DNA from: Mycolicibacterium rufum
Lineage (GTDB): Bacteria > Actinomycetota > Actinomycetes > Mycobacteriales > Mycobacteriaceae
NCBI RefSeq assembly: GCF_022374875.2
Contig: NZ_CP092428.2
Location: 200,011 to 264,010, forward strand
Length of the DNA stretch: 64,000 nt
Direction: 5' to 3'
In this document: positions 1 through 64,000 of the stretch, one piece after another
How the letters are laid out: each line of letters starts with the position of its first letter
Numbering within the stretch: the first letter of the stretch is position 1
Position numbers and translations under genes: made by a program
The notes under the pieces: generated by a model
Database searches by the model: none
The model's input: only the letters and a program-made list of their open reading frames with translations
What the model was told of the DNA's origin: nothing

Positions 1-1136
1 ATCTGGGAGGCGAGTACGCCTTGGTCAGGGCCGTTGGAGGGCATCGCGACCGGGACGGGACCGTGAGCGTTCTTGGTGTCCTGGGTGACGACGGTTCGGT
101 CGGCGCCGTTGACCAAGATCCACTGCACGCGGGTCACGACGCGGTGCGACATCCATTGATCGGCGCCGCTGGCGTCGGTGCCGACCCATCCGGGAGTCAG
201 CTCGATGGCGGTGACTTTCATCGGCTTGCCCAGATCCAGGGTCATCACCTGACCGTCGGAATCACGCATGCAGACCCACGCTCGGGTGGGGTCCTCGCTG
301 GCGACGTTCTGCGCAGACCCCGATCCGGCCTGGGGGCAGGCCGAGGACGCCTGGAAGGGAATCGGCACGTCTTGGGCTGGGTCGGCGACGGGCGCGGCGG
401 CCGGCGGCGCGGGGGGCGGTGCGACGACGCTGACTGTTCCAGACGGTGCGACGGCCTCGGGGGACGGGCTGCTGGACTGCATGCCGATCATGGCTGCGGC
501 GCCACCGATGGCCACGACCCCGACGACGGCCACGAAACCCAGGACGAGTGGCTTGCTGAATCGGGCTGACGGGGTGAGAGATTGGATGTTCTGCCCGAGC
601 TCAGCGGAGTCCTCGTCGCTGTCGGTGTCGAGTCCTGCGGTCACGTCGTCGTCGTCGAGGTCGACCGGGCCGGCCTCGGGGGCGGGCCCGTCGTCGAAGA
701 CGTCGACCGGGCCGGTGCTGCGGTCGGTGTCGTCGAGGTGGGGGTGGCCCACGCCGACCGCTTCGGGTGTGTTCGGGTAGGCGTCGCCGTACCCGTCGCC
801 GCGATCCTCGCGGAGGTGATCGTCGGGTGCCTGATCGGCGTAGTCGACGCCCTGCGGCGGGCCCGCGTAATAGTCGTCCGCGGGGACCTCGTCCCAACCC
901 TCCCCGCGGCCCGTGTCGGTGACCTGCCGAACCGGGGGTGATGGCGGCTGTGCGGCGCTGTGGCGGTAGCTGTGCTCGTCGTCGCGGTGCTCGTCGCCGT
1001 CCCAGGCGGGAGCCGGGTTGTCGTCGCCGGGGGGGAACGGTTCCTCGACGTCGTCGGTGCGCTGGTGGACGGGGTCGTCGATGTAGGCCATGAGGCGGTC
1101 GGTGGCCGCCCACCGGGCCTGTCGGTCGTCGGTCAT
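1..1136 (-). CDS. membrane-anchored discoidin-like protein (3' end outside window)
   Basis: About 378 codons are visible and the frame runs off the window edge. The first ~190 residues are acidic and proline-rich, probably disordered and cytoplasmic. One hydrophobic segment follows at about residues 194-214 (from FSKPLVLGF). A Pro/Ala linker then leads to a compact domain from about residue 265 with WVCMRD, MTLDLGKPMKVTAIELTPG and VVTRVQW, resembling F5/8C (discoidin) folds. I infer an exported surface or adhesion role in conjugation; this rests on motif resemblance only. The start is ATG 1136 behind GGGGACG. Coding-like sequence continues upstream in the same frame to about 1283 without a start codon, so the true start is uncertain. 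Confidence 0.6.
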   Translation of the reverse strand, partial: MTDDRQARWAATDRLMAYIDDPVHQRTDDVEEPFPPGDDNPAPAWDGDEHRDDEHSYRHSAAQPPSPPVRQVTDTGRGEGWDEVPADDYYAGPPQGVDYADQAPDDHLREDRGDGYGDAYPNTPEAVGVGHPHLDDTDRSTGPVDVFDDGPAPEAGPVDLDDDDVTAGLDTDSDEDSAELGQNIQSLTPSARFSKPLVLGFVAVVGVVAIGGAAAMIGMQSSSPSPEAVAPSGTVSVVAPPPAPPAAAPVADPAQDVPIPFQASSACPQAGSGSAQNVASEDPTRAWVCMRDSDGQVMTLDLGKPMKVTAIELTPGWVGTDASGADQWMSHRVVTRVQWILVNGADRTVVTQDTKNAHGPVPVAMPSNGPDQGVLASQ

Positions 1137-1285
1137 CGCCACGTCCCCATGCCGATTGCCGCCGCGCGTCCGGATGCGAATGGGCGATTCTGGCAAACCG
1201 TCCTCCAGCCTGCGCCGCTGGGCGTCGTTGCCTGCCGGAGCCCACCGATCGCGGGCCGCGAGTGGGTCACCGAATTCTGTGACAT
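1133..1285 (-). CDS. possible 50-aa leader ORF overlapping the discoidin-like gene
   Basis: The ATG at 1285 has a very good ribosome-binding site (GAAGGAGAACTC). Its frame stops at 1133, overlapping the next start in an ATGA arrangement that would couple translation. The peptide resembles nothing I know. The frame used by the downstream gene also looks coding across this stretch. This may therefore be a genuine leader peptide, or a one-base frameshift separating the real start from its gene. Confidence 0.25.
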   Translation of the reverse strand: MSQNSVTHSRPAIGGLRQATTPSGAGWRTVCQNRPFASGRAAAIGMGTWR

Positions 1286-1372
1286 GAGTTCTCCTTCGAG
1301 GTGCTGTTGGGAAGCGTAAGTGCGGTAATTGCCGGTTTTCTAGGTACATGGCTAAAAGGTTTCGACCGTTGT

Positions 1373-1378
1373 TAGCGT
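1373..1378 (+). promoter_or_regulatory. candidate -10 hexamer of a leaderless promoter
   Basis: TAGCGT fits the mycobacterial TANNNT -10 pattern. It ends 7 bp before the GTG start at 1386, which has no Shine-Dalgarno sequence. This suggests a leaderless transcript for the HTH gene. Confidence 0.45.
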
Positions 1379-1385
1379 CTGCGAT

Positions 1386-1820
1386 GTGAGTGCAATACCG
1401 ATCGACGGCACAGAGCGTCTGCTGTTTTTCCTCAACCAGCGACTGGCGCAGCTGCGCTGGTCGCGTGAGGAGTTGGCCGCCCAGGGCGGCCCGTCGCCGT
1501 CCACGGTCTACAAGGCCTTGGCCGGCGGGCGGCGGCCCACCGAGCGCACCCTGGCCCGCCTTGAACTGGCGCTGGGGTGGCAGGCGGGATCGGCGCATCG
1601 CATCTTGGAGGGCGGCGCTCCCGCGATCTCGATAACACAGGAGGTCGCGACGGTTGCCTCACGGATCGACCAGGAGCTGGCGCGCGGCGAGTCGATGGGC
1701 GTGACGCGCACCGCGAAAGAGTTGCGGGAATTTCTTTTGGGCGTCGCACAAGGCCTTGAGCGCTTCTACGCTGGAGCGCAGCACACCGGCGCGGAGGTCT
1801 TCGATGTCACCGCCGGCTGA
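1386..1820 (+). CDS. XRE-like helix-turn-helix regulator
   Basis: The product is 144 aa. Residues ~15-70 form a helix-turn-helix of the XRE/Cro type, with LAQLRWSREELAAQGG and PSPSTVYKALAGGRRPTERT followed by TLARLELALGW. The rest is helical and may dimerise. The GTG start has no ribosome-binding site but sits just downstream of a -10-like TAGCGT, so the mRNA is probably leaderless. The gene is the first of a tightly overlapping plus-strand run and is divergent from the discoidin-like gene. It probably controls the conjugation genes and itself, which is inferred from position. Confidence 0.75.
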   Translation: MSAIPIDGTERLLFFLNQRLAQLRWSREELAAQGGPSPSTVYKALAGGRRPTERTLARLELALGWQAGSAHRILEGGAPAISITQEVATVASRIDQELARGESMGVTRTAKELREFLLGVAQGLERFYAGAQHTGAEVFDVTAG

Positions 1821-2478
1821 TCGGTTCGACGAGGTCCGCCGTAAGTGGATCGCCCGCCATCAACACACGTTCATATTTCAAAAACGGCGGGCCGAAATTC
1901 TGGCCCGACAAATTCGCGACCGCGCGCAGATATTGAGCGGTGCGCGAGTTGACGCCGCCGATGACGACGTCATTCACCCGTTAATTGCGCGCCCGGTGAA
2001 AACGCCGTACGCCGGGCTCGATTTTGTCATCGTCATCGTCGCCGCGGTGCTTGCCCCGATCGGGTGGCCGGCGGGCATAGCGGTGTATCGGGCCACCGTT
2101 CAGCTAATTCCCGACACCCTGCGGTCCTACCCGGTGGCGGCGTTCATGTGGGCCTCAGTCGCGACGGGCCTGCCGTTGGCCCTGCTGTATGACCCCGACA
2201 CCACACTCGCGCAGGCGGTGCTGCTGCCGTGGCTGCTCGGACAGCTGCCCGCGACCGCCCTGGCCGCAGGCATCTACGGCGTCCTGGAGGGCTGGCTGGC
2301 GGTTGACGGCTCGCGCGACTGGTGGCCCATGCGCCCACCCGCGGTGACCGAGAGCGTCGACTTCGGCCTAGCGCTCGACGACCTGCCCATGCCCGGAATC
2401 TTCGACGTCTCGCCGACACCGACGGTGGGCCAGCGAACCCCGCTGCTGCGTGACCCCGACGGAAGGACCAAGCCATGA
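1804..2478 (+). CDS. integral membrane protein of the transfer operon
   Basis: The product is 224 aa. The charged N-terminal ~75 residues are followed by three hydrophobic segments: LDFVIVIVAAVLAPIGW, YPVAAFMWASVATGLPLALL and LAQAVLLPWLLGQLPATAL. The C-terminal tail is soluble. I prefer ATG 1804 over upstream ATG 1756 because GGAGG lies 7 nt before it and it overlaps the previous stop, typical of coupled genes. The next gene, a coupling ATPase, starts 4 nt inside its end. By context it may anchor or partner that ATPase at the membrane. I do not recognise the family. Confidence 0.7.
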   Translation: MSPPADRFDEVRRKWIARHQHTFIFQKRRAEILARQIRDRAQILSGARVDAADDDVIHPLIARPVKTPYAGLDFVIVIVAAVLAPIGWPAGIAVYRATVQLIPDTLRSYPVAAFMWASVATGLPLALLYDPDTTLAQAVLLPWLLGQLPATALAAGIYGVLEGWLAVDGSRDWWPMRPPAVTESVDFGLALDDLPMPGIFDVSPTPTVGQRTPLLRDPDGRTKP

Positions 2479-3908
2479 CCTACACGCCGCCACCCACCCC
2501 GTTCTGCGGCTTCGTGCGCGACCCGCAGACCAATCAGCGCACCGTCGCCGAGTCCGGACCGATGGTGCTCGTGTCGGCGCCGACCGGGACCGGCAAGACG
2601 CGCAGCGTCCTGGCCCCCGCGGCGGTGCTCTGGACGGGGCCCGCCGTCGTGGTCAGTTCCAAGGACGACCTGTTCCAGCTCGTCGCGCAACGCCGAAGCG
2701 GCCCGCAGGCCCTAATCGACCTGCGTCCCGATTACGACGCCACATACCCTGGCGTGCAGGCCATGTCGTTCGATCCGACGAAGATGATCACCACACCCGA
2801 TCAGGCGGTCACCGCGGCCAACACGATGATGCAAATGTCGGCCGTGGGCATGGGCTCGGGTGCCGATTCGGTCTCCGACGCCGGGATCTGGGAGTCCAAC
2901 ACCGAAGGCCCGCTGGCGGCGATGCTCTTCGCGGCCGCCCTCAACGACGAGGGGATGGACTGGGTCCTGCTGGCCGTCGACAACATGGACTGGGACGAGG
3001 AGAAGCTGCCCGTCGAGGCTGGCTGGCAGATGGCCGCCCTTGCCGTGCAGGACTATCCGCTGTTCTACAACGCACTGCGACGCACCCTGAACATGGACCC
3101 CAAGCAGCGCGACAGCATCGCCCTGACGATGCGCAAGGCGGTCATGCCCTGGATGCGGCTGTCGCTGCGCGGGGACCAACCCGAGGCGTTCACCGCCGAC
3201 TTCCTCGACGACCCCACCGCGACCCTGTACGTGCTGTCCGCACCCGAGGGCGCGATCGCCGGCGCCGCGGTGACGCTGCTGGAGAACCTGGTGAAGCTGT
3301 GGCGCGCCAAGACTGCCCGCAAGGAAATGGTGGACCGCCTGCTCATCGTGATCGACGAAGCAGCCAACGTCGCACCGATGCCCGCGCTGCGCCGCCACGT
3401 CGGCGAGGGCCGGGGCCTGGGGGTCAATCTCCTTCTCGCGGTGCAGGCGTCGAGCCAGTTCGACACCGTCTACGGCAGCGCGTACGCCAACGAGCTCCGC
3501 GACATCTTCCCGGCGGCGCTGATCCTGTTCGGCGCACCGGAGATGGAGATGCTGCGCCGCGCCGAAGAGTGGAGCCTGCTGACCACCCGCCGCACGGAGT
3601 CCTTCGATCAGGCCACCGGTTCGAAGGCGCTGTCGTCGAACACCGACAGCACCCTCGACTACCGCCGTCTACTGCCCGCCAACCGCGACCGGGGCCGCCT
3701 GCTCGTTCGGGGCACCGCCGGCGTGGAAACCGAGCTGGTGGACTGGTCGGAGTTCGTGACGCTCTACGACCAGCAGGTGCGCCGACTGACCGACGCCGCC
3801 GTAGAGCGCAGCCGCGGCCGTGACCAGGCTGCCGGCCGCAAGCCGATTCTTCAACGGGCCCGCGAGCGACACCAGCACGCGGTGGAGTCGGCGAGGAGTC
3901 CACGATGA
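2475..3908 (+). CDS. TraG/TraD-like type IV coupling ATPase
   Basis: The product is 477 aa. A P-loop (APTGTGKT, residues 35-42) and a Walker B (LLIVIDEAA, about 289-297) are present. A sensor-like region follows (NLLLAVQASSQFDTVYG), then the FPAALILFG strand, as in VirD4/TraG ATPases that bring relaxase-DNA to the transfer channel. No N-terminal membrane helices are present, so membrane anchoring may come from the preceding membrane protein. ATG 2475 overlaps the upstream stop by 4 nt, and the 3' end overlaps the next gene. Its place beside a MobF relaxase element supports a conjugation role. Confidence 0.82.
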   Translation: MTYTPPPTPFCGFVRDPQTNQRTVAESGPMVLVSAPTGTGKTRSVLAPAAVLWTGPAVVVSSKDDLFQLVAQRRSGPQALIDLRPDYDATYPGVQAMSFDPTKMITTPDQAVTAANTMMQMSAVGMGSGADSVSDAGIWESNTEGPLAAMLFAAALNDEGMDWVLLAVDNMDWDEEKLPVEAGWQMAALAVQDYPLFYNALRRTLNMDPKQRDSIALTMRKAVMPWMRLSLRGDQPEAFTADFLDDPTATLYVLSAPEGAIAGAAVTLLENLVKLWRAKTARKEMVDRLLIVIDEAANVAPMPALRRHVGEGRGLGVNLLLAVQASSQFDTVYGSAYANELRDIFPAALILFGAPEMEMLRRAEEWSLLTTRRTESFDQATGSKALSSNTDSTLDYRRLLPANRDRGRLLVRGTAGVETELVDWSEFVTLYDQQVRRLTDAAVERSRGRDQAAGRKPILQRARERHQHAVESARSPR

Positions 3909-4645
3909 CCCCCGCGTCGACCACGGCCAGGTGGGCCACGGTGACCACATCCGAGGCCCCCTCCGGAGCACTGCACGGGCGAATCATGGCAGTCCTGGGA
4001 CGCATCCGGGGGCCGGTGTCGACCGCGGAGGTGCGGGACTGCCTCAAGGAGTCCGACGCAGCGCGCCCCGTCGTGATCGAACGGGTCTACGCGGTGTTGG
4101 TCGCCCTGGAGCACAAGGGAGCGGTTCGCCGCGCGCGCAACGCCACCCGCACTCGACCACTCTGGGAACTGGCACCCGACCCCACCTCCAACGGGGGACT
4201 CGACACGGCCGCCGGCACCGCACCCGCCGCAGCCGAGACATTGCTGACCGCCGTTGGTCTCGACGAACGCATCACCCGTCTCGACGGCCCGCCGGCCGCG
4301 CTCGCCCTGGCTGAGGTGATCCTGGCGCCGTGGGACGGGGGTACCTGGGAGCGCTGGCGTCCGCTGGCGACTGCCCCGCTGGCGGGGTGGCTCTACGCCG
4401 CCAGCCACACCGACGCCGCGGGCAATCGCATCGACTGGATCATTCGGGCACTGGCGCACCGCGCCCAGTGGTCGCGCGCCGCGCACCGCGTCGGTGAGCA
4501 TCCGCAACTGCGGGACAGCCTGCGATCGGTCTCGCGCCTCGACGACCACCAGTTCACCAACGTGGGCTGGATGCTGGTACTGGCGCTGTTTCCCTGGTCG
4601 TCCTGTCTGCACCCGCCGGCCGCGGCGTTCGTAGGGCAACGGTGA
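3905..4645 (+). CDS. winged-helix-like protein of the transfer operon
   Basis: The product is 246 aa. Residues ~28-80 (GPVSTAEVRDCLKES through VYAVLVALEHKGAVRRAR) look like a winged helix-turn-helix. The remainder is alpha-helical and ends in a hydrophobic stretch (FTNVGWMLVLALFPW). Both ends overlap their neighbours by 4 nt (ATGA-type junctions), so it is co-translated with the coupling ATPase and the small membrane protein. Its function is unknown; a DNA-binding or accessory transfer role is inferred from the fold and position. Confidence 0.65.
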   Translation: MTPASTTARWATVTTSEAPSGALHGRIMAVLGRIRGPVSTAEVRDCLKESDAARPVVIERVYAVLVALEHKGAVRRARNATRTRPLWELAPDPTSNGGLDTAAGTAPAAAETLLTAVGLDERITRLDGPPAALALAEVILAPWDGGTWERWRPLATAPLAGWLYAASHTDAAGNRIDWIIRALAHRAQWSRAAHRVGEHPQLRDSLRSVSRLDDHQFTNVGWMLVLALFPWSSCLHPPAAAFVGQR

Positions 4646-4818
4646 AGCCGCGGCGCGGCCCGTGGCTCGGTGGCCTCCTCGCGGCCATCGTCGTCACCGT
4701 CTGGATGGTCGGCCAAGTCATCGGCGGACTGTTCGCGATGGCCACCCACTCGCAGCCGACCTTTCCCACGGCACCCCCGCCCGGCTTCGGCACCACGCCG
4801 TCCGGATTTACCCCCTAG
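4642..4818 (+). CDS. 58-aa single-span membrane protein
   Basis: The GTG at 4642 overlaps the previous TGA and the frame ends at TAG 4816-4818. A basic start (KPRRGP) precedes one hydrophobic helix (WLGGLLAAIVVTVWMVGQV) and a Pro/Thr-rich tail. Its size and topology fit small envelope components of conjugation operons, but no family is recognisable. Overlapping start, high GC3 and operon position support it as real. Confidence 0.6.
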   Translation: MKPRRGPWLGGLLAAIVVTVWMVGQVIGGLFAMATHSQPTFPTAPPPGFGTTPSGFTP

Positions 4819-4840
4819 AGACGAGAGGCGCACCACCGTG

Positions 4841-5191
4841 ATGATCGAGGTCCATTCCGCCGGTGAGGCAATGGCGCAGGCCGAACGACTGTTGGCGCGC
4901 CTTCCCGGCAACACGGATCTGTGGCGGTCCGTCGCGGTCGGCCCGCTGGCGGCCGCGCTGCTCGGCGACGCCGCCGCCCACGACGGCCAGGCCGATCTCA
5001 CTCGCGTCCGCGAGGCCATCATCGGTTCGTCGGGCCCGTCCGGAGATGACACACAGACCGGTTGGGCGCTGGTCGCGCACCGGTGCCCTGCGCCGCTTCT
5101 GCGCGGCGCTGCGTTGCGCGCGGACCAGCTGCGCAGGCCCGTCCAGCGTGACTCACTGCTGCTGACCGTCTCCGACGCACTGAGCCACTGA
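4841..5191 (+). CDS. 116-aa protein of unknown function
   Basis: This is a mostly helical protein (EVHSAGEAMAQAERLLARL, LWRSVAVGPLAAALLGDAA) without recognised motifs. The start is ATG 4841, with an adjacent in-frame GTG at 4838, behind GAGAGGCG. The stop TGA shares a base with the ATG at 5191, so the following gene is probably translationally coupled. It belongs to the transfer operon by spacing and orientation. Confidence 0.6.
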   Translation: MIEVHSAGEAMAQAERLLARLPGNTDLWRSVAVGPLAAALLGDAAAHDGQADLTRVREAIIGSSGPSGDDTQTGWALVAHRCPAPLLRGAALRADQLRRPVQRDSLLLTVSDALSH

Positions 5192-5316
5192 TGACTGCTC
5201 GGCGCAACAAGGCCCCCTCGCGCCGCTCCGACGACACGGTGAGGACAATATGGCCCGGAAACCCAAGGACGCTGAGCAGCCGGATTTGTTCAGCCTCTTC
5301 GACGAGGAGGGCGGCG

Positions 5317-5910
5317 GTGACCAGCCCGGAGATCGCCCGGATCGTGGCCGAGGTGTACAGCCGGCATCTGACGCTGCCCTCGGACTGGACCCCGGGACAG
5401 CGCCAGGGCTTCCTCGATCAGACCGCGGCCTCACTGAGCCGTCAGATCGCGGAGCTGGCAGCCGAATTGGGGGAGCGGGCGGTCGACCAGTGGACGACCG
5501 ACCACGGGACCCAACCGAACTACCTGACCAAGGTGGGTCTGCTGAACAGCGCCGCGGCCTCGGCGAAGGAAATCGTTCTCAGCGAGCAGCTCTACGAGCT
5601 GATCCCGCCGCCGCAGGAGACCGAGGAACCGCCACGCCCCATGGTGAATCGCGACGACGTTCCGTGGACGCAGCGGTGGACTCAGACCCAGTACCGCACC
5701 GATCCGGACGAGGCGACCGAGGACCTGGTGGCGCAGCTGTGGCCGAGTCCGGCGTTCTCGGCGGTGTTCCGGATCAAGGCGGGCTACCTCCTGGCGGCGC
5801 GGGCCGAGGACCGGCTGCCGCCGCCCCAGAAGCCGGGCGACCCGCTGGCCGTCGAGCTGACGGAACTGGTGTACCAGGACCTACGCGACGACGGCCTGCC
5901 CGCCCGGTAG
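5317..5910 (+). CDS. 197-aa unknown protein preceding the methylase-helicase
   Basis: Coding signal (high GC3) is clear in this frame from GTG 5317, which has GAGGAGGG 5 nt upstream, to TAG 5910. The protein is helical (IARIVAEVYSRHLTLPSDW, LVAQLWPSPAFSAVFRIKAGYLLAARA) and not recognised. The same frame is open back to ATG 5191, which overlaps the previous stop. Between 5250 and 5316, however, GC3 is better in another frame that starts at ATG 5250 behind GGTGAGGAC (MARKPKDAEQPDLFSLFDEE). The 5' end is thus ambiguous: 5191, a frameshifted fusion, or 5317. Confidence 0.6.
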   Translation: MTSPEIARIVAEVYSRHLTLPSDWTPGQRQGFLDQTAASLSRQIAELAAELGERAVDQWTTDHGTQPNYLTKVGLLNSAAASAKEIVLSEQLYELIPPPQETEEPPRPMVNRDDVPWTQRWTQTQYRTDPDEATEDLVAQLWPSPAFSAVFRIKAGYLLAARAEDRLPPPQKPGDPLAVELTELVYQDLRDDGLPAR

Positions 5911-6571
5911 CCGCGCAGAGCTCGCTGTTCGACGAGCCCGACAAGCCCACCAACCCCCGCACGATCGACCCTGGCGGCACAGCTCTGCCCGCCGCCGCGC
6001 CGCCGCTCGCCGTCACGCCGCCGTCGGCCGAGGCCGACCTGTCCAGCTCGAGGGACTTCCCGGCAAGCACCGACGTCTTGGTCCCCTCCGGACCGAAGGC
6101 GAGGGCGCGGGCCAACATCGCCGCCCTGGAGCTGGTGCGCCGACTGCAGGCAGCCGGCCGCCCGGCCACGGCCAGCGAGCAGGCCGTGCTGGCGGCATGG
6201 TCGGGATGGGGAGCCGTTCCCGAGGTCTTCGACACCCGCAACGAGGGCTTCCGCTCCGAGCGCGACCGGCTGCGAGAACTGCTGACCCGAGAGCAGTACC
6301 GTCAGGCGGAGGCGTCGATCCTCAACGCGCACTACACCGATCCCGCGCTTGCCGCCGCGGTGTGGACGGCCCTGCAGCGGGCCGGATTCACCGGCGGGCG
6401 GGTACTGGAGCCCGGGTGCGGCAGCGGGCACTTCATCGGCCACGCACCCACTGATGCGGTCATGGTCGGGGTGGAGAACGACCCGATCACCGCCGCGATC
6501 GCCGCGGCGCTCTATCCGTCGGCGCAGGTCCGCAACGAGGGTTTCGAGACCACTCGGGTTCCCGAAGGCAG
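5911..6571 (+). pseudogene. N6-DNA methylase/helicase (DarB-like), 5' part, cut by IS30
   Basis: Typical landmarks are present: SGPKARARANIAALE, EQAVLAAWSGWGAVPEVFD, then the SAM-binding signature VLEPGCGSGHFIG. This matches the large methylase-plus-SNF2-helicase proteins found on phages and conjugative elements (DarB-like). At 6571 the frame is interrupted by the IS30 element and resumes at 8054. No ATG or GTG exists in frame between 5911 and the conserved domain; only a TTG at about 6082 or the remote ATG 5250 could serve, so the start is unresolved. The C-terminal part is listed separately. Confidence 0.75.
6569..6571. repeat. target-site duplication of the IS30 element (left copy)
   Basis: CAG at 6569-6571 is repeated at 8051-8053, immediately outside the IS ends. 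A 3-bp duplication fits IS30-family insertion. Confidence 0.7.
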
Positions 6572-8050
6572 GGCGGATTCAACTGGTCGTCGCAACACCT
6601 TGATCACGGAGGTGTGGTGTGGCCAAGCGTAAGGACGCGGAATCGGTTGGTAGGCGACGGCAGTGGGCGGCTGACCGTGCGTTGCGGCCTGCGATGCGCT
6701 CACCAGGGCGCCCGGACCCGTCGCGGTCGGTGCAGCGTCAGTTTTGGCGGCTGATCGCCCAGGGTGTCTCCACCGACGACGCAGCCGCAGAGGTCGGCGT
6801 GTCGACACCGGTGGCGACCAGGTGGTTCCACCACGCTGGCGGCATGACGCCGATCAGTCTGGATGAGCCCACGGGCCGGTATCTGTCGTTCGCCGAGCGG
6901 GAGGAGATCGCACTGCTACGCGCCCAGGGCGCCGGGGTGCGTGAGATCGCCCGCGAGATCAAGCGTGACCCCTCGACAGTTTCGCGGGAACTGCGGCGCA
7001 ACGCAGCCACCCGCAGCGGCACGCAGGTGTACCGCGCAGGGGTGGCGCAGTGGAAGGCCCAGCAAGCAGCAAAGCGCCCGAAACCCGCGAAACTGGCAGT
7101 CAACCCGCAGCTGCGTGAGTACGTGCAGCAGCGGCTCGATGGCAGTGTCCGCGGACCCGACGGCACCGCCGTCGCAGGTCCGCAGACCAAGGCCTGGAAC
7201 GGCCGCAACAAGCCGCACCGACAAGACCGACGGTGGTCGACAGCATGGAGCCCGGAACAGATTGCCCACCGCTTACCGCTGGATTTCCCCGATGATGAGT
7301 CCATGCGCATCAGCCATGAGGCGATCTATCAGTCCTTGTTCATCGAGGGGCGTGGGGCGCTCAAACGGGAATTGGTCGCGTGCCTGCGGACCGGTCGTGC
7401 GCTGCGGGTCCCGCGGGCCAGGACACAGAACAAACCGCAGGGACATGTCACCGCGGACGTCGTGATCAGCAAACGCCCTGCCGAAGCCGCCGATCGCGCA
7501 GTTCCTGGGCATTGGGAGGGTGATTTGATCATCGGTGCGGGCCGGTCGGCGATTGCCACCGTGGTGGAACGCAAGAGCCGCTCGGTGATGCTGGTTCACC
7601 TTCCCCGCCTCGAGGGGTGGGGTCTGGCGCCGCCGGTGAAGAACGGGCCGGCGCTCAGCGGCTACGGCGCCGAGGCGATGAACGCTGCCCTGATCGCCTC
7701 ACTGGCACAGCTACCCAAGCAGCTGCGTCAGACGTTGACATGGGACCGCGGCAAAGAGTTGGCCGCGCACGCCCAGTTCACCTTCGACACCGGAACGAAG
7801 GTGTTTTTCGCCGACCCGCACTCGCCATGGCAGCGGCCTACCAACGAGAACACCAATGGCGTTCTGCGTCAGTACTTTCCGAAAGGCACCGACTTATCTC
7901 GATGGTCGGCTCAAGACCTCGAAGCGGTCGCACTGACGCTCAACAACCGACCCCGAAAGGTCCTCGGCTGGAAGACTCCCGCCGAAGTCTTTGCCCAACA
8001 GCTACACTCACTCCAACAACCCGGTGTTGCAACGACCGATTGAACCCGCC
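6572..8050 (+). mobile_element. IS30-family insertion sequence, complete, 1479 bp
   Basis: The ends are imperfect inverted repeats: GGCGGATTCAACTGGTCGTC at the left and, read inward on the other strand, GGCGGGTTCAATCGGTCGTT at the right, 24 of 28 positions matching. It is flanked by CAG duplications and carries one intact transposase gene. Removing the IS and one CAG rejoins the host gene in frame (codon AGT), so this is a simple and probably recent insertion. Confidence 0.9.
6619..8043 (+). CDS. IS30-family transposase
   Basis: The product is 474 aa from GTG 6619 behind CACGGAGGTGTG. An N-terminal helix-turn-helix pair (VSTDDAAAEVGVSTPVATRWF; AGVREIAREIKRDPSTVSREL) precedes the IS30 DDE catalytic core: D in GHWEGDLIIG, D in LTWDRGKELA and E in NENTNGVLRQYFPKG, all present. 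It catalyses copy-out/paste-in of the element. No frameshift or stop is visible, so it should be active. The stop lies 7 bp inside the right end of the IS. Confidence 0.93.
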   Translation: MAKRKDAESVGRRRQWAADRALRPAMRSPGRPDPSRSVQRQFWRLIAQGVSTDDAAAEVGVSTPVATRWFHHAGGMTPISLDEPTGRYLSFAEREEIALLRAQGAGVREIAREIKRDPSTVSRELRRNAATRSGTQVYRAGVAQWKAQQAAKRPKPAKLAVNPQLREYVQQRLDGSVRGPDGTAVAGPQTKAWNGRNKPHRQDRRWSTAWSPEQIAHRLPLDFPDDESMRISHEAIYQSLFIEGRGALKRELVACLRTGRALRVPRARTQNKPQGHVTADVVISKRPAEAADRAVPGHWEGDLIIGAGRSAIATVVERKSRSVMLVHLPRLEGWGLAPPVKNGPALSGYGAEAMNAALIASLAQLPKQLRQTLTWDRGKELAAHAQFTFDTGTKVFFADPHSPWQRPTNENTNGVLRQYFPKGTDLSRWSAQDLEAVALTLNNRPRKVLGWKTPAEVFAQQLHSLQQPGVATTD

Positions 8051-8053
8051 CAG

Positions 8054-11000
8054 TTTCGTCGCCGCCGTCGGCAACGTGCCGTTCGGGCGGTTCGCGGTGC
8101 ACGATCCTGCGCACAACCCCGCCCGGCACAGCATCCACAACCACTTCATCGTCAAGGCATTGGCGTTGACCGCGCCCGGCGGCTACGTCGCGGTGCTGAC
8201 CAGCCGCTACACCATGGACTCGGCATCTGACTCAGCTCGCCGCGACATTGCCGCGCGCGGCGAACTCGTCGGGGCGCTGCGTCTGCCGTCGCAGGCCTTC
8301 CGGCGGGTAGCCGGTACCGAGGTGGTGACCGACCTGTTGGTGTTGCGCCGGCGTACCGAGCCGGTCGATCTGCGCGTCGACCGGCCGCTGTGGCTCGACA
8401 CCGCGCGCCTCACGCTGGACGGCGTGGAGCCCGACACCGCGGCCCCGATCGCCGTCAACGCCTACTTACATGAGAATCCTCAGCACGTCCTGGGATCGAT
8501 GACCGTGGGTCATGGGCTGCACGGCAGCCCCAATCTGGTGGTCGAGGGCCTTAGCGGCGCCGAGCTGGCCGCCCAGGTCTCCGAGCAGCTCGACGCGGTG
8601 ATCGACGCCGCGGTGCTGCGCGGCGCGGGGCTGACCGCAACCACGGCCGACCTCACCGAGGTCTCGCCGCAGCACTTCGACGCCGGCTTGCTCACCGCCG
8701 CCGACCAGGGCGAGGACCCGCCGCTGTTCGCGCTGCGCTTCAACATCGAAACCGGCGGCATCGACTACTGGGCGGGTCACACCTGGGAGCCCCACAACAC
8801 CCCCAAGACCCTGGTGGCCGAGACACGTGAACTGATCGCGTTGCGCGACGCCGCCAACAGCCTCATCGCGTCCCAGTCCGCGGGCCGGCCCGTCTCCGAA
8901 CGCCACCAGTTGCGCGGTCACCTCAACCGTCTCTACGACGACTACGTCGAGCGCCACGGCCCGATCAACCGGTTCTCCTGGGTCCACCCCAAGAACATCA
9001 CCCAGGAGCAGCACGACGCGAAAGTCGCTGCCGAAGAGTCCAAATGGCGTGCCAAGGAAGGTGAGCCAGGTCAGCCCTACCGCGGCAGAGTGCCCGAGGA
9101 TCTGCTCGAGGAGTGGAACACCAAGGCCTGGGAGCCCAAAGCCTCGTACAAGAAGCGACGTCACCTCGACGGCGGCATGCGCCACGATCCCGGATGGGCA
9201 GTCGTCTCGGCGCTGGAAGTCTTCGACGAGACCACCGGGCAAGCCCGCAAGGCCGAGATCTTCTCCACCGACTTGGTGTCCGCGCGGGCCGAGGTGCTCA
9301 GCGCGTCGGGACCCAAGGAAGCGTTGGCCGTCAGCCTCGACCGCGCCCAACGTGTCGACGTCGACCTCATCGCCAGCTTGCTCGACGTCGACGCCGCCGC
9401 CGCCCGCGAACTGCTCGCCGGGCTGGCCTACCCCGACCTCGACGACCCCGACGAACTGGTGCCGGCCGCGACCGCGCTGTCGGGCAACGTGCGCCAGAAG
9501 CTCGCCGCCGCGACCGCCGCAGCACAGGCCAATCCGGTCTACCGCGACTACGTCGCCGCCCTGCGCGAGGTCATGCCCGCCGACCGCACCGCCGAGGAAA
9601 TTCGGGTCCGCCCGGGCGCCCCGTGGATTCCGGCCGACGTGGTTGCCCAGTTCGCCAAGGAGACCTTCGGGCTCTCGACGGTCACCGCCGAACACATCGG
9701 GGGCCGCTGGGTCATCGACATCCCCAAGCATCACCGCTTCGGGCGGCTGATGACCGAGACGTGGGGGATGCCACACAAGGGCTGTGACGCGGCCAGTCTG
9801 CTTGACGCGCTGTGCAACTCGCGCAGCGTCATCGTCAACGACGACGACGGCAAGCTCGACGTACAGGCCACCTTCGCCGCGCAGGCCAAGGCCGCCAAGA
9901 TCGGCGAGGAGTTCAACCGGTGGGTCTTCAACAACGAGGAACGCCGCGAAACCCTCGTCGCCGAGTACAACCGGCGTTTCAACTCGCTGCGGGCACCGCG
10001 CTACGACGGGTCCGCACTGTCGCTGCCGGGTCTCTCGGATGTGTTCGTCCCGCATTACTATCAACGCAACGCCGTCGCCCGCATCATCGCTGAACCCTCG
10101 GTGCTCCTGAATCATGTTGTGGGCGCCGGTAAATCGGGAACCGCTTTCATGGGAGCGATAGAGCTCAAACGCCTCGGACTTGTCCGTCAGCCCTGGATCG
10201 TCGTGCCCAACAGCATCATCGACCAGGTTGGCCGTGAGGCCAAGCAGTGGTATCCGGCTGCCAACATCCTTCTCGGCACGGCGGCCACCAACGCCGAGGG
10301 CCGTCGCCGGCTGGTCGCGCAGTCCGCATCCAGCGACTGGGACATGGTCATCATCCCCGAGTCGGCGTTTACGGCGATCGGGGTGTCCGAGCGCCTGCGC
10401 GCGGATTACATTGCCGACCAGCTCGACACGCTACGCACCCAGCTCGACGATGCGGCCAGCGACCGCTCCAAGAAGGCCATCGAGCGGGCGTTGAAGACCG
10501 CCAAGGAACGGCTGGAGCGGTTGACCGCTCAGGAGGCCAAGGACACCGGCTTGAGCTTTGAAAGCAGCGGAGCCGATTACCTTTTCGTCGACGAGGCTCA
10601 TTACTACAAGAACCTCCAGCGGGTGTGCAACATCCAGGAGCTCAACTGCACCAAGTCCTCCGAACGTGCCGTGGACCTGGCCCTGAAGCTGCGGGTGCTG
10701 CGTGAACGCCGGCGCGAGGAAGCCAAGGCCGCAGGGATTGCCCCTCACCGAGTCGTCGAGCGGGTGGCTACCTTCATGACGGGCACACCGATCGCGAACT
10801 CCTTGGGCGAGCTGTGGGTCATGCAGACCTACCTCCGACCCGATTTGCTTGCCGAGGCCGGTGTGTCCGACCTGGGCGACTGGGGTGCGGCGTTCACCGC
10901 CACACACACCACCGTCGAGGTCAATGCCACCGGCACGAAACTTCGCCCGGTGACACGGGTCGGGAAGTTCACGAATCTGCCGGAGCTGCTGGCGCTGTCG

Positions 11001-13535
11001 TCGGTGTACTCCGACGTCGTCACCCGCGACCAAGTGCCCGTGGAGTTGCCGCCGCTCATCGGGGGGCAGCGTCAAACGGTGGCGTTGCAGCCCGACATCG
11101 AGGTCGTCGACTTCATCGCCGATCTCGGATACCGAGCCGATCATCTCGATGCTCGCAACCCGCAGCGGGACAACATCCTCAAGATCGCCAACGACGGGCG
11201 GAATGCCTCCCTGGACCCCCGCCTCGCCCACCTGGCCGCGCCCACCGAGAGCCGCGCCGCGGCGGTGGCCGAGTCGATGATGCGCACCTACCGAGCCAAT
11301 CTGGACCGCGTCTACCGCCATCCCCGAACCGGTGAGCCCATGCCCAAGCGTGGGTGCCTGCAGGTGGCGTTCTGCGATCGCGGCACCCCCTCCAACGATC
11401 CGGAGCAATTCACGATTTACGCGGCCATCAAGGCTGAGCTGATCGCCCGCGGCATGCCGGCCGACAAGATCCGGTTCGTCCACGACGCACGCAAGGCCCA
11501 TGAAGTCGGTCTGTTGCGCGAGCAGTGCATCAACGGTGAGGTGGCCGTGCTGATCGGCAGCACCGAGAAGATGGGGACGGGCTGGAACATTCAGCCCCGC
11601 CTGGCTGCCCTCGACCATGTTGACGTGCCCTGGCGGCCAGCGGACTTGGAGCAGCGTGAGGGCCGCGTCCTGCGTCAGGGCAATCAGAACCTCGACGGCG
11701 TCGAGATCCGCACCTACGTCACCGAAGGCACCTATGACACCGTGATGTGGCAGAAGGTGCAGGCCAAGTCGTTGTTCATCGAGCAGGTCAACCGCAGTGA
11801 GGTCACCGATCGAGACATCGAGGACCTCTCCGGTGGTGACATCGGCGCCGCGGCCGCCGAGACGAAGGCGTTGGCGACCGGCGATCCTCGCTACCTGCGT
11901 CAGGTCGAGCTCGACGAGCAGGTGCGCCGCCTCCAAGCGCTCGAACGAGCCCACCATGAGGCCACGCGTCGCCGCGACTGGCTCGTCGACACCCACGAAC
12001 GGACCATCCCGCACAAAGAGCGTCAGCTCGCCGAGCTGCAGCCGATCGCGCAGCGCGCCGCCGCCCATGGGGCCGAGCAGCGTTCTCCGGAGGTGATCGT
12101 CGGTGGGCAGCGAACCAGGGAGAACTCGGTGACCGCCGAGCGGCTGGCAGCGGCGTGCCGCCAGGCCTTCCTCGACGGTCGCGACCGCGGCGCCACCCGC
12201 TACAGCGATACCGGGGTGAGCATCGACGGCGTGGCCTTGCTCGCGGCGCGCGATCTCACCCATGACTCGCTGCTACTGCGCCTGACGGCGTCGCAGCGGA
12301 TCACCGAGGTCAAGAAGGACGACCTGATGGCCACCGCGTCAGAGGCGGGCGGGGCGAAGGCCCGCGGTCTGTTGACGCGGGTGGAAAACCTCTACCTCGA
12401 CCTGCCCCGCCAACAGGCCACCCTGACTAGCGAGATCGACCAGGACCGCGCCGAATTGGCCGACCTCTTGGCTCACCCACCAGGCCCGTTCGAGCACACT
12501 GGCGAACTCACCGACCGCCAGGCCGAGCTCGCGACCTTGACCTTGGAGCTGCGGTTGGCCGCCGAAAGCCCGGAGGCGAAGGCGAAAGCCGCTGCCGCGC
12601 AGGCGCGCATGGCTGCTCGCGGCCGGGAACCGGGCTGGTCGCTGCTGCACAATCCGACGCCGTACGTGGTGCAGGAATCGGGCCTGCGGTCCGCCCGTGA
12701 GTTACGTGCGGCGGTACACGACCGTGAGCTGCGTGCGGCAGTGGCCGTCGCCGAGCCAGCGCAGTCAGCGATGATCACCGAGCGGGATCTGATGGTGTTG
12801 CGTGCTGAGGTGGATTTCGTGGAGGCAGCGGGGTCTCGGTCACCGGCCACGGTGTACCCACCCCCAGCCCACGTGTGGGAGGACCTCGACGACCCGACCC
12901 GCGCCGCGGTCGAAACCATCACCGCGAGCATGCAATCGGTGCACGTCCTCACCTTGGGACCCGACGCCGACAAGCACGCCGCCCTGAGCGCGATCCAGGC
13001 CGCCGCCACCGGCAAGGGCCGCAACGTGCTCGCGATGCCGGCCACCGACACCGCGACCGCCTTCGCCGACCACCACCCCTACGCCACCAAGGTCACCGAC
13101 CCCGCCGCCACCCGCGACCGCCTCGAAACCGGCCGCTGGAGCATCCGAGCAGGCCAGCTCGTCGTCATCGACGACGCCGACCACCTCGACCCAGATCAGT
13201 TGCGCTACTTCACCGAACACGCTGCCCGCTCCAACACCAAGCTGCTACTGGTCTGCACCCCCACCGAGAGCCGCACCCCCGCCCACAGCCTCGTCGACGC
13301 CCTCGCCGACAACCTGCCCTGGGCCCAGCGCATCGGCACCCCCACCGTCGACCGCGCCACCGCCATCGACCGCGCCCGCACCCACCTCACCGACCACGAA
13401 CCGGCCACCGCCCACGACCGCGACGCCGCCGAACTCCTGGCCCGCCGCGACACCCTGACCGCCACCCAACACGCCCAATTCAAACCCCGCCTACACACCC
13501 ACGACCACAGCCGCGAACACGGCCTCGACCTGTAA
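8054..13535 (+). pseudogene. methylase/SNF2 helicase (DarB-like), 3' part, with relaxase-derived tail
   Basis: The frame resumes with the methylase catalytic-type motif GNVPFG, then substrate-binding regions. A full SNF2-like helicase follows: P-loop VGAGKSGTAF (near 10120), DEAH box VDEAHYY (near 10590), GTPIANSLGELW, and helicase motifs TEKMGTGWNIQ and REGRVLRQGNQN (11560-11680). A coiled-coil region follows. From 12766 to the stop the sequence is a near-perfect copy of the relaxase C-terminus in the same reading frame, so the tail is chimeric. Such proteins are thought to protect or modify incoming element DNA. The IS30 insertion should inactivate it unless precise excision occurs. Confidence 0.8.
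12766..13533 (+). repeat. inverted duplication, copy 1 (768 bp) inside helicase 3' end
   Basis: This copy is nearly identical to the reverse complement of 19934-20713. In the parts compared closely, differences are GTG versus GGG in one codon (VWED/GWED) and a 12-bp CACGGCCTCGAC duplication present only in copy 2. Identity starts at CAGCGATGATCACC and ends at GACCTGT, the first base of this gene's stop codon. Confidence 0.92.
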
Positions 13536-13613
13536 AGCGCTGGTGGCGTCGCCCCATCACGGTTGCCGCGACCACGGCGGCGTCCACTCGGCCGGCCATT
13601 TACATCGTCAGCA

Positions 13614-13635
13614 ATGTCTATTTGCAAATGGACAT
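13614..13635. promoter_or_regulatory. 22-bp palindromic operator candidate
   Basis: ATGTCTATTTGC at the left mirrors GCAAATGGACAT at the right, with one mismatched pair. A further half-site (GATGGACAC) follows. It lies 28 bp upstream of the ATG at 13664, whose product has an N-terminal DNA-binding-like region. Autoregulation is inferred. Confidence 0.5.
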
Positions 13636-13663
13636 GTAGATGGACACCGCATAGGGTGATGCC

Positions 13664-15328
13664 ATGAATCTCCGCAAGCGGCGTCTCCCTGCACATGGCA
13701 TCAGCTCCCCGGTCATCGCAGAGGATGCTTACTGGCAGCAACACAGTCAGTGGGGCGCTCCCACCGTCGACACCGCAGAGTTCGCAAAGCTGCTCGGCGT
13801 ATCCATCGCGGCGTTTCACAAGCTGACCACCCGCGATCCCAATTTCCCGCAGCCGGCGATCCCGGGTCGACCAAAGCTGTGGACGAAGGTTCAGGCCTTC
13901 GAGTGCAAGCGGGTTCGGCGCCAGAATCGCGGAGCGCAGATTCCCCGGATCTACCACCAGGGCGACGGGCTGCAGCCGGCGATGTGGGTGGGCGCCGAAC
14001 GACACGCACCTTACGACGCATACGGCAGCCCGAAACCCTGGATCGTGCATATCTGGCAGCCCGCCGACGACCGCGGGCCCGTAGCGGTGGCCTACGGCGA
14101 CGTGATGACCACCGGGCGGGCCGCGCACTGGGCGCCCCGCCTCCTACAAGTCCTCGAATCAGTGACGGCTGTCGCGGTTGTGAGCGACGAGATGCGGCCA
14201 CTACCTGGGGAGGTGAGTCCGCCGGGCTGGCAGGCCGAATTGGCGGTCGCTGAGCGACAACACGGAGCCCCGCCCGGCACTGCCATTGTGGAAACTTGCG
14301 GATGGTTCGACCTCGCCAACCTCCTGCGGGTGAACTTGCCCTGGTGGCCAGCCGGTCTGCGCAGACTCGACGACATCCAGGCGTGGCGGCCGGGAGCCGC
14401 CCCGCAATCGGTTCGCCCCTCAGACCCGCTCTATGACCCGAACACCCTCAACCAGCTGCTCGCCGAAGCTGCCGACGATGCTGAGGCAGACCGCTGTCGC
14501 TCGGTCGTCGACGTCATCAACGCACGCCTGGAAGCTGGGATCTACGCCGCACCAGCGCATCCTGACGTGCCCGGAGGAGTCGAACGGCCGGGCCTGTTCC
14601 AGGCGGCATACCCCCGCAACCCCAACCCGACGTTGCTTGAGCCGCCCACACTCGGGGAGGTGTACCCACTGATGAACCTCCGGGTACCCAGTGAGGCTGC
14701 ACGCCAGAAGGCGGTGGAACTGCTGTCTCACCGCAACGAGGTGCGCGAACTGGTCGGTATCACGGTGTGCACTTCGGAAGACGACGGACCCCTTGCCAGG
14801 GAATGGATTTCACGACTTAAGCCGTGCGAAGACCCACAGACCCTCGGCGCGATGTTTGCGCGGCGGACATTCACTGATGACCAACGAACGCACCCCTGCC
14901 AATGGTGGTACGACCCACGGGCCGACTTCGGATGGATCGCCAAGACAACTGATGGCACATACCACGCCACCGTGGGAACACGGATGCCCGCCGATGGCCG
15001 ACTGACCGCATTTGAGGTCGAAGCACGTTGGCGCGCAGCGTTTTACCGAGCAGCAGGGACGGTATGGCCCATGCCGCTCGGCGGAAGTGGGTACTACACC
15101 TGCGGCTATCGCGGTACGGGACCGGACAATCTCATTGCAGCCGTCTGCCAACTGCACGTTGCCGCCGACGCGTACCTGCCTGATAGCTCTGACACCCGCG
15201 GCGCGCCGGCGGCCCTCAAACAGCTCGTCCACACCAGAGAGGCGCCCCTGACTGTGGACGAATCCGAGCTGGCCGAAGTGATGGATTCGCTCGAAGCGGA
15301 GGACACCCAAAGAGGAACGCCGCGATGA
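13664..15328 (+). CDS. 554-aa unknown protein with AlpA/MerR-like N-terminus
   Basis: Residues ~35-80 (DTAEFAKLLGVSIAAFHKL, then FPQPAIPGRPKLWTKVQAFE) resemble the winged-helix DNA-binding module of AlpA/excisionase-type proteins. The remaining ~470 residues have no recognised domain but are rich in Trp and Pro and look globular. The next ORF overlaps by 4 nt (ATGA). An imperfect palindrome lies just upstream. It sits inside the inverted-repeat-bounded segment and may be a plasmid regulator or replication-type protein. No function is assigned. Confidence 0.65.
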   Translation: MNLRKRRLPAHGISSPVIAEDAYWQQHSQWGAPTVDTAEFAKLLGVSIAAFHKLTTRDPNFPQPAIPGRPKLWTKVQAFECKRVRRQNRGAQIPRIYHQGDGLQPAMWVGAERHAPYDAYGSPKPWIVHIWQPADDRGPVAVAYGDVMTTGRAAHWAPRLLQVLESVTAVAVVSDEMRPLPGEVSPPGWQAELAVAERQHGAPPGTAIVETCGWFDLANLLRVNLPWWPAGLRRLDDIQAWRPGAAPQSVRPSDPLYDPNTLNQLLAEAADDAEADRCRSVVDVINARLEAGIYAAPAHPDVPGGVERPGLFQAAYPRNPNPTLLEPPTLGEVYPLMNLRVPSEAARQKAVELLSHRNEVRELVGITVCTSEDDGPLAREWISRLKPCEDPQTLGAMFARRTFTDDQRTHPCQWWYDPRADFGWIAKTTDGTYHATVGTRMPADGRLTAFEVEARWRAAFYRAAGTVWPMPLGGSGYYTCGYRGTGPDNLIAAVCQLHVAADAYLPDSSDTRGAPAALKQLVHTREAPLTVDESELAEVMDSLEAEDTQRGTPR

Positions 15329-15534
15329 CCCCGCACAGCTCGCCGGCGGTCCTTCCTTCTGCGCATAGCGGTTCTGTGGTCACCGCCTTGACCGCCGCGA
15401 CGTCGGCCGCCCACGTCGCCGTTGAGCACGCCCAGACGGTGGCCGACCAGATTTTCGGGCTCAGCGTGCTCTCGCTTCGCCAGCAGGGCTACAACGATCG
15501 GTTCATCGCCGACCGCCTGCGGGCAAGAGCTTGA
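15325..15534 (+). CDS. 69-aa partner protein, probably truncated by IS21 remnant
   Basis: The ATG overlaps the upstream stop by 4 nt, so it is probably co-translated with the 554-aa gene. The protein is Ala/Val-rich and ends in LRQQGYNDRFIADRLRARA, which reads like the first part of a helix-turn-helix. The stop occurs 5 nt into recognisable istB sequence, so the original C-terminus seems to have been lost to an IS21-type insertion followed by deletion. Confidence 0.5.
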   Translation: MTPHSSPAVLPSAHSGSVVTALTAATSAAHVAVEHAQTVADQIFGLSVLSLRQQGYNDRFIADRLRARA

Positions 15535-15782
15535 CCGCCGCGGTGCCGAGCTGTTGTTTCAGGTGCTCACCGAACGTAAAGAGAAGGCCTCGGTCGCCAT
15601 CGCGTTCGAATGAGAGCTTCTCGGGGTGGACCAAGACGTTCACCGACCCACGGTTGTGCGCGGCGATCGTGGATCGGCTCACCCTCGGCGGCAACATCAT
15701 CGAAACCGGCACCGACTCCTTCCGTCTCGCCCACACCCGCGCCAAGTCCGGTGCATCAGGCGGCGACCGGTCAGTCGGCTAG
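15527..15782 (+). pseudogene. istB (IS21-family helper ATPase) 3' remnant
   Basis: Reading from GAG 15527 gives LDRRGAELLFQVLTE and KASVAIA, matching the core of IstB ATPases. A single extra base near 15607 breaks the frame. The continuation in another frame reads SNESFSGWTKTFTDPRL and IVDRLTLGGNIIETGT, the IstB C-terminus. The N-terminal P-loop part and istA are absent. This is a scar of an IS21-type element. Confidence 0.75.
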
Positions 15783-16733
15783 CCGGGGGGTGGCCGATGA
15801 ATCAACCCGCTGACCATCATCGACAGGGTCGTCCCCGTCGGATGGGGGGCGGGTTCGTACCCGCGTCGACAAGGCGATGCCGAAAATTACGATGATCGCC
15901 CCCACCGGTTGATTCCAGTGGAGATGCTCCCCGAGCAACGCGGCACCCAGCACCACCCCGACGATCGGCGTCAAATAGGTGACGCTGGCGCCGGCGGTCG
16001 CTCCCCACGCCGAAACGACGTTGGTGTTCCACACATAGGCCAAGCCGGTACCCACAACACCCAGCAACACCATGCTGATCACCACCGAGGCGCTCAGAAC
16101 GACGCTGTCGCGCGCGATGAACGGTGCGAGCAGCATCATGATGACCCCACCAACGCCGACCTGCATCGTCGCCACCGTCAACGCTGGCAGACCCCGAGGG
16201 GCCACGTAACGACGCAGGTACACAAACGCCGCTCCGTAACTGGCGGTGGCCGCCAGACACCCCAGCTGCGCGGCCACCGACCCGCCGCTGCGGCCAGCCC
16301 ACGGAGCCAGCACCACCACGACACCTCCAAAGCCCAACCCCAAACCCAAAAGCCGGCGCGGAGTAGGCCGTTCATCGGGCAATGCCGCAATCGCCATCAG
16401 CATCGTCATCAGCGGGGTCGTCGCGTTGTAGATCGAGGCCAGACTCGATGCGATGAACTGCTCAGCCCACGCGAAGATCAAAAATGGTGCTACGCAAAGC
16501 AGTATCGCCACGACCGTGACGTGCAACCAGATCCGATCCCACCCCGGCAAACGGGCTCTGGTCATCAGCGTCAAGACCAGCAGAGCCAGCGCTCCGCCGA
16601 CCAGTCGCGCCAACACGACCTGGGCAGGTGACAAACCCTCCAAACCGACCTTGATGAACAGGAAGCTCGAACCCCACGCCGTAGCGAGCAACCCGAACTG
16701 CAACCACACTGGCACCGACAGACGACTGGACAC
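15771..16733 (-). CDS. EamA/DMT-family transporter
   Basis: The product is 320 aa with about ten membrane helices in two repeats (LQFGLLATAWGSSFLFIKVGL first; VTYLTPIVGVVLGAALLGEHL near the end). This is the usual size and layout of drug/metabolite exporters of the EamA family in the cytoplasmic membrane. The substrate cannot be told. The 3' end overlaps the istB remnant by 12 nt, convergent. No operon partner is visible. It is likely cargo trapped between mobile elements. Confidence 0.85.
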   Translation of the reverse strand: MSSRLSVPVWLQFGLLATAWGSSFLFIKVGLEGLSPAQVVLARLVGGALALLVLTLMTRARLPGWDRIWLHVTVVAILLCVAPFLIFAWAEQFIASSLASIYNATTPLMTMLMAIAALPDERPTPRRLLGLGLGFGGVVVVLAPWAGRSGGSVAAQLGCLAATASYGAAFVYLRRYVAPRGLPALTVATMQVGVGGVIMMLLAPFIARDSVVLSASVVISMVLLGVVGTGLAYVWNTNVVSAWGATAGASVTYLTPIVGVVLGAALLGEHLHWNQPVGAIIVIFGIALSTRVRTRPPSDGDDPVDDGQRVDSSATPRLAD

Positions 16734-16995
16734 AGCCGACGATCCTGCCGAACAAGCCCCACCCAGGCTGGCGGAAAACCGACCACACAGTCCAGCAGGA
16801 AAGAGCGACTCCCAAATTGGCGATCAAAAGAACACCCACGACGCCTCGCCTGACTCCGGACTTCGTGATCAAACGACTCCCGAATCAGCAGTCAAAATCA
16901 CCCGAGGAAGACAAGTTGCGCGCCGACGTCCATTTGCGGTCGCTGTAAGAGCATGTGCGGGACTATCTCGCTAACGGTGTTTTCGGCGGTTTTCA

Positions 16996-17463
16996 TCAGT
17001 AGGTTTCGGCTGCCGGGAATCGATCGGCGAAGGTGATCGCGAACGCATTCAGGGCAGGTTTCCACCGCATCGTCCATCGTGCCCTGCCTGCACCGGTCGG
17101 GTCCAGTGATCGGGTGACCAGATAGAGGCACTTGAGGGCGGCCTGCTCGGAGGGGAAGTGGCCGCGGGCCTTGATCGCGCGGCGGTAGCGGGCGTTGAGC
17201 GACTCGATGGCATTGGTGCTACAGATGACACGGCGGATCTCCACGTCGTAGTCCAGGAACGGGATGAACTCCGCCCAGGCGTTGTCCCACAGGCGGATCA
17301 CCGCCGGGTAGCGTTGCCCCCATTTCTCGGCCAGATCGTCGAACGCTGCGCGGGCCGCGGTCGCGTTGACTGCGGTGTAGATCGGTTTCACATCACGCTT
17401 GATCTCATCCCAGTACTTGCGGGACGTGAGCCGAAAGGTGTTGCGCAGCAAGTGAATGATGCA
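16996..17463 (-). pseudogene. IS256-family transposase, 3' part
   Basis: It encodes the C-terminal third, from CIIHLLRNTFRLTSRKYWDE through VICSTNAIESLNARYRRA to the end RFPAAETY. The catalytic Glu region (NAIESLN) is present. The coding sequence is interrupted at 17463 by the IS110 element and its 5' part lies at 19018-19829. Confidence 0.88.
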
Positions 17464-17549
17464 GACTCCCGCTGTCAACCTTTCATCGTGGACGTGTTTG
17501 GTCGCCGCGACTGACTCGGTTTGCTCAGCGCGGTCGTGGGGAGGGCGGA

Positions 17550-18770
17550 CTATGCCGCGGTGGTGCGGTGGTGGATGACCGGGTCGTAGAGGGTGTGATC
17601 GTGCCAGCAGCGCCACAGAATGCGGCACCAGCGCGCACCCAGGCCACGCAGAGCGCGGTGGTGTGGTTGGCCGGCGGCGCGGGCGTGTTCGTAGATGTCG
17701 GCCGACCATGGGTCCTCACGGACGGCGACGAACATCCACCAGTCGATGGCGTGGCGCATTCGCCGGTTGGCGGCGTAGCGGAACCTCACCTGACGGGTGC
17801 GCCCGGAGGCCTTGGTGACCGGAGCCAAGCCGGTCTCGGCCAACAACGACGGCGCCGATGGGAAACGGCTGCGCTGTTCACCCATTTCGGAGATTAATAC
17901 GCCGGCGGTGACGGGACCGATACCAGGGAAGCTGGTGAAGATCGGAGTGTCCGGGTGCATGTCGAGCAACTCGCCCAGCCGCTTGTCGTGGGCTCGCAGG
18001 TGAGTGTTGAGTAGCGCGAGCTGTTCTGTGAATGCTTTGGCCGCCAACGCTTTACCGGCGACGGTTCCTTCACTGGCCGACAACAGATGAGGCTGCATCC
18101 GGGCGATGAGCGTCTCAGGTTTCTGCCGGCCACTGTAGCCGTGTCGGCCGGTGAATCCACCCATTCGTCTCGTCGTGACCCTGCTCGCCTGCGCGGGAGT
18201 GGGAAAGGTCCGGATGAACGCCAGGGTGATGTCACGGTCCAACGAGGAGAACAGGTGCAAAGGTGCGGGGTGGTAGGCCTCCAAGATCGACCGCAGCCGA
18301 TTTTCGGTATCCACCTGCATATCCAGGATGCGCTGACGATCCCGGCTGACCGCGATCAGCTCGGCCAATACCGGCGACGCAACAGCCAACGGCCGCCACT
18401 GGGCATATTGGTGACGCAACGTGTCGGCCAAAACGTAGGCATCGAACTCGTCGGACTTGGCCGCCGCCATCCGATACCGTTCACGTGCACGCGCCGAGAT
18501 CTTCGGTGACACGCAATAGATTTCAGCGCTACAGTGCTGTTGCAGATGCTCGACAAGCAAGCCCTCGGCGCGTTCGATGGCGATACGCACCGAGCCAGTC
18601 AGTGAGGCGATCACCTCGACCAATATCGTCAAACCGTCGACGGTGTGCGCGATCTTTCGGCTGAGAAGCTGCCCGCCGCGGTCGTCGAGGACGCAGAGGT
18701 AATGGGAGCGTCCGCCCCAATCAATGCCGCACCAGAAACGACTTGCACCGTCCGGACTATCCTGATTCAT
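17550..18770 (-). CDS. IS110-family DEDD recombinase/transposase
   Basis: The product is 406 aa from ATG 18770. The N-terminal RuvC-like DEDD domain is intact: D in CGIDWGGRSHYLCVLDD, E in RIAIERAEGLLVEHL, and two D in KSDEFDAYVLADTLR. The C-terminal Tnp domain has FPGIGPVTAGVLISEMG and TGLAPVTKASGRTRQVRF, where the Ser of KASG is the expected nucleophile. This family acts with a structured RNA encoded in the element (bridge RNA) to choose target and donor. No disabling mutation is visible. Confidence 0.93.
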   Translation of the reverse strand: MNQDSPDGASRFWCGIDWGGRSHYLCVLDDRGGQLLSRKIAHTVDGLTILVEVIASLTGSVRIAIERAEGLLVEHLQQHCSAEIYCVSPKISARARERYRMAAAKSDEFDAYVLADTLRHQYAQWRPLAVASPVLAELIAVSRDRQRILDMQVDTENRLRSILEAYHPAPLHLFSSLDRDITLAFIRTFPTPAQASRVTTRRMGGFTGRHGYSGRQKPETLIARMQPHLLSASEGTVAGKALAAKAFTEQLALLNTHLRAHDKRLGELLDMHPDTPIFTSFPGIGPVTAGVLISEMGEQRSRFPSAPSLLAETGLAPVTKASGRTRQVRFRYAANRRMRHAIDWWMFVAVREDPWSADIYEHARAAGQPHHRALRGLGARWCRILWRCWHDHTLYDPVIHHRTTAA

Positions 18771-19017
18771 TGCAGTCAGATCCCCTTCGATCCGAAGATT
18801 CACGCTGCAATGTGCGGGGCGTGCCCGGAACCTCATCTCGGCACTCGCCGCTGATACCGGTGGTGCTGCTCTCGCTGGCCGGTCCAAGCCCCGCAGCCAC
18901 CACGGGCGGACAGGTCTGCATGTGGACCTCGAAGGTGACGCGTTTGCACAGGTCCTGCCCGTGGTGGTGCAGGTGAACGCCGAGACCATCCCGGCCCACC
19001 CATTGTTAATAGATGAC
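18771..19017 (-). ncRNA. presumed bridge-RNA locus of the IS110 element
   Basis: This is the 247-nt non-coding region between the element's 5' end and its transposase start. In IS110-group elements this position encodes the bridge RNA with target- and donor-binding loops. I have not folded it, so the assignment rests on family knowledge and position. The observed target site (GTGCAGAC beside TGCATCATT in IS256) gives a sequence that its target loop should match. Confidence 0.4.
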
Positions 19018-19829
19018 GTCTGCACGATCGCCTGCGGCCACACGTTGCCCACCACCTCGGGCAGTCCCTTCAGCCCATCGCAGACGACGAAGAAGCTGTC
19101 CTTGACGCCGCGGTTGCGCAGATCGGTGAGCACGCTCATCCAGAACTTCGCGCCCTCCCCGCCGGTGCCGGCCCACAATCCGAGGATGTCGCGTTCCCCG
19201 GCCAGGGTCACTCCGATCGCGGCGTAGAACGGGCGGTTGGCGACCTGGCCGTCGCGGACCTTCACCACGATCGCGTCGATGAAGATCGCGGCGTAGGTTT
19301 CATCGAGTGGCCGCACCGACCAATCGTTCATCTCCTCGATGACCTTGTCGGTGATGCGGCTGATCGTCTCCTTCGAGACCGACGCGCCGTAGATCTCAGC
19401 GAAATGCGCTGAAATCTCCCCAGTGGTAAGCCCTTTGGCGTACAACGACAAGACCACCTCATCGACCCCGGACAATCGGCGTTGACGTTTCTTGACGATC
19501 TGGGGCTCGAACGTGGATGCCCGATCGCGCGGCACGTCGAGTTCGACCGGGCCGGTGGTGTCGGTCAGCACCGTCTTGGTGCGGGTCCCGTTGCGGATGT
19601 TGCCCGACCCCGCCTCCGGCGGGTCGTGTTTCTCGTAACCGAGGTGCTCGGTCATCTCCTCATTGAGTGCGATCTCCAGGACCGTCTTGGTCAGCTGTTT
19701 GAGCAGCCCGTCGGGCCCAGTCAGCGACAGGCCCTGTTCCTGTGCCAGTCGGACCAGCTCGACGGCAGCCTTCTGCTCTGCGGACTGCTCAGCCGCCTTC
19801 TTCTTCGCCACATCTTCCAGTGTCGTCAT
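19018..19829 (-). pseudogene. IS256-family transposase, 5' part
   Basis: From ATG 19829 (MTTLEDVAKKK) it encodes the N-terminal two thirds: VELDVPRDRASTFEPQIVKK, KGLTTGEISAHFAEIYGASV, and the catalytic D regions FIDAIVVKVRDGQV and FFVVCDGLKGLPEVVGNVW. It is cut after IVQT by the IS110 element, and the rest is at 16996-17463. The family is mutator-type DDE. The transposase is inactive unless the insert leaves. Confidence 0.88.
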
Positions 19830-19856
19830 CACGGCACCTTTCTCGCCGAGCATCGC

Positions 19857-22800
19857 TCAGCGTGTCAGTACCGGAAACACCGTTATTTCCACAGTCCCGC
19901 ATGTGCTGCTGGCGGGTAGCTCCGACGACTTCCACAGGTCGAGGCCGTGGTCGAGGCCGTGTTCGCGGCTGTGGTCGTGGGTGTGTAGGCGGGGTTTGAA
20001 TTGGGCGTGTTGGGTGGCGGTCAGGGTGTCGCGGCGGGCCAGGAGTTCGGCGGCGTCGCGGTCGTGGGCGGTGGCCGGTTCGTGGTCGGTGAGGTGGGTG
20101 CGGGCGCGGTCGATGGCGGTGGCGCGGTCGACGGTGGGGGTGCCGATGCGCTGGGCCCAGGGCAGGTTGTCGGCGAGGGCGTCGACGAGGCTGTGGGCGG
20201 GGGTGCGGCTCTCGGTGGGGGTGCAGACCAGTAGCAGCTTGGTGTTGGAGCGGGCAGCGTGTTCGGTGAAGTAGCGCAACTGATCTGGGTCGAGGTGGTC
20301 GGCGTCGTCGATGACGACGAGCTGGCCTGCTCGGATGCTCCAGCGGCCGGTTTCGAGGCGGTCGCGGGTGGCGGCGGGGTCGGTGACCTTGGTGGCGTAG
20401 GGGTGGTGGTCGGCGAAGGCGGTCGCGGTGTCGGTGGCCGGCATCGCGAGCACGTTGCGGCCCTTGCCGGTGGCGGCGGCCTGGATCGCGCTCAGGGCGG
20501 CGTGCTTGTCGGCGTCGGGTCCCAAGGTGAGGACGTGCACCGATTGCATGCTCGCGGTGATGGTTTCGACCGCGGCGCGGGTCGGGTCGTCGAGGTCCTC
20601 CCACCCGTGGGCTGGGGGTGGGTACACCGTGGCCGGTGACCGAGACCCCGCTGCCTCCACGAAATCCACCTCAGCACGCAACACCATCAGATCCCGCTCG
20701 GTGATCATCGCTGCGGCCCGGGTCAGTTCTCGGTCGCGTTCGGGGTGTTCGGCGAAGGTCCGTGCGGTGCGGGCTTCGGCGCGGTAGAGCTGGTTGTCCA
20801 GTTCGGCGGCGTCGGCGCGTGCGGCGGCGAGGGCGGCGAGGTCGGCGTGCACGGCGATGGTGCGGCGGGCTTCGATGTCCTCGGCGGTCACGACGCCCTG
20901 CGGCCCACCTGCGAGGGCGTGAAGCCGTTCGGCTGCGGCGTCACGTTCGGCGCCGGCCCGGCGCGCGCCTGCGTCGAGGTCGGCGGCGTCGACGGCAAGA
21001 TCGCCGCGGCGTTCCCGGTAGGCCTGGGCGAGGTCGTGGTGACCGTCTCTCTCGGCGCGGGTGATGAGCTTTTCGAGCTCGCTCATGCGGTGGCGCTGCG
21101 CCTCTGCGGCGGCCGCGGCGGTGATCCAGTCGGCGTGGGCGTGAGCCAGGTCGTGTTGCAGCGGGCGTTGCTCGACGTGGCGTCGGTGCAGGGCGATGAG
21201 TTCGTCGGCGGCGGCCTGTTCGGCGGGTCCGCCCTGGTAGGACAGCACCGCTTCGGCCAAGGTGCGGGCTCGGGCTTTCGCCGCGGCGCGGCGGTCTCGC
21301 AGCTCGGCGACGTCGATGTCGAGGTCGGGGGTCAGCGCGGGGCGCTCGGTGAGCAGTGAGTAGAAGTCGAGGTCACCGAGGCTGTCGTCGTTCTCGGAGT
21401 GGTAGTCGAACCAGTCGTCGTGGCCGGGCTCGTCGTGGTCGCCGAGGCCGACGGGGTGGTGCGGCGCGGTGGTGAGGGGGTCACCCAGGCTGTCGGCGGG
21501 GTGGGGGATGTCGGCGTGGGCTTCGCCGGCGTATTGGGTGAGCAGCTCGACGCGGTAGGTGAGCACGCGGGCGTACTCGTCGGGGCGAATCGCGTCGTCG
21601 TCGAGGGCGTCGAGGAGGTATTCCGCGGCTGCGGACAGCAGATCGGCCGGCGGCCAGTCCGAGGCGTTGACGGCGGCGACCAGCGCCGGCCAGGCGGGGT
21701 CGGCGGTGATGGTCTCGGCGGCCGAGCTGCCCAGGACGCGGTGCAGCTCAGCGGTCCACGGCGGCCGCAGGCGGGTGTTGGAGGCGTCGAGGGTGGCCGG
21801 GGACAGTGTGCCGGCCAGCCGCCACCACAGGGCGGCGGCGGGCAGCTCGTCCGGCAACACCCCGTGGCGACTCATGGCGTCGTCGACCAGGGCGGTGACG
21901 TCGACTCCGGCGCGCGCGGCCTGATCGAGGTGGGTGGCCAATCGGGGCCAGAACGGGTCGGCGGGCAGGGTCGGGTCGATCCGCTCGGCCAGCGTTCGCC
22001 ACCGCTTGGCCCCGGCACCGCCGGTGACCAGGGCGGTGTCGAGGCGCTGGTGCAGCATCGCTTGGAACGACGCGGAGCGGTTGGCGTGCTGGGTGGGCCC
22101 AGTGATGCGGGTGTCGGCGGGGTCGACGTCGTGGGCGGCGCGGAACACCGCGATCTCGGCGAGCAGTCTGGGGCGCTGACCGACCAGCGGGCGCGCCCAT
22201 ACCGGGGCTGTCGCCGGGGTCCAGGCGCGGGCTTGTTCGCGGATCTGGTCGGCGATGTCTTCGACGAGGGTCGAGCGCGCGGACAGGTATCGCGACCACG
22301 CTGAATCGTCCTGCAGTGCGGCAGGAATGGAGGGCAGCCAGCGCAGCGGTCCGACGATATCCAGGGCACTGTCGTCGGGGGTGGGCAGGCGCCAGTCGAG
22401 CACTGCGGCGGGGTCGCCGGTGTTGTCGAGTCCGCGGCGGGCGGCGTGCGCGAGGGCCTGTTGCGGGTCGTGTCCGTCCAGCGCCAGCAGGGCGAGATTG
22501 CGGCGCAGGACGGGCCACGCTTCGGCGGCAGTAAGGTCGGCGCGCAGCGCGGTGGCGGCCGCGTCGATGCCGGCCATGGTGCCGGTGCCGGCGAGCTGCT
22601 CGGCGGCACTGGACAGAGCGTCGGTGTACATGTCGGTCGCCCGGGCCAAACGGGTGAACGGGTCGGCATCGGCGCGCTGAGCACTGTGGGCGGAGACCTG
22701 CGCACCGTCGCGGCGCAGGATGGCCGAGAGGATGTCCACGGCCGTCGGGGGGTGCGTCGCCTTGGGGGTGAGGATGGCGTGCGGGTCGGCTTCGCTGGTG

Positions 22801-25733
22801 GAGAAGTAGATGTGGTTCTCGGCCTTGCCGCGGGTGAGTGCGACGTAGAGCTGCTCACGGGTCAGGGTGTCCGAACCGACGACGTGGCATTCGTGGCGCG
22901 CGGTCGATCCTTGGGCGCCGTTGATGGTGCGTGCGTAGCCGAGGGTGGTGTTGGTGGCGACGTAGCGGGCGGGCAGCCGGACGACGGATTGGGTGTCGGA
23001 CCCGGTGAGCCGCGACACCGAGACGGTGCCCGTGGCGTCGATGTCGGTGATGACCCAGCGGTGTCCGTTCTTCACCCAGCCGCCGCCGGGGATGTGTAGC
23101 CAGCGGGCGTTGCTGCGGGTGAGAATCCAGTCTCCGACGCTGGCAGTCAAGCCGTCGGACAGGGTGACGGTGCGGGTGTTGTTGGGGTGCGGGTGACGGC
23201 GCAACCGGTCCAGGCGGGCGCGTTCGTTGAGTTCGGCGACCAGTTCGTTGGTGGGGGCGATCAGTAGGGCATCGCGGTCGGCGGCGACGGCGGCCGACCA
23301 TGACTGGTAGGCCATGTCGGCGGCGACGTGTTCGGCCCCGACGTGCACGCGGCCGTGGTCGAGGTAGAAGGCGATGGCGGTGGGGTCGCCGTCACGCAGC
23401 GCGAGGCTGGCAGCGCCTTCGGCGCCCCCAATCACAGGGTCAGTGAAGCGCACCACGTCCGACAGCGTGAGGGCGCCGTGGGTGGCCACGATGTCGCGCA
23501 GCACCCCGCCCGCGGCGACCGAGGCGAGCTGCTTGTCGTCGCCGATGAGACGCACGCTGGCACCGTGGGCCAGGGCGTGGGCGATCACTGCATCCAGCCC
23601 CGCGGTCGACGCCATGCCGGCTTCGTCGACCACGATCAAGGTGCTCGGTCCGATGTGGTCGAACCAGGCGCGGGCGGGGTCGTCTGCTGCTGGTGGGGGA
23701 CCACCGCTGCGGCCGGAGAGCTGGACGAGTTTGTCGATGGTGTCAGTCGGTGCGCCCAGGTCGGCCGCCAGGACTTCGGCGGCCGCAGCGGTCGGGGCGA
23801 GGCCGATCACGGTGCCTCCGCTGTTGGCCCACGCTGCGGCCAGCGGCGCCATGGCCGTGGTCTTGCCGGTGCCGGCGGGTGCTAGCGCGAGCTGGACGCG
23901 GGCACCGGAGGTGGCCATGTCGCGCAGCAGGGTTTGTTGGCCGTCGTTGAGTGCCACGCCGTATTCGGCGTGGGCTTGGAGTAGGGCCAGGGTGATGCTG
24001 CCGTCGTCGACGACGTGTCCTCCGGACAGGCTTGCGGCGTGCAGGATTCGACGCTCGGCGGCCAGGATGTCGGCGCTGGTGTAGACGGTGGTGTCGTGGC
24101 GGGTGTAGACGCTGGCGCCGTCGCGTCGGCGCAGCACGTCGGGCTCGTTCATCTCGGTGTCGGCGGTGCTCGTCAACGCGATGCTGCGTTCGTCGAGCGC
24201 GGCTGTGACGAGGCGCTCCGACAGCGCTGGCGTGTCGTGGCAGCCGGTGTAGCGCAGTACCCGTGACACCTCGGCGCGGACGTGGCTGATCTGCCACGTC
24301 GACCGCGCCGCGGAGACCGTGGTGATCACGTTGGCGGCCTGCTCGGCGACCCAGTCGTCGGTGATGATGACGCGTTCGCGTGGGGCCCGCCCGGAGGTCA
24401 CTGCGGCGACCATTGCGTCCACGTGGCGGTGACCCCCCAAGGCCTCGATGGCTTCGGTCCGCCACTGGTGGCGCTGCTCTGCCAACGACCGTGGTTCGTG
24501 CTTGGCCGCACGCGTTTCCAGGGTCGCCTGCTGGGACAGCGCCAGCATTTCCACCGCACTGGGTTCGCGGCCGTGCTGCTGCTGGAAGTCCTTGGCGAGC
24601 GCTCCGACGCGGTGCTCGATGGCGGCCCGCCGTGAGGACCACACGGTGATCAGTTCCGGTGACATTCCAACGATTTCGCGGACCGGTCGCTTGCCCGGCT
24701 CGGGGGTGTCGTTGGCGAAGTTGACGCCCAGTTCGGCGATCAGGTTGGCCTCGCACAGCGTGTTGTACAACTCCGATGCCGACACCTTGGCCTTGTAGAG
24801 CGGTTGACCGTCCAGTGCCAGCCAGCGGGGGATTCCGTCGGCGCCGATGGCCTGCACCTTGTTGCTCACCGCGACGTGGGTGTGCAGGTTCGGGTCGCCT
24901 GCGCGGGAGTCGCGGTGATCGAACGCCGCGGCGATGAATCCGTCGGCGTCGACTTGGGCGACGCCGTTGGTGCCCATACGGGTAAAGCAGGCCTGAGACT
25001 CGAGGTACGCCAAGGTGTCGGCGACGGCTTTGTGGTGACACTCCTCGATGGCCTTGGCGACTTCCAGCGGGGCCAGCGCCCATAGCGCAGACACCGACTT
25101 CACGGGGGTGAAGGTCAGGTCGTAGCCGGCGACGGCGGTGGTGTCGATGCGGGACAGTCGGGCGGTGAATCCGGTGAGCTCCCGGTCGTCGAGATGGGCG
25201 CGGCCGTAGTGCTCGGCGAACATCTGCGCGGCGACGGTGGTGCGGATCTCGGCGCGTACACCGGCGTCGAGGGGGGCGTTGGTGGCGCGGCCCAGGATGT
25301 CGTTGTGCTGGCCGTAGGCGCCGCGTAGGCGGCGGGTGAATTCGTTTTCGTTGGCGCCCAGTCGGAATGGGCGGCCGAGCTTGGCGGCGGCGTGCGCGCC
25401 GTCGACCCACAGGCCGATGCCGGTGAGGTGTTCGGTGATGCGGGTGGCGTTGGGATGGAGCCCTTCACCGAAGAGGGCCTTCATCTGGTCTTCGGTGACT
25501 TCGGAGCCGTTGGGGACTCCCCAGAGGTCGGCGACGAGTGGGTTGTTGGGGTCGCGGCTGACCGGTCGCCCCAGGGCGGCCAGGCCGCTGCCGATCCACT
25601 GTCCGGGGGTTTCGCCCTTGGAGGAGTAGTAGTCGGTGAGGCTGGCGCGACCGAGGTCGGTGCCGTCGGCGACGGCGACCTGCCGGAGCAGGTAGGTGTA
25701 CCCGTCTCCGGCGGTCAGTTTGTGGAGGCCCAT
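19857..25733 (-). CDS. traA: MobF-family conjugative relaxase/helicase (TraA-like), 3' end altered by IS256
   Basis: The product is ~1958 aa. The N-terminal TrwC relaxase domain has AGDGYTYLLRQ, candidate catalytic tyrosines in DYYSSKGETPG, and the metal-binding three-His motif HRDSRAGDPNLHTH (about residues 273-287). RecD/TraI-type helicase motifs follow: P-loop APAGTGKTT (~620), Walker B VVDEAGM (~700), TINGAQGST and LYVALTRGK. A long helical region and a final AAA-like C-domain end the protein. It nicks oriT and unwinds the transferred strand. ATG 25733 is preferred over 25784 because family proteins start about ten residues before GDGYTYL. The last ~16 residues come from IS256 DNA, so the native C-terminus is lost. 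Confidence 0.9.
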   Translation of the reverse strand: MGLHKLTAGDGYTYLLRQVAVADGTDLGRASLTDYYSSKGETPGQWIGSGLAALGRPVSRDPNNPLVADLWGVPNGSEVTEDQMKALFGEGLHPNATRITEHLTGIGLWVDGAHAAAKLGRPFRLGANENEFTRRLRGAYGQHNDILGRATNAPLDAGVRAEIRTTVAAQMFAEHYGRAHLDDRELTGFTARLSRIDTTAVAGYDLTFTPVKSVSALWALAPLEVAKAIEECHHKAVADTLAYLESQACFTRMGTNGVAQVDADGFIAAAFDHRDSRAGDPNLHTHVAVSNKVQAIGADGIPRWLALDGQPLYKAKVSASELYNTLCEANLIAELGVNFANDTPEPGKRPVREIVGMSPELITVWSSRRAAIEHRVGALAKDFQQQHGREPSAVEMLALSQQATLETRAAKHEPRSLAEQRHQWRTEAIEALGGHRHVDAMVAAVTSGRAPRERVIITDDWVAEQAANVITTVSAARSTWQISHVRAEVSRVLRYTGCHDTPALSERLVTAALDERSIALTSTADTEMNEPDVLRRRDGASVYTRHDTTVYTSADILAAERRILHAASLSGGHVVDDGSITLALLQAHAEYGVALNDGQQTLLRDMATSGARVQLALAPAGTGKTTAMAPLAAAWANSGGTVIGLAPTAAAAEVLAADLGAPTDTIDKLVQLSGRSGGPPPAADDPARAWFDHIGPSTLIVVDEAGMASTAGLDAVIAHALAHGASVRLIGDDKQLASVAAGGVLRDIVATHGALTLSDVVRFTDPVIGGAEGAASLALRDGDPTAIAFYLDHGRVHVGAEHVAADMAYQSWSAAVAADRDALLIAPTNELVAELNERARLDRLRRHPHPNNTRTVTLSDGLTASVGDWILTRSNARWLHIPGGGWVKNGHRWVITDIDATGTVSVSRLTGSDTQSVVRLPARYVATNTTLGYARTINGAQGSTARHECHVVGSDTLTREQLYVALTRGKAENHIYFSTSEADPHAILTPKATHPPTAVDILSAILRRDGAQVSAHSAQRADADPFTRLARATDMYTDALSSAAEQLAGTGTMAGIDAAATALRADLTAAEAWPVLRRNLALLALDGHDPQQALAHAARRGLDNTGDPAAVLDWRLPTPDDSALDIVGPLRWLPSIPAALQDDSAWSRYLSARSTLVEDIADQIREQARAWTPATAPVWARPLVGQRPRLLAEIAVFRAAHDVDPADTRITGPTQHANRSASFQAMLHQRLDTALVTGGAGAKRWRTLAERIDPTLPADPFWPRLATHLDQAARAGVDVTALVDDAMSRHGVLPDELPAAALWWRLAGTLSPATLDASNTRLRPPWTAELHRVLGSSAAETITADPAWPALVAAVNASDWPPADLLSAAAEYLLDALDDDAIRPDEYARVLTYRVELLTQYAGEAHADIPHPADSLGDPLTTAPHHPVGLGDHDEPGHDDWFDYHSENDDSLGDLDFYSLLTERPALTPDLDIDVAELRDRRAAAKARARTLAEAVLSYQGGPAEQAAADELIALHRRHVEQRPLQHDLAHAHADWITAAAAAEAQRHRMSELEKLITRAERDGHHDLAQAYRERRGDLAVDAADLDAGARRAGAERDAAAERLHALAGGPQGVVTAEDIEARRTIAVHADLAALAAARADAAELDNQLYRAEARTARTFAEHPERDRELTRAAAMITERDLMVLRAEVDFVEAAGSRSPATVYPPPAHGWEDLDDPTRAAVETITASMQSVHVLTLGPDADKHAALSAIQAAATGKGRNVLAMPATDTATAFADHHPYATKVTDPAATRDRLETGRWSIRAGQLVVIDDADHLDPDQLRYFTEHAARSNTKLLLVCTPTESRTPAHSLVDALADNLPWAQRIGTPTVDRATAIDRARTHLTDHEPATAHDRDAAELLARRDTLTATQHAQFKPRLHTHDHSREHGLDHGLDLWKSSELPASSTCGTVEITVFPVLTR
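19934..20713 (-). repeat. inverted duplication, copy 2 (780 bp) at relaxase 3' end
   Basis: This is the reverse-complement partner of 12766-13533. It contains a tandem 12-bp CACGGCCTCGAC that copy 1 has once. It is probably the parental copy, because it lies in the expected C-terminal domain of a MobF relaxase. Confidence 0.92.
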
Positions 25734-26019
25734 CACCGCTCGATCACCACCCCGGACGCTACGAACGGCTCGGCTCTTGAGCACCGCCCCAAGCCCACGA
25801 CAACGGCGCCGTTACCGTTTCGTGACCTGAATGCACTAGGTGTGATGGGCTGAAAAAGGGGAGTGGAGGGGTGTGGTGAGGCCGGCGATGGGGGGCGCGG
25901 CAGGGGGTGAATGGAGGTGGAGCTGTTGGTGGGGTGAGGGTTTGGCGGTGCGTGATGGGTTGAAAGTGGCTGGTTTGGGGCGGTGCTGTAGCGGTGGTGG
26001 CGGTTTTAGGTTGAGCGCC
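25734..26019. other. divergent region upstream of relaxase, candidate oriT
   Basis: No gene is seen in this 286-bp stretch between the relaxase and a divergent HTH gene. It has a perfect 12-bp palindrome AACGGCGCCGTT (25802-25813). A strongly G-skewed stretch follows (25858-25990) with several GGGG/GGGGG runs that could form a G-quadruplex. Relaxase genes are often beside their oriT, so nic is most likely here, but no nic consensus can be named. Confidence 0.4.
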
Positions 26020-26496
26020 ATGACGAACAAGGTGTCGAAATCGAAGTCGGCTGTGCGGGCTGCCCGCGAGGCGGTGAAGGCCGCCCAGCGCGACGTTCTG
26101 GAACGAGCCCGGCGCAATGGCGACGACCTGGCGGTGTTCTTCTCCAGCCAGGAACGCCTCGCCGGGGTCGACGAGTGGGTCGAGACCAAGATCGCCGGCG
26201 TGCGCGCCCAGGCCGAGGGCAAGCGCGCCGATCACCGCCGTGCCGCGGGAATGGCGCTTGCTGCGCTGCGCGATCGGGGCGAGACGATCCGCGACATCGC
26301 CGCCCTGACGGGGATCGGAGAGAAGGCGGTGCGCGAGCTGATCCGCTACGCCGAGGCGACGCTAGCCGACAGCGCGGACCGGGCGTCCGGTGCAGCGCAA
26401 GCGCATGAGGCGGCGGCCGACGAGTCGATCGCGGCCAGCAGCGGTGGAGGGGCCGCGTTGGGCGCGCCGGACGGCTCCTTGTCGGCCACCGGTTAA
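26020..26496 (+). CDS. 158-aa helical DNA-binding accessory protein
   Basis: ATG 26020 is chosen because sequence upstream in frame is low-complexity. The N-terminus is basic and helical (KSKSAVRAAREAVKAAQRDV), then ERLAGVDEWVETKIAGVRAQ. A clear helix-turn-helix follows at ~85-110 (GETIRDIAALTGIGEKAVRELIRYAEA), with an Ala/Gly tail. It is divergent from the relaxase across the presumed oriT. I infer an oriT-binding auxiliary or regulatory protein; family unknown. Confidence 0.7.
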   Translation: MTNKVSKSKSAVRAAREAVKAAQRDVLERARRNGDDLAVFFSSQERLAGVDEWVETKIAGVRAQAEGKRADHRRAAGMALAALRDRGETIRDIAALTGIGEKAVRELIRYAEATLADSADRASGAAQAHEAAADESIAASSGGGAALGAPDGSLSATG

Positions 26497-26508
26497 CGTG
26501 TCGGCGCG

Positions 26509-27042
26509 GTGAGAACAGGTCGGCGGCGGTCGGAACCACTACAGCTGGTGGTGGACCCCGTGCGCGATGCCGCCGAGATTGCGCGCTTTGAGGCCGCTGT
26601 CGTGCGCGGCCCGGACGCTCAGGACTGCTGGTTGTTCACCGGCGCCATCGGTGGCGACGGGTACGGGCGTTTGTGGATTCGGCGTGACGGCCGGCGGGTC
26701 ATGGTGCGGGCCAACCGGTATGCGCTTGCTGTGGCATTACACGGCGATGTGTTGCCGCCGTGGGAGCGTGCGCTCCACGGGTGCGACGTGCCGTTGTGCG
26801 CGCGGGTGAGTGTGCCCGGCGAGACGGGCCGTCGGCACGTGTTCGCCGGCAGCCAGCGCGACAACATGGAACAGATGGGCCGGTCCGGTCGAGGCGGTGG
26901 CCGAGTCGCCGTCCGGCAGCGCAACGCCGGGGTGTTGGCGCGTCGGGACCGTTCGGTCGCGCTGCGCGCTGCGGTGCGCAATGGATGGGATGCCGCCGCG
27001 GTCGCCGATGCGCTGGCGGTGGGACATCCGACCCTGTGGTGA
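26509..27042 (+). CDS. HNH-like (His-Me finger) nuclease-family protein
   Basis: The product is 177 aa from GTG 26509, 12 nt after the upstream stop. The central region matches the small HNH_3 layout: DCWLFTGAIGGDGYGRLWI, then VRANRYALAVALHGDVLPPW, ALHGCDVPLCARV and HVFAGSQRDNMEQMGR. Conserved His/Cys/Asn positions are recognisable, although the usual DHxCxNxxCxNP run is degenerate (LHGCDVPLC). A C-terminal basic helical tail follows. It could be a nicking or homing-type endonuclease or a decayed relative. It probably shares a transcript with the HTH gene. Confidence 0.6.
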   Translation: MRTGRRRSEPLQLVVDPVRDAAEIARFEAAVVRGPDAQDCWLFTGAIGGDGYGRLWIRRDGRRVMVRANRYALAVALHGDVLPPWERALHGCDVPLCARVSVPGETGRRHVFAGSQRDNMEQMGRSGRGGGRVAVRQRNAGVLARRDRSVALRAAVRNGWDAAAVADALAVGHPTLW

Positions 27043-27106
27043 GGAAATGGGTAACGGTGTGTCGGTGCGCCGGTGGCGCGGTGTGTCACCGGCGCGGCAT
27101 GAGAAG

Positions 27107-27149
27107 GGGCGAGGACCGGCCCCGGTGGGGGGTGATTCGGTCCTCGCCC
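27107..27149. terminator. bidirectional terminator hairpin
   Basis: A perfect 12-bp stem, GGGCGAGGACCG with CGGTCCTCGCCC, lies between convergent genes ending at 27042 and 27158. Confidence 0.75.
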
Positions 27150-27157
27150 GCGGGGGG

Positions 27158-27451
27158 TCAGTGGTCAGTGTGGTCGTCGGGCTCGTCGTCGGTGGGTGCG
27201 TCCTCGATCAGTGCGTGGGCGATGCGGTAGGCGGCGCGACAGTTGCGCAGGCTGTCGGTGAGGAATGAGGCGGTGTCGGTCCCGTCGGCGGTGCCGACGA
27301 AGTCGACGTCGTAGACGTGGTCACTGGTGAGTGTGGCCAGGGCGGTGCGGGCGCGGGTGAGGGCGTTGATGGCGTCGACCAGTGCGCCGTCGAGCGCTAG
27401 GCGCGCGGTGTCGACGTCGCGGGCCCAGTCGGGGTTGTGCAGGTGGTGCAT
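27158..27451 (-). CDS. 97-aa unknown small acidic protein
   Basis: The start ATG 27451 is preceded by GAAAGGATCTGAC. The product is helical (TARLALDGALVDAINALTRARTALATL), with a middle SDHVYDVDFVGTADGTD and an acidic DDEPDDHTDH tail. It is the most downstream member of a minus-strand array of orphan genes and follows a 28-aa ORF. No family is recognised. High GC3 and the ribosome-binding site support it. Confidence 0.6.
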   Translation of the reverse strand: MHHLHNPDWARDVDTARLALDGALVDAINALTRARTALATLTSDHVYDVDFVGTADGTDTASFLTDSLRNCRAAYRIAHALIEDAPTDDEPDDHTDH

Positions 27452-27517
27452 GTCAGATCCTTTCGGGTGCGGTGGGTTGCGCCGGGCCCGCGGTGGTGGC
27501 GGGCCCGGCGGGCGGGG

Positions 27518-27604
27518 TCAGAACGGGGCGTCGGTGGCGGTGTCGGCGGCGGCGGCGAGATCGGCGGCGAGTTCGAGTTCGCGCTGAGTGCGGTTGTCGG
27601 TCAT
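27518..27604 (-). CDS. 28-aa small protein behind leader module A
   Basis: ATG 27604 follows CGGAGACACC. The product starts MTDNRTQRELELAADLAAAA and ends DAPF. The start context is identical to that of the 86-aa gene at 32907, which sits behind the second copy of the same ~300-bp module. Conservation of this start context argues for translation. The role is unknown. Confidence 0.5.
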   Translation of the reverse strand: MTDNRTQRELELAADLAAAADTATDAPF

Positions 27605-27897
27605 GGTGTCTCCGTTTCCTCGTGTTGAGTGCGCCGGTCAGCGCCGGGGTGCGGGGCAATCGGCTGAGGGTGGGCCGTCAAGGGCGAAGAGTCCGGTGCT
27701 GGTGCCGGCGGATGTGCGGCCCGCGAGCGTCAGCGAGCTGATAGGGCCGCACATGTCCTCCGCCGCCGGCACCAGCACCGGACGTCCCTTGACGGCTCGG
27801 GCCCCCGGCCGATTACGCTGCACACCCCTGCTGACGGCTTCCAAGGTGAGTGGCTACGGACGAGCCCGCCGCAGGCGGGCATCCCGCGCCCGCCAGG
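27601..27897 (-). repeat. leader module A, copy 1
   Basis: About 297 bp, ~98% identical to 32904-33199 by eye. It runs from the ATG of the 28-aa ORF back through a CACCCC-GGCGCTGACCGGCG box, a huge imperfect palindrome (27674-27796, arms of ~50 nt, ~21-nt loop), a TCCGTAGCCACTCACC box and a GC hairpin. It is non-coding by codon bias. Confidence 0.9.
27674..27796. repeat. large imperfect palindrome in module A copy 1
   Basis: The left arm contains GTCAAGGGCGAAGAGTCC then GGTGCTGGTGCCGGCGG and ATGTGCGGCCC. The right arm is its reverse complement with small bulges. The loop is about GCGAGCGTCAGCGAGCTGAT. Transcribed or single-stranded, it would fold into a long hairpin. Confidence 0.85.
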
Positions 27898-27970
27898 GCG
27901 GCGGTGTGCGGGGCGCGGGATGTCGCCCTTGTCGTTGCCGTGGGGGAGCGTTGGGGCATCCGGATCAAAA

Positions 27971-28009
27971 GGGGGGCCTCGCCGACAGCGTGATGGTGTC
28001 GGCGAGGCC
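27971..28009 (-). terminator. terminator of the 103-aa gene
   Basis: A 13-bp perfect stem, GGCCTCGCCGACA with TGTCGGCGAGGCC, is followed on the minus strand by CCCCTTTTG. It lies just after the stop at 28019. Confidence 0.8.
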
Positions 28010-28018
28010 ACGGTGGTG

Positions 28019-28330
28019 TTAGTCGGGCAGGGCGTCGAGCAGTAGGTGGGCGAGCTCTTCGCCGGTGGGTAGCGGCAGCGTGTTCGCGGCGGCGAGCACG
28101 TCGTCGCAATCGGCACTGTCGCAGGCGCATTCGGTGTTGCTGGCGCTCAAGTCGCTCATGGCGCTGTCGAGGGCGCAGCCGTCGACGCTGGCGGCGTCGA
28201 TGATCCACCGGGTGCGGTCGTCGGAGAGCCGCAGATAGACCTGGACGGTCTGCTCGACGTAGTGGGTGCCGTCGGGTTCGTAGGAGTAGCGCGCGGCGTG
28301 TCCGTCTCGGCGGTCATGGCGGTCGGTCAT
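28019..28330 (-). CDS. 103-aa unknown protein with Cys/Asp-rich loop
   Basis: ATG 28330 has AGGAAGGAACC just upstream, so the longer open frame is rejected. The product contains DGTHYVEQTVQVYLRLSDD, TRWIIDAASVDGCALDSAM and a cysteine-rich NTECACDSADCDD that could bind metal. It belongs to the orphan-gene array and has its own terminator. No family is recognised. Confidence 0.65.
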   Translation of the reverse strand: MTDRHDRRDGHAARYSYEPDGTHYVEQTVQVYLRLSDDRTRWIIDAASVDGCALDSAMSDLSASNTECACDSADCDDVLAAANTLPLPTGEELAHLLLDALPD

Positions 28331-28376
28331 GGTGGTTCCTTCCTGGTGGTCGGGCGGGTGATGGGGCGAGATGAAA

Positions 28377-28412
28377 TCCGGCCGGCCATCTCGGGTGAGG
28401 TGGCCGGCCGGA
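28377..28412 (-). terminator. terminator of the DUF4192 gene
   Basis: A 12-bp stem, TCCGGCCGGCCA with TGGCCGGCCGGA, is followed on the minus strand by TTTC. It lies downstream of the stop at 28431. Confidence 0.75.
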
Positions 28413-28430
28413 CTCACGGGGTTGGTCGGG

Positions 28431-29387
28431 TCAGTTGGTGGGCGGGGTGTCGCCGAGGCGGGCCAGCATCTGGCGGATTGCTGCGGGCGGGAGTCCGCTC
28501 TGCAGCGCGGTGTCGAGCAAGGCCACGAGGTTGGTGTCCTCGAGTCCGTTGTCGGCGGCGGTGGTTTGGGCGGCGTCGAGGGCGAGGCCGGCGCGGACGG
28601 AGTCGTTGCCGGCGTAGAAGCAGGCAGCGGCTAGCGCGAGTGCCTCGATGCGAGCGATGCCACGCAGTTGGCGCGCGATCCGGGTCCAGAGGGTGCCTCC
28701 TGTGTCGAGGCGGGTGGCGCTGATGACTAGCAGTGCGTCGCGGTGGGTGACGCTGGTGGTGATCAGGTGGCCGGTGTTGGCGGCGAGCTGCGCGGTGAGT
28801 CCGTCGGGGTCGTTGAGGGCTGCGTACAGGCTCAGGATGGTGTGGGTCACGACGTCGGCGGTGATCTCGGCCTCCGGTGCCGGGTCGCCGGGGGTGAACT
28901 CGGCGGCGATGTCGGCGCGGGCGCCCAGGATGGAACGGCCCTCCTCGACGGCGAACCGCAGGGCCAGGTCTGAGATTCGGTAGTCGACGGTGCGACCTGC
29001 CTCTCCGGTGTCGACATCGGTCCAGGAGTGGCCGGCGTCGAGCTGGTCGGCGTGGAGCCGCTTGAAGACCGCGCTGCCGAGCGCGTGCAGCTGGCGGCTG
29101 ATGGCGTCGAGGTGGTGTCCGGCGAGGGCCTGGTGCTCGGCGTCGGCGATGGCGATGAGCAGGACGCTGCGGGCGATTCCGTCGTCGCCGCGCAAGGGCA
29201 GGGCGTTGACGAACTTGATGGCGGTGTGCAGAGGCGCGTCGCTGTCGTAGCGGGCGGCGACGAGGATGCTCTGCTGGGTGCCGTCGTCGTCGATGACGAT
29301 TCCGACGATGCTGTTGGTGGGGGCGAATCCGAGCAGGGCCGGGACGGCGGCCAGGACGTCGGTGCTGGAGCGCAGGTCGAGGGTCAT
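28431..29387 (-). CDS. DUF4192-family protein
   Basis: The product is 318 aa. The start LDLRSSTDVLAAVPALLGFAP followed by NSIVGIVIDDDG is the hallmark of actinobacterial DUF4192 proteins, as are the mid-protein VDYRISDLALRFAVEEGRSIL and the late ALALAAACFYAGNDSVRAGL. Its length fits the family. The biochemical role is unknown; members are common on actinobacterial plasmids and in genomes. It starts behind a diverged copy of leader module B (GGAGAACACC ribosome-binding site) and ends at a strong hairpin, so it is its own transcription unit. Confidence 0.85.
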   Translation of the reverse strand: MTLDLRSSTDVLAAVPALLGFAPTNSIVGIVIDDDGTQQSILVAARYDSDAPLHTAIKFVNALPLRGDDGIARSVLLIAIADAEHQALAGHHLDAISRQLHALGSAVFKRLHADQLDAGHSWTDVDTGEAGRTVDYRISDLALRFAVEEGRSILGARADIAAEFTPGDPAPEAEITADVVTHTILSLYAALNDPDGLTAQLAANTGHLITTSVTHRDALLVISATRLDTGGTLWTRIARQLRGIARIEALALAAACFYAGNDSVRAGLALDAAQTTAADNGLEDTNLVALLDTALQSGLPPAAIRQMLARLGDTPPTN

Positions 29388-29700
29388 GGTGTTCTCCGTT
29401 CGAGTGGGTGATGAGTGCGCCGGTTAGCGCTGGGGTGCAATCGACCGGCGGGGTGGCGCGGGCAACCTCGAAGAGGAAGCGGCGGACGGAGCAGGGTTTT
29501 CAGCCCCCGCCCGCCGGCGCGAAGCGCTTCGGCGGGCAGGGGTAGGGCTGAAAAGGTCACTCGGCCTGCGTAGTTCGGCGTGACCGTGGGTTGACCGTGA
29601 CGGGGCCTCGTCGGTCACACTTGGCACCCCGCTAAACGGGTAATGGTGAGGGGCTACGGACGAGCCGGCCGTCAGGTCGGCATCGCGCCGCAGGCGCGCC
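29388..29700 (-). repeat. leader module B, diverged copy (B0)
   Basis: Clearly homologous to B1 and B2, sharing the CACCCCAGCGCTAACCGGCG box, the GGAGCAGGGTTTTCAGCCCC segment, the CCCGCCG/CGGCGGG hairpin with GAAGCGCTTC inside it, and TCCGTAGCCCCTCACC. It has many substitutions. No credible gene lies inside. Confidence 0.8.
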
Positions 29701-29710
29701 CCTCCGACGC

Positions 29711-29757
29711 AAAAAGGGGGCCCGGCCGGTCACCTGCGTAAGGTGCTGGCCGGGCCC
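29711..29757 (-). terminator. terminator of the 83-aa gene
   Basis: A stem GGGCCCGGCC with GGCCGGGCCC and an inner CACCT/AGGTG pairing is followed on the minus strand by CCTTTTTG. Confidence 0.8.
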
Positions 29758-29772
29758 GGGAGCTTGCTGGGG

Positions 29773-30024
29773 TCAGGACCGCGCCATCCACGTCTGGATT
29801 TCGGCCAGCAGGTCGGGGCTGAGTTGGGTGTCGACGACGGTGACGGATGCGGGCGTTCCGTCGGGGCTGCGGTAGGTGCCGCGGGCTCGGTTCGAGGTGA
29901 TGGTGTTCCAGTTGATCTGACCGAGGAGTCGTTGGGCTTCGATCAAGGTGTCGACCAAGCAGTCGACGGGGTGGTCGAGGCTGGTCATCGCGTTGGCGGT
30001 GATGATCGCGGTGGTGATGGTCAT
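29773..30024 (-). CDS. 83-aa unknown protein behind module B1
   Basis: ATG 30024 is preceded by CGGAGAACACC. It starts MTITTAIITANAMTSLDHP and contains LVDTLIEAQRLLGQINWNTI and VTVVDTQLSPDLLAEIQTWM. I prefer this start over the longer open frame because that one runs through the repeated leader. It is a single-gene unit with its own terminator. No family is recognised. Confidence 0.6.
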   Translation of the reverse strand: MTITTAIITANAMTSLDHPVDCLVDTLIEAQRLLGQINWNTITSNRARGTYRSPDGTPASVTVVDTQLSPDLLAEIQTWMARS

Positions 30025-30335
30025 GGTGTTCTCCGTTCGGGTCTGCCGATGTGCGCCGGTTAGCGCTGGGGTGCAGGGGAACGGCGGGGCGGTGCGCGCA
30101 ATCCCGACAGAGGGCCGTGGTGAACGGAGCAGGGTTTTCAGCCCCTGCCCGCCGGCGCGAAGCGCTTCGGCGGGCTCAGATTGGGACGAAACGGTCACTC
30201 GGCCTGCGCAGTTCGACGCGGACCCAGGGTTGCGCGTGACGGGTCCCGGTCGTTCATACTTGGCGCCCCGCTACACGGATTTAGGTGAGGGGCTACGGAG
30301 AGCCGGCCGCCAGGCCGGCACCGCGCCGCAGGCGC
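30019..30335 (-). repeat. leader module B, copy B1
   Basis: 317 bp matching 31283-31599 with only about two to three differences. It includes the start codon context of the downstream gene, the CACCCCAGCGCTAACCGGCG box, a nested hairpin at 30148-30174 and terminal GC hairpins (GCCGGCC/GGCCGGC; GCGCC/GGCGC). Confidence 0.92.
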
Positions 30336-30385
30336 GCACTCCCGGGGCGAGGAGCGTGATCACCGGTGCGCACGCCGTGATCGGC

Positions 30386-30646
30386 TCAAGCGTCGGGGAC
30401 GGGCGAGTCGCCCAACAGCTGGTCGAGGAGTTCGGAGAATCCGTCGTGGCCGGGTTCGGTGCCGATGACCGCGACGAGCTGCCCGTCGATGAGTGCGTGA
30501 AAGCGCTGCGCGTGTGGGCTCGATCGCGCTAGTTGGGTGAGCGCGCTGACGATCGCTGCGGTGCTTTGGCTGCGGTCGGCGGCGACGCCGATGAGGGTGC
30601 GGGGTGGGGCGTGTCCCTCGGTGGCGTTCAGTGTCCAGATCTTCAC
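30386..30646 (-). CDS. 86-aa unknown protein
   Basis: GTG 30646, preceded by TTGGCGAG, begins KIWTLNATEGHAPPRTLIG. The product continues STAAIVSALTQLARSSPHAQ and FHALIDGQLVAVIGTEPGHD. An upstream ATG at 30694 would place the start inside a terminator hairpin, so I prefer the GTG. It may be expressed by readthrough, as no module precedes it. Family unknown. Confidence 0.5.
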   Translation of the reverse strand: MKIWTLNATEGHAPPRTLIGVAADRSQSTAAIVSALTQLARSSPHAQRFHALIDGQLVAVIGTEPGHDGFSELLDQLLGDSPVPDA

Positions 30647-30682
30647 CTCGCCAATGGTGTGCGACCGACGTGCTGCGTGGCG

Positions 30683-30715
30683 GGCCGGAGTCATCGACTG
30701 TGGATGACTCCGGCC
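30683..30715 (-). terminator. hairpin after the 187-aa gene
   Basis: A perfect 13-bp stem, GGCCGGAGTCATC with GATGACTCCGGCC and a 7-nt loop, begins 10 bp after the stop at 30725. There is no T-tract. Confidence 0.65.
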
Positions 30716-30724
30716 GCCTGTGGA

Positions 30725-31288
30725 TTACCGGGCAGTGGCCGACACCGGCACGTAGGTGTCGCAGGTCGGATCGGCTCGGTGGTCGTCACCGTCGAGGCAC
30801 ACGGCGACCGCGACGCGGTGGACCTCGCCCAGGAGGCCGACGAGGGTGTTGAACGCGACGTGGTCGAGCAGTTGCCACGTCAGCGGACCGGTGTGGACGT
30901 CTGTCCACTTGACGGTGCGGCGTCGGTCCTCGAGGACACGGCTTTGCGGGACCGCGGCGTACTGGGGTCGGTTGGTCCACTCGACGGCGATGGCGGGCTG
31001 CCCATAGGGATCGGGGGCGGTCGCGCTGGTCGGTGGGAGGTGAACGAGCGTGGCGCGGGCGGCGGAGATGGCCTCGAGAACGCCTTGGGCGGCTGAGGCT
31101 GACCAGAAGGTCATCAGAACGGTTCCCAGCCGCATGGTGACGCGGGCATGGGGGGTGCGGGCGTCGTAGACGTCGACGGTGCCGGTCTGGGGTCCGCGCA
31201 GGCGGATGAAGGTGTGAGCGACGAGCCCAGGGGCGTTGGCTGCCAGGGTGGCCGGGTTGGCGGTGCGGGTCTTGGTGGTGTTGGTCAT
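30725..31288 (-). CDS. 187-aa unknown protein behind module B2
   Basis: ATG 31288 follows CGGAGAACACC, identical to the 83-aa gene. The product contains LVAHTFIRLRGPQTGTVDVYD, RVTMRLGTVLMTFWSASAAQGV and VKWTDVHTGPLTWQLLDHVAF, an alpha/beta mix without known motifs. The longer open frame includes the leader module and is rejected. Single-gene unit. Confidence 0.6.
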   Translation of the reverse strand: MTNTTKTRTANPATLAANAPGLVAHTFIRLRGPQTGTVDVYDARTPHARVTMRLGTVLMTFWSASAAQGVLEAISAARATLVHLPPTSATAPDPYGQPAIAVEWTNRPQYAAVPQSRVLEDRRRTVKWTDVHTGPLTWQLLDHVAFNTLVGLLGEVHRVAVAVCLDGDDHRADPTCDTYVPVSATAR

Positions 31289-31599
31289 GGTGTTCTCCGT
31301 TCGGGTCTGCCGATGTGCGCCGGTTAGCGCTGGGGTGCAGGGGAACGGCGGGGTGGTGCGCGCAATCCCGACAGAGGGCCGTGGTGAACGGAGCAGGGTT
31401 TTCAGCCCCTGCCCGCCGGCGCGAAGCGCTTCGGCGGGCTCAGATTGGGACGAAAAGGTCACTCGGCCTGCGCAGTTCGACGCGGACCCAGGGTTGCGCG
31501 TGACGGGTCCCGGTCGTTCATACTTGGCGCCCCGCTACACGGATTTAGGTGAGGGGCTACGGAGAGCCGGCCGCCAGGCCGGCACCGCGCCGCAGGCGC
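31283..31599 (-). repeat. leader module B, copy B2
   Basis: Near-identical partner of 30019-30335, offset 1264 bp. Differences include C/T in ACGGCGGGGY and C/A in ACGAAAMGG. Identity stops abruptly at GCCGCAGGCGC. Confidence 0.92.
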
Positions 31600-31688
31600 A
31601 GGCGTACCGGGGACACCGGAAGCCTTGACACGGTCGAGCACGACGTACCGAATTCCCGGCCGATTCTTTACCTGTTGCGCCGCGCTAA

Positions 31689-32014
31689 TCAGGTGTCGGC
31701 CGGGGGATGTTGCAGGCCGGCGCCTACGAGACGGCGAGGGGGCTCGTTGAGGGTGATCTCGGGCACGTGCCCTCCCGCCGAGCTGGCGATTCTGACGGGC
31801 CATTCCGTCCAGCGGCTCAGTTCGGCGTCGAGGTCGGCCAGCGTCACGTCGTCGCGGGTGAGCGTGATCGGCGGACCCGGTCCGCGCCGATGGGGATGGC
31901 GACGAGTTGGCCGGGGGCCCGGTTGCCGCCGCGCCGGGATTGGAACCGCAGCCGATAGTCGACGCCCCCCTCGTCCACGATCCGACATGGGGCGGGGTAG
32001 TCGGTGATGCGCAT
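31689..32014 (-). pseudogene. frameshifted small orphan gene
   Basis: ATG 32014, behind AAAGGGGGAACCAG, starts MRITDYPAPCRIVDEGGVDY and continues LRFQSRRGGNRAPGQLVAIP. Near 31880-31890 the coding signal switches frame to PITLTRDDVTLADLDAELSR, then WTEWPVRIASSAGG, ending at 31689. The two halves together would make a ~108-aa protein of the same style as its neighbours. A one-base indel (mutation or sequencing error) is the simplest explanation. Confidence 0.6.
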
Positions 32015-32134
32015 CTGGTTCCCCCTTTCGGGGCTCGTTGTCTCGTGCCGGCGGTGGGGGCCCGGTCACGGGTTTGGTGGGGACGGGCCGGGCGGGGAAG
32101 CCGAGCGGGTGCTGCACGGTCCAGTTGCTGTGGC

Positions 32135-32179
32135 AAAAAAGGGGGTCCGCCGGGCTGGTGGGCTCGGCGGACCCCCTTT
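32135..32179 (-). terminator. strong intrinsic terminator
   Basis: A perfect 15-bp stem, AAAGGGGGTCCGCCG with CGGCGGACCCCCTTT, is followed on the minus strand by a run of six T. It lies just after the stop at 32190. Confidence 0.9.
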
Positions 32180-32189
32180 GGGTGGTGCG

Positions 32190-32531
32190 CTACTGGTGCG
32201 GTCCGAGGCCGGCGGCGTTGATGCGGGCCTGAATGGCGGGCAGGCTGATCCAGCGGTCCAGACCGTTGTTCGCTTCGTAGAGCAGTGCCCAGTCTTCCCA
32301 CCCGTCGATCGCGAGGTCGACGTCGGTTTCGTTGACGTTGGGGCGGCTGATGGGAATTTCGTCGTGGTTGTCGGCGCGGTCGGCGTCGGCGACGGTGGCG
32401 ACGAGTTGTCCTGTGCCGTCGAAGGTTCGGGGGTCAGCGGCGGGTGCGACGTTCATGCGGAATCGGAGCTGGCGCGGGGTTCCGCGGTCGTCGATGAATT
32501 GCCAGGCCAGTGCGTAGTCCTTGTCGACCAT
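32190..32531 (-). CDS. 113-aa unknown protein
   Basis: ATG 32531 follows CGAAAGGAACACCACC. The product contains DYALAWQFIDDRGTPRQLRF, FDGTGQLVATVADADRAD and WALLYEANNGLDRWISLPAI. It looks like a compact alpha/beta protein with no recognised family. It ends at the strongest terminator of the array, so it is expressed as a single unit. Confidence 0.65.
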   Translation of the reverse strand: MVDKDYALAWQFIDDRGTPRQLRFRMNVAPAADPRTFDGTGQLVATVADADRADNHDEIPISRPNVNETDVDLAIDGWEDWALLYEANNGLDRWISLPAIQARINAAGLGPHQ

Positions 32532-32595
32532 GGTGGTGTTCCTTTCGCGTTAATGAGGTTACGGGTGTCGCTGTTGGGTGGAGGGGATGGTGCTG

Positions 32596-32624
32596 GCTGG
32601 CCGCCTCGGGGTGAGGTGGCCAGC
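32596..32624 (-). terminator. terminator of the 86-aa gene
   Basis: GCTGGCC-GCCTC pairs with GAGGT-GGCCAGC around GGGGT, 23 bp after the stop at 32647. There is no T-tract. Confidence 0.65.
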
Positions 32625-32646
32625 TAGCGGGGTGCGGTGACCGCGC

Positions 32647-32907
32647 CTAGGAGATGGGGGTGGTGGCGGCGATGATGGCTTCGGCGTCGGCGAGGTAGTA
32701 CTCGGCGTGCTCGCGTTGGCTGGGCTCGCTGGTGCGCTCGAGGAGCAGGGTGACGGCGTGGTCTCGGGCGGAGAGGGCGTACTGGTGTCGGCGGTGGTCG
32801 GTGTCGGCGTTGACGGCGCTGTGGATGTCGGATCGGGCCATCGCGAGGGTGTGGGCGGTGCTGAGTGCGGCGACGTCGGTGGCGTCGGCGGCGAGGGTGT
32901 TGGTCAT
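32647..32907 (-). CDS. 86-aa unknown protein behind module A2
   Basis: ATG 32907 follows CGGAGACACC. It is all-helical, with VAALSTAHTLAMARSDIHSA and ARDHAVTLLLERTSEPSQRE then AEYYLADAEAIIAA. No family is recognised. It shares promoter, leader and start context with the 28-aa ORF at 27604 but not its sequence, so the leader rather than the product is conserved. Confidence 0.6.
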   Translation of the reverse strand: MTNTLAADATDVAALSTAHTLAMARSDIHSAVNADTDHRRHQYALSARDHAVTLLLERTSEPSQREHAEYYLADAEAIIAATTPIS

Positions 32908-33199
32908 GGTGTCTCCGTTTCCTCGTGTTGAGTGCGCCGGTCAGCGCCGGGGTGCGGGGGAATCGGCTGAGGGTGGGCCGTCAAGGGCGAAGAGTCCGGT
33001 GCTGGTGCCGGCGGATGTGCGGCCCGCGAGCGTCAGCGAGCTGATAGGGCCGCACATGTCCTCCGCCGCCGGCAGCAGCAGCGGACGTCCCTTTACGGCT
33101 CGGGCCCCCGGCCGATTACGCTGCACACCCCTGCTGACGGCTTCCAAGGTGAGTGGCTGCGGACGAGCCCGCCGCAGGCGGGCATCCGCGCCCGCCAGG
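32904..33199 (-). repeat. leader module A, copy 2
   Basis: Partner of 27601-27897, offset 5303 bp, with about seven differences seen. Two C-to-G changes in the palindrome (GGCACCAGCACC to GGCAGCAGCAGC) and one near CCCTTTACGG weaken the right arm. Confidence 0.9.
32977..33099. repeat. large imperfect palindrome in module A copy 2
   Basis: Same fold as 27674-27796, with a few non-compensated mismatches in the right arm. Confidence 0.8.
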
Positions 33200-33242
33200 G
33201 CGCGCGGCCGGGTCGTCGTCCCCGCAGGGGGGAACATTCGGG

Positions 33243-33248
33243 CCATAA
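33243..33248 (+). promoter_or_regulatory. candidate -10 hexamer for leaderless 47-aa gene
   Basis: CATAAT ends 7 bp before the GTG at 33256. The spacing fits transcription starting at or next to the start codon. Confidence 0.4.
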
Positions 33249-33255
33249 TGGGCAG

Positions 33256-33399
33256 GTGGAGTCTGCGTTGATGAGGGCGCTGGTGGCGGCGGGTGGTGAG
33301 CCGTCGATGCGTTGTCTGACGTGGCTGGTCGAGGGTGGCCGTCCGGTGATGGGTGTCAACCTGGATCTCGCGTGGCAGCCAGCGGGGACACCGCTCTAG
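33256..33399 (+). CDS. 47-aa small protein, plus strand
   Basis: GTG 33256 to TAG 33399 encodes ESALMRALVAAGGEPSMRCL then TWLVEGGRPVMGVNLDLAW. The frame has sensible codon use, a -10-like element at leaderless distance, and opposite orientation to the array. No family is recognised. It could be the first part of a decayed longer gene. Confidence 0.4.
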   Translation: MESALMRALVAAGGEPSMRCLTWLVEGGRPVMGVNLDLAWQPAGTPL

Positions 33400-33453
33400 A
33401 GCGGGGCTCTAGGTAAGGGTGTTCAGCGCGGCGCGCAGGCTCGCGAAGCGGCC

Positions 33454-34074
33454 TTAGCGGCGGCTGTTGTCGGCGCTGCTTTTCTCGCCGAGCCAGATGC
33501 CGACGATGTGGGCTGTTCCGTCGTCGTCGGTGATCCAGACCGGTCCGCCGGAGTCGCCGGCGACGCTGGCCGGCATACCGGTGGTCATGAACTGGTCGCC
33601 GTCGTAGGTGGATGCCACAGCGCCGCAGTGGGTTCCGCTAGAGACTCCGAGGCGGCAGACGGTGTCGCCGACGTTCGGCGTGAGCGGGGAAGCGGTGGCG
33701 GCGAACGCCACGGTGTCGGTCGCTGTTCTGCTGGCCACGCGCAGACCGAAGTCGATGAGCCCGTAGTCGGGGCCACCCGTTCGCGCTGGGGCGACGACTG
33801 TGGCGACGAAATGCCCCGTTGCGCCGCTGGTTTGGGTGATGACGCGGCCGCCGTCTTCGGTGTGGCAGTGGCCGGCGGTGATGGCGTAGGAGTGGTCGTT
33901 GGTGCCGGTGTAGACGTAGCCGGTGGTGCAGAACGATCCCAATCCGTCATCGGCGGTGTAGTCGATGCGTTCACCGGGGCTGATGGTGGCCAACGACGTG
34001 GCCTGGGCTGTTGGTGCGGCGGCGAGTAGGGAGAGGCCGGCGGCGAGTAGGGCGGCGGCGGTTCGGATGGTCAT
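33454..34074 (-). CDS. secreted trypsin-like (S1-fold) serine protease
   Basis: The product is 206 aa. ATG 34074 opens a Sec signal peptide (MTIRTAAALLAAGLSLLAAA, cleavage near AQA). The mature domain has a chymotrypsin-like triad: His in ITAGHCH, Asp in PDYGLIDFG and Ser in AGDSGGPVW. Paired cysteines (FCTTGY; TVCRLG/THCGAV) fit disulfides. It resembles mycobacterial secreted trypsin-like proteases. It is an unusual plasmid cargo and may act on surface proteins or peptides. Confidence 0.85.
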   Translation of the reverse strand: MTIRTAAALLAAGLSLLAAAPTAQATSLATISPGERIDYTADDGLGSFCTTGYVYTGTNDHSYAITAGHCHTEDGGRVITQTSGATGHFVATVVAPARTGGPDYGLIDFGLRVASRTATDTVAFAATASPLTPNVGDTVCRLGVSSGTHCGAVASTYDGDQFMTTGMPASVAGDSGGPVWITDDDGTAHIVGIWLGEKSSADNSRR

Positions 34075-34087
34075 CCTGGATGCACTT

Positions 34088-34264
34088 TCAGGCAATCCGC
34101 AGGTGGCGTTCGGCATGACGTTGTGCGCGGCTGTGCAGTGACTCGATCCACGCGGCGGCGATGAGCGCGGAATCGCCGGCGCAGCGGGTCGTTCCGGCGC
34201 AGGCGCTGCCTCCGCGGTAGTCGACGACGGACACCGCGTGCAGCCGCTGCCGTGGCCGGATCAC
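34088..34264 (-). CDS. 58-aa unknown protein coupled to the DnaB-N-like gene
   Basis: GTG 34264 overlaps the TGA of the upstream gene (GTGA). It encodes LHAVSVVDYRGGSACAGTTR and ALIAAAWIESLHSRAQRHAE, ending 13 nt before the protease start. The overlap and codon bias support translation. It has two cysteines and no known family. Confidence 0.5.
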   Translation of the reverse strand: MIRPRQRLHAVSVVDYRGGSACAGTTRCAGDSALIAAAWIESLHSRAQRHAERHLRIA

Positions 34265-34887
34265 CGGTCAGCTCCGGTGGCGAGCTTGGCGGCGGTTTCA
34301 CCGCGCCGCCAGAGGTCAGCGAGTTCTTCACGGATGAGCCCGAATTGTGCGGTCAGTTCGTGCCGGTCGACGTCGGCTTCGCCGAGCTGCTGCATCCGCT
34401 GTCCGAGGTTGGAGAACGCACGGCGGTAGGCGTCATCGAGGACCTGGCGCGCGAGGCTGGTGGCGAGCGCCGAGCTGATGTTCTGGGTGTAGGCCTCGAC
34501 GAGGTAGAGAGCCAGATCCTTATAGCGCTTCTCGGTGGGAGGCTCGTCGGGGCACAGTGCTTGACGGGCGGAGATTCGCTTGCCGGCTGCCAGGACGGTC
34601 ACCGGGTCGGCCTTCTCGCCCTGGTTGATTAGACGCCGGATCAGCTCGTAGGCCCAGCGGGCGACGGGCTTGGCGATCGCGTCGTCGGGGACCAGCTCGA
34701 GCAGGATACGAGCCTCGTCGACCGGGAGGTAGAGCAGGGCGCCGATGAACTGAGGCTCGGGCGCCAGGTGGGCGACGACGTAGTCGGCGACCGCGGCGTC
34801 GGCCTCGACGCGGTTGCGCACGAAGGTGTCGTCGGCGCCGGGTGTGCTGGGGACGACGCGCAGGTTGTGGCGAATGGCGGCGGTCAT
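34261..34887 (-). CDS. DnaB N-terminal-domain-like protein
   Basis: The product is 208 aa. Residues ~35-110 (EPQFIGALLYLPVDEARILL, LVPDDAIAKPVARWAYELIR, RLINQGEKADPVTVLAAGKR) resemble the N-terminal helical domain of replicative helicase DnaB. No RecA-like helicase domain follows; the C-terminal half is helical (SSALATSLARQVLDDAYRRA). Such stand-alone domains occur on actinobacterial plasmids and phages. It may recruit host helicase or primase for plasmid replication, which is inferred. Both ends overlap neighbours by 4 nt, giving an operon 35165-34088. Confidence 0.7.
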   Translation of the reverse strand: MTAAIRHNLRVVPSTPGADDTFVRNRVEADAAVADYVVAHLAPEPQFIGALLYLPVDEARILLELVPDDAIAKPVARWAYELIRRLINQGEKADPVTVLAAGKRISARQALCPDEPPTEKRYKDLALYLVEAYTQNISSALATSLARQVLDDAYRRAFSNLGQRMQQLGEADVDRHELTAQFGLIREELADLWRRGETAAKLATGADR

Positions 34888-35165
34888 GACGTGGCAGCTC
34901 CGGTGTGGTGGGGGCGGGTGTCGGTGGCGGCCACGGCGATGGTCGCGGTTCCAACCCGTAGGGGTTGCGGGTGAGCGGGATCAAGGCGCAGTAGAGCGAT
35001 GACACTCGCCAGGTTCGGCGTGGGGGTGTCCGCGCGGCCAGGATGGGCGTGCAGGTATAGGTCGGCCCCGACCGCGTGGGCCAGGAGTGCGTCGTGCGCG
35101 CCGGCCGGATCGGCGTGTCGCGTGGTGCGCGAGATCGCGTCGGTGGCGATCGTCAGCTCATACAT
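34884..35165 (-). CDS. 93-aa unknown protein
   Basis: ATG 35165 starts MYELTIATDAISRTTRHAD. The product continues AHDALLAHAVGADLYLHAHP and PNLASVIALLRLDPAHPQPL. The 3' end overlaps the DnaB-N-like start by 4 nt, so the two are co-translated. It lies 48 bp downstream of nrdH, possibly in one operon. No recognised family. Confidence 0.6.
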   Translation of the reverse strand: MYELTIATDAISRTTRHADPAGAHDALLAHAVGADLYLHAHPGRADTPTPNLASVIALLRLDPAHPQPLRVGTATIAVAATDTRPHHTGAATS

Positions 35166-35213
35166 GGCGGCGCTCCTGGGTGCGTGGTCGGCGGGTTAGT
35201 TCTTCGGGGCCAG

Positions 35214-35444
35214 TCAGGCCGCGGCGAGCGCCTTGATCCGGTCTGGCCGAAAACCTGACCAGTGCTCGCCGCCGGCGACGACGACCGGCGCCTGCAGATA
35301 ACCGAGGGCCATGACGTAGTCGCGCGCCGCGGGCACTTCGGTGATGTCGACGACGTCGTAGGAAATGCCCTGCTTTTCCAGTGCCCTGTATGTGGCGTTG
35401 CACTGCACGCAAGCTGGCTTCGTGTAAACGGTGATGGTGTTCAT
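35214..35444 (-). CDS. nrdH: NrdH-type glutaredoxin-like redoxin
   Basis: The product is 76 aa. ITVYTKPACVQCNATYRALE has the CxxC redox motif (CVQC) seen in NrdH proteins. DVVDITEVPAARDYVMALGY, the cis-Pro strand QAPVVVAGGEHWSGFRPDRI and the C-terminal helix complete the thioredoxin fold. NrdH reduces class Ib ribonucleotide reductase using thioredoxin reductase. No nrdE or nrdF is nearby, so it may support nucleotide supply during plasmid replication. The start has a GAGGGG ribosome-binding site and a TATAAG -10 upstream. Confidence 0.9.
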   Translation of the reverse strand: MNTITVYTKPACVQCNATYRALEKQGISYDVVDITEVPAARDYVMALGYLQAPVVVAGGEHWSGFRPDRIKALAAA

Positions 35445-35468
35445 GATTGACCCCTCGTCGCGGGTTTT

Positions 35469-35474
35469 CTTATA
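35469..35474 (-). promoter_or_regulatory. -10 element of the nrdH promoter
   Basis: TATAAG on the minus strand lies 25 bp upstream of the nrdH ATG, within an unusually A/T-rich stretch. The spacing allows a short leader carrying the GAGGGG ribosome-binding site. Confidence 0.5.
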
Positions 35475-35490
35475 CCGTTATTCTAGATTC

Positions 35491-35877
35491 TTATTTGGGC
35501 TGTAGCAATGCACCTAGAAAGAAAAGTGCATCAATTTTGGCGTGTCGAGCCGCGCTATCAGTCCTGGCGTGATACTTGGCCTTTGGCCAGTCAGGAGCGT
35601 TTTTTTTGGGCGTGTTCCTCATGCTTGCCGTTTTGTCTCTTGTCATTTCACTTTCCCGCTGACCATTCTTTTGGGCGCTTCTCGGCGCATTCAAAGCGGT
35701 CGGCAAAGGTGCGTAGTGCAATGGTCCGGACGGAAAGTTTCTCCTTCGCTCAATTAGCGCCTTTGCAATGACCGTGGAGAAACTTTCCGAGCCGTTTACG
35801 GCGATTCCGCGGCCTTGCGCGGAGAACGTTTCCGACCAACGCTCGAATGTGCGAGAAGCTCGGGTGGCACTGTCCAT
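35491..35877 (-). CDS. 128-aa unknown basic protein
   Basis: ATG 35877 lies 3 bp after the preceding gene's stop. The N-terminal ~45 residues (TFERWSETFSAQGRGIAVNG) look coding. The C-terminal half is Lys/Ser/Ala-rich and encoded by DNA with clearly lower GC than the surroundings. It may be a real protein with a recently acquired tail, or a decayed gene running on by chance. Confidence 0.4.
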   Translation of the reverse strand: MDSATRASRTFERWSETFSAQGRGIAVNGSESFSTVIAKALIERRRNFPSGPLHYAPLPTALNAPRSAQKNGQRESEMTRDKTASMRNTPKKNAPDWPKAKYHARTDSAARHAKIDALFFLGALLQPK

Positions 35878-35880
35878 GCG

Positions 35881-36381
35881 CTAGGCGATCAGAGTGGGTG
35901 TTGCACCACTGGCTCGGGCGTACATCGTGTCGAATCCGGGTCTCTGCTTGTCTGCGACGTCTGCGCTTGGGGCGACAACGTAGAAGTGCTCCACCCACGG
36001 AGCCTGCGGGCCGCGGTGCTGCCGCCAGACACGGGCGATGCCGTCGGGGGTGGTTTCCAGATCCCCGGGTTGGCAGGTCAGCATCGCGGCCATTGCGGCG
36101 GCGCTGCCGGTGTCGAGGCGTCGGACGCTGCGGGCGACGGCTGGTGTGGTGGCGCGGCGTACGGTGGCGACCCGCCGGACCTCGTAGAGTCCGTGCGCCG
36201 CGGTGAGGTGGTGGGCGTACAGGTCCAGAACCTCGGTCATTCCCGCTGCGGTGATCACGTCGAGCAGCCGGCCCAGGGCCAACAGTCCCTGGCGTGGATT
36301 GAAGCAGGCGGCGATGCGTTCGAGGAACAGGGCGCGTGCGGCGGCAGCTGGTTCGCGGCGGTAGCGTTGCAGTGCTGCCAC
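35881..36381 (-). CDS. 166-aa unknown helical protein
   Basis: GTG 36381 opens a helical protein: ALQRYRREPAAAARALFLER, IAACFNPRQGLLALGRLLDV and EVLDLYAHHLTAAHGLYEVR. It then has VARVWRQHRGPQAPWVEHFY-type sequence near the C-terminus. Good GC3 supports it. No domain is recognised. It and the next ORF form a two-gene unit. Confidence 0.55.
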   Translation of the reverse strand: MAALQRYRREPAAAARALFLERIAACFNPRQGLLALGRLLDVITAAGMTEVLDLYAHHLTAAHGLYEVRRVATVRRATTPAVARSVRRLDTGSAAAMAAMLTCQPGDLETTPDGIARVWRQHRGPQAPWVEHFYVVAPSADVADKQRPGFDTMYARASGATPTLIA

Positions 36382-36878
36382 TCGCCCTGCGGCACTCGAG
36401 AATTGGAACGGGCAAGTTATTGCGAATTACGCCTGACCGCTCACCGCGATGGCTGTCGCAACGGTCAACGGAGGCTGTTTGAGCGCCGATGCGGGCGCAC
36501 CGTGCCCCACTCTGTCTCCGGCTTTGCGCACGACTCGTGCAGGTTTATACAAACCGCCGCCCAGATCTTAGCAGTCCACCATCCTCCATGCGGCGGCAGG
36601 ATGGAATTCGTGGCGCGTGCGTCGATCGCTAGGTCGCAGCCCAGGATGGCATCACCACGCTTCGCGAAGACGACTACTTCCACAATCGCCAAGCGTCCGA
36701 CTGAACGACACAAGCCATCTCGTCGAGTAGCGGCGCTCTCAGCGTCGCACCAAGAGAGACAAGATGTGAGCGGTCCCAAATCTCTAGAATCGAGACAGTG
36801 GTCCACACACAGTGCACGTATTCTGGGGTCTGCGCTGTTCCGGAGCGGCCACAGCCCACTGACGTGCGAATTGCGCGA
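36382..36878. other. ~500-bp stretch without a supported gene
   Basis: Open frames here have poor codon bias and no ribosome-binding sites. The composition is less GC-rich than the flanks. I see no hairpin or repeat that explains it. It marks the border between the plasmid array and the stress island. Confidence 0.5.
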
Positions 36879-37097
36879 TTAGCCCTGATCTCGTGTTTGC
36901 CGGATCGCCTTAATGAGGCGATAGCCGCCGAGGCCGTTATAGACCCCAAGCATGACTAAGAAGAACACCACCAGCCAAATTTCGGGCTTGTCAGCTTCTC
37001 CGAAATCGATGATGACCGCGACTGCCGCAGCGACGAAAACGAGCAGGACCGCGGTGTCGTTCCACAGTCGCAGCGGCCGGGCCGCGGGGTGTGCCAT
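36879..37097 (-). CDS. 72-aa two-span membrane protein
   Basis: ATG 37097 is chosen because it directly precedes the protein-like MAHPAARPLRLWNDTAV. Two hydrophobic helices (VLLVFVAAAVAVIIDFG; IWLVVFFLVMLGVYNGLGGY) are followed by a basic end (RLIKAIRQTRDQG). It is probably a small inner-membrane protein; function unknown. Confidence 0.6.
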   Translation of the reverse strand: MAHPAARPLRLWNDTAVLLVFVAAAVAVIIDFGEADKPEIWLVVFFLVMLGVYNGLGGYRLIKAIRQTRDQG

Positions 37098-37230
37098 CCT
37101 CGACCGGGGGCGGCCCATTCACCGCTGCGCCCGACCCAGCCATGTGTTCACCGCACCTGAGATCTTGGCGATACACATGACCAGATTCGACACCTGTGGC
37201 GGCGAGCTGCGCGCTGGCGATGTTGCTGGC

Positions 37231-37629
37231 TTAGCCATGGCTCCCGGGGCCGTCACCGTCGTTGGAGTCGCCGCGCTGCTCGGTGTAGTTCTGGTGATTG
37301 GGCTCATCCTGACCCCCGCCAGCATCACTGGACTCGTCTGACTCCGCGCGGTCGCCGCGCTGTTCTCCTTGGCTGTGGCTGTAGCCCTCGCCGCGGTGGC
37401 CGTCGTGCTCATCGCCACCTTCGGAACCCAGGACGTATCCCGCTACGAAGATCGAGCCGACGATGAACACCGCGGCGGCAGCGGCAACCAGGATCGTTGC
37501 GATCTGTCCAAGTCGACCGCGCGGCCGAACCCTGTCCCACCGAGAGGTCGGTTCACTTGAGGGGGTGTCCGTCGGTGGTGGCGCGGGCGAGGTGTCGTCT
37601 GGGGCTGGTTCTTTCGGGTGTTCGGTCAT
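37231..37629 (-). CDS. single-span membrane protein with His/Asp-rich exterior
   Basis: The product is 132 aa. A Pro/Thr-rich cytoplasmic part precedes one helix (LGQIATILVAAAAAVFIVGS). The outside tail contains DEHDGHRGEGYSHSQGEQRG and other acidic and His residues, suggesting metal binding. It lies 33 bp downstream of the COG4705 gene in the same direction, so co-expression is likely. Confidence 0.65.
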   Translation of the reverse strand: MTEHPKEPAPDDTSPAPPPTDTPSSEPTSRWDRVRPRGRLGQIATILVAAAAAVFIVGSIFVAGYVLGSEGGDEHDGHRGEGYSHSQGEQRGDRAESDESSDAGGGQDEPNHQNYTEQRGDSNDGDGPGSHG

Positions 37630-37662
37630 CGCTGCCATTCCCCTTCTTTGTGGTGGTGCGAG

Positions 37663-38898
37663 CTATTTGAGCGCGGCCTGCAGGTCGTTGAGAGCCTGCG
37701 TCTCGGTTGCGGGAACGGGGTTCGCGTCGCGGATCGCGGTGAGCACGGCGTCGATGCGCCCGTCGAGGGCAGTCCAGGTGTCACCGTCGATGGCCTGAAG
37801 CTTTGGTTGGGCGTCGTCCCAAGCGGTTTCGAGACTCTTGGCCCCGGCCAGTGCCCCCGGCTGATCACCGTTGTTCACGGCGGTGAGCATGTCCTGGGTC
37901 AGGGTGCGGAAGGTCGCGATGTCGGCGGCCGGGAACTTTGCGGCTGCTTGGCCGGGGGCGATGGCCGTGATCGCGGCCGGGCCTTCGGCCCCGGGAGGAG
38001 CTCCATGCGGCTGCGCGTGCGCCCAGGTGAGCAACGCGCCGGCGGCGACGGCTATGACGGCGAAGTAGCCGAGCATGACCTTCTCGCGCCCGGGATTTTC
38101 CGCGCGCGGCGGTTCGCTCTTCTCGATGACGTCGGCGCGGGTCACGGTCAAATAGACGACCGTGGCCAGGATCGCGGCCAGGAAGATCACACTGGTGATG
38201 GCGACGCCCAGGCCCAGACCCTGCTGGTCCTTCGGGAAGCCGAGCCAGTCGCCGAGGTTGGCTCCCAGGGGCCGGGTCAAGATGTAGGCGAGCCAGAACG
38301 ACAGGACGGCGTTGGCGCCCATCCTCCACCCTGCGAAGATCGCCACGATCAGACCGGCGGGCAGCAGCACCGAAATGCCGGGGCCCCAACCGGTCAGCTC
38401 CAGGGTCCAGTCACCGACGGCGGTGCCGAGGGCGAAGGTGACCAGGATGGCGAGCCAGTAGAACAACTCCCGAGGCATCGTGACGATGCTGTGGATCGAC
38501 AGCGTCCGCTCGCGGAGGAACCAGACGCCGAACACCACGGCGAGGATCGCGGAGAAGACTGCGGTGCTGGTGGCGAGCGGCACGCCCAGGGTGTCGGTGA
38601 GGATGTCGGTGTACAGCGTCCCGGTCACGCTGAGCACCACGACCGTGAGCCAGTAGACGAACGGCCGGTAGCGCTGTAGGGCCAACTGGCACGTCAGCAC
38701 TGCGGCCAGCACCACGGTGAAGATCGCTGCTGTCCACATCAGGCCGACGCCGAGCGTCATGTTGACCCAGTCGGCGAAACTCTCGCCCACGGTCGTGCAC
38801 AGAATCTTGATGACCCAGAACCACACCGTGATCTCGGGCACCTTGCTCAGCATCGTGCGCGGGGATCTGACCGCCGCCGATCTCGTCGTCTCGCTCAT
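37663..38898 (-). CDS. COG4705-type multi-pass membrane protein with C-terminal helical domain
   Basis: The product is 411 aa from ATG 38898. KVPEITVWFWVIKILCTTVGE opens an ~8-helix membrane domain with repeated G-D and TRPLGANLGDWL motifs typical of COG4705 membrane-anchored proteins. A soluble C-terminal ~110 residues (IATFRTLTQDMLTAVNNGDQ; WDDAQPKLQAIDGDTWTALD) follow. Function is not established in my knowledge. A TCAGCG direct repeat lies 24 bp upstream, the same motif as before the PAP2/kinase operon. A paralogue is at 48763. Confidence 0.8.
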   Translation of the reverse strand: MSETTRSAAVRSPRTMLSKVPEITVWFWVIKILCTTVGESFADWVNMTLGVGLMWTAAIFTVVLAAVLTCQLALQRYRPFVYWLTVVVLSVTGTLYTDILTDTLGVPLATSTAVFSAILAVVFGVWFLRERTLSIHSIVTMPRELFYWLAILVTFALGTAVGDWTLELTGWGPGISVLLPAGLIVAIFAGWRMGANAVLSFWLAYILTRPLGANLGDWLGFPKDQQGLGLGVAITSVIFLAAILATVVYLTVTRADVIEKSEPPRAENPGREKVMLGYFAVIAVAAGALLTWAHAQPHGAPPGAEGPAAITAIAPGQAAAKFPAADIATFRTLTQDMLTAVNNGDQPGALAGAKSLETAWDDAQPKLQAIDGDTWTALDGRIDAVLTAIRDANPVPATETQALNDLQAALK

Positions 38899-38921
38899 GC
38901 CGGCGGAACCTACGGGGGGTT

Positions 38922-38938
38922 CGCTGAAGAACCGCTGA
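38922..38938 (-). promoter_or_regulatory. direct-repeat operator, TCAGCG-GTTCT-TCAGCG
   Basis: On the minus strand, two identical 6-mers are 11 bp apart, 24 bp before the ATG at 38898. The full core CTCAGCGGTTCTTCAGCG is identical at 44473-44490. The layout suits an OmpR-family regulator. Confidence 0.55.
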
Positions 38939-39006
38939 GCATCGCGGACACTCGCCTGGATTGTCAGTGCGATCCGACAGGGGGCACGGCGCTCAGACAG
39001 GGGCAC

Positions 39007-39366
39007 AGCGCTGGTAGCCGGCGCGCGGAACTCAAGACGCCGTGACCTCGCGGATGCCTGGAGGACGTGGCCGGATGTTGTTCACGCTGAGAGCGAGATT
39101 GCAACGAGGACCACCACTCTCACGACAATGCGGCGAAATCCGTTGTGCACGTTGCTCATCGACCAACTTCGGTTCACCCACAGCGTGGGTCCAGCTCCCA
39201 CAACCATGGCGTTCGCGTCCATTCTTTGGGAATCGTCGCGCTGGATCGATGGTCCGACAGTTCGGTAAAGCACCGCCCCTCGTCCCTCAGCGAACCTTCA
39301 GCACCGCGCGAGCAGGGTGAGGTCATCAGCTGAGCCGCTGATCGCCAGGAAAGGACACTCGATCCC
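39007..39366. other. divergent intergenic region
   Basis: No supported gene lies between the divergent COG4705 gene and the secreted protein gene. Short frames have poor bias. It carries the operator-like repeats described separately. Confidence 0.5.
39287..39303 (+). promoter_or_regulatory. direct-repeat operator, TCAGCG-N5-TCAGCA
   Basis: TCAGCG AACCT TCAGCA lies 64 bp upstream of ATG 39367. A further GATCAGCGGCTCAGC on the other strand lies nearby. Weaker member of the group. Confidence 0.4.
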
Positions 39367-39618
39367 ATGATGAACCCCAGACAGAGGCTGATCGCCGCGG
39401 TCGGCACGCTGCTGGCCGCAGCGACGATCGGCGGGGCGGGCATGGCGTTGGCGCACGCGACGCCCAGCCCGGCTCCGCCGCCCCCTCCACCGGCCACCGG
39501 GCAGTGCGACACCCCCGAACCCGGAGACACACCGGACCAGCCGGATGCACCCGACACCGACAACGTTCACGACGGTGACCAGGGCGGCCCCGAGGTACCC
39601 GACGCCCCCTGCGCGTAA
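39367..39618 (+). CDS. 83-aa small secreted Pro/Asp-rich protein
   Basis: MNPRQRLIAAVGTLLAAATI is a Sec-type signal with cleavage near ALAHA. The mature part is Pro-rich then acidic (DTPDQPDAPDTDNVHDGDQG) with two cysteines. It may bind metal at the surface; function unknown. GGAAAGGAC lies upstream. It precedes the lipoprotein/ABC operon by ~110 bp. Confidence 0.6.
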   Translation: MMNPRQRLIAAVGTLLAAATIGGAGMALAHATPSPAPPPPPPATGQCDTPEPGDTPDQPDAPDTDNVHDGDQGGPEVPDAPCA

Positions 39619-39726
39619 CGACGCACCCGATCACCCCTGGAGTTTCAGCGTCGTGGCGCGGATCTCAGCCGCCCCTGGCGCGTTCCGCGCCGCGAACCCC
39701 CAAGCAGCACGAGCAAGGAGACACAT

Positions 39727-40335
39727 ATGACCCGCCGAATAAACGTGCTCGTGGCGGCAGCTGGCGCCGCCGTGGTCGTCGGTGTCCTCAGCGGGTGCAG
39801 CTCCACGACGCAGCCGTCGTCGACCCCGCCCCCGGCCGATCCGACCCAACCGGTTGCGGAATCCAGTCCGCCCGGAGACATCCCGGACAATCAAGCCTTC
39901 GTCGTCTACACCGCCGCCGACAATTCCTACTCGGTGAAGTATCCCGAAGGGTGGGCACGCACCACCGCCGGACCTGAGGTGATGTTCAGCGACAAGTTCA
40001 ACAGCATCACGCTGGCACCCCACGACGGTTTCTACCAGCCCACCGAGGCCTACGCCCGCACCGTGGAAATGCCTCAGATCGCTGCGACCACACTAGGATT
40101 CACACCAGGTCAGATCAGCACCGTGTCACGGTCCGCCGGGCAGGTCGTGCTGATCACCTACCAGGGCGACTCCGCGCCGAACCCGGTCACCGGGAAGTCC
40201 ATCACACAGGACGTGGCGCGCTACGAATTCTCCCGCTCCGGGCGCGGTGTGGTGGTGACGTTGGCCGCGCCGGCGGGATCGGACACCGTCGATCCGTGGC
40301 GCACCGTGACCGACTCGTTCACCTGGCTGCGATGA
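39727..40335 (+). CDS. lipoprotein associated with ABC exporter
   Basis: The product is 202 aa. The signal ends in a lipobox (GVLSGC), so it is lipid-anchored. The mature domain has ADNSYSVKYPEGWARTTAGP and VMFSDKFNSITLAPHD, matching the LpqN/PsbP-like fold of mycobacterial lipoproteins. AGCAAGGAGACACAT provides the ribosome-binding site. The stop overlaps the ATPase start by 4 nt, so it is the first gene of a four-gene operon and is probably the extracytoplasmic partner of the transporter. Confidence 0.8.
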   Translation: MTRRINVLVAAAGAAVVVGVLSGCSSTTQPSSTPPPADPTQPVAESSPPGDIPDNQAFVVYTAADNSYSVKYPEGWARTTAGPEVMFSDKFNSITLAPHDGFYQPTEAYARTVEMPQIAATTLGFTPGQISTVSRSAGQVVLITYQGDSAPNPVTGKSITQDVARYEFSRSGRGVVVTLAAPAGSDTVDPWRTVTDSFTWLR

Positions 40336-41042
40336 GCACCGCGGTCAGCGCCGTCACCGCTGTCCCACTCGGGACCGAGGTCGCGCCGGTCGTCCGAGCC
40401 GAGTCGCTGTACCGGTTCTTCCGCGCCGGCGACGAGGAAGTCCTGGCGCTGCGGGGCGTGTCGGTGACGCTCCATCCCGGCGAAGTGGTGGCGGTGGTCG
40501 GGCCGTCCGGGTCGGGTAAGTCCACCTTGTTGGCCTGTCTGGCGGGGCTCGACGAACCCGACGGCGGCACCGTCTGGGTGGGCGGCCACCGGATCAGTCA
40601 CCAACCCGAACCCCTGCGGGCACGACTGCGGGCCCGATACGTCGGTGTGCTGTATCAGCACCGCAACCTGCTGGGGCACCTGACCGTCGAGCAGAACATC
40701 GGATTGGTGCAGCGGATCGCGGGCGGCGCTGCCCGATCCCACCCGGCGGTACTGCTCGCGTCGTTGGGGATCGCCGATCGCGGTGCGGCCCATCCCGATG
40801 CGCTCTCCGGTGGGGAGCTGGCCCGCGCGGGGTTGGCCGCCGCCCTGGCCAACGATCCCCTCGTCGTGCTGGCCGACGAACCCACCGGCGAACTCGACAC
40901 CGCCACCGAAGCCGAAGTGCTCGCGGTGCTGCGTCGTCATGCCATGGCGGGGGCGGCGATCATGGTGGCCAGCCACAGCCCCGCGGTGGCCGCCGCCGCC
41001 GACCGCGTCATCGGACTCACCGACGGCCAGGTCACCCCGTGA
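40332..41042 (+). CDS. ABC transporter ATPase 1 (MacB/LolD-like)
   Basis: The product is 236 aa. Walker A is GPSGSGKS, the signature region is DALSGGELARAGLAAAL, Walker B is LVVLADEPTGELD, and the switch His is in ASHSP. ATG 40332 overlaps the lipoprotein stop and its own end overlaps ATPase 2. The ATPase type that pairs with FtsX/MacB permeases usually acts as a homodimer. Here two different ATPases suggest a heterodimer. Confidence 0.88.
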   Translation: MSTAVSAVTAVPLGTEVAPVVRAESLYRFFRAGDEEVLALRGVSVTLHPGEVVAVVGPSGSGKSTLLACLAGLDEPDGGTVWVGGHRISHQPEPLRARLRARYVGVLYQHRNLLGHLTVEQNIGLVQRIAGGAARSHPAVLLASLGIADRGAAHPDALSGGELARAGLAAALANDPLVVLADEPTGELDTATEAEVLAVLRRHAMAGAAIMVASHSPAVAAAADRVIGLTDGQVTP

Positions 41043-41770
41043 GCAGGTCGAGGGCGGCGGCCGCGCCGACGCTGAGCCCGCTGGATGACCCCGTCGTCGT
41101 GCGGGCCGACCGGGTGACCCGATGCTTCGGCAACGGTGCCGCCACCGTCGTGGCGGTGCGCGGGGTGAGCGCCGCGGTCGCGCCGCGGGCGCGGATCGCG
41201 CTGACCGGACCGTCGGGATCGGGCAAGTCGACCCTGCTGCATCTGCTGGCCGGGCTGGACCGGCCCACCTCAGGCACGGTCAGCTGGCCGGGCATGGAGC
41301 AGGCCGCGGCGAGCGATCCCGACCGGGTGGGGCTGGTCTTCCAAGGCCCCAGCCTGATCCCTAGCCTCGACGTCGTCGAAAACGTCCGCCTGCCCCTGTT
41401 GTTCGGCGGCTGTACAGAATTGGAAGCGACCGCTCGCGCGCAGGACGCGCTGTCCCGACTAGGCATCACCGAACTGGCTCACGCCCTGCCCGACGCCTTG
41501 TCGGGTGGGCAAGCGCAGCGGGTCGCCATCGCGCGGGTACTCGCCACCGCGCCCCGGCTGATCCTGGCCGACGAACCCACCGGCCAACTCGATCACGCTA
41601 CCGCCGCATTGGTCATCGACGTGCTCATCGCCGCGGCCGACGACCTCGGTGCGGCGTTGATCGTCTCTACCCACGACCCGCTGATCGCGCACCGCCTGCC
41701 CACCGAGTGGGCGATGCGCGACGGTCGGCTGCGCGCCACCAACCCCGCCGACCACACGGCACCCCGATGA
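41039..41770 (+). CDS. ABC transporter ATPase 2 (MacB/LolD-like)
   Basis: The product is 243 aa from GTG 41039. Walker A is GPSGSGKS, the Q-loop is [18 protein letters not shown], the signature [17 protein letters not shown] is canonical, Walker B is [12 protein letters not shown], and the switch is STHDP. Its signature is more canonical than that of ATPase 1 (GGELAR). It is translationally coupled to both neighbours and probably forms the second subunit under the 887-aa permease. Confidence 0.9.
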
Positions 41771-44430
41771 TCGGGGTGTGGCTGGCCGGTCTGTTGCACC
41801 GCCAGCGGGCACGGTTGCTGGGGGCGGCGGCCGGAATCGCCGTCGCCGTGGCGTTGATCGCCTGTCTGGGGTCGTTTCTGGCCAGCTCGCAGGCCACCAT
41901 GACCGACCGGGCGGCGCGCAGTGTGGTCGTGGACTGGCAGGTTCAGCTCACTCCCGGCACTGATACCGCCTCCGTCTCCCGCACCATCGACGCCGGACCC
42001 GGCGTCCACGACACCGTCCCGGTCGGGTTCGCCCAGACCAGCGGACTGTCGGCGGCCACCGGGTCGAGCACCCAAACCACCGGCCCGGGCGTGGTCCTCG
42101 GACTGCCTCCGACCTACCGCGCGGTGTTTCGCGGTGAGATCCGCACCTTGGCCGGCGCCGACACCGGGGTGCTGCTGGCCCAGCAGACCGCCGCGAACCT
42201 GCACGCCGCCCCCGGCGACACCATCACCATCGGCCGCGCCGGCATGGCGCCGGTGTCGGTGACCGTGGCCGGCATCGTCGAATTGCCGCAGGCGAATTCA
42301 CTGTTCCAAACCGTTGGCGCACCGGCCACCGCGCAACCCACCGCGCCCCCGGACAACGTGGTGCTGATGCCCGAGGCCCGATGGCATCAACTGTTCGACC
42401 CGCTGGCGGCCACACGTCCGGAACTGGTGTCCACCCAGATCCACGTACGACGCGACCACGCCTTGGCGCCCAACCCGTCAGCGGCCTACACTGCCGTGCG
42501 TTCCGCGGCGCGCAACCTCGAAGCGCGCAGCGCCGGCGCCGTCGTGGTCGGCGACAACCTCGGTGCCGCCCTGGGCGCCGCGCGCAGCGACGCCGCCTAC
42601 GCCCAAGTCCTGTTCTTGTTCCTCGGGCTGCCCGGCGCCGTGCTGGCCGCGCTGCTGACCGCGACCATCACCGCCGCCGGCGCCGGGCGCCGCCGCGCCG
42701 AGCAGGCGCTGCTGCGGGTCCGCGGCGCCACCGCCCGCCAACTGCTGGGCCTAGCCGCCGTGGAAGCCGCCGTCATCGGTGCCACCGGAGCCGTACTTGG
42801 ATTGGTCGCCGCCGCCGTGGTCAACACCGTCACCGTCGGCTCGCCCCGATTCGGTACCACCCTGGCCACGGCCGTGGGCTGGCCGGCGGCCGCCGCGGCG
42901 GCCGGGATCCTGATCGCGATGGCCACGGTGGTGGTGCCGGCGCGGCGTGACCTGCGCGAGCACACCGTCGCCGCCGGGCGCACCCACGTCGAGGCGCCAC
43001 GGCGACCGGTCTGGGCTCGGCTCGGCCTGGACGTGGTCATCCTCCTCGGCGCGGCGCTGGTGTTCCTCGCGACCACCGGCGCCGGGTACCAGCTGGTCCT
43101 GGCACCCGAAGGCGTGCCGTCGATCTCAGTGTCCTACTGGGCGTTCGCCGGCCCGGCCCTGCTGTGGCTGGGCGCCGCGCTGATCACCTGGCGACTCGCC
43201 GACCTGCTGCTCGGGCGGGGCCGAGGGCTGATCACCCGCGTGCTGCGGCCCCTGGCCGGGCAGCTGGCGGGCACCATCGCCGCGAGCATGGCCCGCCAAC
43301 GCCGCCCCCTGGTCCGCGCGATCGTGATGCTCGCCCTGGCCGTCGCGTTCGCGGCGTCCACCGCGACCTTCAACGCCACCTTCCGCCAACAGGCCGAGGC
43401 CGACGCCCAATTGACCAACGGCGCCGACGTGACCGTCACCGCCGCCCCCGGCACCGACGTAGCACCCGATACCGCCGCGCTGCTCGCCGGCGTGCCCGGC
43501 GTACGGGCCGTGGAACCCCTGCAGCACCGATTCGCCTACATCGGCGCCGACCTGCAGGACCTCTACGGCGTCCGGCCGGCGACCATCACCCGGGCAACCG
43601 CCCTGCAGGACAGCTACTTTCCGCACGCCACCGCCACCGGGGTGACGGCCACGCTGGCGGCAAAACCGGACTCGATCCTGGTATCGGCGGAAACCGTCAC
43701 CGACTTCCAGCTGCAACCCGGCGACCCGGTGACCCTGCGGATCATCGACGCCGCCACCGGCCAACCCCGCCCGGTCACGTTCCACTACGCCGGGGTCGTC
43801 TCGGAGTTCCCCACCGCCCCCAAGGACAGCTTCTTCGTGGTCAACACCACCTACCTGGCCACCCAGACCGGTTCGGCCGGACCGGGGGTGTTCCTGGTCG
43901 ACACCGGCGGCCGCGACACCGCCGCGGTGGCCGCCCGGATCCGCGCCCTGGTCGGCGCCGCCGCCACCGTCACCGACATCGGCACCGTCCGCGCCACGGT
44001 GGGCTCGAGCCTGACCGCGGTGGACCTGTCCGGGCTGACCCGCCTGGAACTGTCCTTCGCCCTGGTTCTAGCCGTCGGCGCCGGCGCCCTGGTGCTGGGC
44101 CTTGGCCTGGCCGAACGCCGCCGCACCTACGCCCTGCTGTCCGCGCTGGGCGCGCGCCCACCGCACCTGCGGGCGATGGTGTTCAGCGAGACCGGGGTAC
44201 TGACGGTTCTCGGGATCCTCGCCGGCACCCTGACCGGGGCCGCGCTGTCGGTGATGCTGGTCAAGGTGCTCACCGGAGTGTTCGACCCACCACCAGACAC
44301 CATCGCCGTCCCGTGGCTCTACCTGGTCACCCTCATCACCGTCACCGCCGGTGCACTGGCCGCGGTGAGCGCCGCGGCGGTCACGACGGTGACCCGCCCG
44401 ACCCCCGTGAGCGCCCTGCGCGACGCGTGA
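41767..44430 (+). CDS. FtsX/MacB-type ABC permease
   Basis: The product is 887 aa from ATG 41767, overlapping the ATPase stop by 4 nt. An N-terminal helix (LLGAAAGIAVAVALIACLGS) precedes a large extracytoplasmic domain, then two FtsX-like helix bundles (VLFLFLGLPGAVLAALLTAT; LSFALVLAVGAGALVLGLGL) and a further exterior domain. This is the duplicated architecture of mechanotransmission ABC exporters. Substrates of such systems are often lipids, peptides or lipoproteins, so an envelope-stress role fits the neighbours. Confidence 0.9.
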   Translation: MIGVWLAGLLHRQRARLLGAAAGIAVAVALIACLGSFLASSQATMTDRAARSVVVDWQVQLTPGTDTASVSRTIDAGPGVHDTVPVGFAQTSGLSAATGSSTQTTGPGVVLGLPPTYRAVFRGEIRTLAGADTGVLLAQQTAANLHAAPGDTITIGRAGMAPVSVTVAGIVELPQANSLFQTVGAPATAQPTAPPDNVVLMPEARWHQLFDPLAATRPELVSTQIHVRRDHALAPNPSAAYTAVRSAARNLEARSAGAVVVGDNLGAALGAARSDAAYAQVLFLFLGLPGAVLAALLTATITAAGAGRRRAEQALLRVRGATARQLLGLAAVEAAVIGATGAVLGLVAAAVVNTVTVGSPRFGTTLATAVGWPAAAAAAGILIAMATVVVPARRDLREHTVAAGRTHVEAPRRPVWARLGLDVVILLGAALVFLATTGAGYQLVLAPEGVPSISVSYWAFAGPALLWLGAALITWRLADLLLGRGRGLITRVLRPLAGQLAGTIAASMARQRRPLVRAIVMLALAVAFAASTATFNATFRQQAEADAQLTNGADVTVTAAPGTDVAPDTAALLAGVPGVRAVEPLQHRFAYIGADLQDLYGVRPATITRATALQDSYFPHATATGVTATLAAKPDSILVSAETVTDFQLQPGDPVTLRIIDAATGQPRPVTFHYAGVVSEFPTAPKDSFFVVNTTYLATQTGSAGPGVFLVDTGGRDTAAVAARIRALVGAAATVTDIGTVRATVGSSLTAVDLSGLTRLELSFALVLAVGAGALVLGLGLAERRRTYALLSALGARPPHLRAMVFSETGVLTVLGILAGTLTGAALSVMLVKVLTGVFDPPPDTIAVPWLYLVTLITVTAGALAAVSAAAVTTVTRPTPVSALRDA

Positions 44431-44473
44431 GGGACCTTCCATCAGCCCAGCCAGTCCCCCAACGCGGGCCGGC

Positions 44474-44490
44474 TCAGCGGTTCTTCAGCG
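44474..44490 (+). promoter_or_regulatory. direct-repeat operator, TCAGCG-GTTCT-TCAGCG
   Basis: An exact match, including spacer, to 38922-38938. It lies 21 bp upstream of ATG 44512 and therefore controls the PAP2/histidine-kinase unit, suggesting autoregulation by the two-component system. Confidence 0.6.
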
Positions 44491-44511
44491 GCCAACGCCG
44501 ACAGTGACGCA

Positions 44512-45210
44512 ATGAATCACCGTGCTGGCACACCTCGGGCGCTCGGCGTCCTCGCCCTGCTGTCGTCGCTGTACGTCGGGCTCGGGCTGATCGCCCATCA
44601 CGTCGTCACCGGCACCGGCCTCGATCACGCCGTGCTGGGCTGGATGGTGGCGCACCGCAACCCCGCGCTGACCTCGGCGGCGATCGCCGTGACCCAGGTC
44701 GGTAGCCCGGTCGGCATCGGTGCGTTGACCATCCTGGCCAGCGCATCCCTAGCCTGGCACCGCCGGTCGGTGTGGCCGGCGATCGTCATCGTGGCCACGG
44801 TGTCAGTGGCCGGGGCCATCAGCACCGCGACCAAGGCGATCGTCGGCGCGCACCGCCCCCCGCCCAGCCTGCATCTCGTGCTGGAAACCGATCCCGCGTT
44901 CCCCTCCGGGCACGTCACCGGCACGCTGGCCCTGCTCGGCGCACTGGCCGTCGTGATCGGTCACCACGTCCGAACGGCCGCGCGCGCCGCCCTGATCACC
45001 GTCGCGGTGGCCGGCACCGCCGCGGTCGCGCTCACCCGCGCCTACCTGGGCGTGCACTGGGCCACCGACATCCTGGCAGGTCTGCTGCTGGGCGCCATCG
45101 CCACAGTGGCCGCCCACATCGCCTACCGGCACCTCACCCGAACGACTGGCATCGACGATCGGCCCGGCGCATCCTCAGTGTCGGGTCCGATCCACACCGT
45201 CGGCGCCTAG
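44512..45210 (+). CDS. PAP2-family phosphatase 1
   Basis: The product is 232 aa with six membrane helices. The PAP2 motifs are complete: KAIVGAHRPP, PSGHVTGT, and RAYLGVHWATD with catalytic His. The family removes phosphate from membrane lipids such as undecaprenyl-PP, phosphatidate or PgP. The gene sits 46 bp before the sensor kinase and behind the operator repeat, linking lipid-carrier recycling to the two-component system. Confidence 0.88.
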   Translation: MNHRAGTPRALGVLALLSSLYVGLGLIAHHVVTGTGLDHAVLGWMVAHRNPALTSAAIAVTQVGSPVGIGALTILASASLAWHRRSVWPAIVIVATVSVAGAISTATKAIVGAHRPPPSLHLVLETDPAFPSGHVTGTLALLGALAVVIGHHVRTAARAALITVAVAGTAAVALTRAYLGVHWATDILAGLLLGAIATVAAHIAYRHLTRTTGIDDRPGASSVSGPIHTVGA

Positions 45211-45256
45211 CCAGCAGAGACAGGAGTCGCTCATCAACCGACTGTCGCGCTGGACG

Positions 45257-46627
45257 GTGCGGACGCGATCGGCCGCCGCGGCCGGCCTGGTCGTCACCGT
45301 CGGGGTAGTGGTGGCCTCGGCGGCGCTGCTTCTAGTGCTCTATCACACCCTGCAGCAATCCGCCCAGACCGCGGCGCAGTCGCGCGCCGTGCAACTCGTC
45401 GAACAACTCCGCAACGAGCCCGCCGGCGCCGACGTCGACCCCGGCCTGCTCGGCACCGACGGGCAGGTGGGGGTCATCCAGCTCCTCGACGACCGCGGCA
45501 AGGTGATCCACGCCTCAGCCGACGCGCCGCCAACACCGCTGGCGTCGATCGTGGTGCCGCCCGCTCAGACGGTGTCGGTGGGCCGTATTCAGCTGGCCGG
45601 TGACCGCGGCGACTACTGGGTGACCGCCCGCGGCGTCGCCACCCCGGCCGGCCCGGTCACCGTCCTCGTCGGGGCGGATCGCGAGCCGGTCGAGACGACG
45701 GTGGGAACCGTCGCCGTGCTGCTGGCGATCAGCGGCCCGCTGCTCGTCGTCCTCGTCGCCGGGGCCACCTACCTGCTGGTGGGCAGGGCGCTGCAGCCCG
45801 TGGAGGAGATTCGCTTCCGGGTGGCCTCCATCTCCACCGCGCAGCTCGACGACCGCGTCCCGGTCCCCCCGACCCGCGACGAGATCGCCCACCTCGCCCA
45901 GACCATGAACGACATGCTGGCGCGCCTGCAAGCCGGCCACGCCGCGCAGCGCCGGTTCGTCAGCGACGCCTCCCACGAACTGCGCAGCCCGCTGGCCGCG
46001 ATCAGCGCCGCACTCGACCTCGTCCACCACCGTCCCGACATGCTTGACGCCGAGTTGATCGACGACGCGCTGATCCCCGAAACCCACCGCATGCGCGATC
46101 TCGTCGAGGACCTGCTGCTGCTGGCCCGCGCCGACGAACAGCAACTGGCCCGCCGCCCCGTCGGCGTCGACCTCGACGACATCCTCGCCACCGAAAGCGC
46201 ACGGCTACACGGATATTCACACCTAGTCGTGCACTCGTCCATCGTCGCGGTCCGCGTCACCGGCGACGCGGCCCACCTCGCGCGGATGGTGCGCAACCTG
46301 GTCGACAACGCCGCCCGCCACGCCCGCAGCACCGTTGAGCTGCACTGTGCGTCACGGGGTGGGGTGGCCGTGCTGCGCATCGCCGACGACGGACCCGGCA
46401 TCCCCCCCGAGCAGCGCGCACGCGTCTTCGACCGGTTCGTCCGCCTGGACTCCTCCCGCGCGCGTGATGACGGCGGCAGCGGGCTCGGTCTGGCCATCGT
46501 CGCCGAGATCGTGGCCGCCCACCACGGCTCGGTGCAGATCGGCGACCGGGCTGGCGGCGGTGCCTGCGTGACCGTGACGTTGCCCGCCGACACCGACAGC
46601 TACGTCCCCGCTGACGCCAACCGGTAA
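45257..46627 (+). CDS. sensor histidine kinase (EnvZ/HAMP type)
   Basis: The product is 456 aa from GTG 45257. TM1 (AAGLVVTVGVVVASAALLLV), an extracytoplasmic sensor of ~110 residues and TM2 (VAVLLAISGPLLVVLVAGAT) precede HAMP. HisKA has the phospho-His in FVSDASHELRSPLAAI. The ATPase domain has the N-box VRNLVDNAARHA, DDGPGIP and GSGLGLAIV. An in-frame ATC at 45233 sits at ideal spacing from AGGAGT and would add INRLSRWT, usual for such kinases, so the start may be non-canonical. It ends convergently with its regulator, overlapping by 28 bp. Confidence 0.9.
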   Translation: MRTRSAAAAGLVVTVGVVVASAALLLVLYHTLQQSAQTAAQSRAVQLVEQLRNEPAGADVDPGLLGTDGQVGVIQLLDDRGKVIHASADAPPTPLASIVVPPAQTVSVGRIQLAGDRGDYWVTARGVATPAGPVTVLVGADREPVETTVGTVAVLLAISGPLLVVLVAGATYLLVGRALQPVEEIRFRVASISTAQLDDRVPVPPTRDEIAHLAQTMNDMLARLQAGHAAQRRFVSDASHELRSPLAAISAALDLVHHRPDMLDAELIDDALIPETHRMRDLVEDLLLLARADEQQLARRPVGVDLDDILATESARLHGYSHLVVHSSIVAVRVTGDAAHLARMVRNLVDNAARHARSTVELHCASRGGVAVLRIADDGPGIPPEQRARVFDRFVRLDSSRARDDGGSGLGLAIVAEIVAAHHGSVQIGDRAGGGACVTVTLPADTDSYVPADANR

Positions 46628-47277
46628 CCCACCCCACGCACCGTGTGAATCGTGCGGGTGCCGAACGGCACGTCGACCTTGCGGCGCAGGTAGCCGACGT
46701 AGACCTCGACGATGTTGTCGTCTCCGTCGTAGTTGAGGTCCCACACCGACTCCAGGATTTCCTGTTTGGTGACCACGGTTCCGGCATGGCGCATCAGAAA
46801 CTCCAACACCCCGTACTCGCGGGGGGTCACCTCCACCTCGACCTCACCGCGGGTGACGCGATGCCGGGCCGGATCCAACGCCAGATCATCCACCCGCAAC
46901 AGCGCGGGACGTTCCGGTGCGCCGCGGCGCACCAAGGCCCGCAACCGCGCAATCAGCACCACGAACGAGAACGGTTTGATCAAGTAGTCATCGGCGCCCA
47001 GATCGAAGGCGTCGGCGAGGTCGTACTCCCCATCCTTGGCCGACAGCATCAGCACCGGAGTCCACACCCGCGCCTTGCGCAGGCCCCGCACGATGTCATA
47101 GCCGCTCATCCGGGGCAGCATGATGTCGAGGATCACCACGTCGAACCCGCCGCCGGTCGCCGCCTCGAACCCGTCGAGGCCGTCGGTGGCCACCTCGACG
47201 ACGAATCCCTCGGCGACCAGGCCGCGGCGGATCAGTTCGGCCAGCCGCGGCTCATCCTCGACCACCAAGATGCGCAC
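46600..47277 (-). CDS. OmpR/PhoB-family response regulator
   Basis: The product is 225 aa from GTG 47277 behind CGGAGGGCACG. The receiver has the acidic pair VVEDEPRL, phospho-acceptor Asp in VVILDIMLPRMSGYD, and Lys in DYLIKPFSF. The C-terminal winged helix has EVTPREYGVLEFLMRHAGTV and the C-terminal RTIHTVRGVGYRL. Phosphorylated forms bind direct repeats, matching the TCAGCG repeats upstream of five nearby units. The gene faces its kinase tail to tail, an uncommon layout. Confidence 0.92.
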   Translation of the reverse strand: MRILVVEDEPRLAELIRRGLVAEGFVVEVATDGLDGFEAATGGGFDVVILDIMLPRMSGYDIVRGLRKARVWTPVLMLSAKDGEYDLADAFDLGADDYLIKPFSFVVLIARLRALVRRGAPERPALLRVDDLALDPARHRVTRGEVEVEVTPREYGVLEFLMRHAGTVVTKQEILESVWDLNYDGDDNIVEVYVGYLRRKVDVPFGTRTIHTVRGVGYRLASAGT

Positions 47278-47624
47278 CGTGCCCTCCGCCCACCGTCAAC
47301 CGGTCCCTCAGTACACCAAAACATGGCCAACGCGCGGACGCGCCTAACACCGTCCCGCGGCTTCGTCAGCGAGCACACGTACCCCTGCCCGTGCGCCACG
47401 GCGAAGCGCGCCACTGCCAGCAAACCTACGTCAACGCGGTGGCCACCGGCGTCGCCATGACCACGCCACGGGCGCGTCCTCGTGACACCCCACACTCGAC
47501 GATCATGCGCCCGCACCACTGAAGATCAGCTGAGTCTCGACAGATCGTGCTCAGCTCAGCAATTCGGCCGGGCCGCGCACGTCGGCGTCAGGAACGTCGC
47601 GCAACGGCGACGCCGCCTGGCCTG
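47278..47624. other. intergenic region upstream of the response regulator
   Basis: No supported gene is seen. It contains isolated TCAGC-type elements near 47526-47565 (GATCAGCTGAG; GCTCAGCTCAGC) that resemble operator half-sites but do not keep the spacing. Confidence 0.45.
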
Positions 47625-48482
47625 TCACGCCCCGGCGGCCACGACGACGAAGTCGGTGACGAAGCCCAGCAGCAGACCGGCCGCGAGACCCCAGGCCATG
47701 AGGGTCCGTCGCCCGAGATTCTGTGCGACACGCAGCAATTGAACGATGACGTACAGGATGGATCCCGCGGCGGCCGCAAGGAACGCCACTGACACGGTGT
47801 CGTTGACGAAGGACTGGCCAACCAGGGTCCCGAGGAACGTCGGCCCGCCTCCGATGAGGCCCAGCAGGACCAGAAAGCCCCAACTGGGCCGGCCTGGGCC
47901 GCCGGCCAGGGGGGCGACGATGCCAAAACCTTCCGTGGCGTTGTGCAGCCCGAAGCCGATGATCAGCAGAATGGCGAGACTGATCTCACCAGCGGCGGCG
48001 GATTGGCCGATGGCCAATCCCTCCGAGAAGTTGTGCAGGCCAATGCCCACGGCGATCAGCAGCCCCAATCGCCGGCCCGTGAGCGCAGTATCAGATGCCG
48101 GCGCGGTGAACTCGGTGACACTGGCCGCACCCGGCCCACGAGGACGCTCAGCCTGGGCGGGCTTCGCGCCCGTCATCCACTGCTCGTAATAGACCAGGCT
48201 CATCAACCCAACGATGAAGGCGGCTACCGCGACCGCGGCCAGCCCGCTGAAACTCATCCAGCTGCCGGTCCCCTCCCGGGTCACGGCCGTCAGTGCCGCC
48301 TCGACCGGTTCGACGGCGTGGGCGAGTACGTCCCAGAAGAGGAACAGCAGCACCCCGGTGGCCGTCGCATTCAGGACGACCTTCATCGGCAACGACGGAT
48401 TCTGCAGCCGCCCGACCGGCAATCCGAGGAAGATGGTGAACCCCGCGACCGCGCCCAGCACCATGATCTGGACAGCACTCAC
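47625..48482 (-). CDS. ZIP-family metal transporter
   Basis: The product is 285 aa. GTG 48482 is chosen because GGGAGG lies 6 nt upstream. It has about eight membrane helices. The paired metal-site motifs HNFSEGLAIG and HNATEGFG in helices IV and V are diagnostic of ZIP transporters of Zn, Mn or Fe. The middle loop is polar (KPAQAERPRGPG). An IdeR/DtxR-like box overlaps the promoter, so metal-dependent repression is likely. Confidence 0.88.
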   Translation of the reverse strand: MSAVQIMVLGAVAGFTIFLGLPVGRLQNPSLPMKVVLNATATGVLLFLFWDVLAHAVEPVEAALTAVTREGTGSWMSFSGLAAVAVAAFIVGLMSLVYYEQWMTGAKPAQAERPRGPGAASVTEFTAPASDTALTGRRLGLLIAVGIGLHNFSEGLAIGQSAAAGEISLAILLIIGFGLHNATEGFGIVAPLAGGPGRPSWGFLVLLGLIGGGPTFLGTLVGQSFVNDTVSVAFLAAAAGSILYVIVQLLRVAQNLGRRTLMAWGLAAGLLLGFVTDFVVVAAGA

Positions 48483-48514
48483 GGCCGACCTCCCGGTAGA
48501 TAGTCCCACCTTAC

Positions 48515-48533
48515 TTAGGTTTGGCTACCATAT
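48515..48533 (-). promoter_or_regulatory. IdeR/DtxR-type iron box upstream of the ZIP gene
   Basis: TTAGGTTTGGCTACCATAT (plus strand) matches the 19-bp consensus TTAGGTTAGGCTAACCTAA at 15 positions. It lies 33 bp upstream of the GTG start. Metal-responsive repression is inferred. Confidence 0.6.
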
Positions 48534-48713
48534 GAGGACGGCTGGCGGGTGTCAACGGGCGTCATGCCGACCTGCCGACGTGGACCCGAATACGTAGCGC
48601 CGTGGAACCGGCTCACAATGCACCACGAGGTCAGGGTGGCGCAGATCCGCGTGCTGCCCGTGTCTCAAGGACCGCCGTTGGGCGATGCGGCGCGGCGTGA
48701 CCTGAGCAGCGGC

Positions 48714-48729
48714 TCAGCGTCGTTCAGCG
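48714..48729 (+). promoter_or_regulatory. direct-repeat operator, TCAGCG-TCGT-TCAGCG
   Basis: Two perfect 6-mers with a 4-bp spacer, followed by TTCTCAG, lie 33 bp upstream of GTG 48763. Confidence 0.5.
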
Positions 48730-48762
48730 CATTCTCAGTGGCCATCACGGACCCTCGAGGAC

Positions 48763-49677
48763 GTGACGAACACACCGAGACCCTCCACGCGACCGGGTGA
48801 CATCACCGCAGAAGCCAGGTGCTCCGCCGAATTCGAACAGACGCCGGCGTCGACCGCGCAGGTCGTTCTGCGCAAGCTACCGCACGTCACCGTGTTGTTC
48901 TGGGCGCTCAAAATCGTGGCCACCACGCTGGGTGAAACCGGTGGCGACCTGTTGGCGCAGACCCTGCACGTCGGCTACCTGGTTAGCACCGCCGTCTTCC
49001 TGGCCGCGTTCGTAGTCTCGGTAGTCGTCCAGCTCAAGGCGGGACGGTTCCACCCCGCCGTCTTCTGGACCGTCATCGCCCTGTCGAGCACCGCCGGCAC
49101 CACCGTGTCGGACCTGATGAACCGCACCGGCGGCATCGGCTACACCGGCGGGGCAGCCATCCTGTCCACCGGCCTCATCGTCGTCTTCATCGTGTGGTGG
49201 CGCAGCGGGCAAACCCTCGACGTCGAAAACGTCGCCACTCTACGCGGTGAACTGCTGTTCTGGCTGGCGATCCTGTTCTCCAACAGCCTGGGCACCTCCA
49301 GCGGCGACTTCCTCGCCGACAGCCTCGGCATCGGATTCCGCGACAGCGCCATCGCCCTGACCGCGGTCATGCTGGCACTGCTCGCCGCGCACCGCTTCAC
49401 CCGCATCAACGGCATGATCCTGTTCTGGATCGCCTTCATCCTCACCCGCCCCCTCGGCGCCACCCTCGGAGACTTCCTCAGCAAGCCCCACGATCACGGC
49501 GGCCTGGCCTGGGGCACCACCTGGACCTCCGCGACGCTGCTGGCCACGCTCATCGCGCTGATCGCCTACCAGACGATCCACATCCGTCGCCACCCGCTGG
49601 CCCCCTTGCCGCCGCCGGTGCACCGCCGCACCGGAGCAGCCCAAACCCCCAACGGCGACCTCCTCGCCGTCGGTTAG
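48763..49677 (+). CDS. COG4705-type multi-pass membrane protein (paralogue)
   Basis: The product is 304 aa from GTG 48763 with CTCGAGGAC upstream. KLPHVTVLFWALKIVATTLGE parallels the start of the protein at 38898. The later ILTRPLGATLGDFLSKP matches its ILTRPLGANLGDWLGFP. It has about eight helices and lacks the soluble C-terminal domain. The shared promoter motif suggests that both respond to the same two-component system. Confidence 0.82.
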   Translation: MTNTPRPSTRPGDITAEARCSAEFEQTPASTAQVVLRKLPHVTVLFWALKIVATTLGETGGDLLAQTLHVGYLVSTAVFLAAFVVSVVVQLKAGRFHPAVFWTVIALSSTAGTTVSDLMNRTGGIGYTGGAAILSTGLIVVFIVWWRSGQTLDVENVATLRGELLFWLAILFSNSLGTSSGDFLADSLGIGFRDSAIALTAVMLALLAAHRFTRINGMILFWIAFILTRPLGATLGDFLSKPHDHGGLAWGTTWTSATLLATLIALIAYQTIHIRRHPLAPLPPPVHRRTGAAQTPNGDLLAVG

Positions 49678-49829
49678 TTGATCATGAGTCGCAACGCTCG
49701 CCCGAGGCGCTCGAGTCGCTTGGCGGGACCGCGCCGAAGGACGGCGGCCTATCAGCACTGCGCCGAAGGTGACCGCGCCACCGCAGGAGAATTGGACACG
49801 TGGAGAGCACGCGCCCGGCACCCTTTGGG

Positions 49830-50135
49830 CTATTCCATCGCTTCGGCGACGGCTCGGGTGCAGCCGTCGATGAAGTCGCCTCTGACGATGCCGACGGCCT
49901 CATCACCGGTGAGCGTGCGATCAGCGACGGACTCGCACAGCGTCGAGGACGTCATACCCCGCGTGGCCATCGCGTCGCGGACCCAGCTGCCATGAGACGC
50001 CGCGACATATCCGGCGTGATACGACCTGTCGTGCCGGTCATCAGAACCGATCGACAGTTCCGCGGCCACCAACAGCACAAGCAGCGCCGCGGCGATAATG
50101 CTCACCCGGCCCGACTGGATCTGCCTACAAGACAT
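49830..50135 (-). CDS. 101-aa exported or membrane-anchored protein
   Basis: A basic start and one hydrophobic helix (VSIIAAALLVLLVAAELSIG) are followed by DRHDRSYHAGYVAASHGSWV and CESVADRTLTGDEAVGIVRG, with two cysteines that could pair outside. It resembles small mycobacterial exported proteins; function unknown. A TCAGCG-N5-TCAACC element lies 31 bp upstream. Confidence 0.65.
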   Translation of the reverse strand: MSCRQIQSGRVSIIAAALLVLLVAAELSIGSDDRHDRSYHAGYVAASHGSWVRDAMATRGMTSSTLCESVADRTLTGDEAVGIVRGDFIDGCTRAVAEAME

Positions 50136-50165
50136 CGGTCACCACCGGCGATGGTGTCAGGTCCA

Positions 50166-50182
50166 GGTTGAGGAAACGCTGA
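50166..50182 (-). promoter_or_regulatory. direct-repeat operator, TCAGCG-TTTCC-TCAACC
   Basis: This is the weakest member of the TCAGCG set. It lies between the divergent 101-aa gene and the second PAP2 gene and could serve either. Confidence 0.35.
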
Positions 50183-50261
50183 AAAATCGACCAGCTGCGC
50201 CCTCTGCGATGATGGCGCGTACGACCGCATGGCAGCTGGTGACACTCGTCGGGGCACCCCG

Positions 50262-51155
50262 ATGACCAAACGCCCGCACGCCGTGCCGCGGCCGCCGGGG
50301 CCTGTACGCGGAGAAAGAGTGGCAGCCATGCCCCATCCCCCACGCGGGACTCTCGTCGCCGGTATCGCCACGGTCGCGGTCGTTCTCCTGATAGCCGTCA
50401 TCGCCCTGGGGGGCGCGCCCCTGGACGGGTGGCTGCATTCCTGGGTGCTGGAACACCGGACGGAGCGCGGAATCCAGGTCGCCGTCGTCGTCACTACATT
50501 GGGGCTGTCCGGGGTCACCGTGCCCACGACCATCATCACCGCGGCCGCGGCGACACCCGGTGGATGGCGACCCCGCACAAGGTGCGCGTTGGTCGCGGCG
50601 GCCATCGCGGTCGGAGCCGCGGTGTGCCGCTACGGGCTCTCGGTGCTGATCGGTCGGGACCGACCGCCACGGCAGGACTGGGCCTATCACGCCTCAGGGT
50701 TCGCCTTCCCGTCCGGGCACTCCACCGACGCCGCGATCGCCGCCGGGATGATCGGCTGGCTCGTCGCCACCCGGCTACGCCCCCGCACCCCCGGCCGGGT
50801 GCTGATCTGGGCGCTCGCCGTCGGCTACGCCGCCGCGGTAGGGGCGACCCGGGTGTATCTGGGGGTGCACTGGCCCACCGACGTCCTCGGCGGGTGGCTA
50901 TTCGCCACCGCGTGGCTAGCGGGCGCGGCCTGGCTGGTCACCCGCGTGGGCCGACATCAAGTCGGTCCGCACGATGGTGCGCGGCTCTCAGTCGGTGAGG
51001 ATGCCCGTGCCCAGCAACGCGAACAACGCGGCGCCGAGCAGGATCCGGTAGACGATGAACACGCCAAAGGTGTGCCGGGCGACATAGCGCAGCAGCCACG
51101 CGATCGAGGCGTAGGCCACGACGAAGGACACCACCGTCCCCACGAGCACGGGTAG
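50262..51155 (+). CDS. PAP2-family phosphatase 2
   Basis: The product is 297 aa from ATG 50262. The membrane core carries GRDRPPRQDW, the PSGHSTDAAIA motif and RVYLGVHWPTDVLGG, a complete PAP2 active site. The last ~55 residues are polar (EDARAQQREQRGAEQD) and encoded by DNA that is also the 3' end of uppP on the other strand. This tail is therefore unusual and may reflect loss of the original stop. Likely role: dephosphorylation of polyprenyl or phosphatidyl lipids. Confidence 0.82.
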   Translation: MTKRPHAVPRPPGPVRGERVAAMPHPPRGTLVAGIATVAVVLLIAVIALGGAPLDGWLHSWVLEHRTERGIQVAVVVTTLGLSGVTVPTTIITAAAATPGGWRPRTRCALVAAAIAVGAAVCRYGLSVLIGRDRPPRQDWAYHASGFAFPSGHSTDAAIAAGMIGWLVATRLRPRTPGRVLIWALAVGYAAAVGATRVYLGVHWPTDVLGGWLFATAWLAGAAWLVTRVGRHQVGPHDGARLSVGEDARAQQREQRGAEQDPVDDEHAKGVPGDIAQQPRDRGVGHDEGHHRPHEHG

Positions 51156-51833
51156 CACCTCGACCGGCCCACCCACGGCGTCCTTGAGTTCATAGAGGCC
51201 GGCGCCGGTCAACGCGGGGATGGACAGAAAGAACGACATCCGCGTCGCCGCCACGCGATCCAGGTTGCACAACAACGCCGTGGCAATGGTGGCCCCCGAC
51301 CGAGAGAAACCAGGAAACAGCAGAGCCAAGATCTGCGAGGTCCCCACCAGCATCACGTCCCGCAGGGTCGCGTCGTCCTCGCTACGGGCTTGGGTCCCGA
51401 CGCGCTCGGCCACCCACATCACCCCACTGCCGACGATCAAGGCCCCCGCCACCACCCACAACGACCCGAGCGGACCCTTGATCAACGGCTGGCAGAGCAG
51501 ACCGGCGACCACGATCGGCACCGTGGCGAACACCACCCACCACGCAAACCGGTAATCCCGATCCCGACGTGCCTCCCGATGAGCAAGGCCGCGACCCCAC
51601 GCCACGACGAAGCGGCGCAGATCAGCGAAGAAGTACACCAACACCGCCGCGATCGCGCCCATCTGGATCACCGCGGTGAACCCGACCACCGCAGCATCCT
51701 GCACCGGGATGCCCAGCAACCCTTCGGCGATCTTGAGGTGCCCGGTGGAGGAAATCGGCAAGAACTCCGTCACCCCCTCCACGACACCCAGGATGACTGC
51801 CTGCCCCACGCCGATGACACTCAAACTGATCAA
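50988..51833 (-). CDS. uppP: undecaprenyl-diphosphatase (UppP/BacA)
   Basis: The product is 281 aa from TTG 51833 behind CAGAGGAAT. The family hallmarks GVVEGVTEFLPISSTGHL and the second signature PGFSRSGATI are intact, with about eight helices. It recycles the undecaprenyl-PP lipid carrier for cell-wall synthesis, and extra copies raise bacitracin tolerance. An additional plasmid-type copy beside two PAP2 phosphatases suggests an envelope-stress function. Confidence 0.93.
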   Translation of the reverse strand: MISLSVIGVGQAVILGVVEGVTEFLPISSTGHLKIAEGLLGIPVQDAAVVGFTAVIQMGAIAAVLVYFFADLRRFVVAWGRGLAHREARRDRDYRFAWWVVFATVPIVVAGLLCQPLIKGPLGSLWVVAGALIVGSGVMWVAERVGTQARSEDDATLRDVMLVGTSQILALLFPGFSRSGATIATALLCNLDRVAATRMSFFLSIPALTGAGLYELKDAVGGPVEVLPVLVGTVVSFVVAYASIAWLLRYVARHTFGVFIVYRILLGAALFALLGTGILTD

Positions 51834-51911
51834 TTCCTCTGTCGCGAAGGGGTTTTATGCATGAACGTGAAAAGCCGGGAACGTGCCCTGGGTGATGGCG
51901 CGGCTCATCAT

Positions 51912-52328
51912 CTAGGTGGATCCCCGATTCCTGCAAAGCGTCGCACCGCCTGAAGGCCTTCGCTGGTGCCGGGCCAATGGGTCTCCAGCGCCGCCGGGCC
52001 AGGCGCGGCGGGTGACCGAGCGCAACGCGATGGCCACGATGATCGCGTCGTCGGCGTAACCCAGGACCGGGATGAAGTCCGGGATCAGGTCGATCGGCAG
52101 AATCAGATAGACCAGCAGCAGCACCAACCGGATCCGGACCCCCCGCGGCAGATCGGGGTCGGCGGCTAGGCGGCGCAGCAGGACCACGGTGTCGGGAAGC
52201 AGGCGCAGCATGTCGGTGACCCGCAGGTCGGCCGGCTTCGTGATGGCGAGGGCGATCAGCAGGACCAGCCAGAGCAATAGCAGGCCCGCTGCGATCGCGA
52301 TCACCGTGGTCCACACGTGGTTCATCAC
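51912..52328 (-). CDS. DUF1232 (YkvA-type) membrane protein, C-terminus frameshifted
   Basis: The product is 138 aa. An N-terminal helix (TVIAIAAGLLLLWLVLLIAL) is followed by the DUF1232 core YLILPIDLIPDFIPVLGYAD. After SVTRRA the natural continuation GPAALETHWPGTSEGLQAVR is found in another frame, ending at 51908. The annotated frame instead ends in unrelated Arg/Gly residues. One extra base near 52001 explains it. The 5' end overlaps the MFS stop by 4 nt, so the two are coupled. Confidence 0.75.
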   Translation of the reverse strand: MMNHVWTTVIAIAAGLLLLWLVLLIALAITKPADLRVTDMLRLLPDTVVLLRRLAADPDLPRGVRIRLVLLLVYLILPIDLIPDFIPVLGYADDAIIVAIALRSVTRRAWPGGAGDPLARHQRRPSGGATLCRNRGST

Positions 52329-53635
52329 GACCTGGCCGGGGCGGAGCGGCGTCGGGCGATGACCGTGACCGCCAGACCGACCGCGATGAGCTGCACGACC
52401 GCGACGGTGATGATCAGTGCTGGGATCGAGGTGTCATAGAGCCAGCCCGTCAAAGCACCGCCGGCGGCGGTGGCGGCGCCGAGTCCGGCGGCGAAGATCC
52501 CGTAGGCGGTGGCCCGGCGCGGCGGGGCGACCAGATCGGCGACCACTGCCCGCAGGGTGGATTCCTGGATGCCGACCGCCGCACCCCACAGCAGGGCACC
52601 GGCCACCACCAGCCACACCCGATCGGTGAACGCTACCACCGGCACCAGCGCGGACAAGATCGGCAGCGCAGCAAGCGTTTTCGCGCCCACCCGGTCATAG
52701 AGCCAGCCCGACAGCAGCGCCGCGACGGCATCGGCGCCCATCGCGGCGGCATAGACCAGCGGGACTGCGGCGGCGGGCAGGATGCCACGAATGACCATGT
52801 GAAAGGACAGCACGCCGAAGGTGGCGAACCCGAGCATCGTGGTCGCGGTGAACGCGCAGTACGCCCAGAACGTCGGCGGTAGCGGCGGTGAGGGCTGGGC
52901 GCGACCATCGTCGGTGGCCTCCGGTGCGGGCAGCGGGGCTGGGGTGGGCACGGTCGGGGTCTCGTAGCGAGCCGGCTCGGGGACGCGCAGCCGCAGCCAC
53001 ACCAGCAGCGCCAGCGCGGCAACCCCGGGTAAGGCGAGGACGCCCAGCGCCGGACCGTAATCGTTTCCGGTGAGGGCCAGCACACCGGCCACGGTCAGTG
53101 GTCCGATCACCGCCCCGATCTGATCGAGTGCTTCGTGCACGGCGAAACCCCGCCCGCGGCCGGTGACTGCGGCGGCGTGCGAGAGCAGGGTGTCCTTGGC
53201 CGGGCTGCGGACCGCCTTGCCGATGCGTTCGGCGATCACCAACCCGCACGCCACCCACAAGGGCGCGGCGATGCCCAGCAGCGGAACCGTCACGATGGTC
53301 AGGGTGTAGCCGGCGATGGTCCAGGCCCAGAATCGTTGGGTGCGGTCGGTCAGCGGGCCTGACACCAGCCGCAGCCCGAGGGCGGCGGCCTCCCCGATGC
53401 CGGTGACCACTCCCACGACCAGTCCGGTCGCCCCCAGGGAAGCCAGCAATGGTCCGGTGATCGAGCGGGCACCCTCGTAGACGAAGTCGGCGAGCAGGCT
53501 GATCGTGCCGAACACCGTGAAGTCGGCGAGCAGGCTGATCGTGCCGAACACCGTGACGAAGCGCCACGCCCCCAACATCGGCCGGCCAGCCGGCTTCGCA
53601 TCGACGGCATCGGGGCGCTCGGGTGTCGTTGTCAT
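52325..53635 (-). CDS. MFS-family transporter with duplicated TM1 segment
   Basis: The product is 436 aa with twelve predicted helices. The loop motif GPLTDRTQRFW resembles the MFS cytoplasmic A-motif, and helix repeats such as VYAAAMGADAVAALLSGWLYD are present. Residues ~29-52 contain TVFGTISLLADF twice in tandem, from a perfect 36-bp DNA duplication, lengthening the first helix. The substrate is unknown. Its start overlaps the universal-stress gene stop by 4 nt, placing it in the operon that begins at crcB. Confidence 0.85.
   Translation of the reverse strand: MTTTPERPDAVDAKPAGRPMLGAWRFVTVFGTISLLADFTVFGTISLLADFVYEGARSITGPLLASLGATGLVVGVVTGIGEAAALGLRLVSGPLTDRTQRFWAWTIAGYTLTIVTVPLLGIAAPLWVACGLVIAERIGKAVRSPAKDTLLSHAAAVTGRGRGFAVHEALDQIGAVIGPLTVAGVLALTGNDYGPALGVLALPGVAALALLVWLRLRVPEPARYETPTVPTPAPLPAPEATDDGRAQPSPPLPPTFWAYCAFTATTMLGFATFGVLSFHMVIRGILPAAAVPLVYAAAMGADAVAALLSGWLYDRVGAKTLAALPILSALVPVVAFTDRVWLVVAGALLWGAAVGIQESTLRAVVADLVAPPRRATAYGIFAAGLGAATAAGGALTGWLYDTSIPALIITVAVVQLIAVGLAVTVIARRRSAPARS
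53483..53554. repeat. 36-bp perfect tandem duplication in the MFS gene
   Basis: The unit starting GAAGTCGGCGAGCAGGCTGA and ending GAACACCGT occurs twice back to back (53483-53518 and 53519-53554). It is in frame. Confidence 0.95.
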
Positions 53636-54189
53636 TCAAGATCTTTCGTCATCGAGGCGGAGATATCGGGAACCATGACGACTGGGCGACGGGCGTGGCG
53701 CAGCAGATGCGCCGACACCGACACCCCCAGCGCCCGGTCCACCGCCGACATCACCCCGCCGCGGGCGGTGCCGAGGATGATCATCCACGCGTCATGGGTG
53801 TCGGCCAGCGCGGCCAGCACATGCGCCGGGTCGCCATGGTGCGCGGTGTAGGTCCACTTACCGGCCGATCCGGCCAGCAAATCGCAGGCCACCGTGCGTT
53901 CCTGAGCGAGCGCATCGGCGAGCCGTTGCTCCCAGTCGTCACTGTCGGGATCAATGGGGAAGTCTTCGAGGTCAACGATGTGCGCAACGTGCAGATGGGC
54001 GTTCAACGGCGCGGCCAGGGTGATCGCAAAGCGCAGCGCCTGCTGACTGGACGGGTGCCGATCGAACCCCACCACCACATGGTGGGACGGGGTCATGTCG
54101 GTGACGGGACCATCTACGCTCAGCTGCTTTTCCACCTCGTCGAGCGCCGAGTTCTGCCCCCGCGAACGTTGGTCGTCGTCGGTGGTCAT
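53632..54189 (-). CDS. universal stress protein (UspA family)
   Basis: The product is 185 aa. A polar N-terminal ~35 residues precede the Usp fold: HHVVVGFDRHPSSQQALRFA and LNAHLHVAHIVDLEDFPIDP. The nucleotide-loop region is IILGTARGGVMSAVDRALGV then SAHLLRHARRPVVMVP. ATP binding is plausible though the glycine motif is not perfect. The gene is 10 bp downstream of crcB and coupled to the MFS gene, suggesting induction with fluoride stress. Confidence 0.85.
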   Translation of the reverse strand: MTTDDDQRSRGQNSALDEVEKQLSVDGPVTDMTPSHHVVVGFDRHPSSQQALRFAITLAAPLNAHLHVAHIVDLEDFPIDPDSDDWEQRLADALAQERTVACDLLAGSAGKWTYTAHHGDPAHVLAALADTHDAWMIILGTARGGVMSAVDRALGVSVSAHLLRHARRPVVMVPDISASMTKDLE

Positions 54190-54199
54190 CGTGTCCTCC

Positions 54200-54565
54200 T
54201 CACAACGCGGCCACTACCATTCCCGCCGCGGCGGCCGCGACGGTGAGCACCAGGGTGCCGATCGCATTGAACAGACCGGCCCAGTAGCGGCGGCGCTGCA
54301 GTAGCCGGATCGTCTCCATGCTGGCGGTGCTGAAGGTGGTGTAGCCGCCACAGAACCCCACCCCGGCGATCACCTGGATTTCCCGCGGCGCCCCATGGAA
54401 CAGCACGACCCCGACTAGGAACCCCAGTATCAGAGACCCGGTGACGTTGATCATCACCGTCGCCCACGGGAACTCGGTGTTGCGTCGGTGCCGGATCGCC
54501 CCGTCCACCACGAACCGCGCCACCGCGCCCAGGCTGCCCGCGCACGCCACCCACACCACCATCAT
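54200..54565 (-). CDS. crcB: CrcB/Fluc fluoride channel subunit 2
   Basis: The product is 121 aa with four helices. The family signature GVGFCGGYTTFSTASMETI is intact, and WATVMINVTGSLILGFLVG carries the conserved Asn. Fluc proteins are dual-topology dimers that leak fluoride out of the cell. Tandem pairs usually form heterodimers. ATG 54565 lies just after AGAGGAGAAC and overlaps the first crcB stop. Confidence 0.93.
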   Translation of the reverse strand: MMVVWVACAGSLGAVARFVVDGAIRHRRNTEFPWATVMINVTGSLILGFLVGVVLFHGAPREIQVIAGVGFCGGYTTFSTASMETIRLLQRRRYWAGLFNAIGTLVLTVAAAAAGMVVAAL

Positions 54566-55053
54566 CGGCCGTTCTCCTCTCGACGAGAGGGAATCCTGGC
54601 TCCGATGGCGATCCCGAACACCGTGGCCACCAGCCCCGCAAGCACACTGCCCACCGCATACGAACAGGCCGCCCACCAGTCGTGCCCGCGCAGCAATCCG
54701 TCGACGTCGACCGCGAGGGTGCTGTAGGTGGTGAACGACCCCAGCACCCCGGTGCCCACCCCCAGCCGCACCCGCTGACGCCACCCGGTGTCGGGGCCCA
54801 GCCGGGTCAGGCCCTCCAACAGCACGCCCAGCAGCAACGCGCCAGCGACGTTGATCGCGAACGTCGTCACCGGCCACTGACCGGCCGCCTGCGGAAACGC
54901 CACCCCCAGGCCGTAACGTGCCGGGGCACCCACCAAGCCGCCCACGGCGACCGCGACGATCGCCACAGGACGTACGTGCAGCGGAGTCGGCGCCGGCTCG
55001 ACGACATCGGGATCGACCGGGGGCGCGGCTGTCGGATCACCGTGATCGGCCAC
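54562..55053 (-). CDS. crcB: CrcB/Fluc fluoride channel subunit 1
   Basis: The product is 163 aa from GTG 55053, chosen because AAGGAG lies 7 nt upstream and the riboswitch ends there. A ~35-residue polar N-terminus (ADHGDPTAAPPVDPDVVEPA) precedes four helices with TTFAINVAGALLLGVLLEG and the signature GTGVLGSFTTYSTLAVDV. It is the first gene of the operon crcB-crcB-usp-MFS-DUF1232 and directly follows the fluoride riboswitch. Confidence 0.93.
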   Translation of the reverse strand: MADHGDPTAAPPVDPDVVEPAPTPLHVRPVAIVAVAVGGLVGAPARYGLGVAFPQAAGQWPVTTFAINVAGALLLGVLLEGLTRLGPDTGWRQRVRLGVGTGVLGSFTTYSTLAVDVDGLLRGHDWWAACSYAVGSVLAGLVATVFGIAIGARIPSRREENGR

Positions 55054-55059
55054 GGGCAC

Positions 55060-55163
55060 ACTCCTTCCCCATCGGAAAGGAGCCATCAGCCTCAAAACGA
55101 GGCGGTTCAGACGTTCCCACACCCAGGGGCGTCTCGGCGGAGATCCATCGCCACGCCCGAGGA
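55060..55163 (-). ncRNA. fluoride riboswitch (crcB motif)
   Basis: Conserved blocks occur in order: GGCGATGG (55152-55145), CTCCGCC, an AGACG/CGTCT side hairpin, AACCGCC (55107-55101), and GAGGCTGATGGCTCCT ending near 55079. This is the crcB-motif arrangement. Downstream, CTCCTTTCC (55082-55074) can pair with GGGAAGGAG (55069-55061), masking the AAGGAG ribosome-binding site of crcB. A CATTAT -10 at 55168-55163 would start transcription just before GGGCGTGG. Fluoride binding should free the site and allow translation. Confidence 0.85.
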
Positions 55164-55240
55164 TAATGGACGTCACCGCAGACGGAGAGACGGCGTCAAG
55201 ATGCGGTTCTCCCCGCACGTCGGCGGACACTGGTCCGGTG

Positions 55241-56086
55241 ATGGCTACTGCGATGCTCGGACCCACGCTGATCGTGGTGTGCCTGCTGTTCGCCCTCACC
55301 GCGGCCATGGTCTACCGGGTGGCCGGACTGGGGACGGCGTGGACGGTGCCGGTGGCGGCCGCGCGGGCCGCGGCACAGTTGGCGGCGATCTCGGCGGTGC
55401 TGGTCGCGGCGATGACGCGGCTGTGGTCCTCAGCAGCGGTACTGGCGGTGATGTTCCTAATCGCCGTGTACACCGCCGCGGGGCGCAGTCAGGCCGACCG
55501 CGGACGAACCTGGCTGGCGCTGCCGTTGGCCACCGGGGTGGCAGCGGTCGTCCCGGCCCTGGTGGTGACCGGTCTGATTCCGCTGGCCGGGACGGCACTG
55601 ATACCCACCGTCGCCATCATCCTGGGTGGATCGATGACCGCGGTCGCCGTCGCTGCCCGACGCAGCCTGGACACCCTGGCGACCCGCCGCGGCGAAGTCG
55701 AAGCCGCCCTGAGCCTGGGCCTGTCCGAACGCGACTCCCGCCGTCTGGTCATCGAACGGTCCACCGCCGACGCCTTGTTGCCCAACGTCGACCAGGCGCG
55801 CACGGCCGGTCTGGTCACCCTGCCCGGCGCTTTCGTCGGAGTGCTGCTGGCCACCGGATCAGCCGCACAAGCCGGCGCGGTGCAGGTCCTCGTCCTCGTC
55901 GGACTCCTACTGGCCCAAGGCTGCGGCGTTGCGGTGACCGGGGAACTCGTCGCCCGCGGCCGGCTCAGCCGAACCCCAACACACGGTGACGCCGTGAGCG
56001 ACCACCGCCGCAGCCCGGGTCACACCCTTGCTGCTTGGGCTCTACGAGCATGGCGGACGACGCGGGCGCGCAGCGGGGCCGCATAG
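55241..56086 (+). CDS. FetB/UPF0014-type ABC permease
   Basis: The product is 281 aa from ATG 55241 (in-frame GTG at 55238). It has seven or so helices, with RAAAQLAAISAVLVAAM and IILGGSMTAVAVAARRSLDT. ALSLGLSERDSRRLVIERS then LPNVDQARTAGLVTLPGAFV is the characteristic UPF0014 region. FetB pairs with ATPase FetA in E. coli iron export; no fetA is visible here, so it would need a partner elsewhere. It is divergent from the crcB operon and shares its promoter region. Confidence 0.8.
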   Translation: MATAMLGPTLIVVCLLFALTAAMVYRVAGLGTAWTVPVAAARAAAQLAAISAVLVAAMTRLWSSAAVLAVMFLIAVYTAAGRSQADRGRTWLALPLATGVAAVVPALVVTGLIPLAGTALIPTVAIILGGSMTAVAVAARRSLDTLATRRGEVEAALSLGLSERDSRRLVIERSTADALLPNVDQARTAGLVTLPGAFVGVLLATGSAAQAGAVQVLVLVGLLLAQGCGVAVTGELVARGRLSRTPTHGDAVSDHRRSPGHTLAAWALRAWRTTRARSGAA

Positions 56087-56363
56087 GTTCAGCCCAGCTG
56101 CACACCTCATCACCGCCTCGACATGAGCGGCGCCGACGTCACGAAGCTGGCCATGCCCCTCTCACGCTCCGAAGGCGATTGCGGTGAGCGCTGTCGTCAT
56201 GTTCGCCGACAGCGAACGCACCGGTTGGCCTCGGCGACGTACCCCAAAGTCGGACTCACCTGGCGGGCGGCGGCCGAGATGCTTCACGCCACCGTCGGGA
56301 CTCCCAGCTCACCACACGCACCCCTGGGACCACTGCACACTCAAGTCCGGCAGCCGATCAGTG
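56087..56363. other. stretch without a supported gene
   Basis: Open frames here lack ribosome-binding sites and codon bias. Nothing else is recognised. Confidence 0.4.
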
Positions 56364-56731
56364 TCAGGGCTGTCGACGGCAGCGTCGCGGGGGTCGTCGG
56401 ACCACGAGGGTGGGTGGTCGGTGCGCGGCACTGCAGGCGGTCATGCTGCCCGCGCCCCGGCCGGGATCATCGTGAACGTCATCGGCGATGAGGTCGGGAA
56501 TCAGGTCGGTGAGCCACCAGCTGAGGTGGTCTTCGGTGAGTGCGGCCAACGCCGCAGTGGTGGTGCGGTGTCGGTCTTCGGGATGGGCGGACCAGCCGTG
56601 TTCGGTGATGTGGGCGGCAGCGGCGTCGCGGTCGAGGTAATCATCGAGCAGGGCGCTCAGTTCGGTGGCGGTGGTGTCGACGGCCTCGGTGACCAGCCTG
56701 TCGCGACGGTGGGTCGTCGGATTCTTTACTG
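56364..56731 (-). pseudogene. 5'-truncated gene fragment
   Basis: Coding-like sequence reads RDRLVTEAVDTTATELSALL then DDYLDRDAAAAHITEHGWSA and LTEDHLSWWLTDLIPDLIAD, with good GC3 for the first ~100 codons. The frame has no ATG or GTG at its upstream end, where it abuts the transposon-related ORF. It is probably the 3' part of a gene disrupted by the Tn554-like insertion. Family unknown. Confidence 0.45.
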
Positions 56732-57034
56732 ATAGAAGCGCTTGTCAAGCGCGCTCAGCTGTCGGTGAGGGGACGCGTGTACTCGTGGGGCCGCGTGATG
56801 TCGAATGTGCAACTGACGTGGCGGCGAGTTGGTGGGGTCCGAGGCGCCCTCTGACCCACGCGTGCTCGAAGCGAATGTGTTGCTCAGCCTCGGGGATGAC
56901 TGTCGCGTTCGCGCGGTGGGAGGAGCCCGGTGTCTGTACCAAAGATCGAGGTCGTGCCTCATAGAACGTCGACGTCGTTCCCGGCCACCGTGCGCTGCCC
57001 GGCGATAAGCTGCGGTGCGTTTATTGGTAGCCAT
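56726..57034 (-). CDS. possible remnant of a Tn554-type third ORF (tnpC position)
   Basis: The start lies 6 bp after the stop of the large recombinase, where Tn554-like elements carry tnpC. The first ~30 residues (TNKRTAAYRRAAHGGRERRR) look coding, but the rest is Ser/Pro/Thr-rich with poor bias and matches no TnpC feature. I read it as a truncated or decayed third gene. Confidence 0.35.
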   Translation of the reverse strand: MATNKRTAAYRRAAHGGRERRRRSMRHDLDLWYRHRAPPTARTRQSSPRLSNTFASSTRGSEGASDPTNSPPRQLHIRHHAAPRVHASPHRQLSALDKRFYQ

Positions 57035-57040
57035 CTCGGG

Positions 57041-59239
57041 TTAGTCGGGTGAACCGCGTAGAGAGTGTTGTAGGTCGCTCAGTGCGATGAAGGCTTCTGC
57101 GGTGGTTCCCAGGGCTTCTGGTGTCGGCCCGGCCGGGGTAGGTAGTGAGGCCAGGCGGTTCGCGAGCTGGGTGACGGTATTCCGGTCGCCTTCGAGGGCA
57201 TCGCGTTCCTCGTCGGTCAAGACCAGATTTTCCAACATGTGATCAATGCCGTCTTTGACTTGGAGTAGCTGTCCTGAGCTGGATTGTTTTGGTAGGTAGA
57301 AAGGGCACCGGGCACAAGCGAGTCGGTGGGGGCATTTGGCGAAGAAGTCGTAGGTGCAGTAGCCCTCTCCGAGGTCGTAGTACTTCCACGGCTCACCGTC
57401 GGCGGCCGCTCCGGTCATGATCGTGTCGCGGTCGATCAGGACCTGAATGGTTCGGACGTTGCGGGCGAAGTAATCGGCTTTCTTGTAGGCGGCGGTGAGG
57501 CGGCGCTGAAGAATGGTGGCGTAGTGGCGGGTGCTGGAGTAGTGCTTGTGGCCCAGCCATTCCTTCAAGTCGACGAGCGAGAGCGGCTCTGATGCATTGA
57601 GCAATTGGGTCGCGATGGTGGCGCGGGCGCGGTGGCTGGTCAGAGCGCCACGCGAATCATGCTCTGGGATACCGGCCTTACGGCACAACACCGGTATCAA
57701 ATGGGAGTTGAGGTAAGACAGTCCTATTAGTTCGCCGCGGACGCAGAACAGGAACTGTTGACGTTGCCGGGTCTTGCGGTCGTGGAGGTCGGGCTGAGGT
57801 GGACGAACGGCGCGCCACGCCTCAATGAGTTCGCCGACTAGCGGATCGACCGGCTTGCTGAACGCCCTGCTCGTTTTGTTCGCCGGCACATGCAGCAAGC
57901 AGATCGGGAACGGCGTTCCGGTCTTCTCATCGCGCCCTTCGTCGCGCTGCACGCAGTCCCGTTCGAGGCGCCGGATTTCTTCGATGCGTAGGCCCGCGAA
58001 GAGCCAAACCCCGATGAGCGCTCGCACCATCTCGATCGGGTAGTAGGTGCGGTGCTCGGAGTTGGCGGCGCGGGCGGCGGCGCTGCCGTAACGCTTGAGG
58101 TCGACTGCCTCAAGGGTTAGTCCGGCGGCCATCAGTTTGGCCCAGGAAACGTCGTCGATGATGCGCGGGTTGGGACCCATTTGTGCGCGTACCGACAGCG
58201 GCCCCGCTAGAGCTTTGCGGGGGTCGAAGCGCGGGGTGATCCATTCCCAGTCGATGAGATCGAGGAAGAAGGCGCGCAGGCCGTCGATGCGTTGAACCTT
58301 CCCCTTTACGCCCAGGGGTTGTCCGGTCTTGCGGGTGTCGCGGTTGCAGCCGGCCCACTGGCCGTGGGTCGCGTTGAGCGTGTCGGCGACGTACTCGGCG
58401 GCGATGTCGCGAGTCCACAGGTGCGGTTCGAGGGCTTCGGGGTGTTTGTCGGCGGCCCAGCGTCCGGCGATGAGAATGATGGCGAATCTGCCACGCAGGG
58501 AGCCTGACTCGATGGTGGTGACGTTGCGCCACCGCAGCGCCCAGTGCACCCACTTCGGGGGTGCGGAGTCGAGGGTTTCTTGTCGTGGTCCGCGCTGGCG
58601 GGTGTTGCGGGCCACCGGTGCGCGCAGGATGCCATCGTGGGCCAAGACGCGGGTCACTTTTATTAGCCCGGTGCGGCGGGCTCCACCGCCGTAGAAGGCG
58701 GCGAGGGAGGACACGGTGTCCTCGGTAAGATCGACCAGGGTGGCGGTGCCGCTGCACAGCATCAAATCGCTCAACGCCGCGGCGACCTGGCTACCACTGG
58801 TGTGTTCGGAGACCTCCCACGTTCGCAACGTGTCTTGAATGTGGGAGATCGCGGACTCTACGGCGGGCGTGCCGAAAGCCAGTCCGGCGGTCCTGCGCAC
58901 GGACACCCTGATGTCACGGTGCAGGGTGCGGTGGCCCGCGACGACATTGGCGATTGCCACCATCGGCGCAGCCAGCTTCGAACTTGACCTTAGCTCTGCA
59001 TTCGCCAAGTCGCGCCATACGTCTTGGTCCCAGTCCCAGTACGGGCATTGTTCAAGGTGCACCCGTCTCAGCAGGCGGCTGCGGGTCCGCCCGGCGATGT
59101 CTGGCCGCCACTTGACCAGTAATGGTGTCAGGGGGTCAACAAGTCGGTGTAACGCCCGGGCCGTGGGGTTGGTGAGATGTGGGCTGCCGCGGTCGAACAG
59201 GTCGGCTAATACCGCAATCTCCTTGTCAGTCAGCATCAT
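57041..59239 (-). CDS. tnpB: large tyrosine recombinase, Tn554 TnpB-like
   Basis: The product is 732 aa from ATG 59239, which overlaps the previous stop. The catalytic core is present: Arg in WLFAGLRIEEIRRLE, SHRARATIATQLL (H-x-x-R), and GHKHYSSTRHYATIL with the nucleophile Tyr. A C-terminal cysteine cluster (CTYDFFAKCPHRLACARC) matches the zinc-finger-like motif of Tn554-type TnpB. The longer upstream frame is a shadow of the first recombinase. It acts with the upstream recombinase in site-specific transposition. Confidence 0.85.
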   Translation of the reverse strand: MMLTDKEIAVLADLFDRGSPHLTNPTARALHRLVDPLTPLLVKWRPDIAGRTRSRLLRRVHLEQCPYWDWDQDVWRDLANAELRSSSKLAAPMVAIANVVAGHRTLHRDIRVSVRRTAGLAFGTPAVESAISHIQDTLRTWEVSEHTSGSQVAAALSDLMLCSGTATLVDLTEDTVSSLAAFYGGGARRTGLIKVTRVLAHDGILRAPVARNTRQRGPRQETLDSAPPKWVHWALRWRNVTTIESGSLRGRFAIILIAGRWAADKHPEALEPHLWTRDIAAEYVADTLNATHGQWAGCNRDTRKTGQPLGVKGKVQRIDGLRAFFLDLIDWEWITPRFDPRKALAGPLSVRAQMGPNPRIIDDVSWAKLMAAGLTLEAVDLKRYGSAAARAANSEHRTYYPIEMVRALIGVWLFAGLRIEEIRRLERDCVQRDEGRDEKTGTPFPICLLHVPANKTSRAFSKPVDPLVGELIEAWRAVRPPQPDLHDRKTRQRQQFLFCVRGELIGLSYLNSHLIPVLCRKAGIPEHDSRGALTSHRARATIATQLLNASEPLSLVDLKEWLGHKHYSSTRHYATILQRRLTAAYKKADYFARNVRTIQVLIDRDTIMTGAAADGEPWKYYDLGEGYCTYDFFAKCPHRLACARCPFYLPKQSSSGQLLQVKDGIDHMLENLVLTDEERDALEGDRNTVTQLANRLASLPTPAGPTPEALGTTAEAFIALSDLQHSLRGSPD

Positions 59240-60264
59240 CAACGCATCCGGGCGAGCGCCGACAATCGCCGCTCTTGGTCGGCGTGCAATGAGGTAGAGG
59301 CGGCGTGAAACTTCGCGGCCAGTTCGCGCCCGGAGAGGTGAATGTAGGTCAGCGTGGTAGATAGGTCTCGGTGACCTGCATATTGGGCTATCTCGTCGAT
59401 GTCCCATCCCGCCCGCGCAAGGTCGGTCAGCCGGAGATGGCGCAACGTGTGGGTCGACAACTCGGGCACCCGTGCACGTTGAGCGATGGCTGTGACGGTC
59501 TTGGACCACGCCGACGGACCGACACCAGCGCCGTGGTTGCGGCGGGACGTGCTGAGGAACAGATTGCCGTCGATCTTGCCGAATACCTCGGTGCGGTGGT
59601 GCAGGTAGGCGACCAGCAACCGCGCCGAGGTGGCGCCAAACGCCACCGTTCTGGCGCGCTGTGATTTAGTGGTTTCCGCCCGCAGGTGGATCAACGACCA
59701 GGCTGGCTCAAGATCACCGATACGCAGAGACACCAATTCTTCGCGGCGCAACGCACCGTCGTACGCCAAGCAGAGCATCAAACGGTTTCGTAGTGTGTCT
59801 GCTTGACCGGCTAGCAGGATGCGCTCCCAAGCGAATACGTCGGGAATCCACGGCGCTTTCTGCGCTACCCGCACCAGACCGTATCGCGGTTGCTTGCCGC
59901 GGCGGCCCGACTGGCCGCGACGAACGGGATTCCGCTCGCGGAGTTGATCTTCGACGAGGAAATCGTAGAAGCCGCGGATCGCGACCACCCGCTGCTGCAC
60001 CGTCGCGTCCGACAATCCAGTTCGGCCGGCATGGGCGTGTGGCCGTTGCCGCATGTCCCCAATCCAGGCGGCTACAACATCGGCCCGCGCGGTGACCGGA
60101 TCCGCATTTGAAGCAGCACAGAACGCTATGTAGTCCTGCAGCGCTCGACCGTAGGCGTCCACGGTATTCGGGGCGCGCCCGATGTTCGCTGTGAACTGCA
60201 GCCACCGCCGACCCTGCTCATGAGAACCGACGTCAGGGAAGCGCTCCCACGCAACTTCTTTCAT
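59239..60264 (-). CDS. tnpA: tyrosine recombinase, Tn554 TnpA-like
   Basis: The product is 341 aa from ATG 60264 (GTG 60291 is an alternative). An N-terminal core-binding SAM-like domain (TVDAYGRALQDYIAFC) precedes a catalytic domain with Arg in DGALRREELVSLRIGDL, STHTLRHLRLTDLARAG, and YAGHRDLSTTLTYIHLSG with Tyr. All catalytic residues are intact. Its stop overlaps the second recombinase start, giving the tnpA-tnpB order of Tn554-like elements. The element junction is close to 60300, inside a host gene. Confidence 0.88.
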   Translation of the reverse strand: MKEVAWERFPDVGSHEQGRRWLQFTANIGRAPNTVDAYGRALQDYIAFCAASNADPVTARADVVAAWIGDMRQRPHAHAGRTGLSDATVQQRVVAIRGFYDFLVEDQLRERNPVRRGQSGRRGKQPRYGLVRVAQKAPWIPDVFAWERILLAGQADTLRNRLMLCLAYDGALRREELVSLRIGDLEPAWSLIHLRAETTKSQRARTVAFGATSARLLVAYLHHRTEVFGKIDGNLFLSTSRRNHGAGVGPSAWSKTVTAIAQRARVPELSTHTLRHLRLTDLARAGWDIDEIAQYAGHRDLSTTLTYIHLSGRELAAKFHAASTSLHADQERRLSALARMR

Positions 60265-60962
60265 CTCTCGACAGTAGGCGCTGAATTCCACATAAGGCAG
60301 TACGAGCAGGCCGATTTGAGCCAGTCGCGACCGGTCGTCTTGTGCAGGAAGGCCAGGGCGTCCTCGCGTGACCATTTCCAGTCCAGCAAGGGGTAGACGC
60401 CGCGTCGCGTCGCGGTGTTGTACCCCTCATCGCGCTGGGCGCGGCGAAGCTCACCGGTTTCGAAGCCGAGGTAGTGGCGAAACGGCCGCCCGGCGGTGAG
60501 GCCGTCGATGATCGGGTCGAGCACGGCACCCTTGGCGCGCAGCGAGCAGCGGCGACTGCCGAGCTGGGGGACGGTGGCCGCGCTGAGCAGCTCGTCAGAC
60601 AGTGCGTAGCCGTGATCGGCGTAGAGCCGGGTGGGGTGGGTGGTGTCATCGAAGATGGCGACACCCGCACCCGCGGCGGTGGTGTTGAGTCGGGTCCGCC
60701 CGGCCTGGACCAGGCGCACCCCGTGGCGAACCAGCAGCGGCAGGACGATCTCTTCGGCGTCGCGCAACGTCGTCGGATACTCGTCGCCGGTGTGAGCCAC
60801 CACGACGACGAGTTGATCGAGATCGAAGTCCCGGCTTGCCGGATCGAGGAGCCAGCGCAACAGGATGGCGGTGGAGTCGGCACCAAGACCCCACGAAAGC
60901 ACCTCGCTTGGAACGTGTTCGGCATTCTGCGGGCTGAACAGCTCGCCTTGGATGGTGGTCAT
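60261..60962 (-). pseudogene. PAPS-reductase/PP-loop-family protein, 3' end lost to transposon
   Basis: ATG 60962 opens TTIQGELFSPQNAEHVPSEV and the PP-loop SWGLGADSTAILLRWLL, then VVVVAHTGDEYPTTL, DDTTHPTRLYADHG and ATRRGVYPLLDWKWSREDAL. The final KSACSYC should begin the Cys-containing C-terminal domain, but after YC the frame enters transposon DNA and stops within ten codons. Such proteins (PAPS reductase/DndC-like) are common on actinobacterial plasmids and phages, where they are tied to sulfur or DNA-modification chemistry. Confidence 0.75.
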
Positions 60963-61057
60963 CGAGTCATCTCCGGTCGGGGTCCATGGGTGATGCGGTC
61001 GGGATGGGGGAGTGGGGTGGTGGGGCCCCACGGCGGGACCCCACCACTTCCGGTCGG

Positions 61058-62689
61058 TCAGTCCTGAGCGCTGGCTTCGTCGTAGACCGCGTCGGCGGTG
61101 GTCTGTCCGACGATGACCTTTTCGATTTGGCTGGGCTGGTAGCCGCTGTCGATGAGGAATTGCAGGTACGCGTCCGATCCGACGGTCGAGGCGATGAAGG
61201 ATGCAGTGCCGGTGATTCCCGATCGCGCGTTGCGCCAGGCCGTCTTGTCGGTGCGGGCCTCCAGGGCGCCCAAGACCACGGCCAGGCTGATGACCTGGGC
61301 GCGGGCGTCGATGTTGGTGGAGAAGTCGTTGACCAGGGCGCGCACGCCTCGTTCGTCTTTCGCGCCGAGCAGCTCGGCGGTCAGCCCGGAGCCGTGGTTC
61401 TGGCTCAGGATGTAGGGGTCGCGGGTGAGGCAGTGCGCGACGAACGTCGCCGCACCCTTGGGTGCGGTCTTGCGGGCCAACAGCTTGGTCACGTAGTCAC
61501 GGCGTACGGACTGGGCTGCCTCACCGAGACGGTTGAGCACCAAAACCTTTCGCCGTTCCCGACGCTCGGCTTCCTGCTGTGCGGCGGCACGCTCGGCGAT
61601 TGCCTCGGGGCTGTCCGCTGCGGAGCCGTCGACCTGTGGCGCACCGCGCCGCGCCACGGACTCTTGCAGCGACGGGGTGATGGTGAGACCCGCCGCCTCA
61701 TAGTCCCGGCAGTACCACTCGGGGACGACGAACGTCTTCTCGGTCACGGTCGAGGCGTGCCGCAACCCCTCCGCGGGTGTGGCGTCTTCATCGTCCTGGG
61801 TGTCCCAGTCGATGTCGCACTCGTCGACCGCGGCGCCGGTCTCGTTGTCGACCAGGCCGTCCTCTTCGACCAGGTACACCACCCAGTGCTCGGGCTTCTT
61901 CTCGATGTCGGCGGGTAGCGCCTCACCCTCGCTGGTGCGCAGGTAGTCCTCGGCGATCGCCGACGTGTCCGTCCACCGCGGTCGGTCGGCCAGGACGGTG
62001 TAGCCACGTTCGGCGAAGTCGGCCTCGGCCGCGTCGAACAGCGCGGCCACCTCACGCTCCAGGCGCAGGCTCGACAGGGTGTGCGCGAAGTTGCTTCCCC
62101 CGAAGCGGGCCGCGCCCATCAGCCGCTGAACCGCGTTGGCGTCGCCCTCGAACTCAGCGAGCGCTTGCGCCTGGGTGAAGTCGAGCAGACCGCCGTCGAC
62201 GGCTTCCAGCGCCGCCGTCGATTTCGACACCGCCCCGGCGGCTGCGACCTCGTCGCGGCGCATCGAGAGCTTCTTGGCAACCTTGGTCGCAGACATGCCG
62301 GTGTCGAGCATCTGCTGGATGCCGCGGGCACGTTGGGAGTTGGTCAACGCTGCGCGCCGGTCGTTGGCGACCATCTGCTGAACGATCCGCTCGACGGTTG
62401 CGGCATCGTCATCGGACGTTCCGGTGGGCATCACGTACACCGGCACCTTCTCCAAGCCGACCTCGCGGGCACCGAGGGTGCGGCATTGCCCCTCGCGAAC
62501 GCAGATGCGGCCGGTGGCGTCGCGTACCGCCAGGATCGGAACGATGACGCCAAGCTCGCGCAGACTGTCGATGAACTCCTTGTCCAGATGGACGAAGTCG
62601 CGCACGTTGTCTTCGAGCTCCAGCGTGTGCGGGTCGAGGTATACGACGGACCCGGCGACCTGCTCGGTGGTGTCGGTGGTGATGGACAT
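61058..62689 (-). CDS. ParB/Srx-domain DNA-binding protein
   Basis: The product is 543 aa. The N-terminal ParB nuclease-like domain reads YLDPHTLELEDNVRDFVHLD, with LRELGVIVPILAVRD and the CTPase-type box CVREGQCRTLGA. A helix-turn-helix follows (SQRARGIQQMLDTGMSATKV, AKKLSMRRDEVAAA). A long, mostly helical C-terminal region follows. It is larger than chromosomal ParB, as in plasmid and phage relatives. No parA is in the window, so it may act in partition, replication control or regulation. Confidence 0.82.
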   Translation of the reverse strand: MSITTDTTEQVAGSVVYLDPHTLELEDNVRDFVHLDKEFIDSLRELGVIVPILAVRDATGRICVREGQCRTLGAREVGLEKVPVYVMPTGTSDDDAATVERIVQQMVANDRRAALTNSQRARGIQQMLDTGMSATKVAKKLSMRRDEVAAAGAVSKSTAALEAVDGGLLDFTQAQALAEFEGDANAVQRLMGAARFGGSNFAHTLSSLRLEREVAALFDAAEADFAERGYTVLADRPRWTDTSAIAEDYLRTSEGEALPADIEKKPEHWVVYLVEEDGLVDNETGAAVDECDIDWDTQDDEDATPAEGLRHASTVTEKTFVVPEWYCRDYEAAGLTITPSLQESVARRGAPQVDGSAADSPEAIAERAAAQQEAERRERRKVLVLNRLGEAAQSVRRDYVTKLLARKTAPKGAATFVAHCLTRDPYILSQNHGSGLTAELLGAKDERGVRALVNDFSTNIDARAQVISLAVVLGALEARTDKTAWRNARSGITGTASFIASTVGSDAYLQFLIDSGYQPSQIEKVIVGQTTADAVYDEASAQD

Positions 62690-63066
62690 GTGTGGTGACC
62701 TTCCTCGTCAACGCGGGCACCCCGGGTCGGGCCGCCCGTTCTTTTGCCGTCTGGCGAAAACGAATTGGTGGCCAGTGGCGCAGGTGAGCGGGAAGGTCTC
62801 GGGCGCAGAAGTTTTCCCGTGAGCGCAGCGAACACGGGTGGGAAAAGTTCTGCGAGCCCGCAGGGCCCGGAGGAGCGCAGCGGGGGAGAGCCGACGGCCT
62901 TCCGCGGCCAAGCCGCGGCCACAAAATGAGTGGGCCAGAAGGCAAAACAACGGCGTTATCAGCCACGCCGGAGGCGTGTCCACCTAGGGTGGGTCGCTGC
63001 TGTGGTGCGATGCGTACGGGCAGTGACCGCCTGCCCAGTTGAACGAACCCGTAGGCGTCGTCGAAA
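62690..63066. other. intergenic region with hairpins, possible ParB target or origin
   Basis: No gene has support here. Features are a long interrupted inverted repeat (62804-62853) and a short CCGCGGCC..GCCGCGG repeat near 62897-62920. The position directly upstream of the ParB-family gene makes it a candidate binding region. Confidence 0.4.
62804..62853. repeat. interrupted inverted repeat upstream of parB-like gene
   Basis: CGCAGAAGTTTTCCCGTG at the left faces CACGGGTGGGAAAAGTTCTG at the right, around AGCGCAGCGAA. One mismatch and a 4-base bulge are present. Confidence 0.7.
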
Positions 63067-63627
63067 CTACTTCACGGGCGTTGCATCGGTGTGGCCGTAG
63101 CAGGGCGGTCCCCAGAGGCCGCGCTGCGCTCGTTGCGCTTCGGCCTCCGCGGCCTGGATCTGCGGTGTCAGAGTGGCTGGGCGCCGGCCGTAAACGTAAG
63201 ACTTTGCCGCACCCGCTCGGGCCGCCTCGACCGAGAAGTCCCAGCCTCCCGCCCTTTCCACGTAAGCCAGCGTCCTTCCGTAGCGGTCGTGGGTGTCCTG
63301 GCTGGGATCGGTGACGATCACGACGCGCTGGCCGGTGAGTGCGGAACGGGCGAACTCGCTTGCCTCGGGACCCCAACAGCCGATACCGTAGCCGGGCTTG
63401 TGCACCTCGGGGCTGTCGACTCCAATTAGCCTGATACGCAATCGACCTCGGGAATCATCGACCACGTCGACCGTATCACCGTCGACCACCCGCAGAACAG
63501 TGGCAGTCAGGTCAGGGTCGTCGGCACGGCTTACCGCAATCGGACCGAGGGAGGCCGAGCAGGCGGTGACCATCAGCCCGGCCGCAGCAAGGATGGCGGC
63601 CACTCGCCCAGCAGCTGAGGTCCTCAT
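63067..63627 (-). CDS. secreted thermonuclease-like (SNase) lipoprotein
   Basis: The product is 186 aa from ATG 63627. The signal peptide ends in a lipobox-like LMVTAC. The nuclease domain has VLRVVDGDTVDVVDDSRGRL, LRIRLIGVDSPEVHKPGYG (Asp and Arg of the active site) and VTDPSQDTHDRYGRTLAYVE (second Arg). These are the catalytic regions of Ca-dependent staphylococcal-type nucleases. It overlaps its upstream partner by 4 nt. It may trim or degrade DNA at the cell surface during transfer. Confidence 0.88.
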   Translation of the reverse strand: MRTSAAGRVAAILAAAGLMVTACSASLGPIAVSRADDPDLTATVLRVVDGDTVDVVDDSRGRLRIRLIGVDSPEVHKPGYGIGCWGPEASEFARSALTGQRVVIVTDPSQDTHDRYGRTLAYVERAGGWDFSVEAARAGAAKSYVYGRRPATLTPQIQAAEAEAQRAQRGLWGPPCYGHTDATPVK

Positions 63628-63941
63628 GGGAGCCTCTGGTAGTGGTCTTGGGCCAGTTGCGCCAACCGCCAAGTGGTCAGCATCGAGTCGCTCGCCTGCA
63701 CGCCGAGCGGGACGTAGCCCTGGAGCCAGCCGTCGAGTATGTACTCGCGCAGGACGAAGTCGTCGATGTCTTCTCCGCCGTCTTTGACCCGGTGGAGAAC
63801 GCCGACCGCCCGGTCGAACACCGCATCGTCGATACCGTTGTCGCTAGCGGTCTTGCGAGCGTTGCCCTGGCCGACCTCGGGATTGAGCGCGAGCGCCGCA
63901 AGCTCAAAGACGTAAGGACGGTTCGCCGCCGGGGCGGTCAT
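63624..63941 (-). CDS. 105-aa unknown protein coupled to the nuclease
   Basis: ATG 63941 begins MTAPAANRPYVFELAALALN. The product continues GIDDAVFDRAVGVLHRVKDG and FVLREYILDGWLQGYVPLG, then DSMLTTWRLAQLAQDHYQRL. It is helical and acidic, without a signal peptide. The ATGA overlap with the nuclease gene implies co-translation, but it has no similarity I recognise and no inhibitor hallmark. Confidence 0.65.
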   Translation of the reverse strand: MTAPAANRPYVFELAALALNPEVGQGNARKTASDNGIDDAVFDRAVGVLHRVKDGGEDIDDFVLREYILDGWLQGYVPLGVQASDSMLTTWRLAQLAQDHYQRLP

Positions 63942-64000
63942 CGCTCTGACCCTCGGTTCTGCATGAATCCACGGTATGCCCGGGATTGCGCACTGAGCAA

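Follow-up and report, generated by a model that had tools for sequence, protein, structure and literature searches.

Putative single-stranded-DNA promoters ahead of small genes in the leading region of a mycobacterial conjugative plasmid

The window analysed here, a stretch of 64,000 nucleotides from Mycolicibacterium rufum, contains five repeat modules of about 300 bp (A in two copies, B in three), each of which adjoins the ATG of a different minus-strand gene. What function could one repeated leader serve for five different genes? The layout described in the earlier note, two A and three B modules (two of the latter near-identical) on one strand with genes of 28, 83, 86, 187 and 318 aa, was confirmed by repeat and ORF comparison. 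We consider the modules, with a probability of roughly 85%, to be putative promoters that act on single-stranded DNA in a conjugative plasmid's leading region; the best reading is that they are the mycobacterial counterpart of Frpo of the F plasmid, unrelated to it in sequence.

The A repeats span 27592-27884 and 32895-33187 (293 nt, 98% alike), and a search with module A recovers the second copy at E 1e-141, which is beyond chance. The near-identical B pair lies at 29989-30288 and 31253-31552 and is 97% alike over 300 nt without gaps (322 nt in a second comparison), while the third B copy, at approximately 29379-29671, is 82% alike to this pair. Since A and B align with each other, they form one superfamily. 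The modules and their promoter-like elements are as follows.

27606..27886, plus strand: module A1, a plus-strand hairpin (DNA fold z -7.78), leader of the 28-aa gene
27789..27794, plus strand: -35-like TTGACG in the 3' arm of A1
27814..27819, plus strand: -10-like TACGCT in the same arm of A1, 19 nt after the -35
29390..29689, plus strand: module B1, ahead of the DUF4192 gene
29591-29596 and 29616-29621, plus strand: -35 TTGACC and -10 CACACT of B1
30027..30326, plus strand: module B2, ahead of the 83-aa gene
30230-30235 and 30255-30260, plus strand: -35 TTGCGC and -10 CATACT of B2
31291..31590, plus strand: module B3, ahead of the 187-aa gene
31494-31499 and 31519-31524, plus strand: -35 TTGCGC and -10 CATACT of B3
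32909..33186, plus strand: module A2, ahead of the 86-aa gene
33092-33097 and 33117-33122, plus strand: -35 TTTACG and -10 TACGCT of A2

The five genes that the modules adjoin belong to five different families, and their ATGs lie 1-2 nt from the start of the module model. Three of them are followed by a second small gene.

27158..27451, minus strand: 97-aa gene, next after the 28-aa gene
27518..27604, minus strand: 28-aa gene behind A1, with a relative behind a module on another plasmid (L017)
28019..28330, minus strand: 103-aa gene that follows the DUF4192 gene and is itself followed by a hairpin and U-tract
28431..29387, minus strand: 318-aa DUF4192 protein (E 3.9e-30), behind B1
29773..30024, minus strand: 83-aa protein, DUF7280 (E 4.3e-7), behind B2
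30725..31288, minus strand: 187-aa protein with a predicted (beta4-alpha)x2 fold, behind B3
32190..32531, minus strand: 113-aa gene that follows the 86-aa gene and is itself followed by a hairpin and U-tract
32647..32907, minus strand: 86-aa gene, behind A2

The 97-aa protein has no Pfam match, and PADLOC found no defence match among ten window proteins. Module-linked genes are mostly of unknown function.

Eighty-seven module copies were counted over the window and 12 mycobacterial plasmids, and 149 module profile matches, at least 118 of them new, were found in 57 genome loci from Mycobacterium/Mycolicibacterium, Williamsia, Gordonia and Aldersonia; the modules are therefore not a local duplication. 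In each of the 12 whole plasmid records the matches (up to 16 per plasmid) form one cluster on one strand, and the only three opposite-strand matches lie inside modules. An ORF of at least 25 aa starts within 9 nt of 85 of the 87 modules (the search for starts ran from 46 nt ahead of the module start to 8 nt beyond it), and the 85 proteins fall into 22 families, which bears out the proposal of a common expression unit ahead of differing genes. The earlier note had called for a survey across plasmids, and would have taken modules confined to this locus, or always preceding the same gene, as signs of simple segmental duplication; instead they are widespread and the genes that follow them vary. 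The idea that gene bodies are shuffled like cassettes holds in part: gene families behind modules recur between plasmids, but the leaders are kept alike within a plasmid. Of the 65 modules compared, 53 had another module of their own plasmid as nearest relative; this set left out two plasmids near-identical to L011 (an omission that tilts the comparison toward the same-plasmid result), one cut-off module and two modules without an ORF. The predominance of same-plasmid relatives suggests that the leaders are homogenised or re-duplicated within each plasmid.

Folding of each module to one long, imperfect hairpin is supported by strong compensatory change. Twenty-six modules were chosen from 38 representatives, most of the 12 left out being longer or more divergent; in these 26, 27 of the 36 pairs of the long stem are changed on both sides, 93.6% of the cells are paired, and the covariation score is 0.470, against 0.166 +/- 0.012 in shuffles. 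With all 38 representatives, 26 of the 36 pairs are changed on both sides, 83.3% of the cells are paired compared with 38-50% when slid, and the score is 0.329 against 0.141 +/- 0.009. The fold is no better than z -2 in 29% of modules. A raw difference in fold energy between the strands was seen in 87/87 modules and in 31/31 in another comparison; it is largely due to composition, because random windows of the plasmid analysed here often show one as large and shuffles yield -9.4 of the -14.3 kcal/mol, and an excess beyond the shuffles is left in 73 of 86 modules.

The 3' arm of the plus strand carries both promoter elements. The -35 reads TTG[AC] in 79 of the 87 modules, and a -10 of the form ANNNT (A2 and T6) is present in 86, the remaining one being cut off; the spacing is mostly 19-20 nt. 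For a duplex promoter that distance is long, and the two distant modules L062 and L063 instead have CATGGT at 14 nt. Two positions of the -35 and both A2 and T6 of the -10 are among the 11 columns that are invariant across the 38 representatives, and position 1 of the -10 is C instead of T in 35 of 87 modules. For comparison, the -10 mapped for 73% of the primary start sites in M. tuberculosis is TANNNT (PMC3898074). Mean predicted pairing is 0.91 for the -35 and 0.60 for the -10, lowest (0.32) at A2, and the -35 is the more paired of the two in 81 of 85 modules; the -35 of B1 is predicted to pair weakly with the expected arm (0.18). None of the 87 modules has a minus-sense [TC]ANNNT 15-21 nt from a minus-sense -35. 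In the 57 genome loci, TTG[AC]NN followed after 16-21 nt by [TC]ANNNT occurs past the hairpin middle in 116 of 149 modules, compared with 5 of 149 on the reverse complement and a shuffle average of 9.5. The strict pair is missing in the other 33. In duplex DNA the module promoter is directed away from the adjoining gene, while in the predicted stem the -35 and -10 boxes are reconstituted and directed at it. The earlier note mentions neither this promoter nor the folding of each module into a single hairpin.

The modules of one locus share a direction, and the array flanks a MobF relaxase gene at its 5' end, upstream of the leading genes, with a putative oriT recognised by similarity.

19857..25784, minus strand: MobF relaxase, 1975 aa, TrwC domain (E 9.5e-84) and helicase; NF041492 above cut-off
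25822..25852, plus strand: nic-like box, putative oriT, by similarity only

In all ten plasmid stretches with mobF annotated, the relaxase gene lies on the expected side and strand; the same holds for six of six further contigs holding mobF and a module, and a seventh (G036:C15) agrees through a short, two-arm module match. In all 14 loci examined, a nic-like box, identified by similarity only, was found on the same strand near mobF, and the F control agrees. Its position suggests that the plus strand is transferred, entering rightward.

From the nic-like box and gene layout, we propose that MobF nicks next to its own gene and that the plus strand would enter the recipient 5' end first, with the array leading. 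Each module in the incoming strand would fold into one long hairpin, whose 3' arm would supply the -35 and a partly open [TC]ANNNT -10 to RNA polymerase, the 5' arm serving as template. Transcription would then leave the hairpin base, cross the ribosome-binding site and enter the adjoining gene. Once the second strand is synthesised the hairpin would be lost and the same elements would face away from the gene, so that expression should stop. If the promoters are active only on the single strand, the small proteins would form an immediate-early set, produced while the plasmid still lacks its second strand. The gene neighbours (DUF932, ParB-like and occasionally DNA methylase genes) indicate that these proteins probably act in establishment and against host defence.

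Other functions of the hairpins were weighed. They could be ssi/sso single-strand initiation sites that prime the second strand, gene expression being secondary; the anatomy is the same, and Frpo is described, in the title of Masai and Arai (1997), as serving both transcription and primer synthesis. Priming should, however, need one or few sites with no placement at start codons, whereas up to 16 matches occur per plasmid and 85 of 87 modules sit at a start codon, which makes this unlikely. It is quite improbable that the modules are RNA leaders, in which an upstream duplex promoter would yield an mRNA with a hairpin at its 5' end that governs termination or translation. Each module does lie directly ahead of its gene, and the complementary strand folds as well (mean z -2.6), but the plus strand folds relatively better in 67 of 86 modules, the conserved promoter elements face the opposite way, and a covariance search of the region with Rfam gave no family that fits the modules. 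The wobbles, too, sit on the plus strand: over 28 long-stem pairs predicted from both strands, and in plus-strand letters, there are 31 G.T cells against 2 A.C, where base composition predicts 1.73:1 (the sequences being related).

A segmental duplication of local origin, or a mobile repeat of MITE type, in either case without function, would account for near-identical copies within a plasmid and for the 53 of 65 nearest relatives found there. The compensatory change, the fixed orientation and start-codon distance, and the lack of matches elsewhere in the 12 plasmid records leave this hardly credible.

The earlier note knew of no described system with this layout; this is contradicted by the repeated Frpo/ssi single-strand promoters in leading regions of conjugative plasmids, as described in two papers (PMC11541004, PMC9849209). 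Frpo1 and Frpo2 (ssi) of F, with homologues on ColIb-P9, are likewise a repeated non-coding leader in the leading region, in which the transferred strand forms a stem-loop with a -35 and -10 and the genes are read toward oriT, as is predicted here. Both systems are found on MOBF plasmids, and in both DUF932, ParB-like and DNA methylase genes occur among the neighbours. Unlike Frpo, the modules have a mycobacterial-type ANNNT -10 and reach 16 matches per plasmid, often one per small gene, whereas two Frpo regions are described for F; nhmmer with the two module profiles gave no match at E 10 in 20 kb of F including the leading region. The start-associated repeats (SAS/ESAS) of cluster K mycobacteriophages are also a repeated element ahead of many small genes. 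They are short phage repeats, unlike 300-nt hairpins beside a relaxase, and a search for this region in a phage collection found no match. EGeRS1/2, from Bacillus plasmids of the pLS20 family, are also repeated regulatory sequences ahead of establishment genes on a Gram-positive plasmid. The pLS20 authors argue against single-strand promotion, since the fold contains no promoter and the strand transferred is non-template (PMC8708921); judged by this description, the modules differ in having a promoter in the fold and, on the basis of the nic-like box, in that the transferred strand appears to be the template.

We found no earlier account of single-strand promoters in Actinobacteria in the literature searched, and we lean towards regarding the modules as an independently evolved class of DNA promoter, known to date from Mycobacterium and its relatives, active on the single strand only and reversed in direction in the duplex, which would form an immediate-early regulon dispersed over as many as about 16 self-silencing units, one element per small operon and alike within a plasmid. 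Single-strand promoters have been worked out for enterobacterial plasmids and argued against for the Gram-positive pLS20 family; if our reading is true, the mechanism extends to mycobacterial plasmids, including pRAW and pMK12478, and such a plasmid could produce early proteins while still single-stranded. Evidence from covariation is given here for a promoter of hairpin form, and none was met for Frpo in the texts searched. The signature of sequence and structure should help to locate leading regions, to tell the direction of transfer and to pick out candidate genes for establishment or anti-defence, and early gene expression in mycobacterial conjugation becomes directly testable.

As to the 3' ends, private terminators had been claimed for most of the genes. 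A consensus terminator scan of the region (loop limit 8) found none, the 187-aa gene has practically no 3' hairpin on folding, the 28-, 318- and 86-aa genes have strong hairpins without a U-tract, and that of the 97-aa gene, also strong, has a weak U/C tail. The claim stands for the 103-, 83- and 113-aa genes, which are followed by strong hairpins with U-tracts. The sole Rfam match in the region, below the gathering score, is a terminator-type hairpin at 32139-32199.

Five modules of about 300 bp, plus-oriented and each abutting the start codon of a minus-strand gene, lie to the right of a MobF relaxase gene in the window, which forms the final 64 kb of a 264-kb contig.

Modules A and B and the relaxase in the window
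27606-27886, plus strand, module before a minus-strand gene of 28 aa
29390-29689, plus strand, module before a minus-strand gene of 318 aa
30027-30326, plus strand, module before a minus-strand gene of 83 aa
31291-31590, plus strand, module before a minus-strand gene of 187 aa
32909-33186, plus strand, module before a minus-strand gene of 86 aa
Left of the modules, minus strand, MobF relaxase of 1975 aa

Both ends are common to modules A and B, and no further copies were found with two module queries in the same genome (three contigs, 6.1 Mb). The earlier note, which saw conserved leaders before differing genes, had asked for a search beyond this stretch. A distant blastn search with the whole region, genes included, matched 41 of 72,556 plasmid records; the host was Mycobacterium, Mycolicibacterium or Mycobacteroides in 39 of these. 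In the window and stretches from 12 of these 41 records, an iterated profile identified 87 plus-oriented modules, 1 to 13 per locus, with one plasmid showing 16 matches across whole records. The four minus matches all fall within plus modules and result from these being palindromic.

Nor does each module always precede the same gene, a result that, according to the earlier note, would have pointed to simple segmental duplication. An open reading frame begins within 9 nt of the module model start in 85 of the 87 cases. The 85 encoded proteins fall into 22 families, and those of a single plasmid nearly all belong to different ones. Among the 12 plasmid stretches, two of which end early, the annotation has an nrdH or glutaredoxin-like gene in 10, and a ParB-type gene and a DUF932 gene in 9 each; there are also genes for DUF4192, DUF3560, serine proteases (L012, L018, L021) and DNA methylases (L019, L022). 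The leading region of F likewise contains DUF932, ParB-like, SSB, antirestriction and DNA methylase genes, and their transcription runs toward oriT. The window's own module genes encode DUF4192, DUF7280 and unknown proteins. The 187-aa protein (window 30725-31288) is predicted to fold into two beta4-alpha units (mean pLDDT 87); given its weak matches to PURA and Whirly, it may bind single-stranded DNA, perhaps as a plasmid-borne substitute for SSB.

Matches were obtained in 30 of 301 sampled genomes of the family (13 of 31 genera), many consisting only of the two short arms in which the -35 and its complement lie; chance may account for some of the single short pieces. The exact two-arm pattern occurs at 65 loci in the GTDB species genomes and a viral collection, and 57 of these hold modules by profile (151 matches, two being palindrome self-hits). 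At least 118 of the resulting 149 modules are new, after discounting 11 contained entirely in another fetched locus and 20 that exactly match a stretch of the first 13 loci. The profile found no modules in the other eight loci, one viral contig and seven genome contigs (titled two unplaced Actinobacteria, Deltaproteobacteria, Streptomyces, Oscillospiraceae, Methanoregula and a proteobacterium), which we take as chance matches. Named hosts are Mycobacterium, Mycolicibacterium, Williamsia, Gordonia and Aldersonia, together with some metagenome bins. Modules also occur on contigs (L088, L131, L123) whose titles name Kitasatospora arboriphila NRRL B-24581 and Mesorhizobium qingshengii; these are likely mislabelled or contaminated. 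Neighbouring pairs of short profile matches in six fetched stretches, L056 (10058-10201, 10559-10713), L057, L058, L059, L050 and L051, look like two -35 arms with almost no hairpin middle.

The 3′ arm, read 5′ to 3′ on the plus strand, carries a -35 hexamer TTG[AC]NN in 79 of 87 modules. A -10 hexamer follows after a spacer mostly of 19-20 nt, with a few modules having 16, 18 or 21; its A2 and T6 are present in 86 of 87 modules, the sole exception (L020_17526) being truncated by the record end, and its first base is T or C in 85. The conserved A and T agree with the TANNNT form that PMC3898074 gives for mycobacterial start-site maps. The -35 is paired with the 5′ arm, and the two change together (TTGAC/GTCAA becoming TTGCG/CGCAA); the -10 is a looser part of the stem, A2 being the least paired position. 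Transcription from this promoter on duplex DNA would run to the right and lead away from the gene; once the plus strand is folded, the 5′ arm would be the template, continuous with that of the gene. A minus-sense -35 is present through complementarity, and a minus-sense [TC]ANNNT follows it in none of the 87 modules. The strict -35/-10 pair occurs in 116 of the further 149 modules (reverse complement, 5; shuffles, 9.5 on average). This asymmetry is what a promoter active only in the folded strand should look like. In the distant modules of L062 and L063 the gap from TTGACG to CATGGT is 14 nt, unlike the other modules read.

Folded as single-stranded DNA, module A has a z of -7.78 and B1 and B2 have -2.61 and -2.43; the mean over all 87 is -4.0 (25 shuffles each), with 71% below -2. 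The remainder, mainly from three closely related Mycolicibacterium plasmids and part of L021, fold unremarkably. Among 26 modules, 29 of 43 predicted pairs show changes on both sides, and the long-stem structure passed both controls; this set omits 12 of the 38 representatives, most of which are longer or more divergent. With the same pairs, all 38 have 83.3% of cells paired versus 70.8% in shuffles and a covariation score of 0.329 versus 0.141, reached by 0 of 500 shuffles; the top (94%) and the -35 stem (91%) pair best and the middle more poorly (70-76%). Raw energy favours the plus strand in 87 of 87, much of which is explained by composition. With composition controlled and one cut-off module omitted, the plus strand keeps a relative advantage in 67 of 86 modules, and in 73 of 86 the difference between the strands is larger than in shuffles. 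Wobble cells in plus-strand letters, which are not independent of each other, number 31 G.T versus 2 A.C where composition expects 1.73:1 (pairs predicted from both strands); by column, with the plus-derived structure, the count is 23 versus 3 (binomial P 0.004).

The compared plasmids share a nic-like box upstream of mobF. Ten loci have the form GTGACCTGAATGCA..AGGTGTGATG, similar to the GGGGTGTGGTGC of F that lies on the leading-region template strand (F plasmid stretch L023, minus, 18164). Four loci (L013, L015, L017, L011) have a second type, TTGTGCCAATGTGCC..AAGTCT with a hairpin 5′ of it. We presume the two types to be akin to the nic sites of F and R388. The second precedes the same kind of array, and the relaxase is shorter where annotated (L013, L015, L017), so the arrays seem common to two relaxase lineages. 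In 14 of 14 loci the box is on the strand that would bring the array in first, and mobF has the expected side and strand in all 10 annotated stretches and in six of six other contigs that hold a module.

The most economical account of the modules is that they allow early expression while the incoming DNA is single-stranded; the evidence is computational throughout, and the role of RNA polymerase, the timing, the oriT and the functions of the proteins are what we infer. Such expression has been reported for F (PMC9849209; PMC11541004). The pLS20 authors (PMC8708921) consider two questions: whether the fold contains a promoter and whether the transferred strand serves as template. On sequence grounds the mycobacterial promoter does lie within the fold, and the putative nic box supports the transferred strand as template.

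Among the literature matches listed, which covered the main texts of open-access journal papers, there was no description of such modules in mycobacteria or other Actinobacteria. Words beginning mycobacter or actinobact are absent from the main text of PMC11541004, as are those beginning mycobacter or actino from that of PMC12826799. To find promoters, the latter study ran BLAST with Frpo sequences (5 known, 13 putative), a search unlikely to detect the mycobacterial modules.

A trypsin-like protease (33454-34116) lies at the array's far end in the window, with a Rv1815-family match below the cut-off, and the serine proteases of L012, L018 and L021 are comparably placed. Positions 17550-19853 hold a single 767-aa open reading frame that first matches a Mutator-family transposase and further on the two IS110 domains, by its sequence a presumptive fused or nested insertion sequence. 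Upstream of the relaxase, a 1972-aa open reading frame (7617-13535) has helicase-like domains (AAA_30, ResIII), and in plasmid stretch L012 a similarly sized "AAA family ATPase" occupies the same place.
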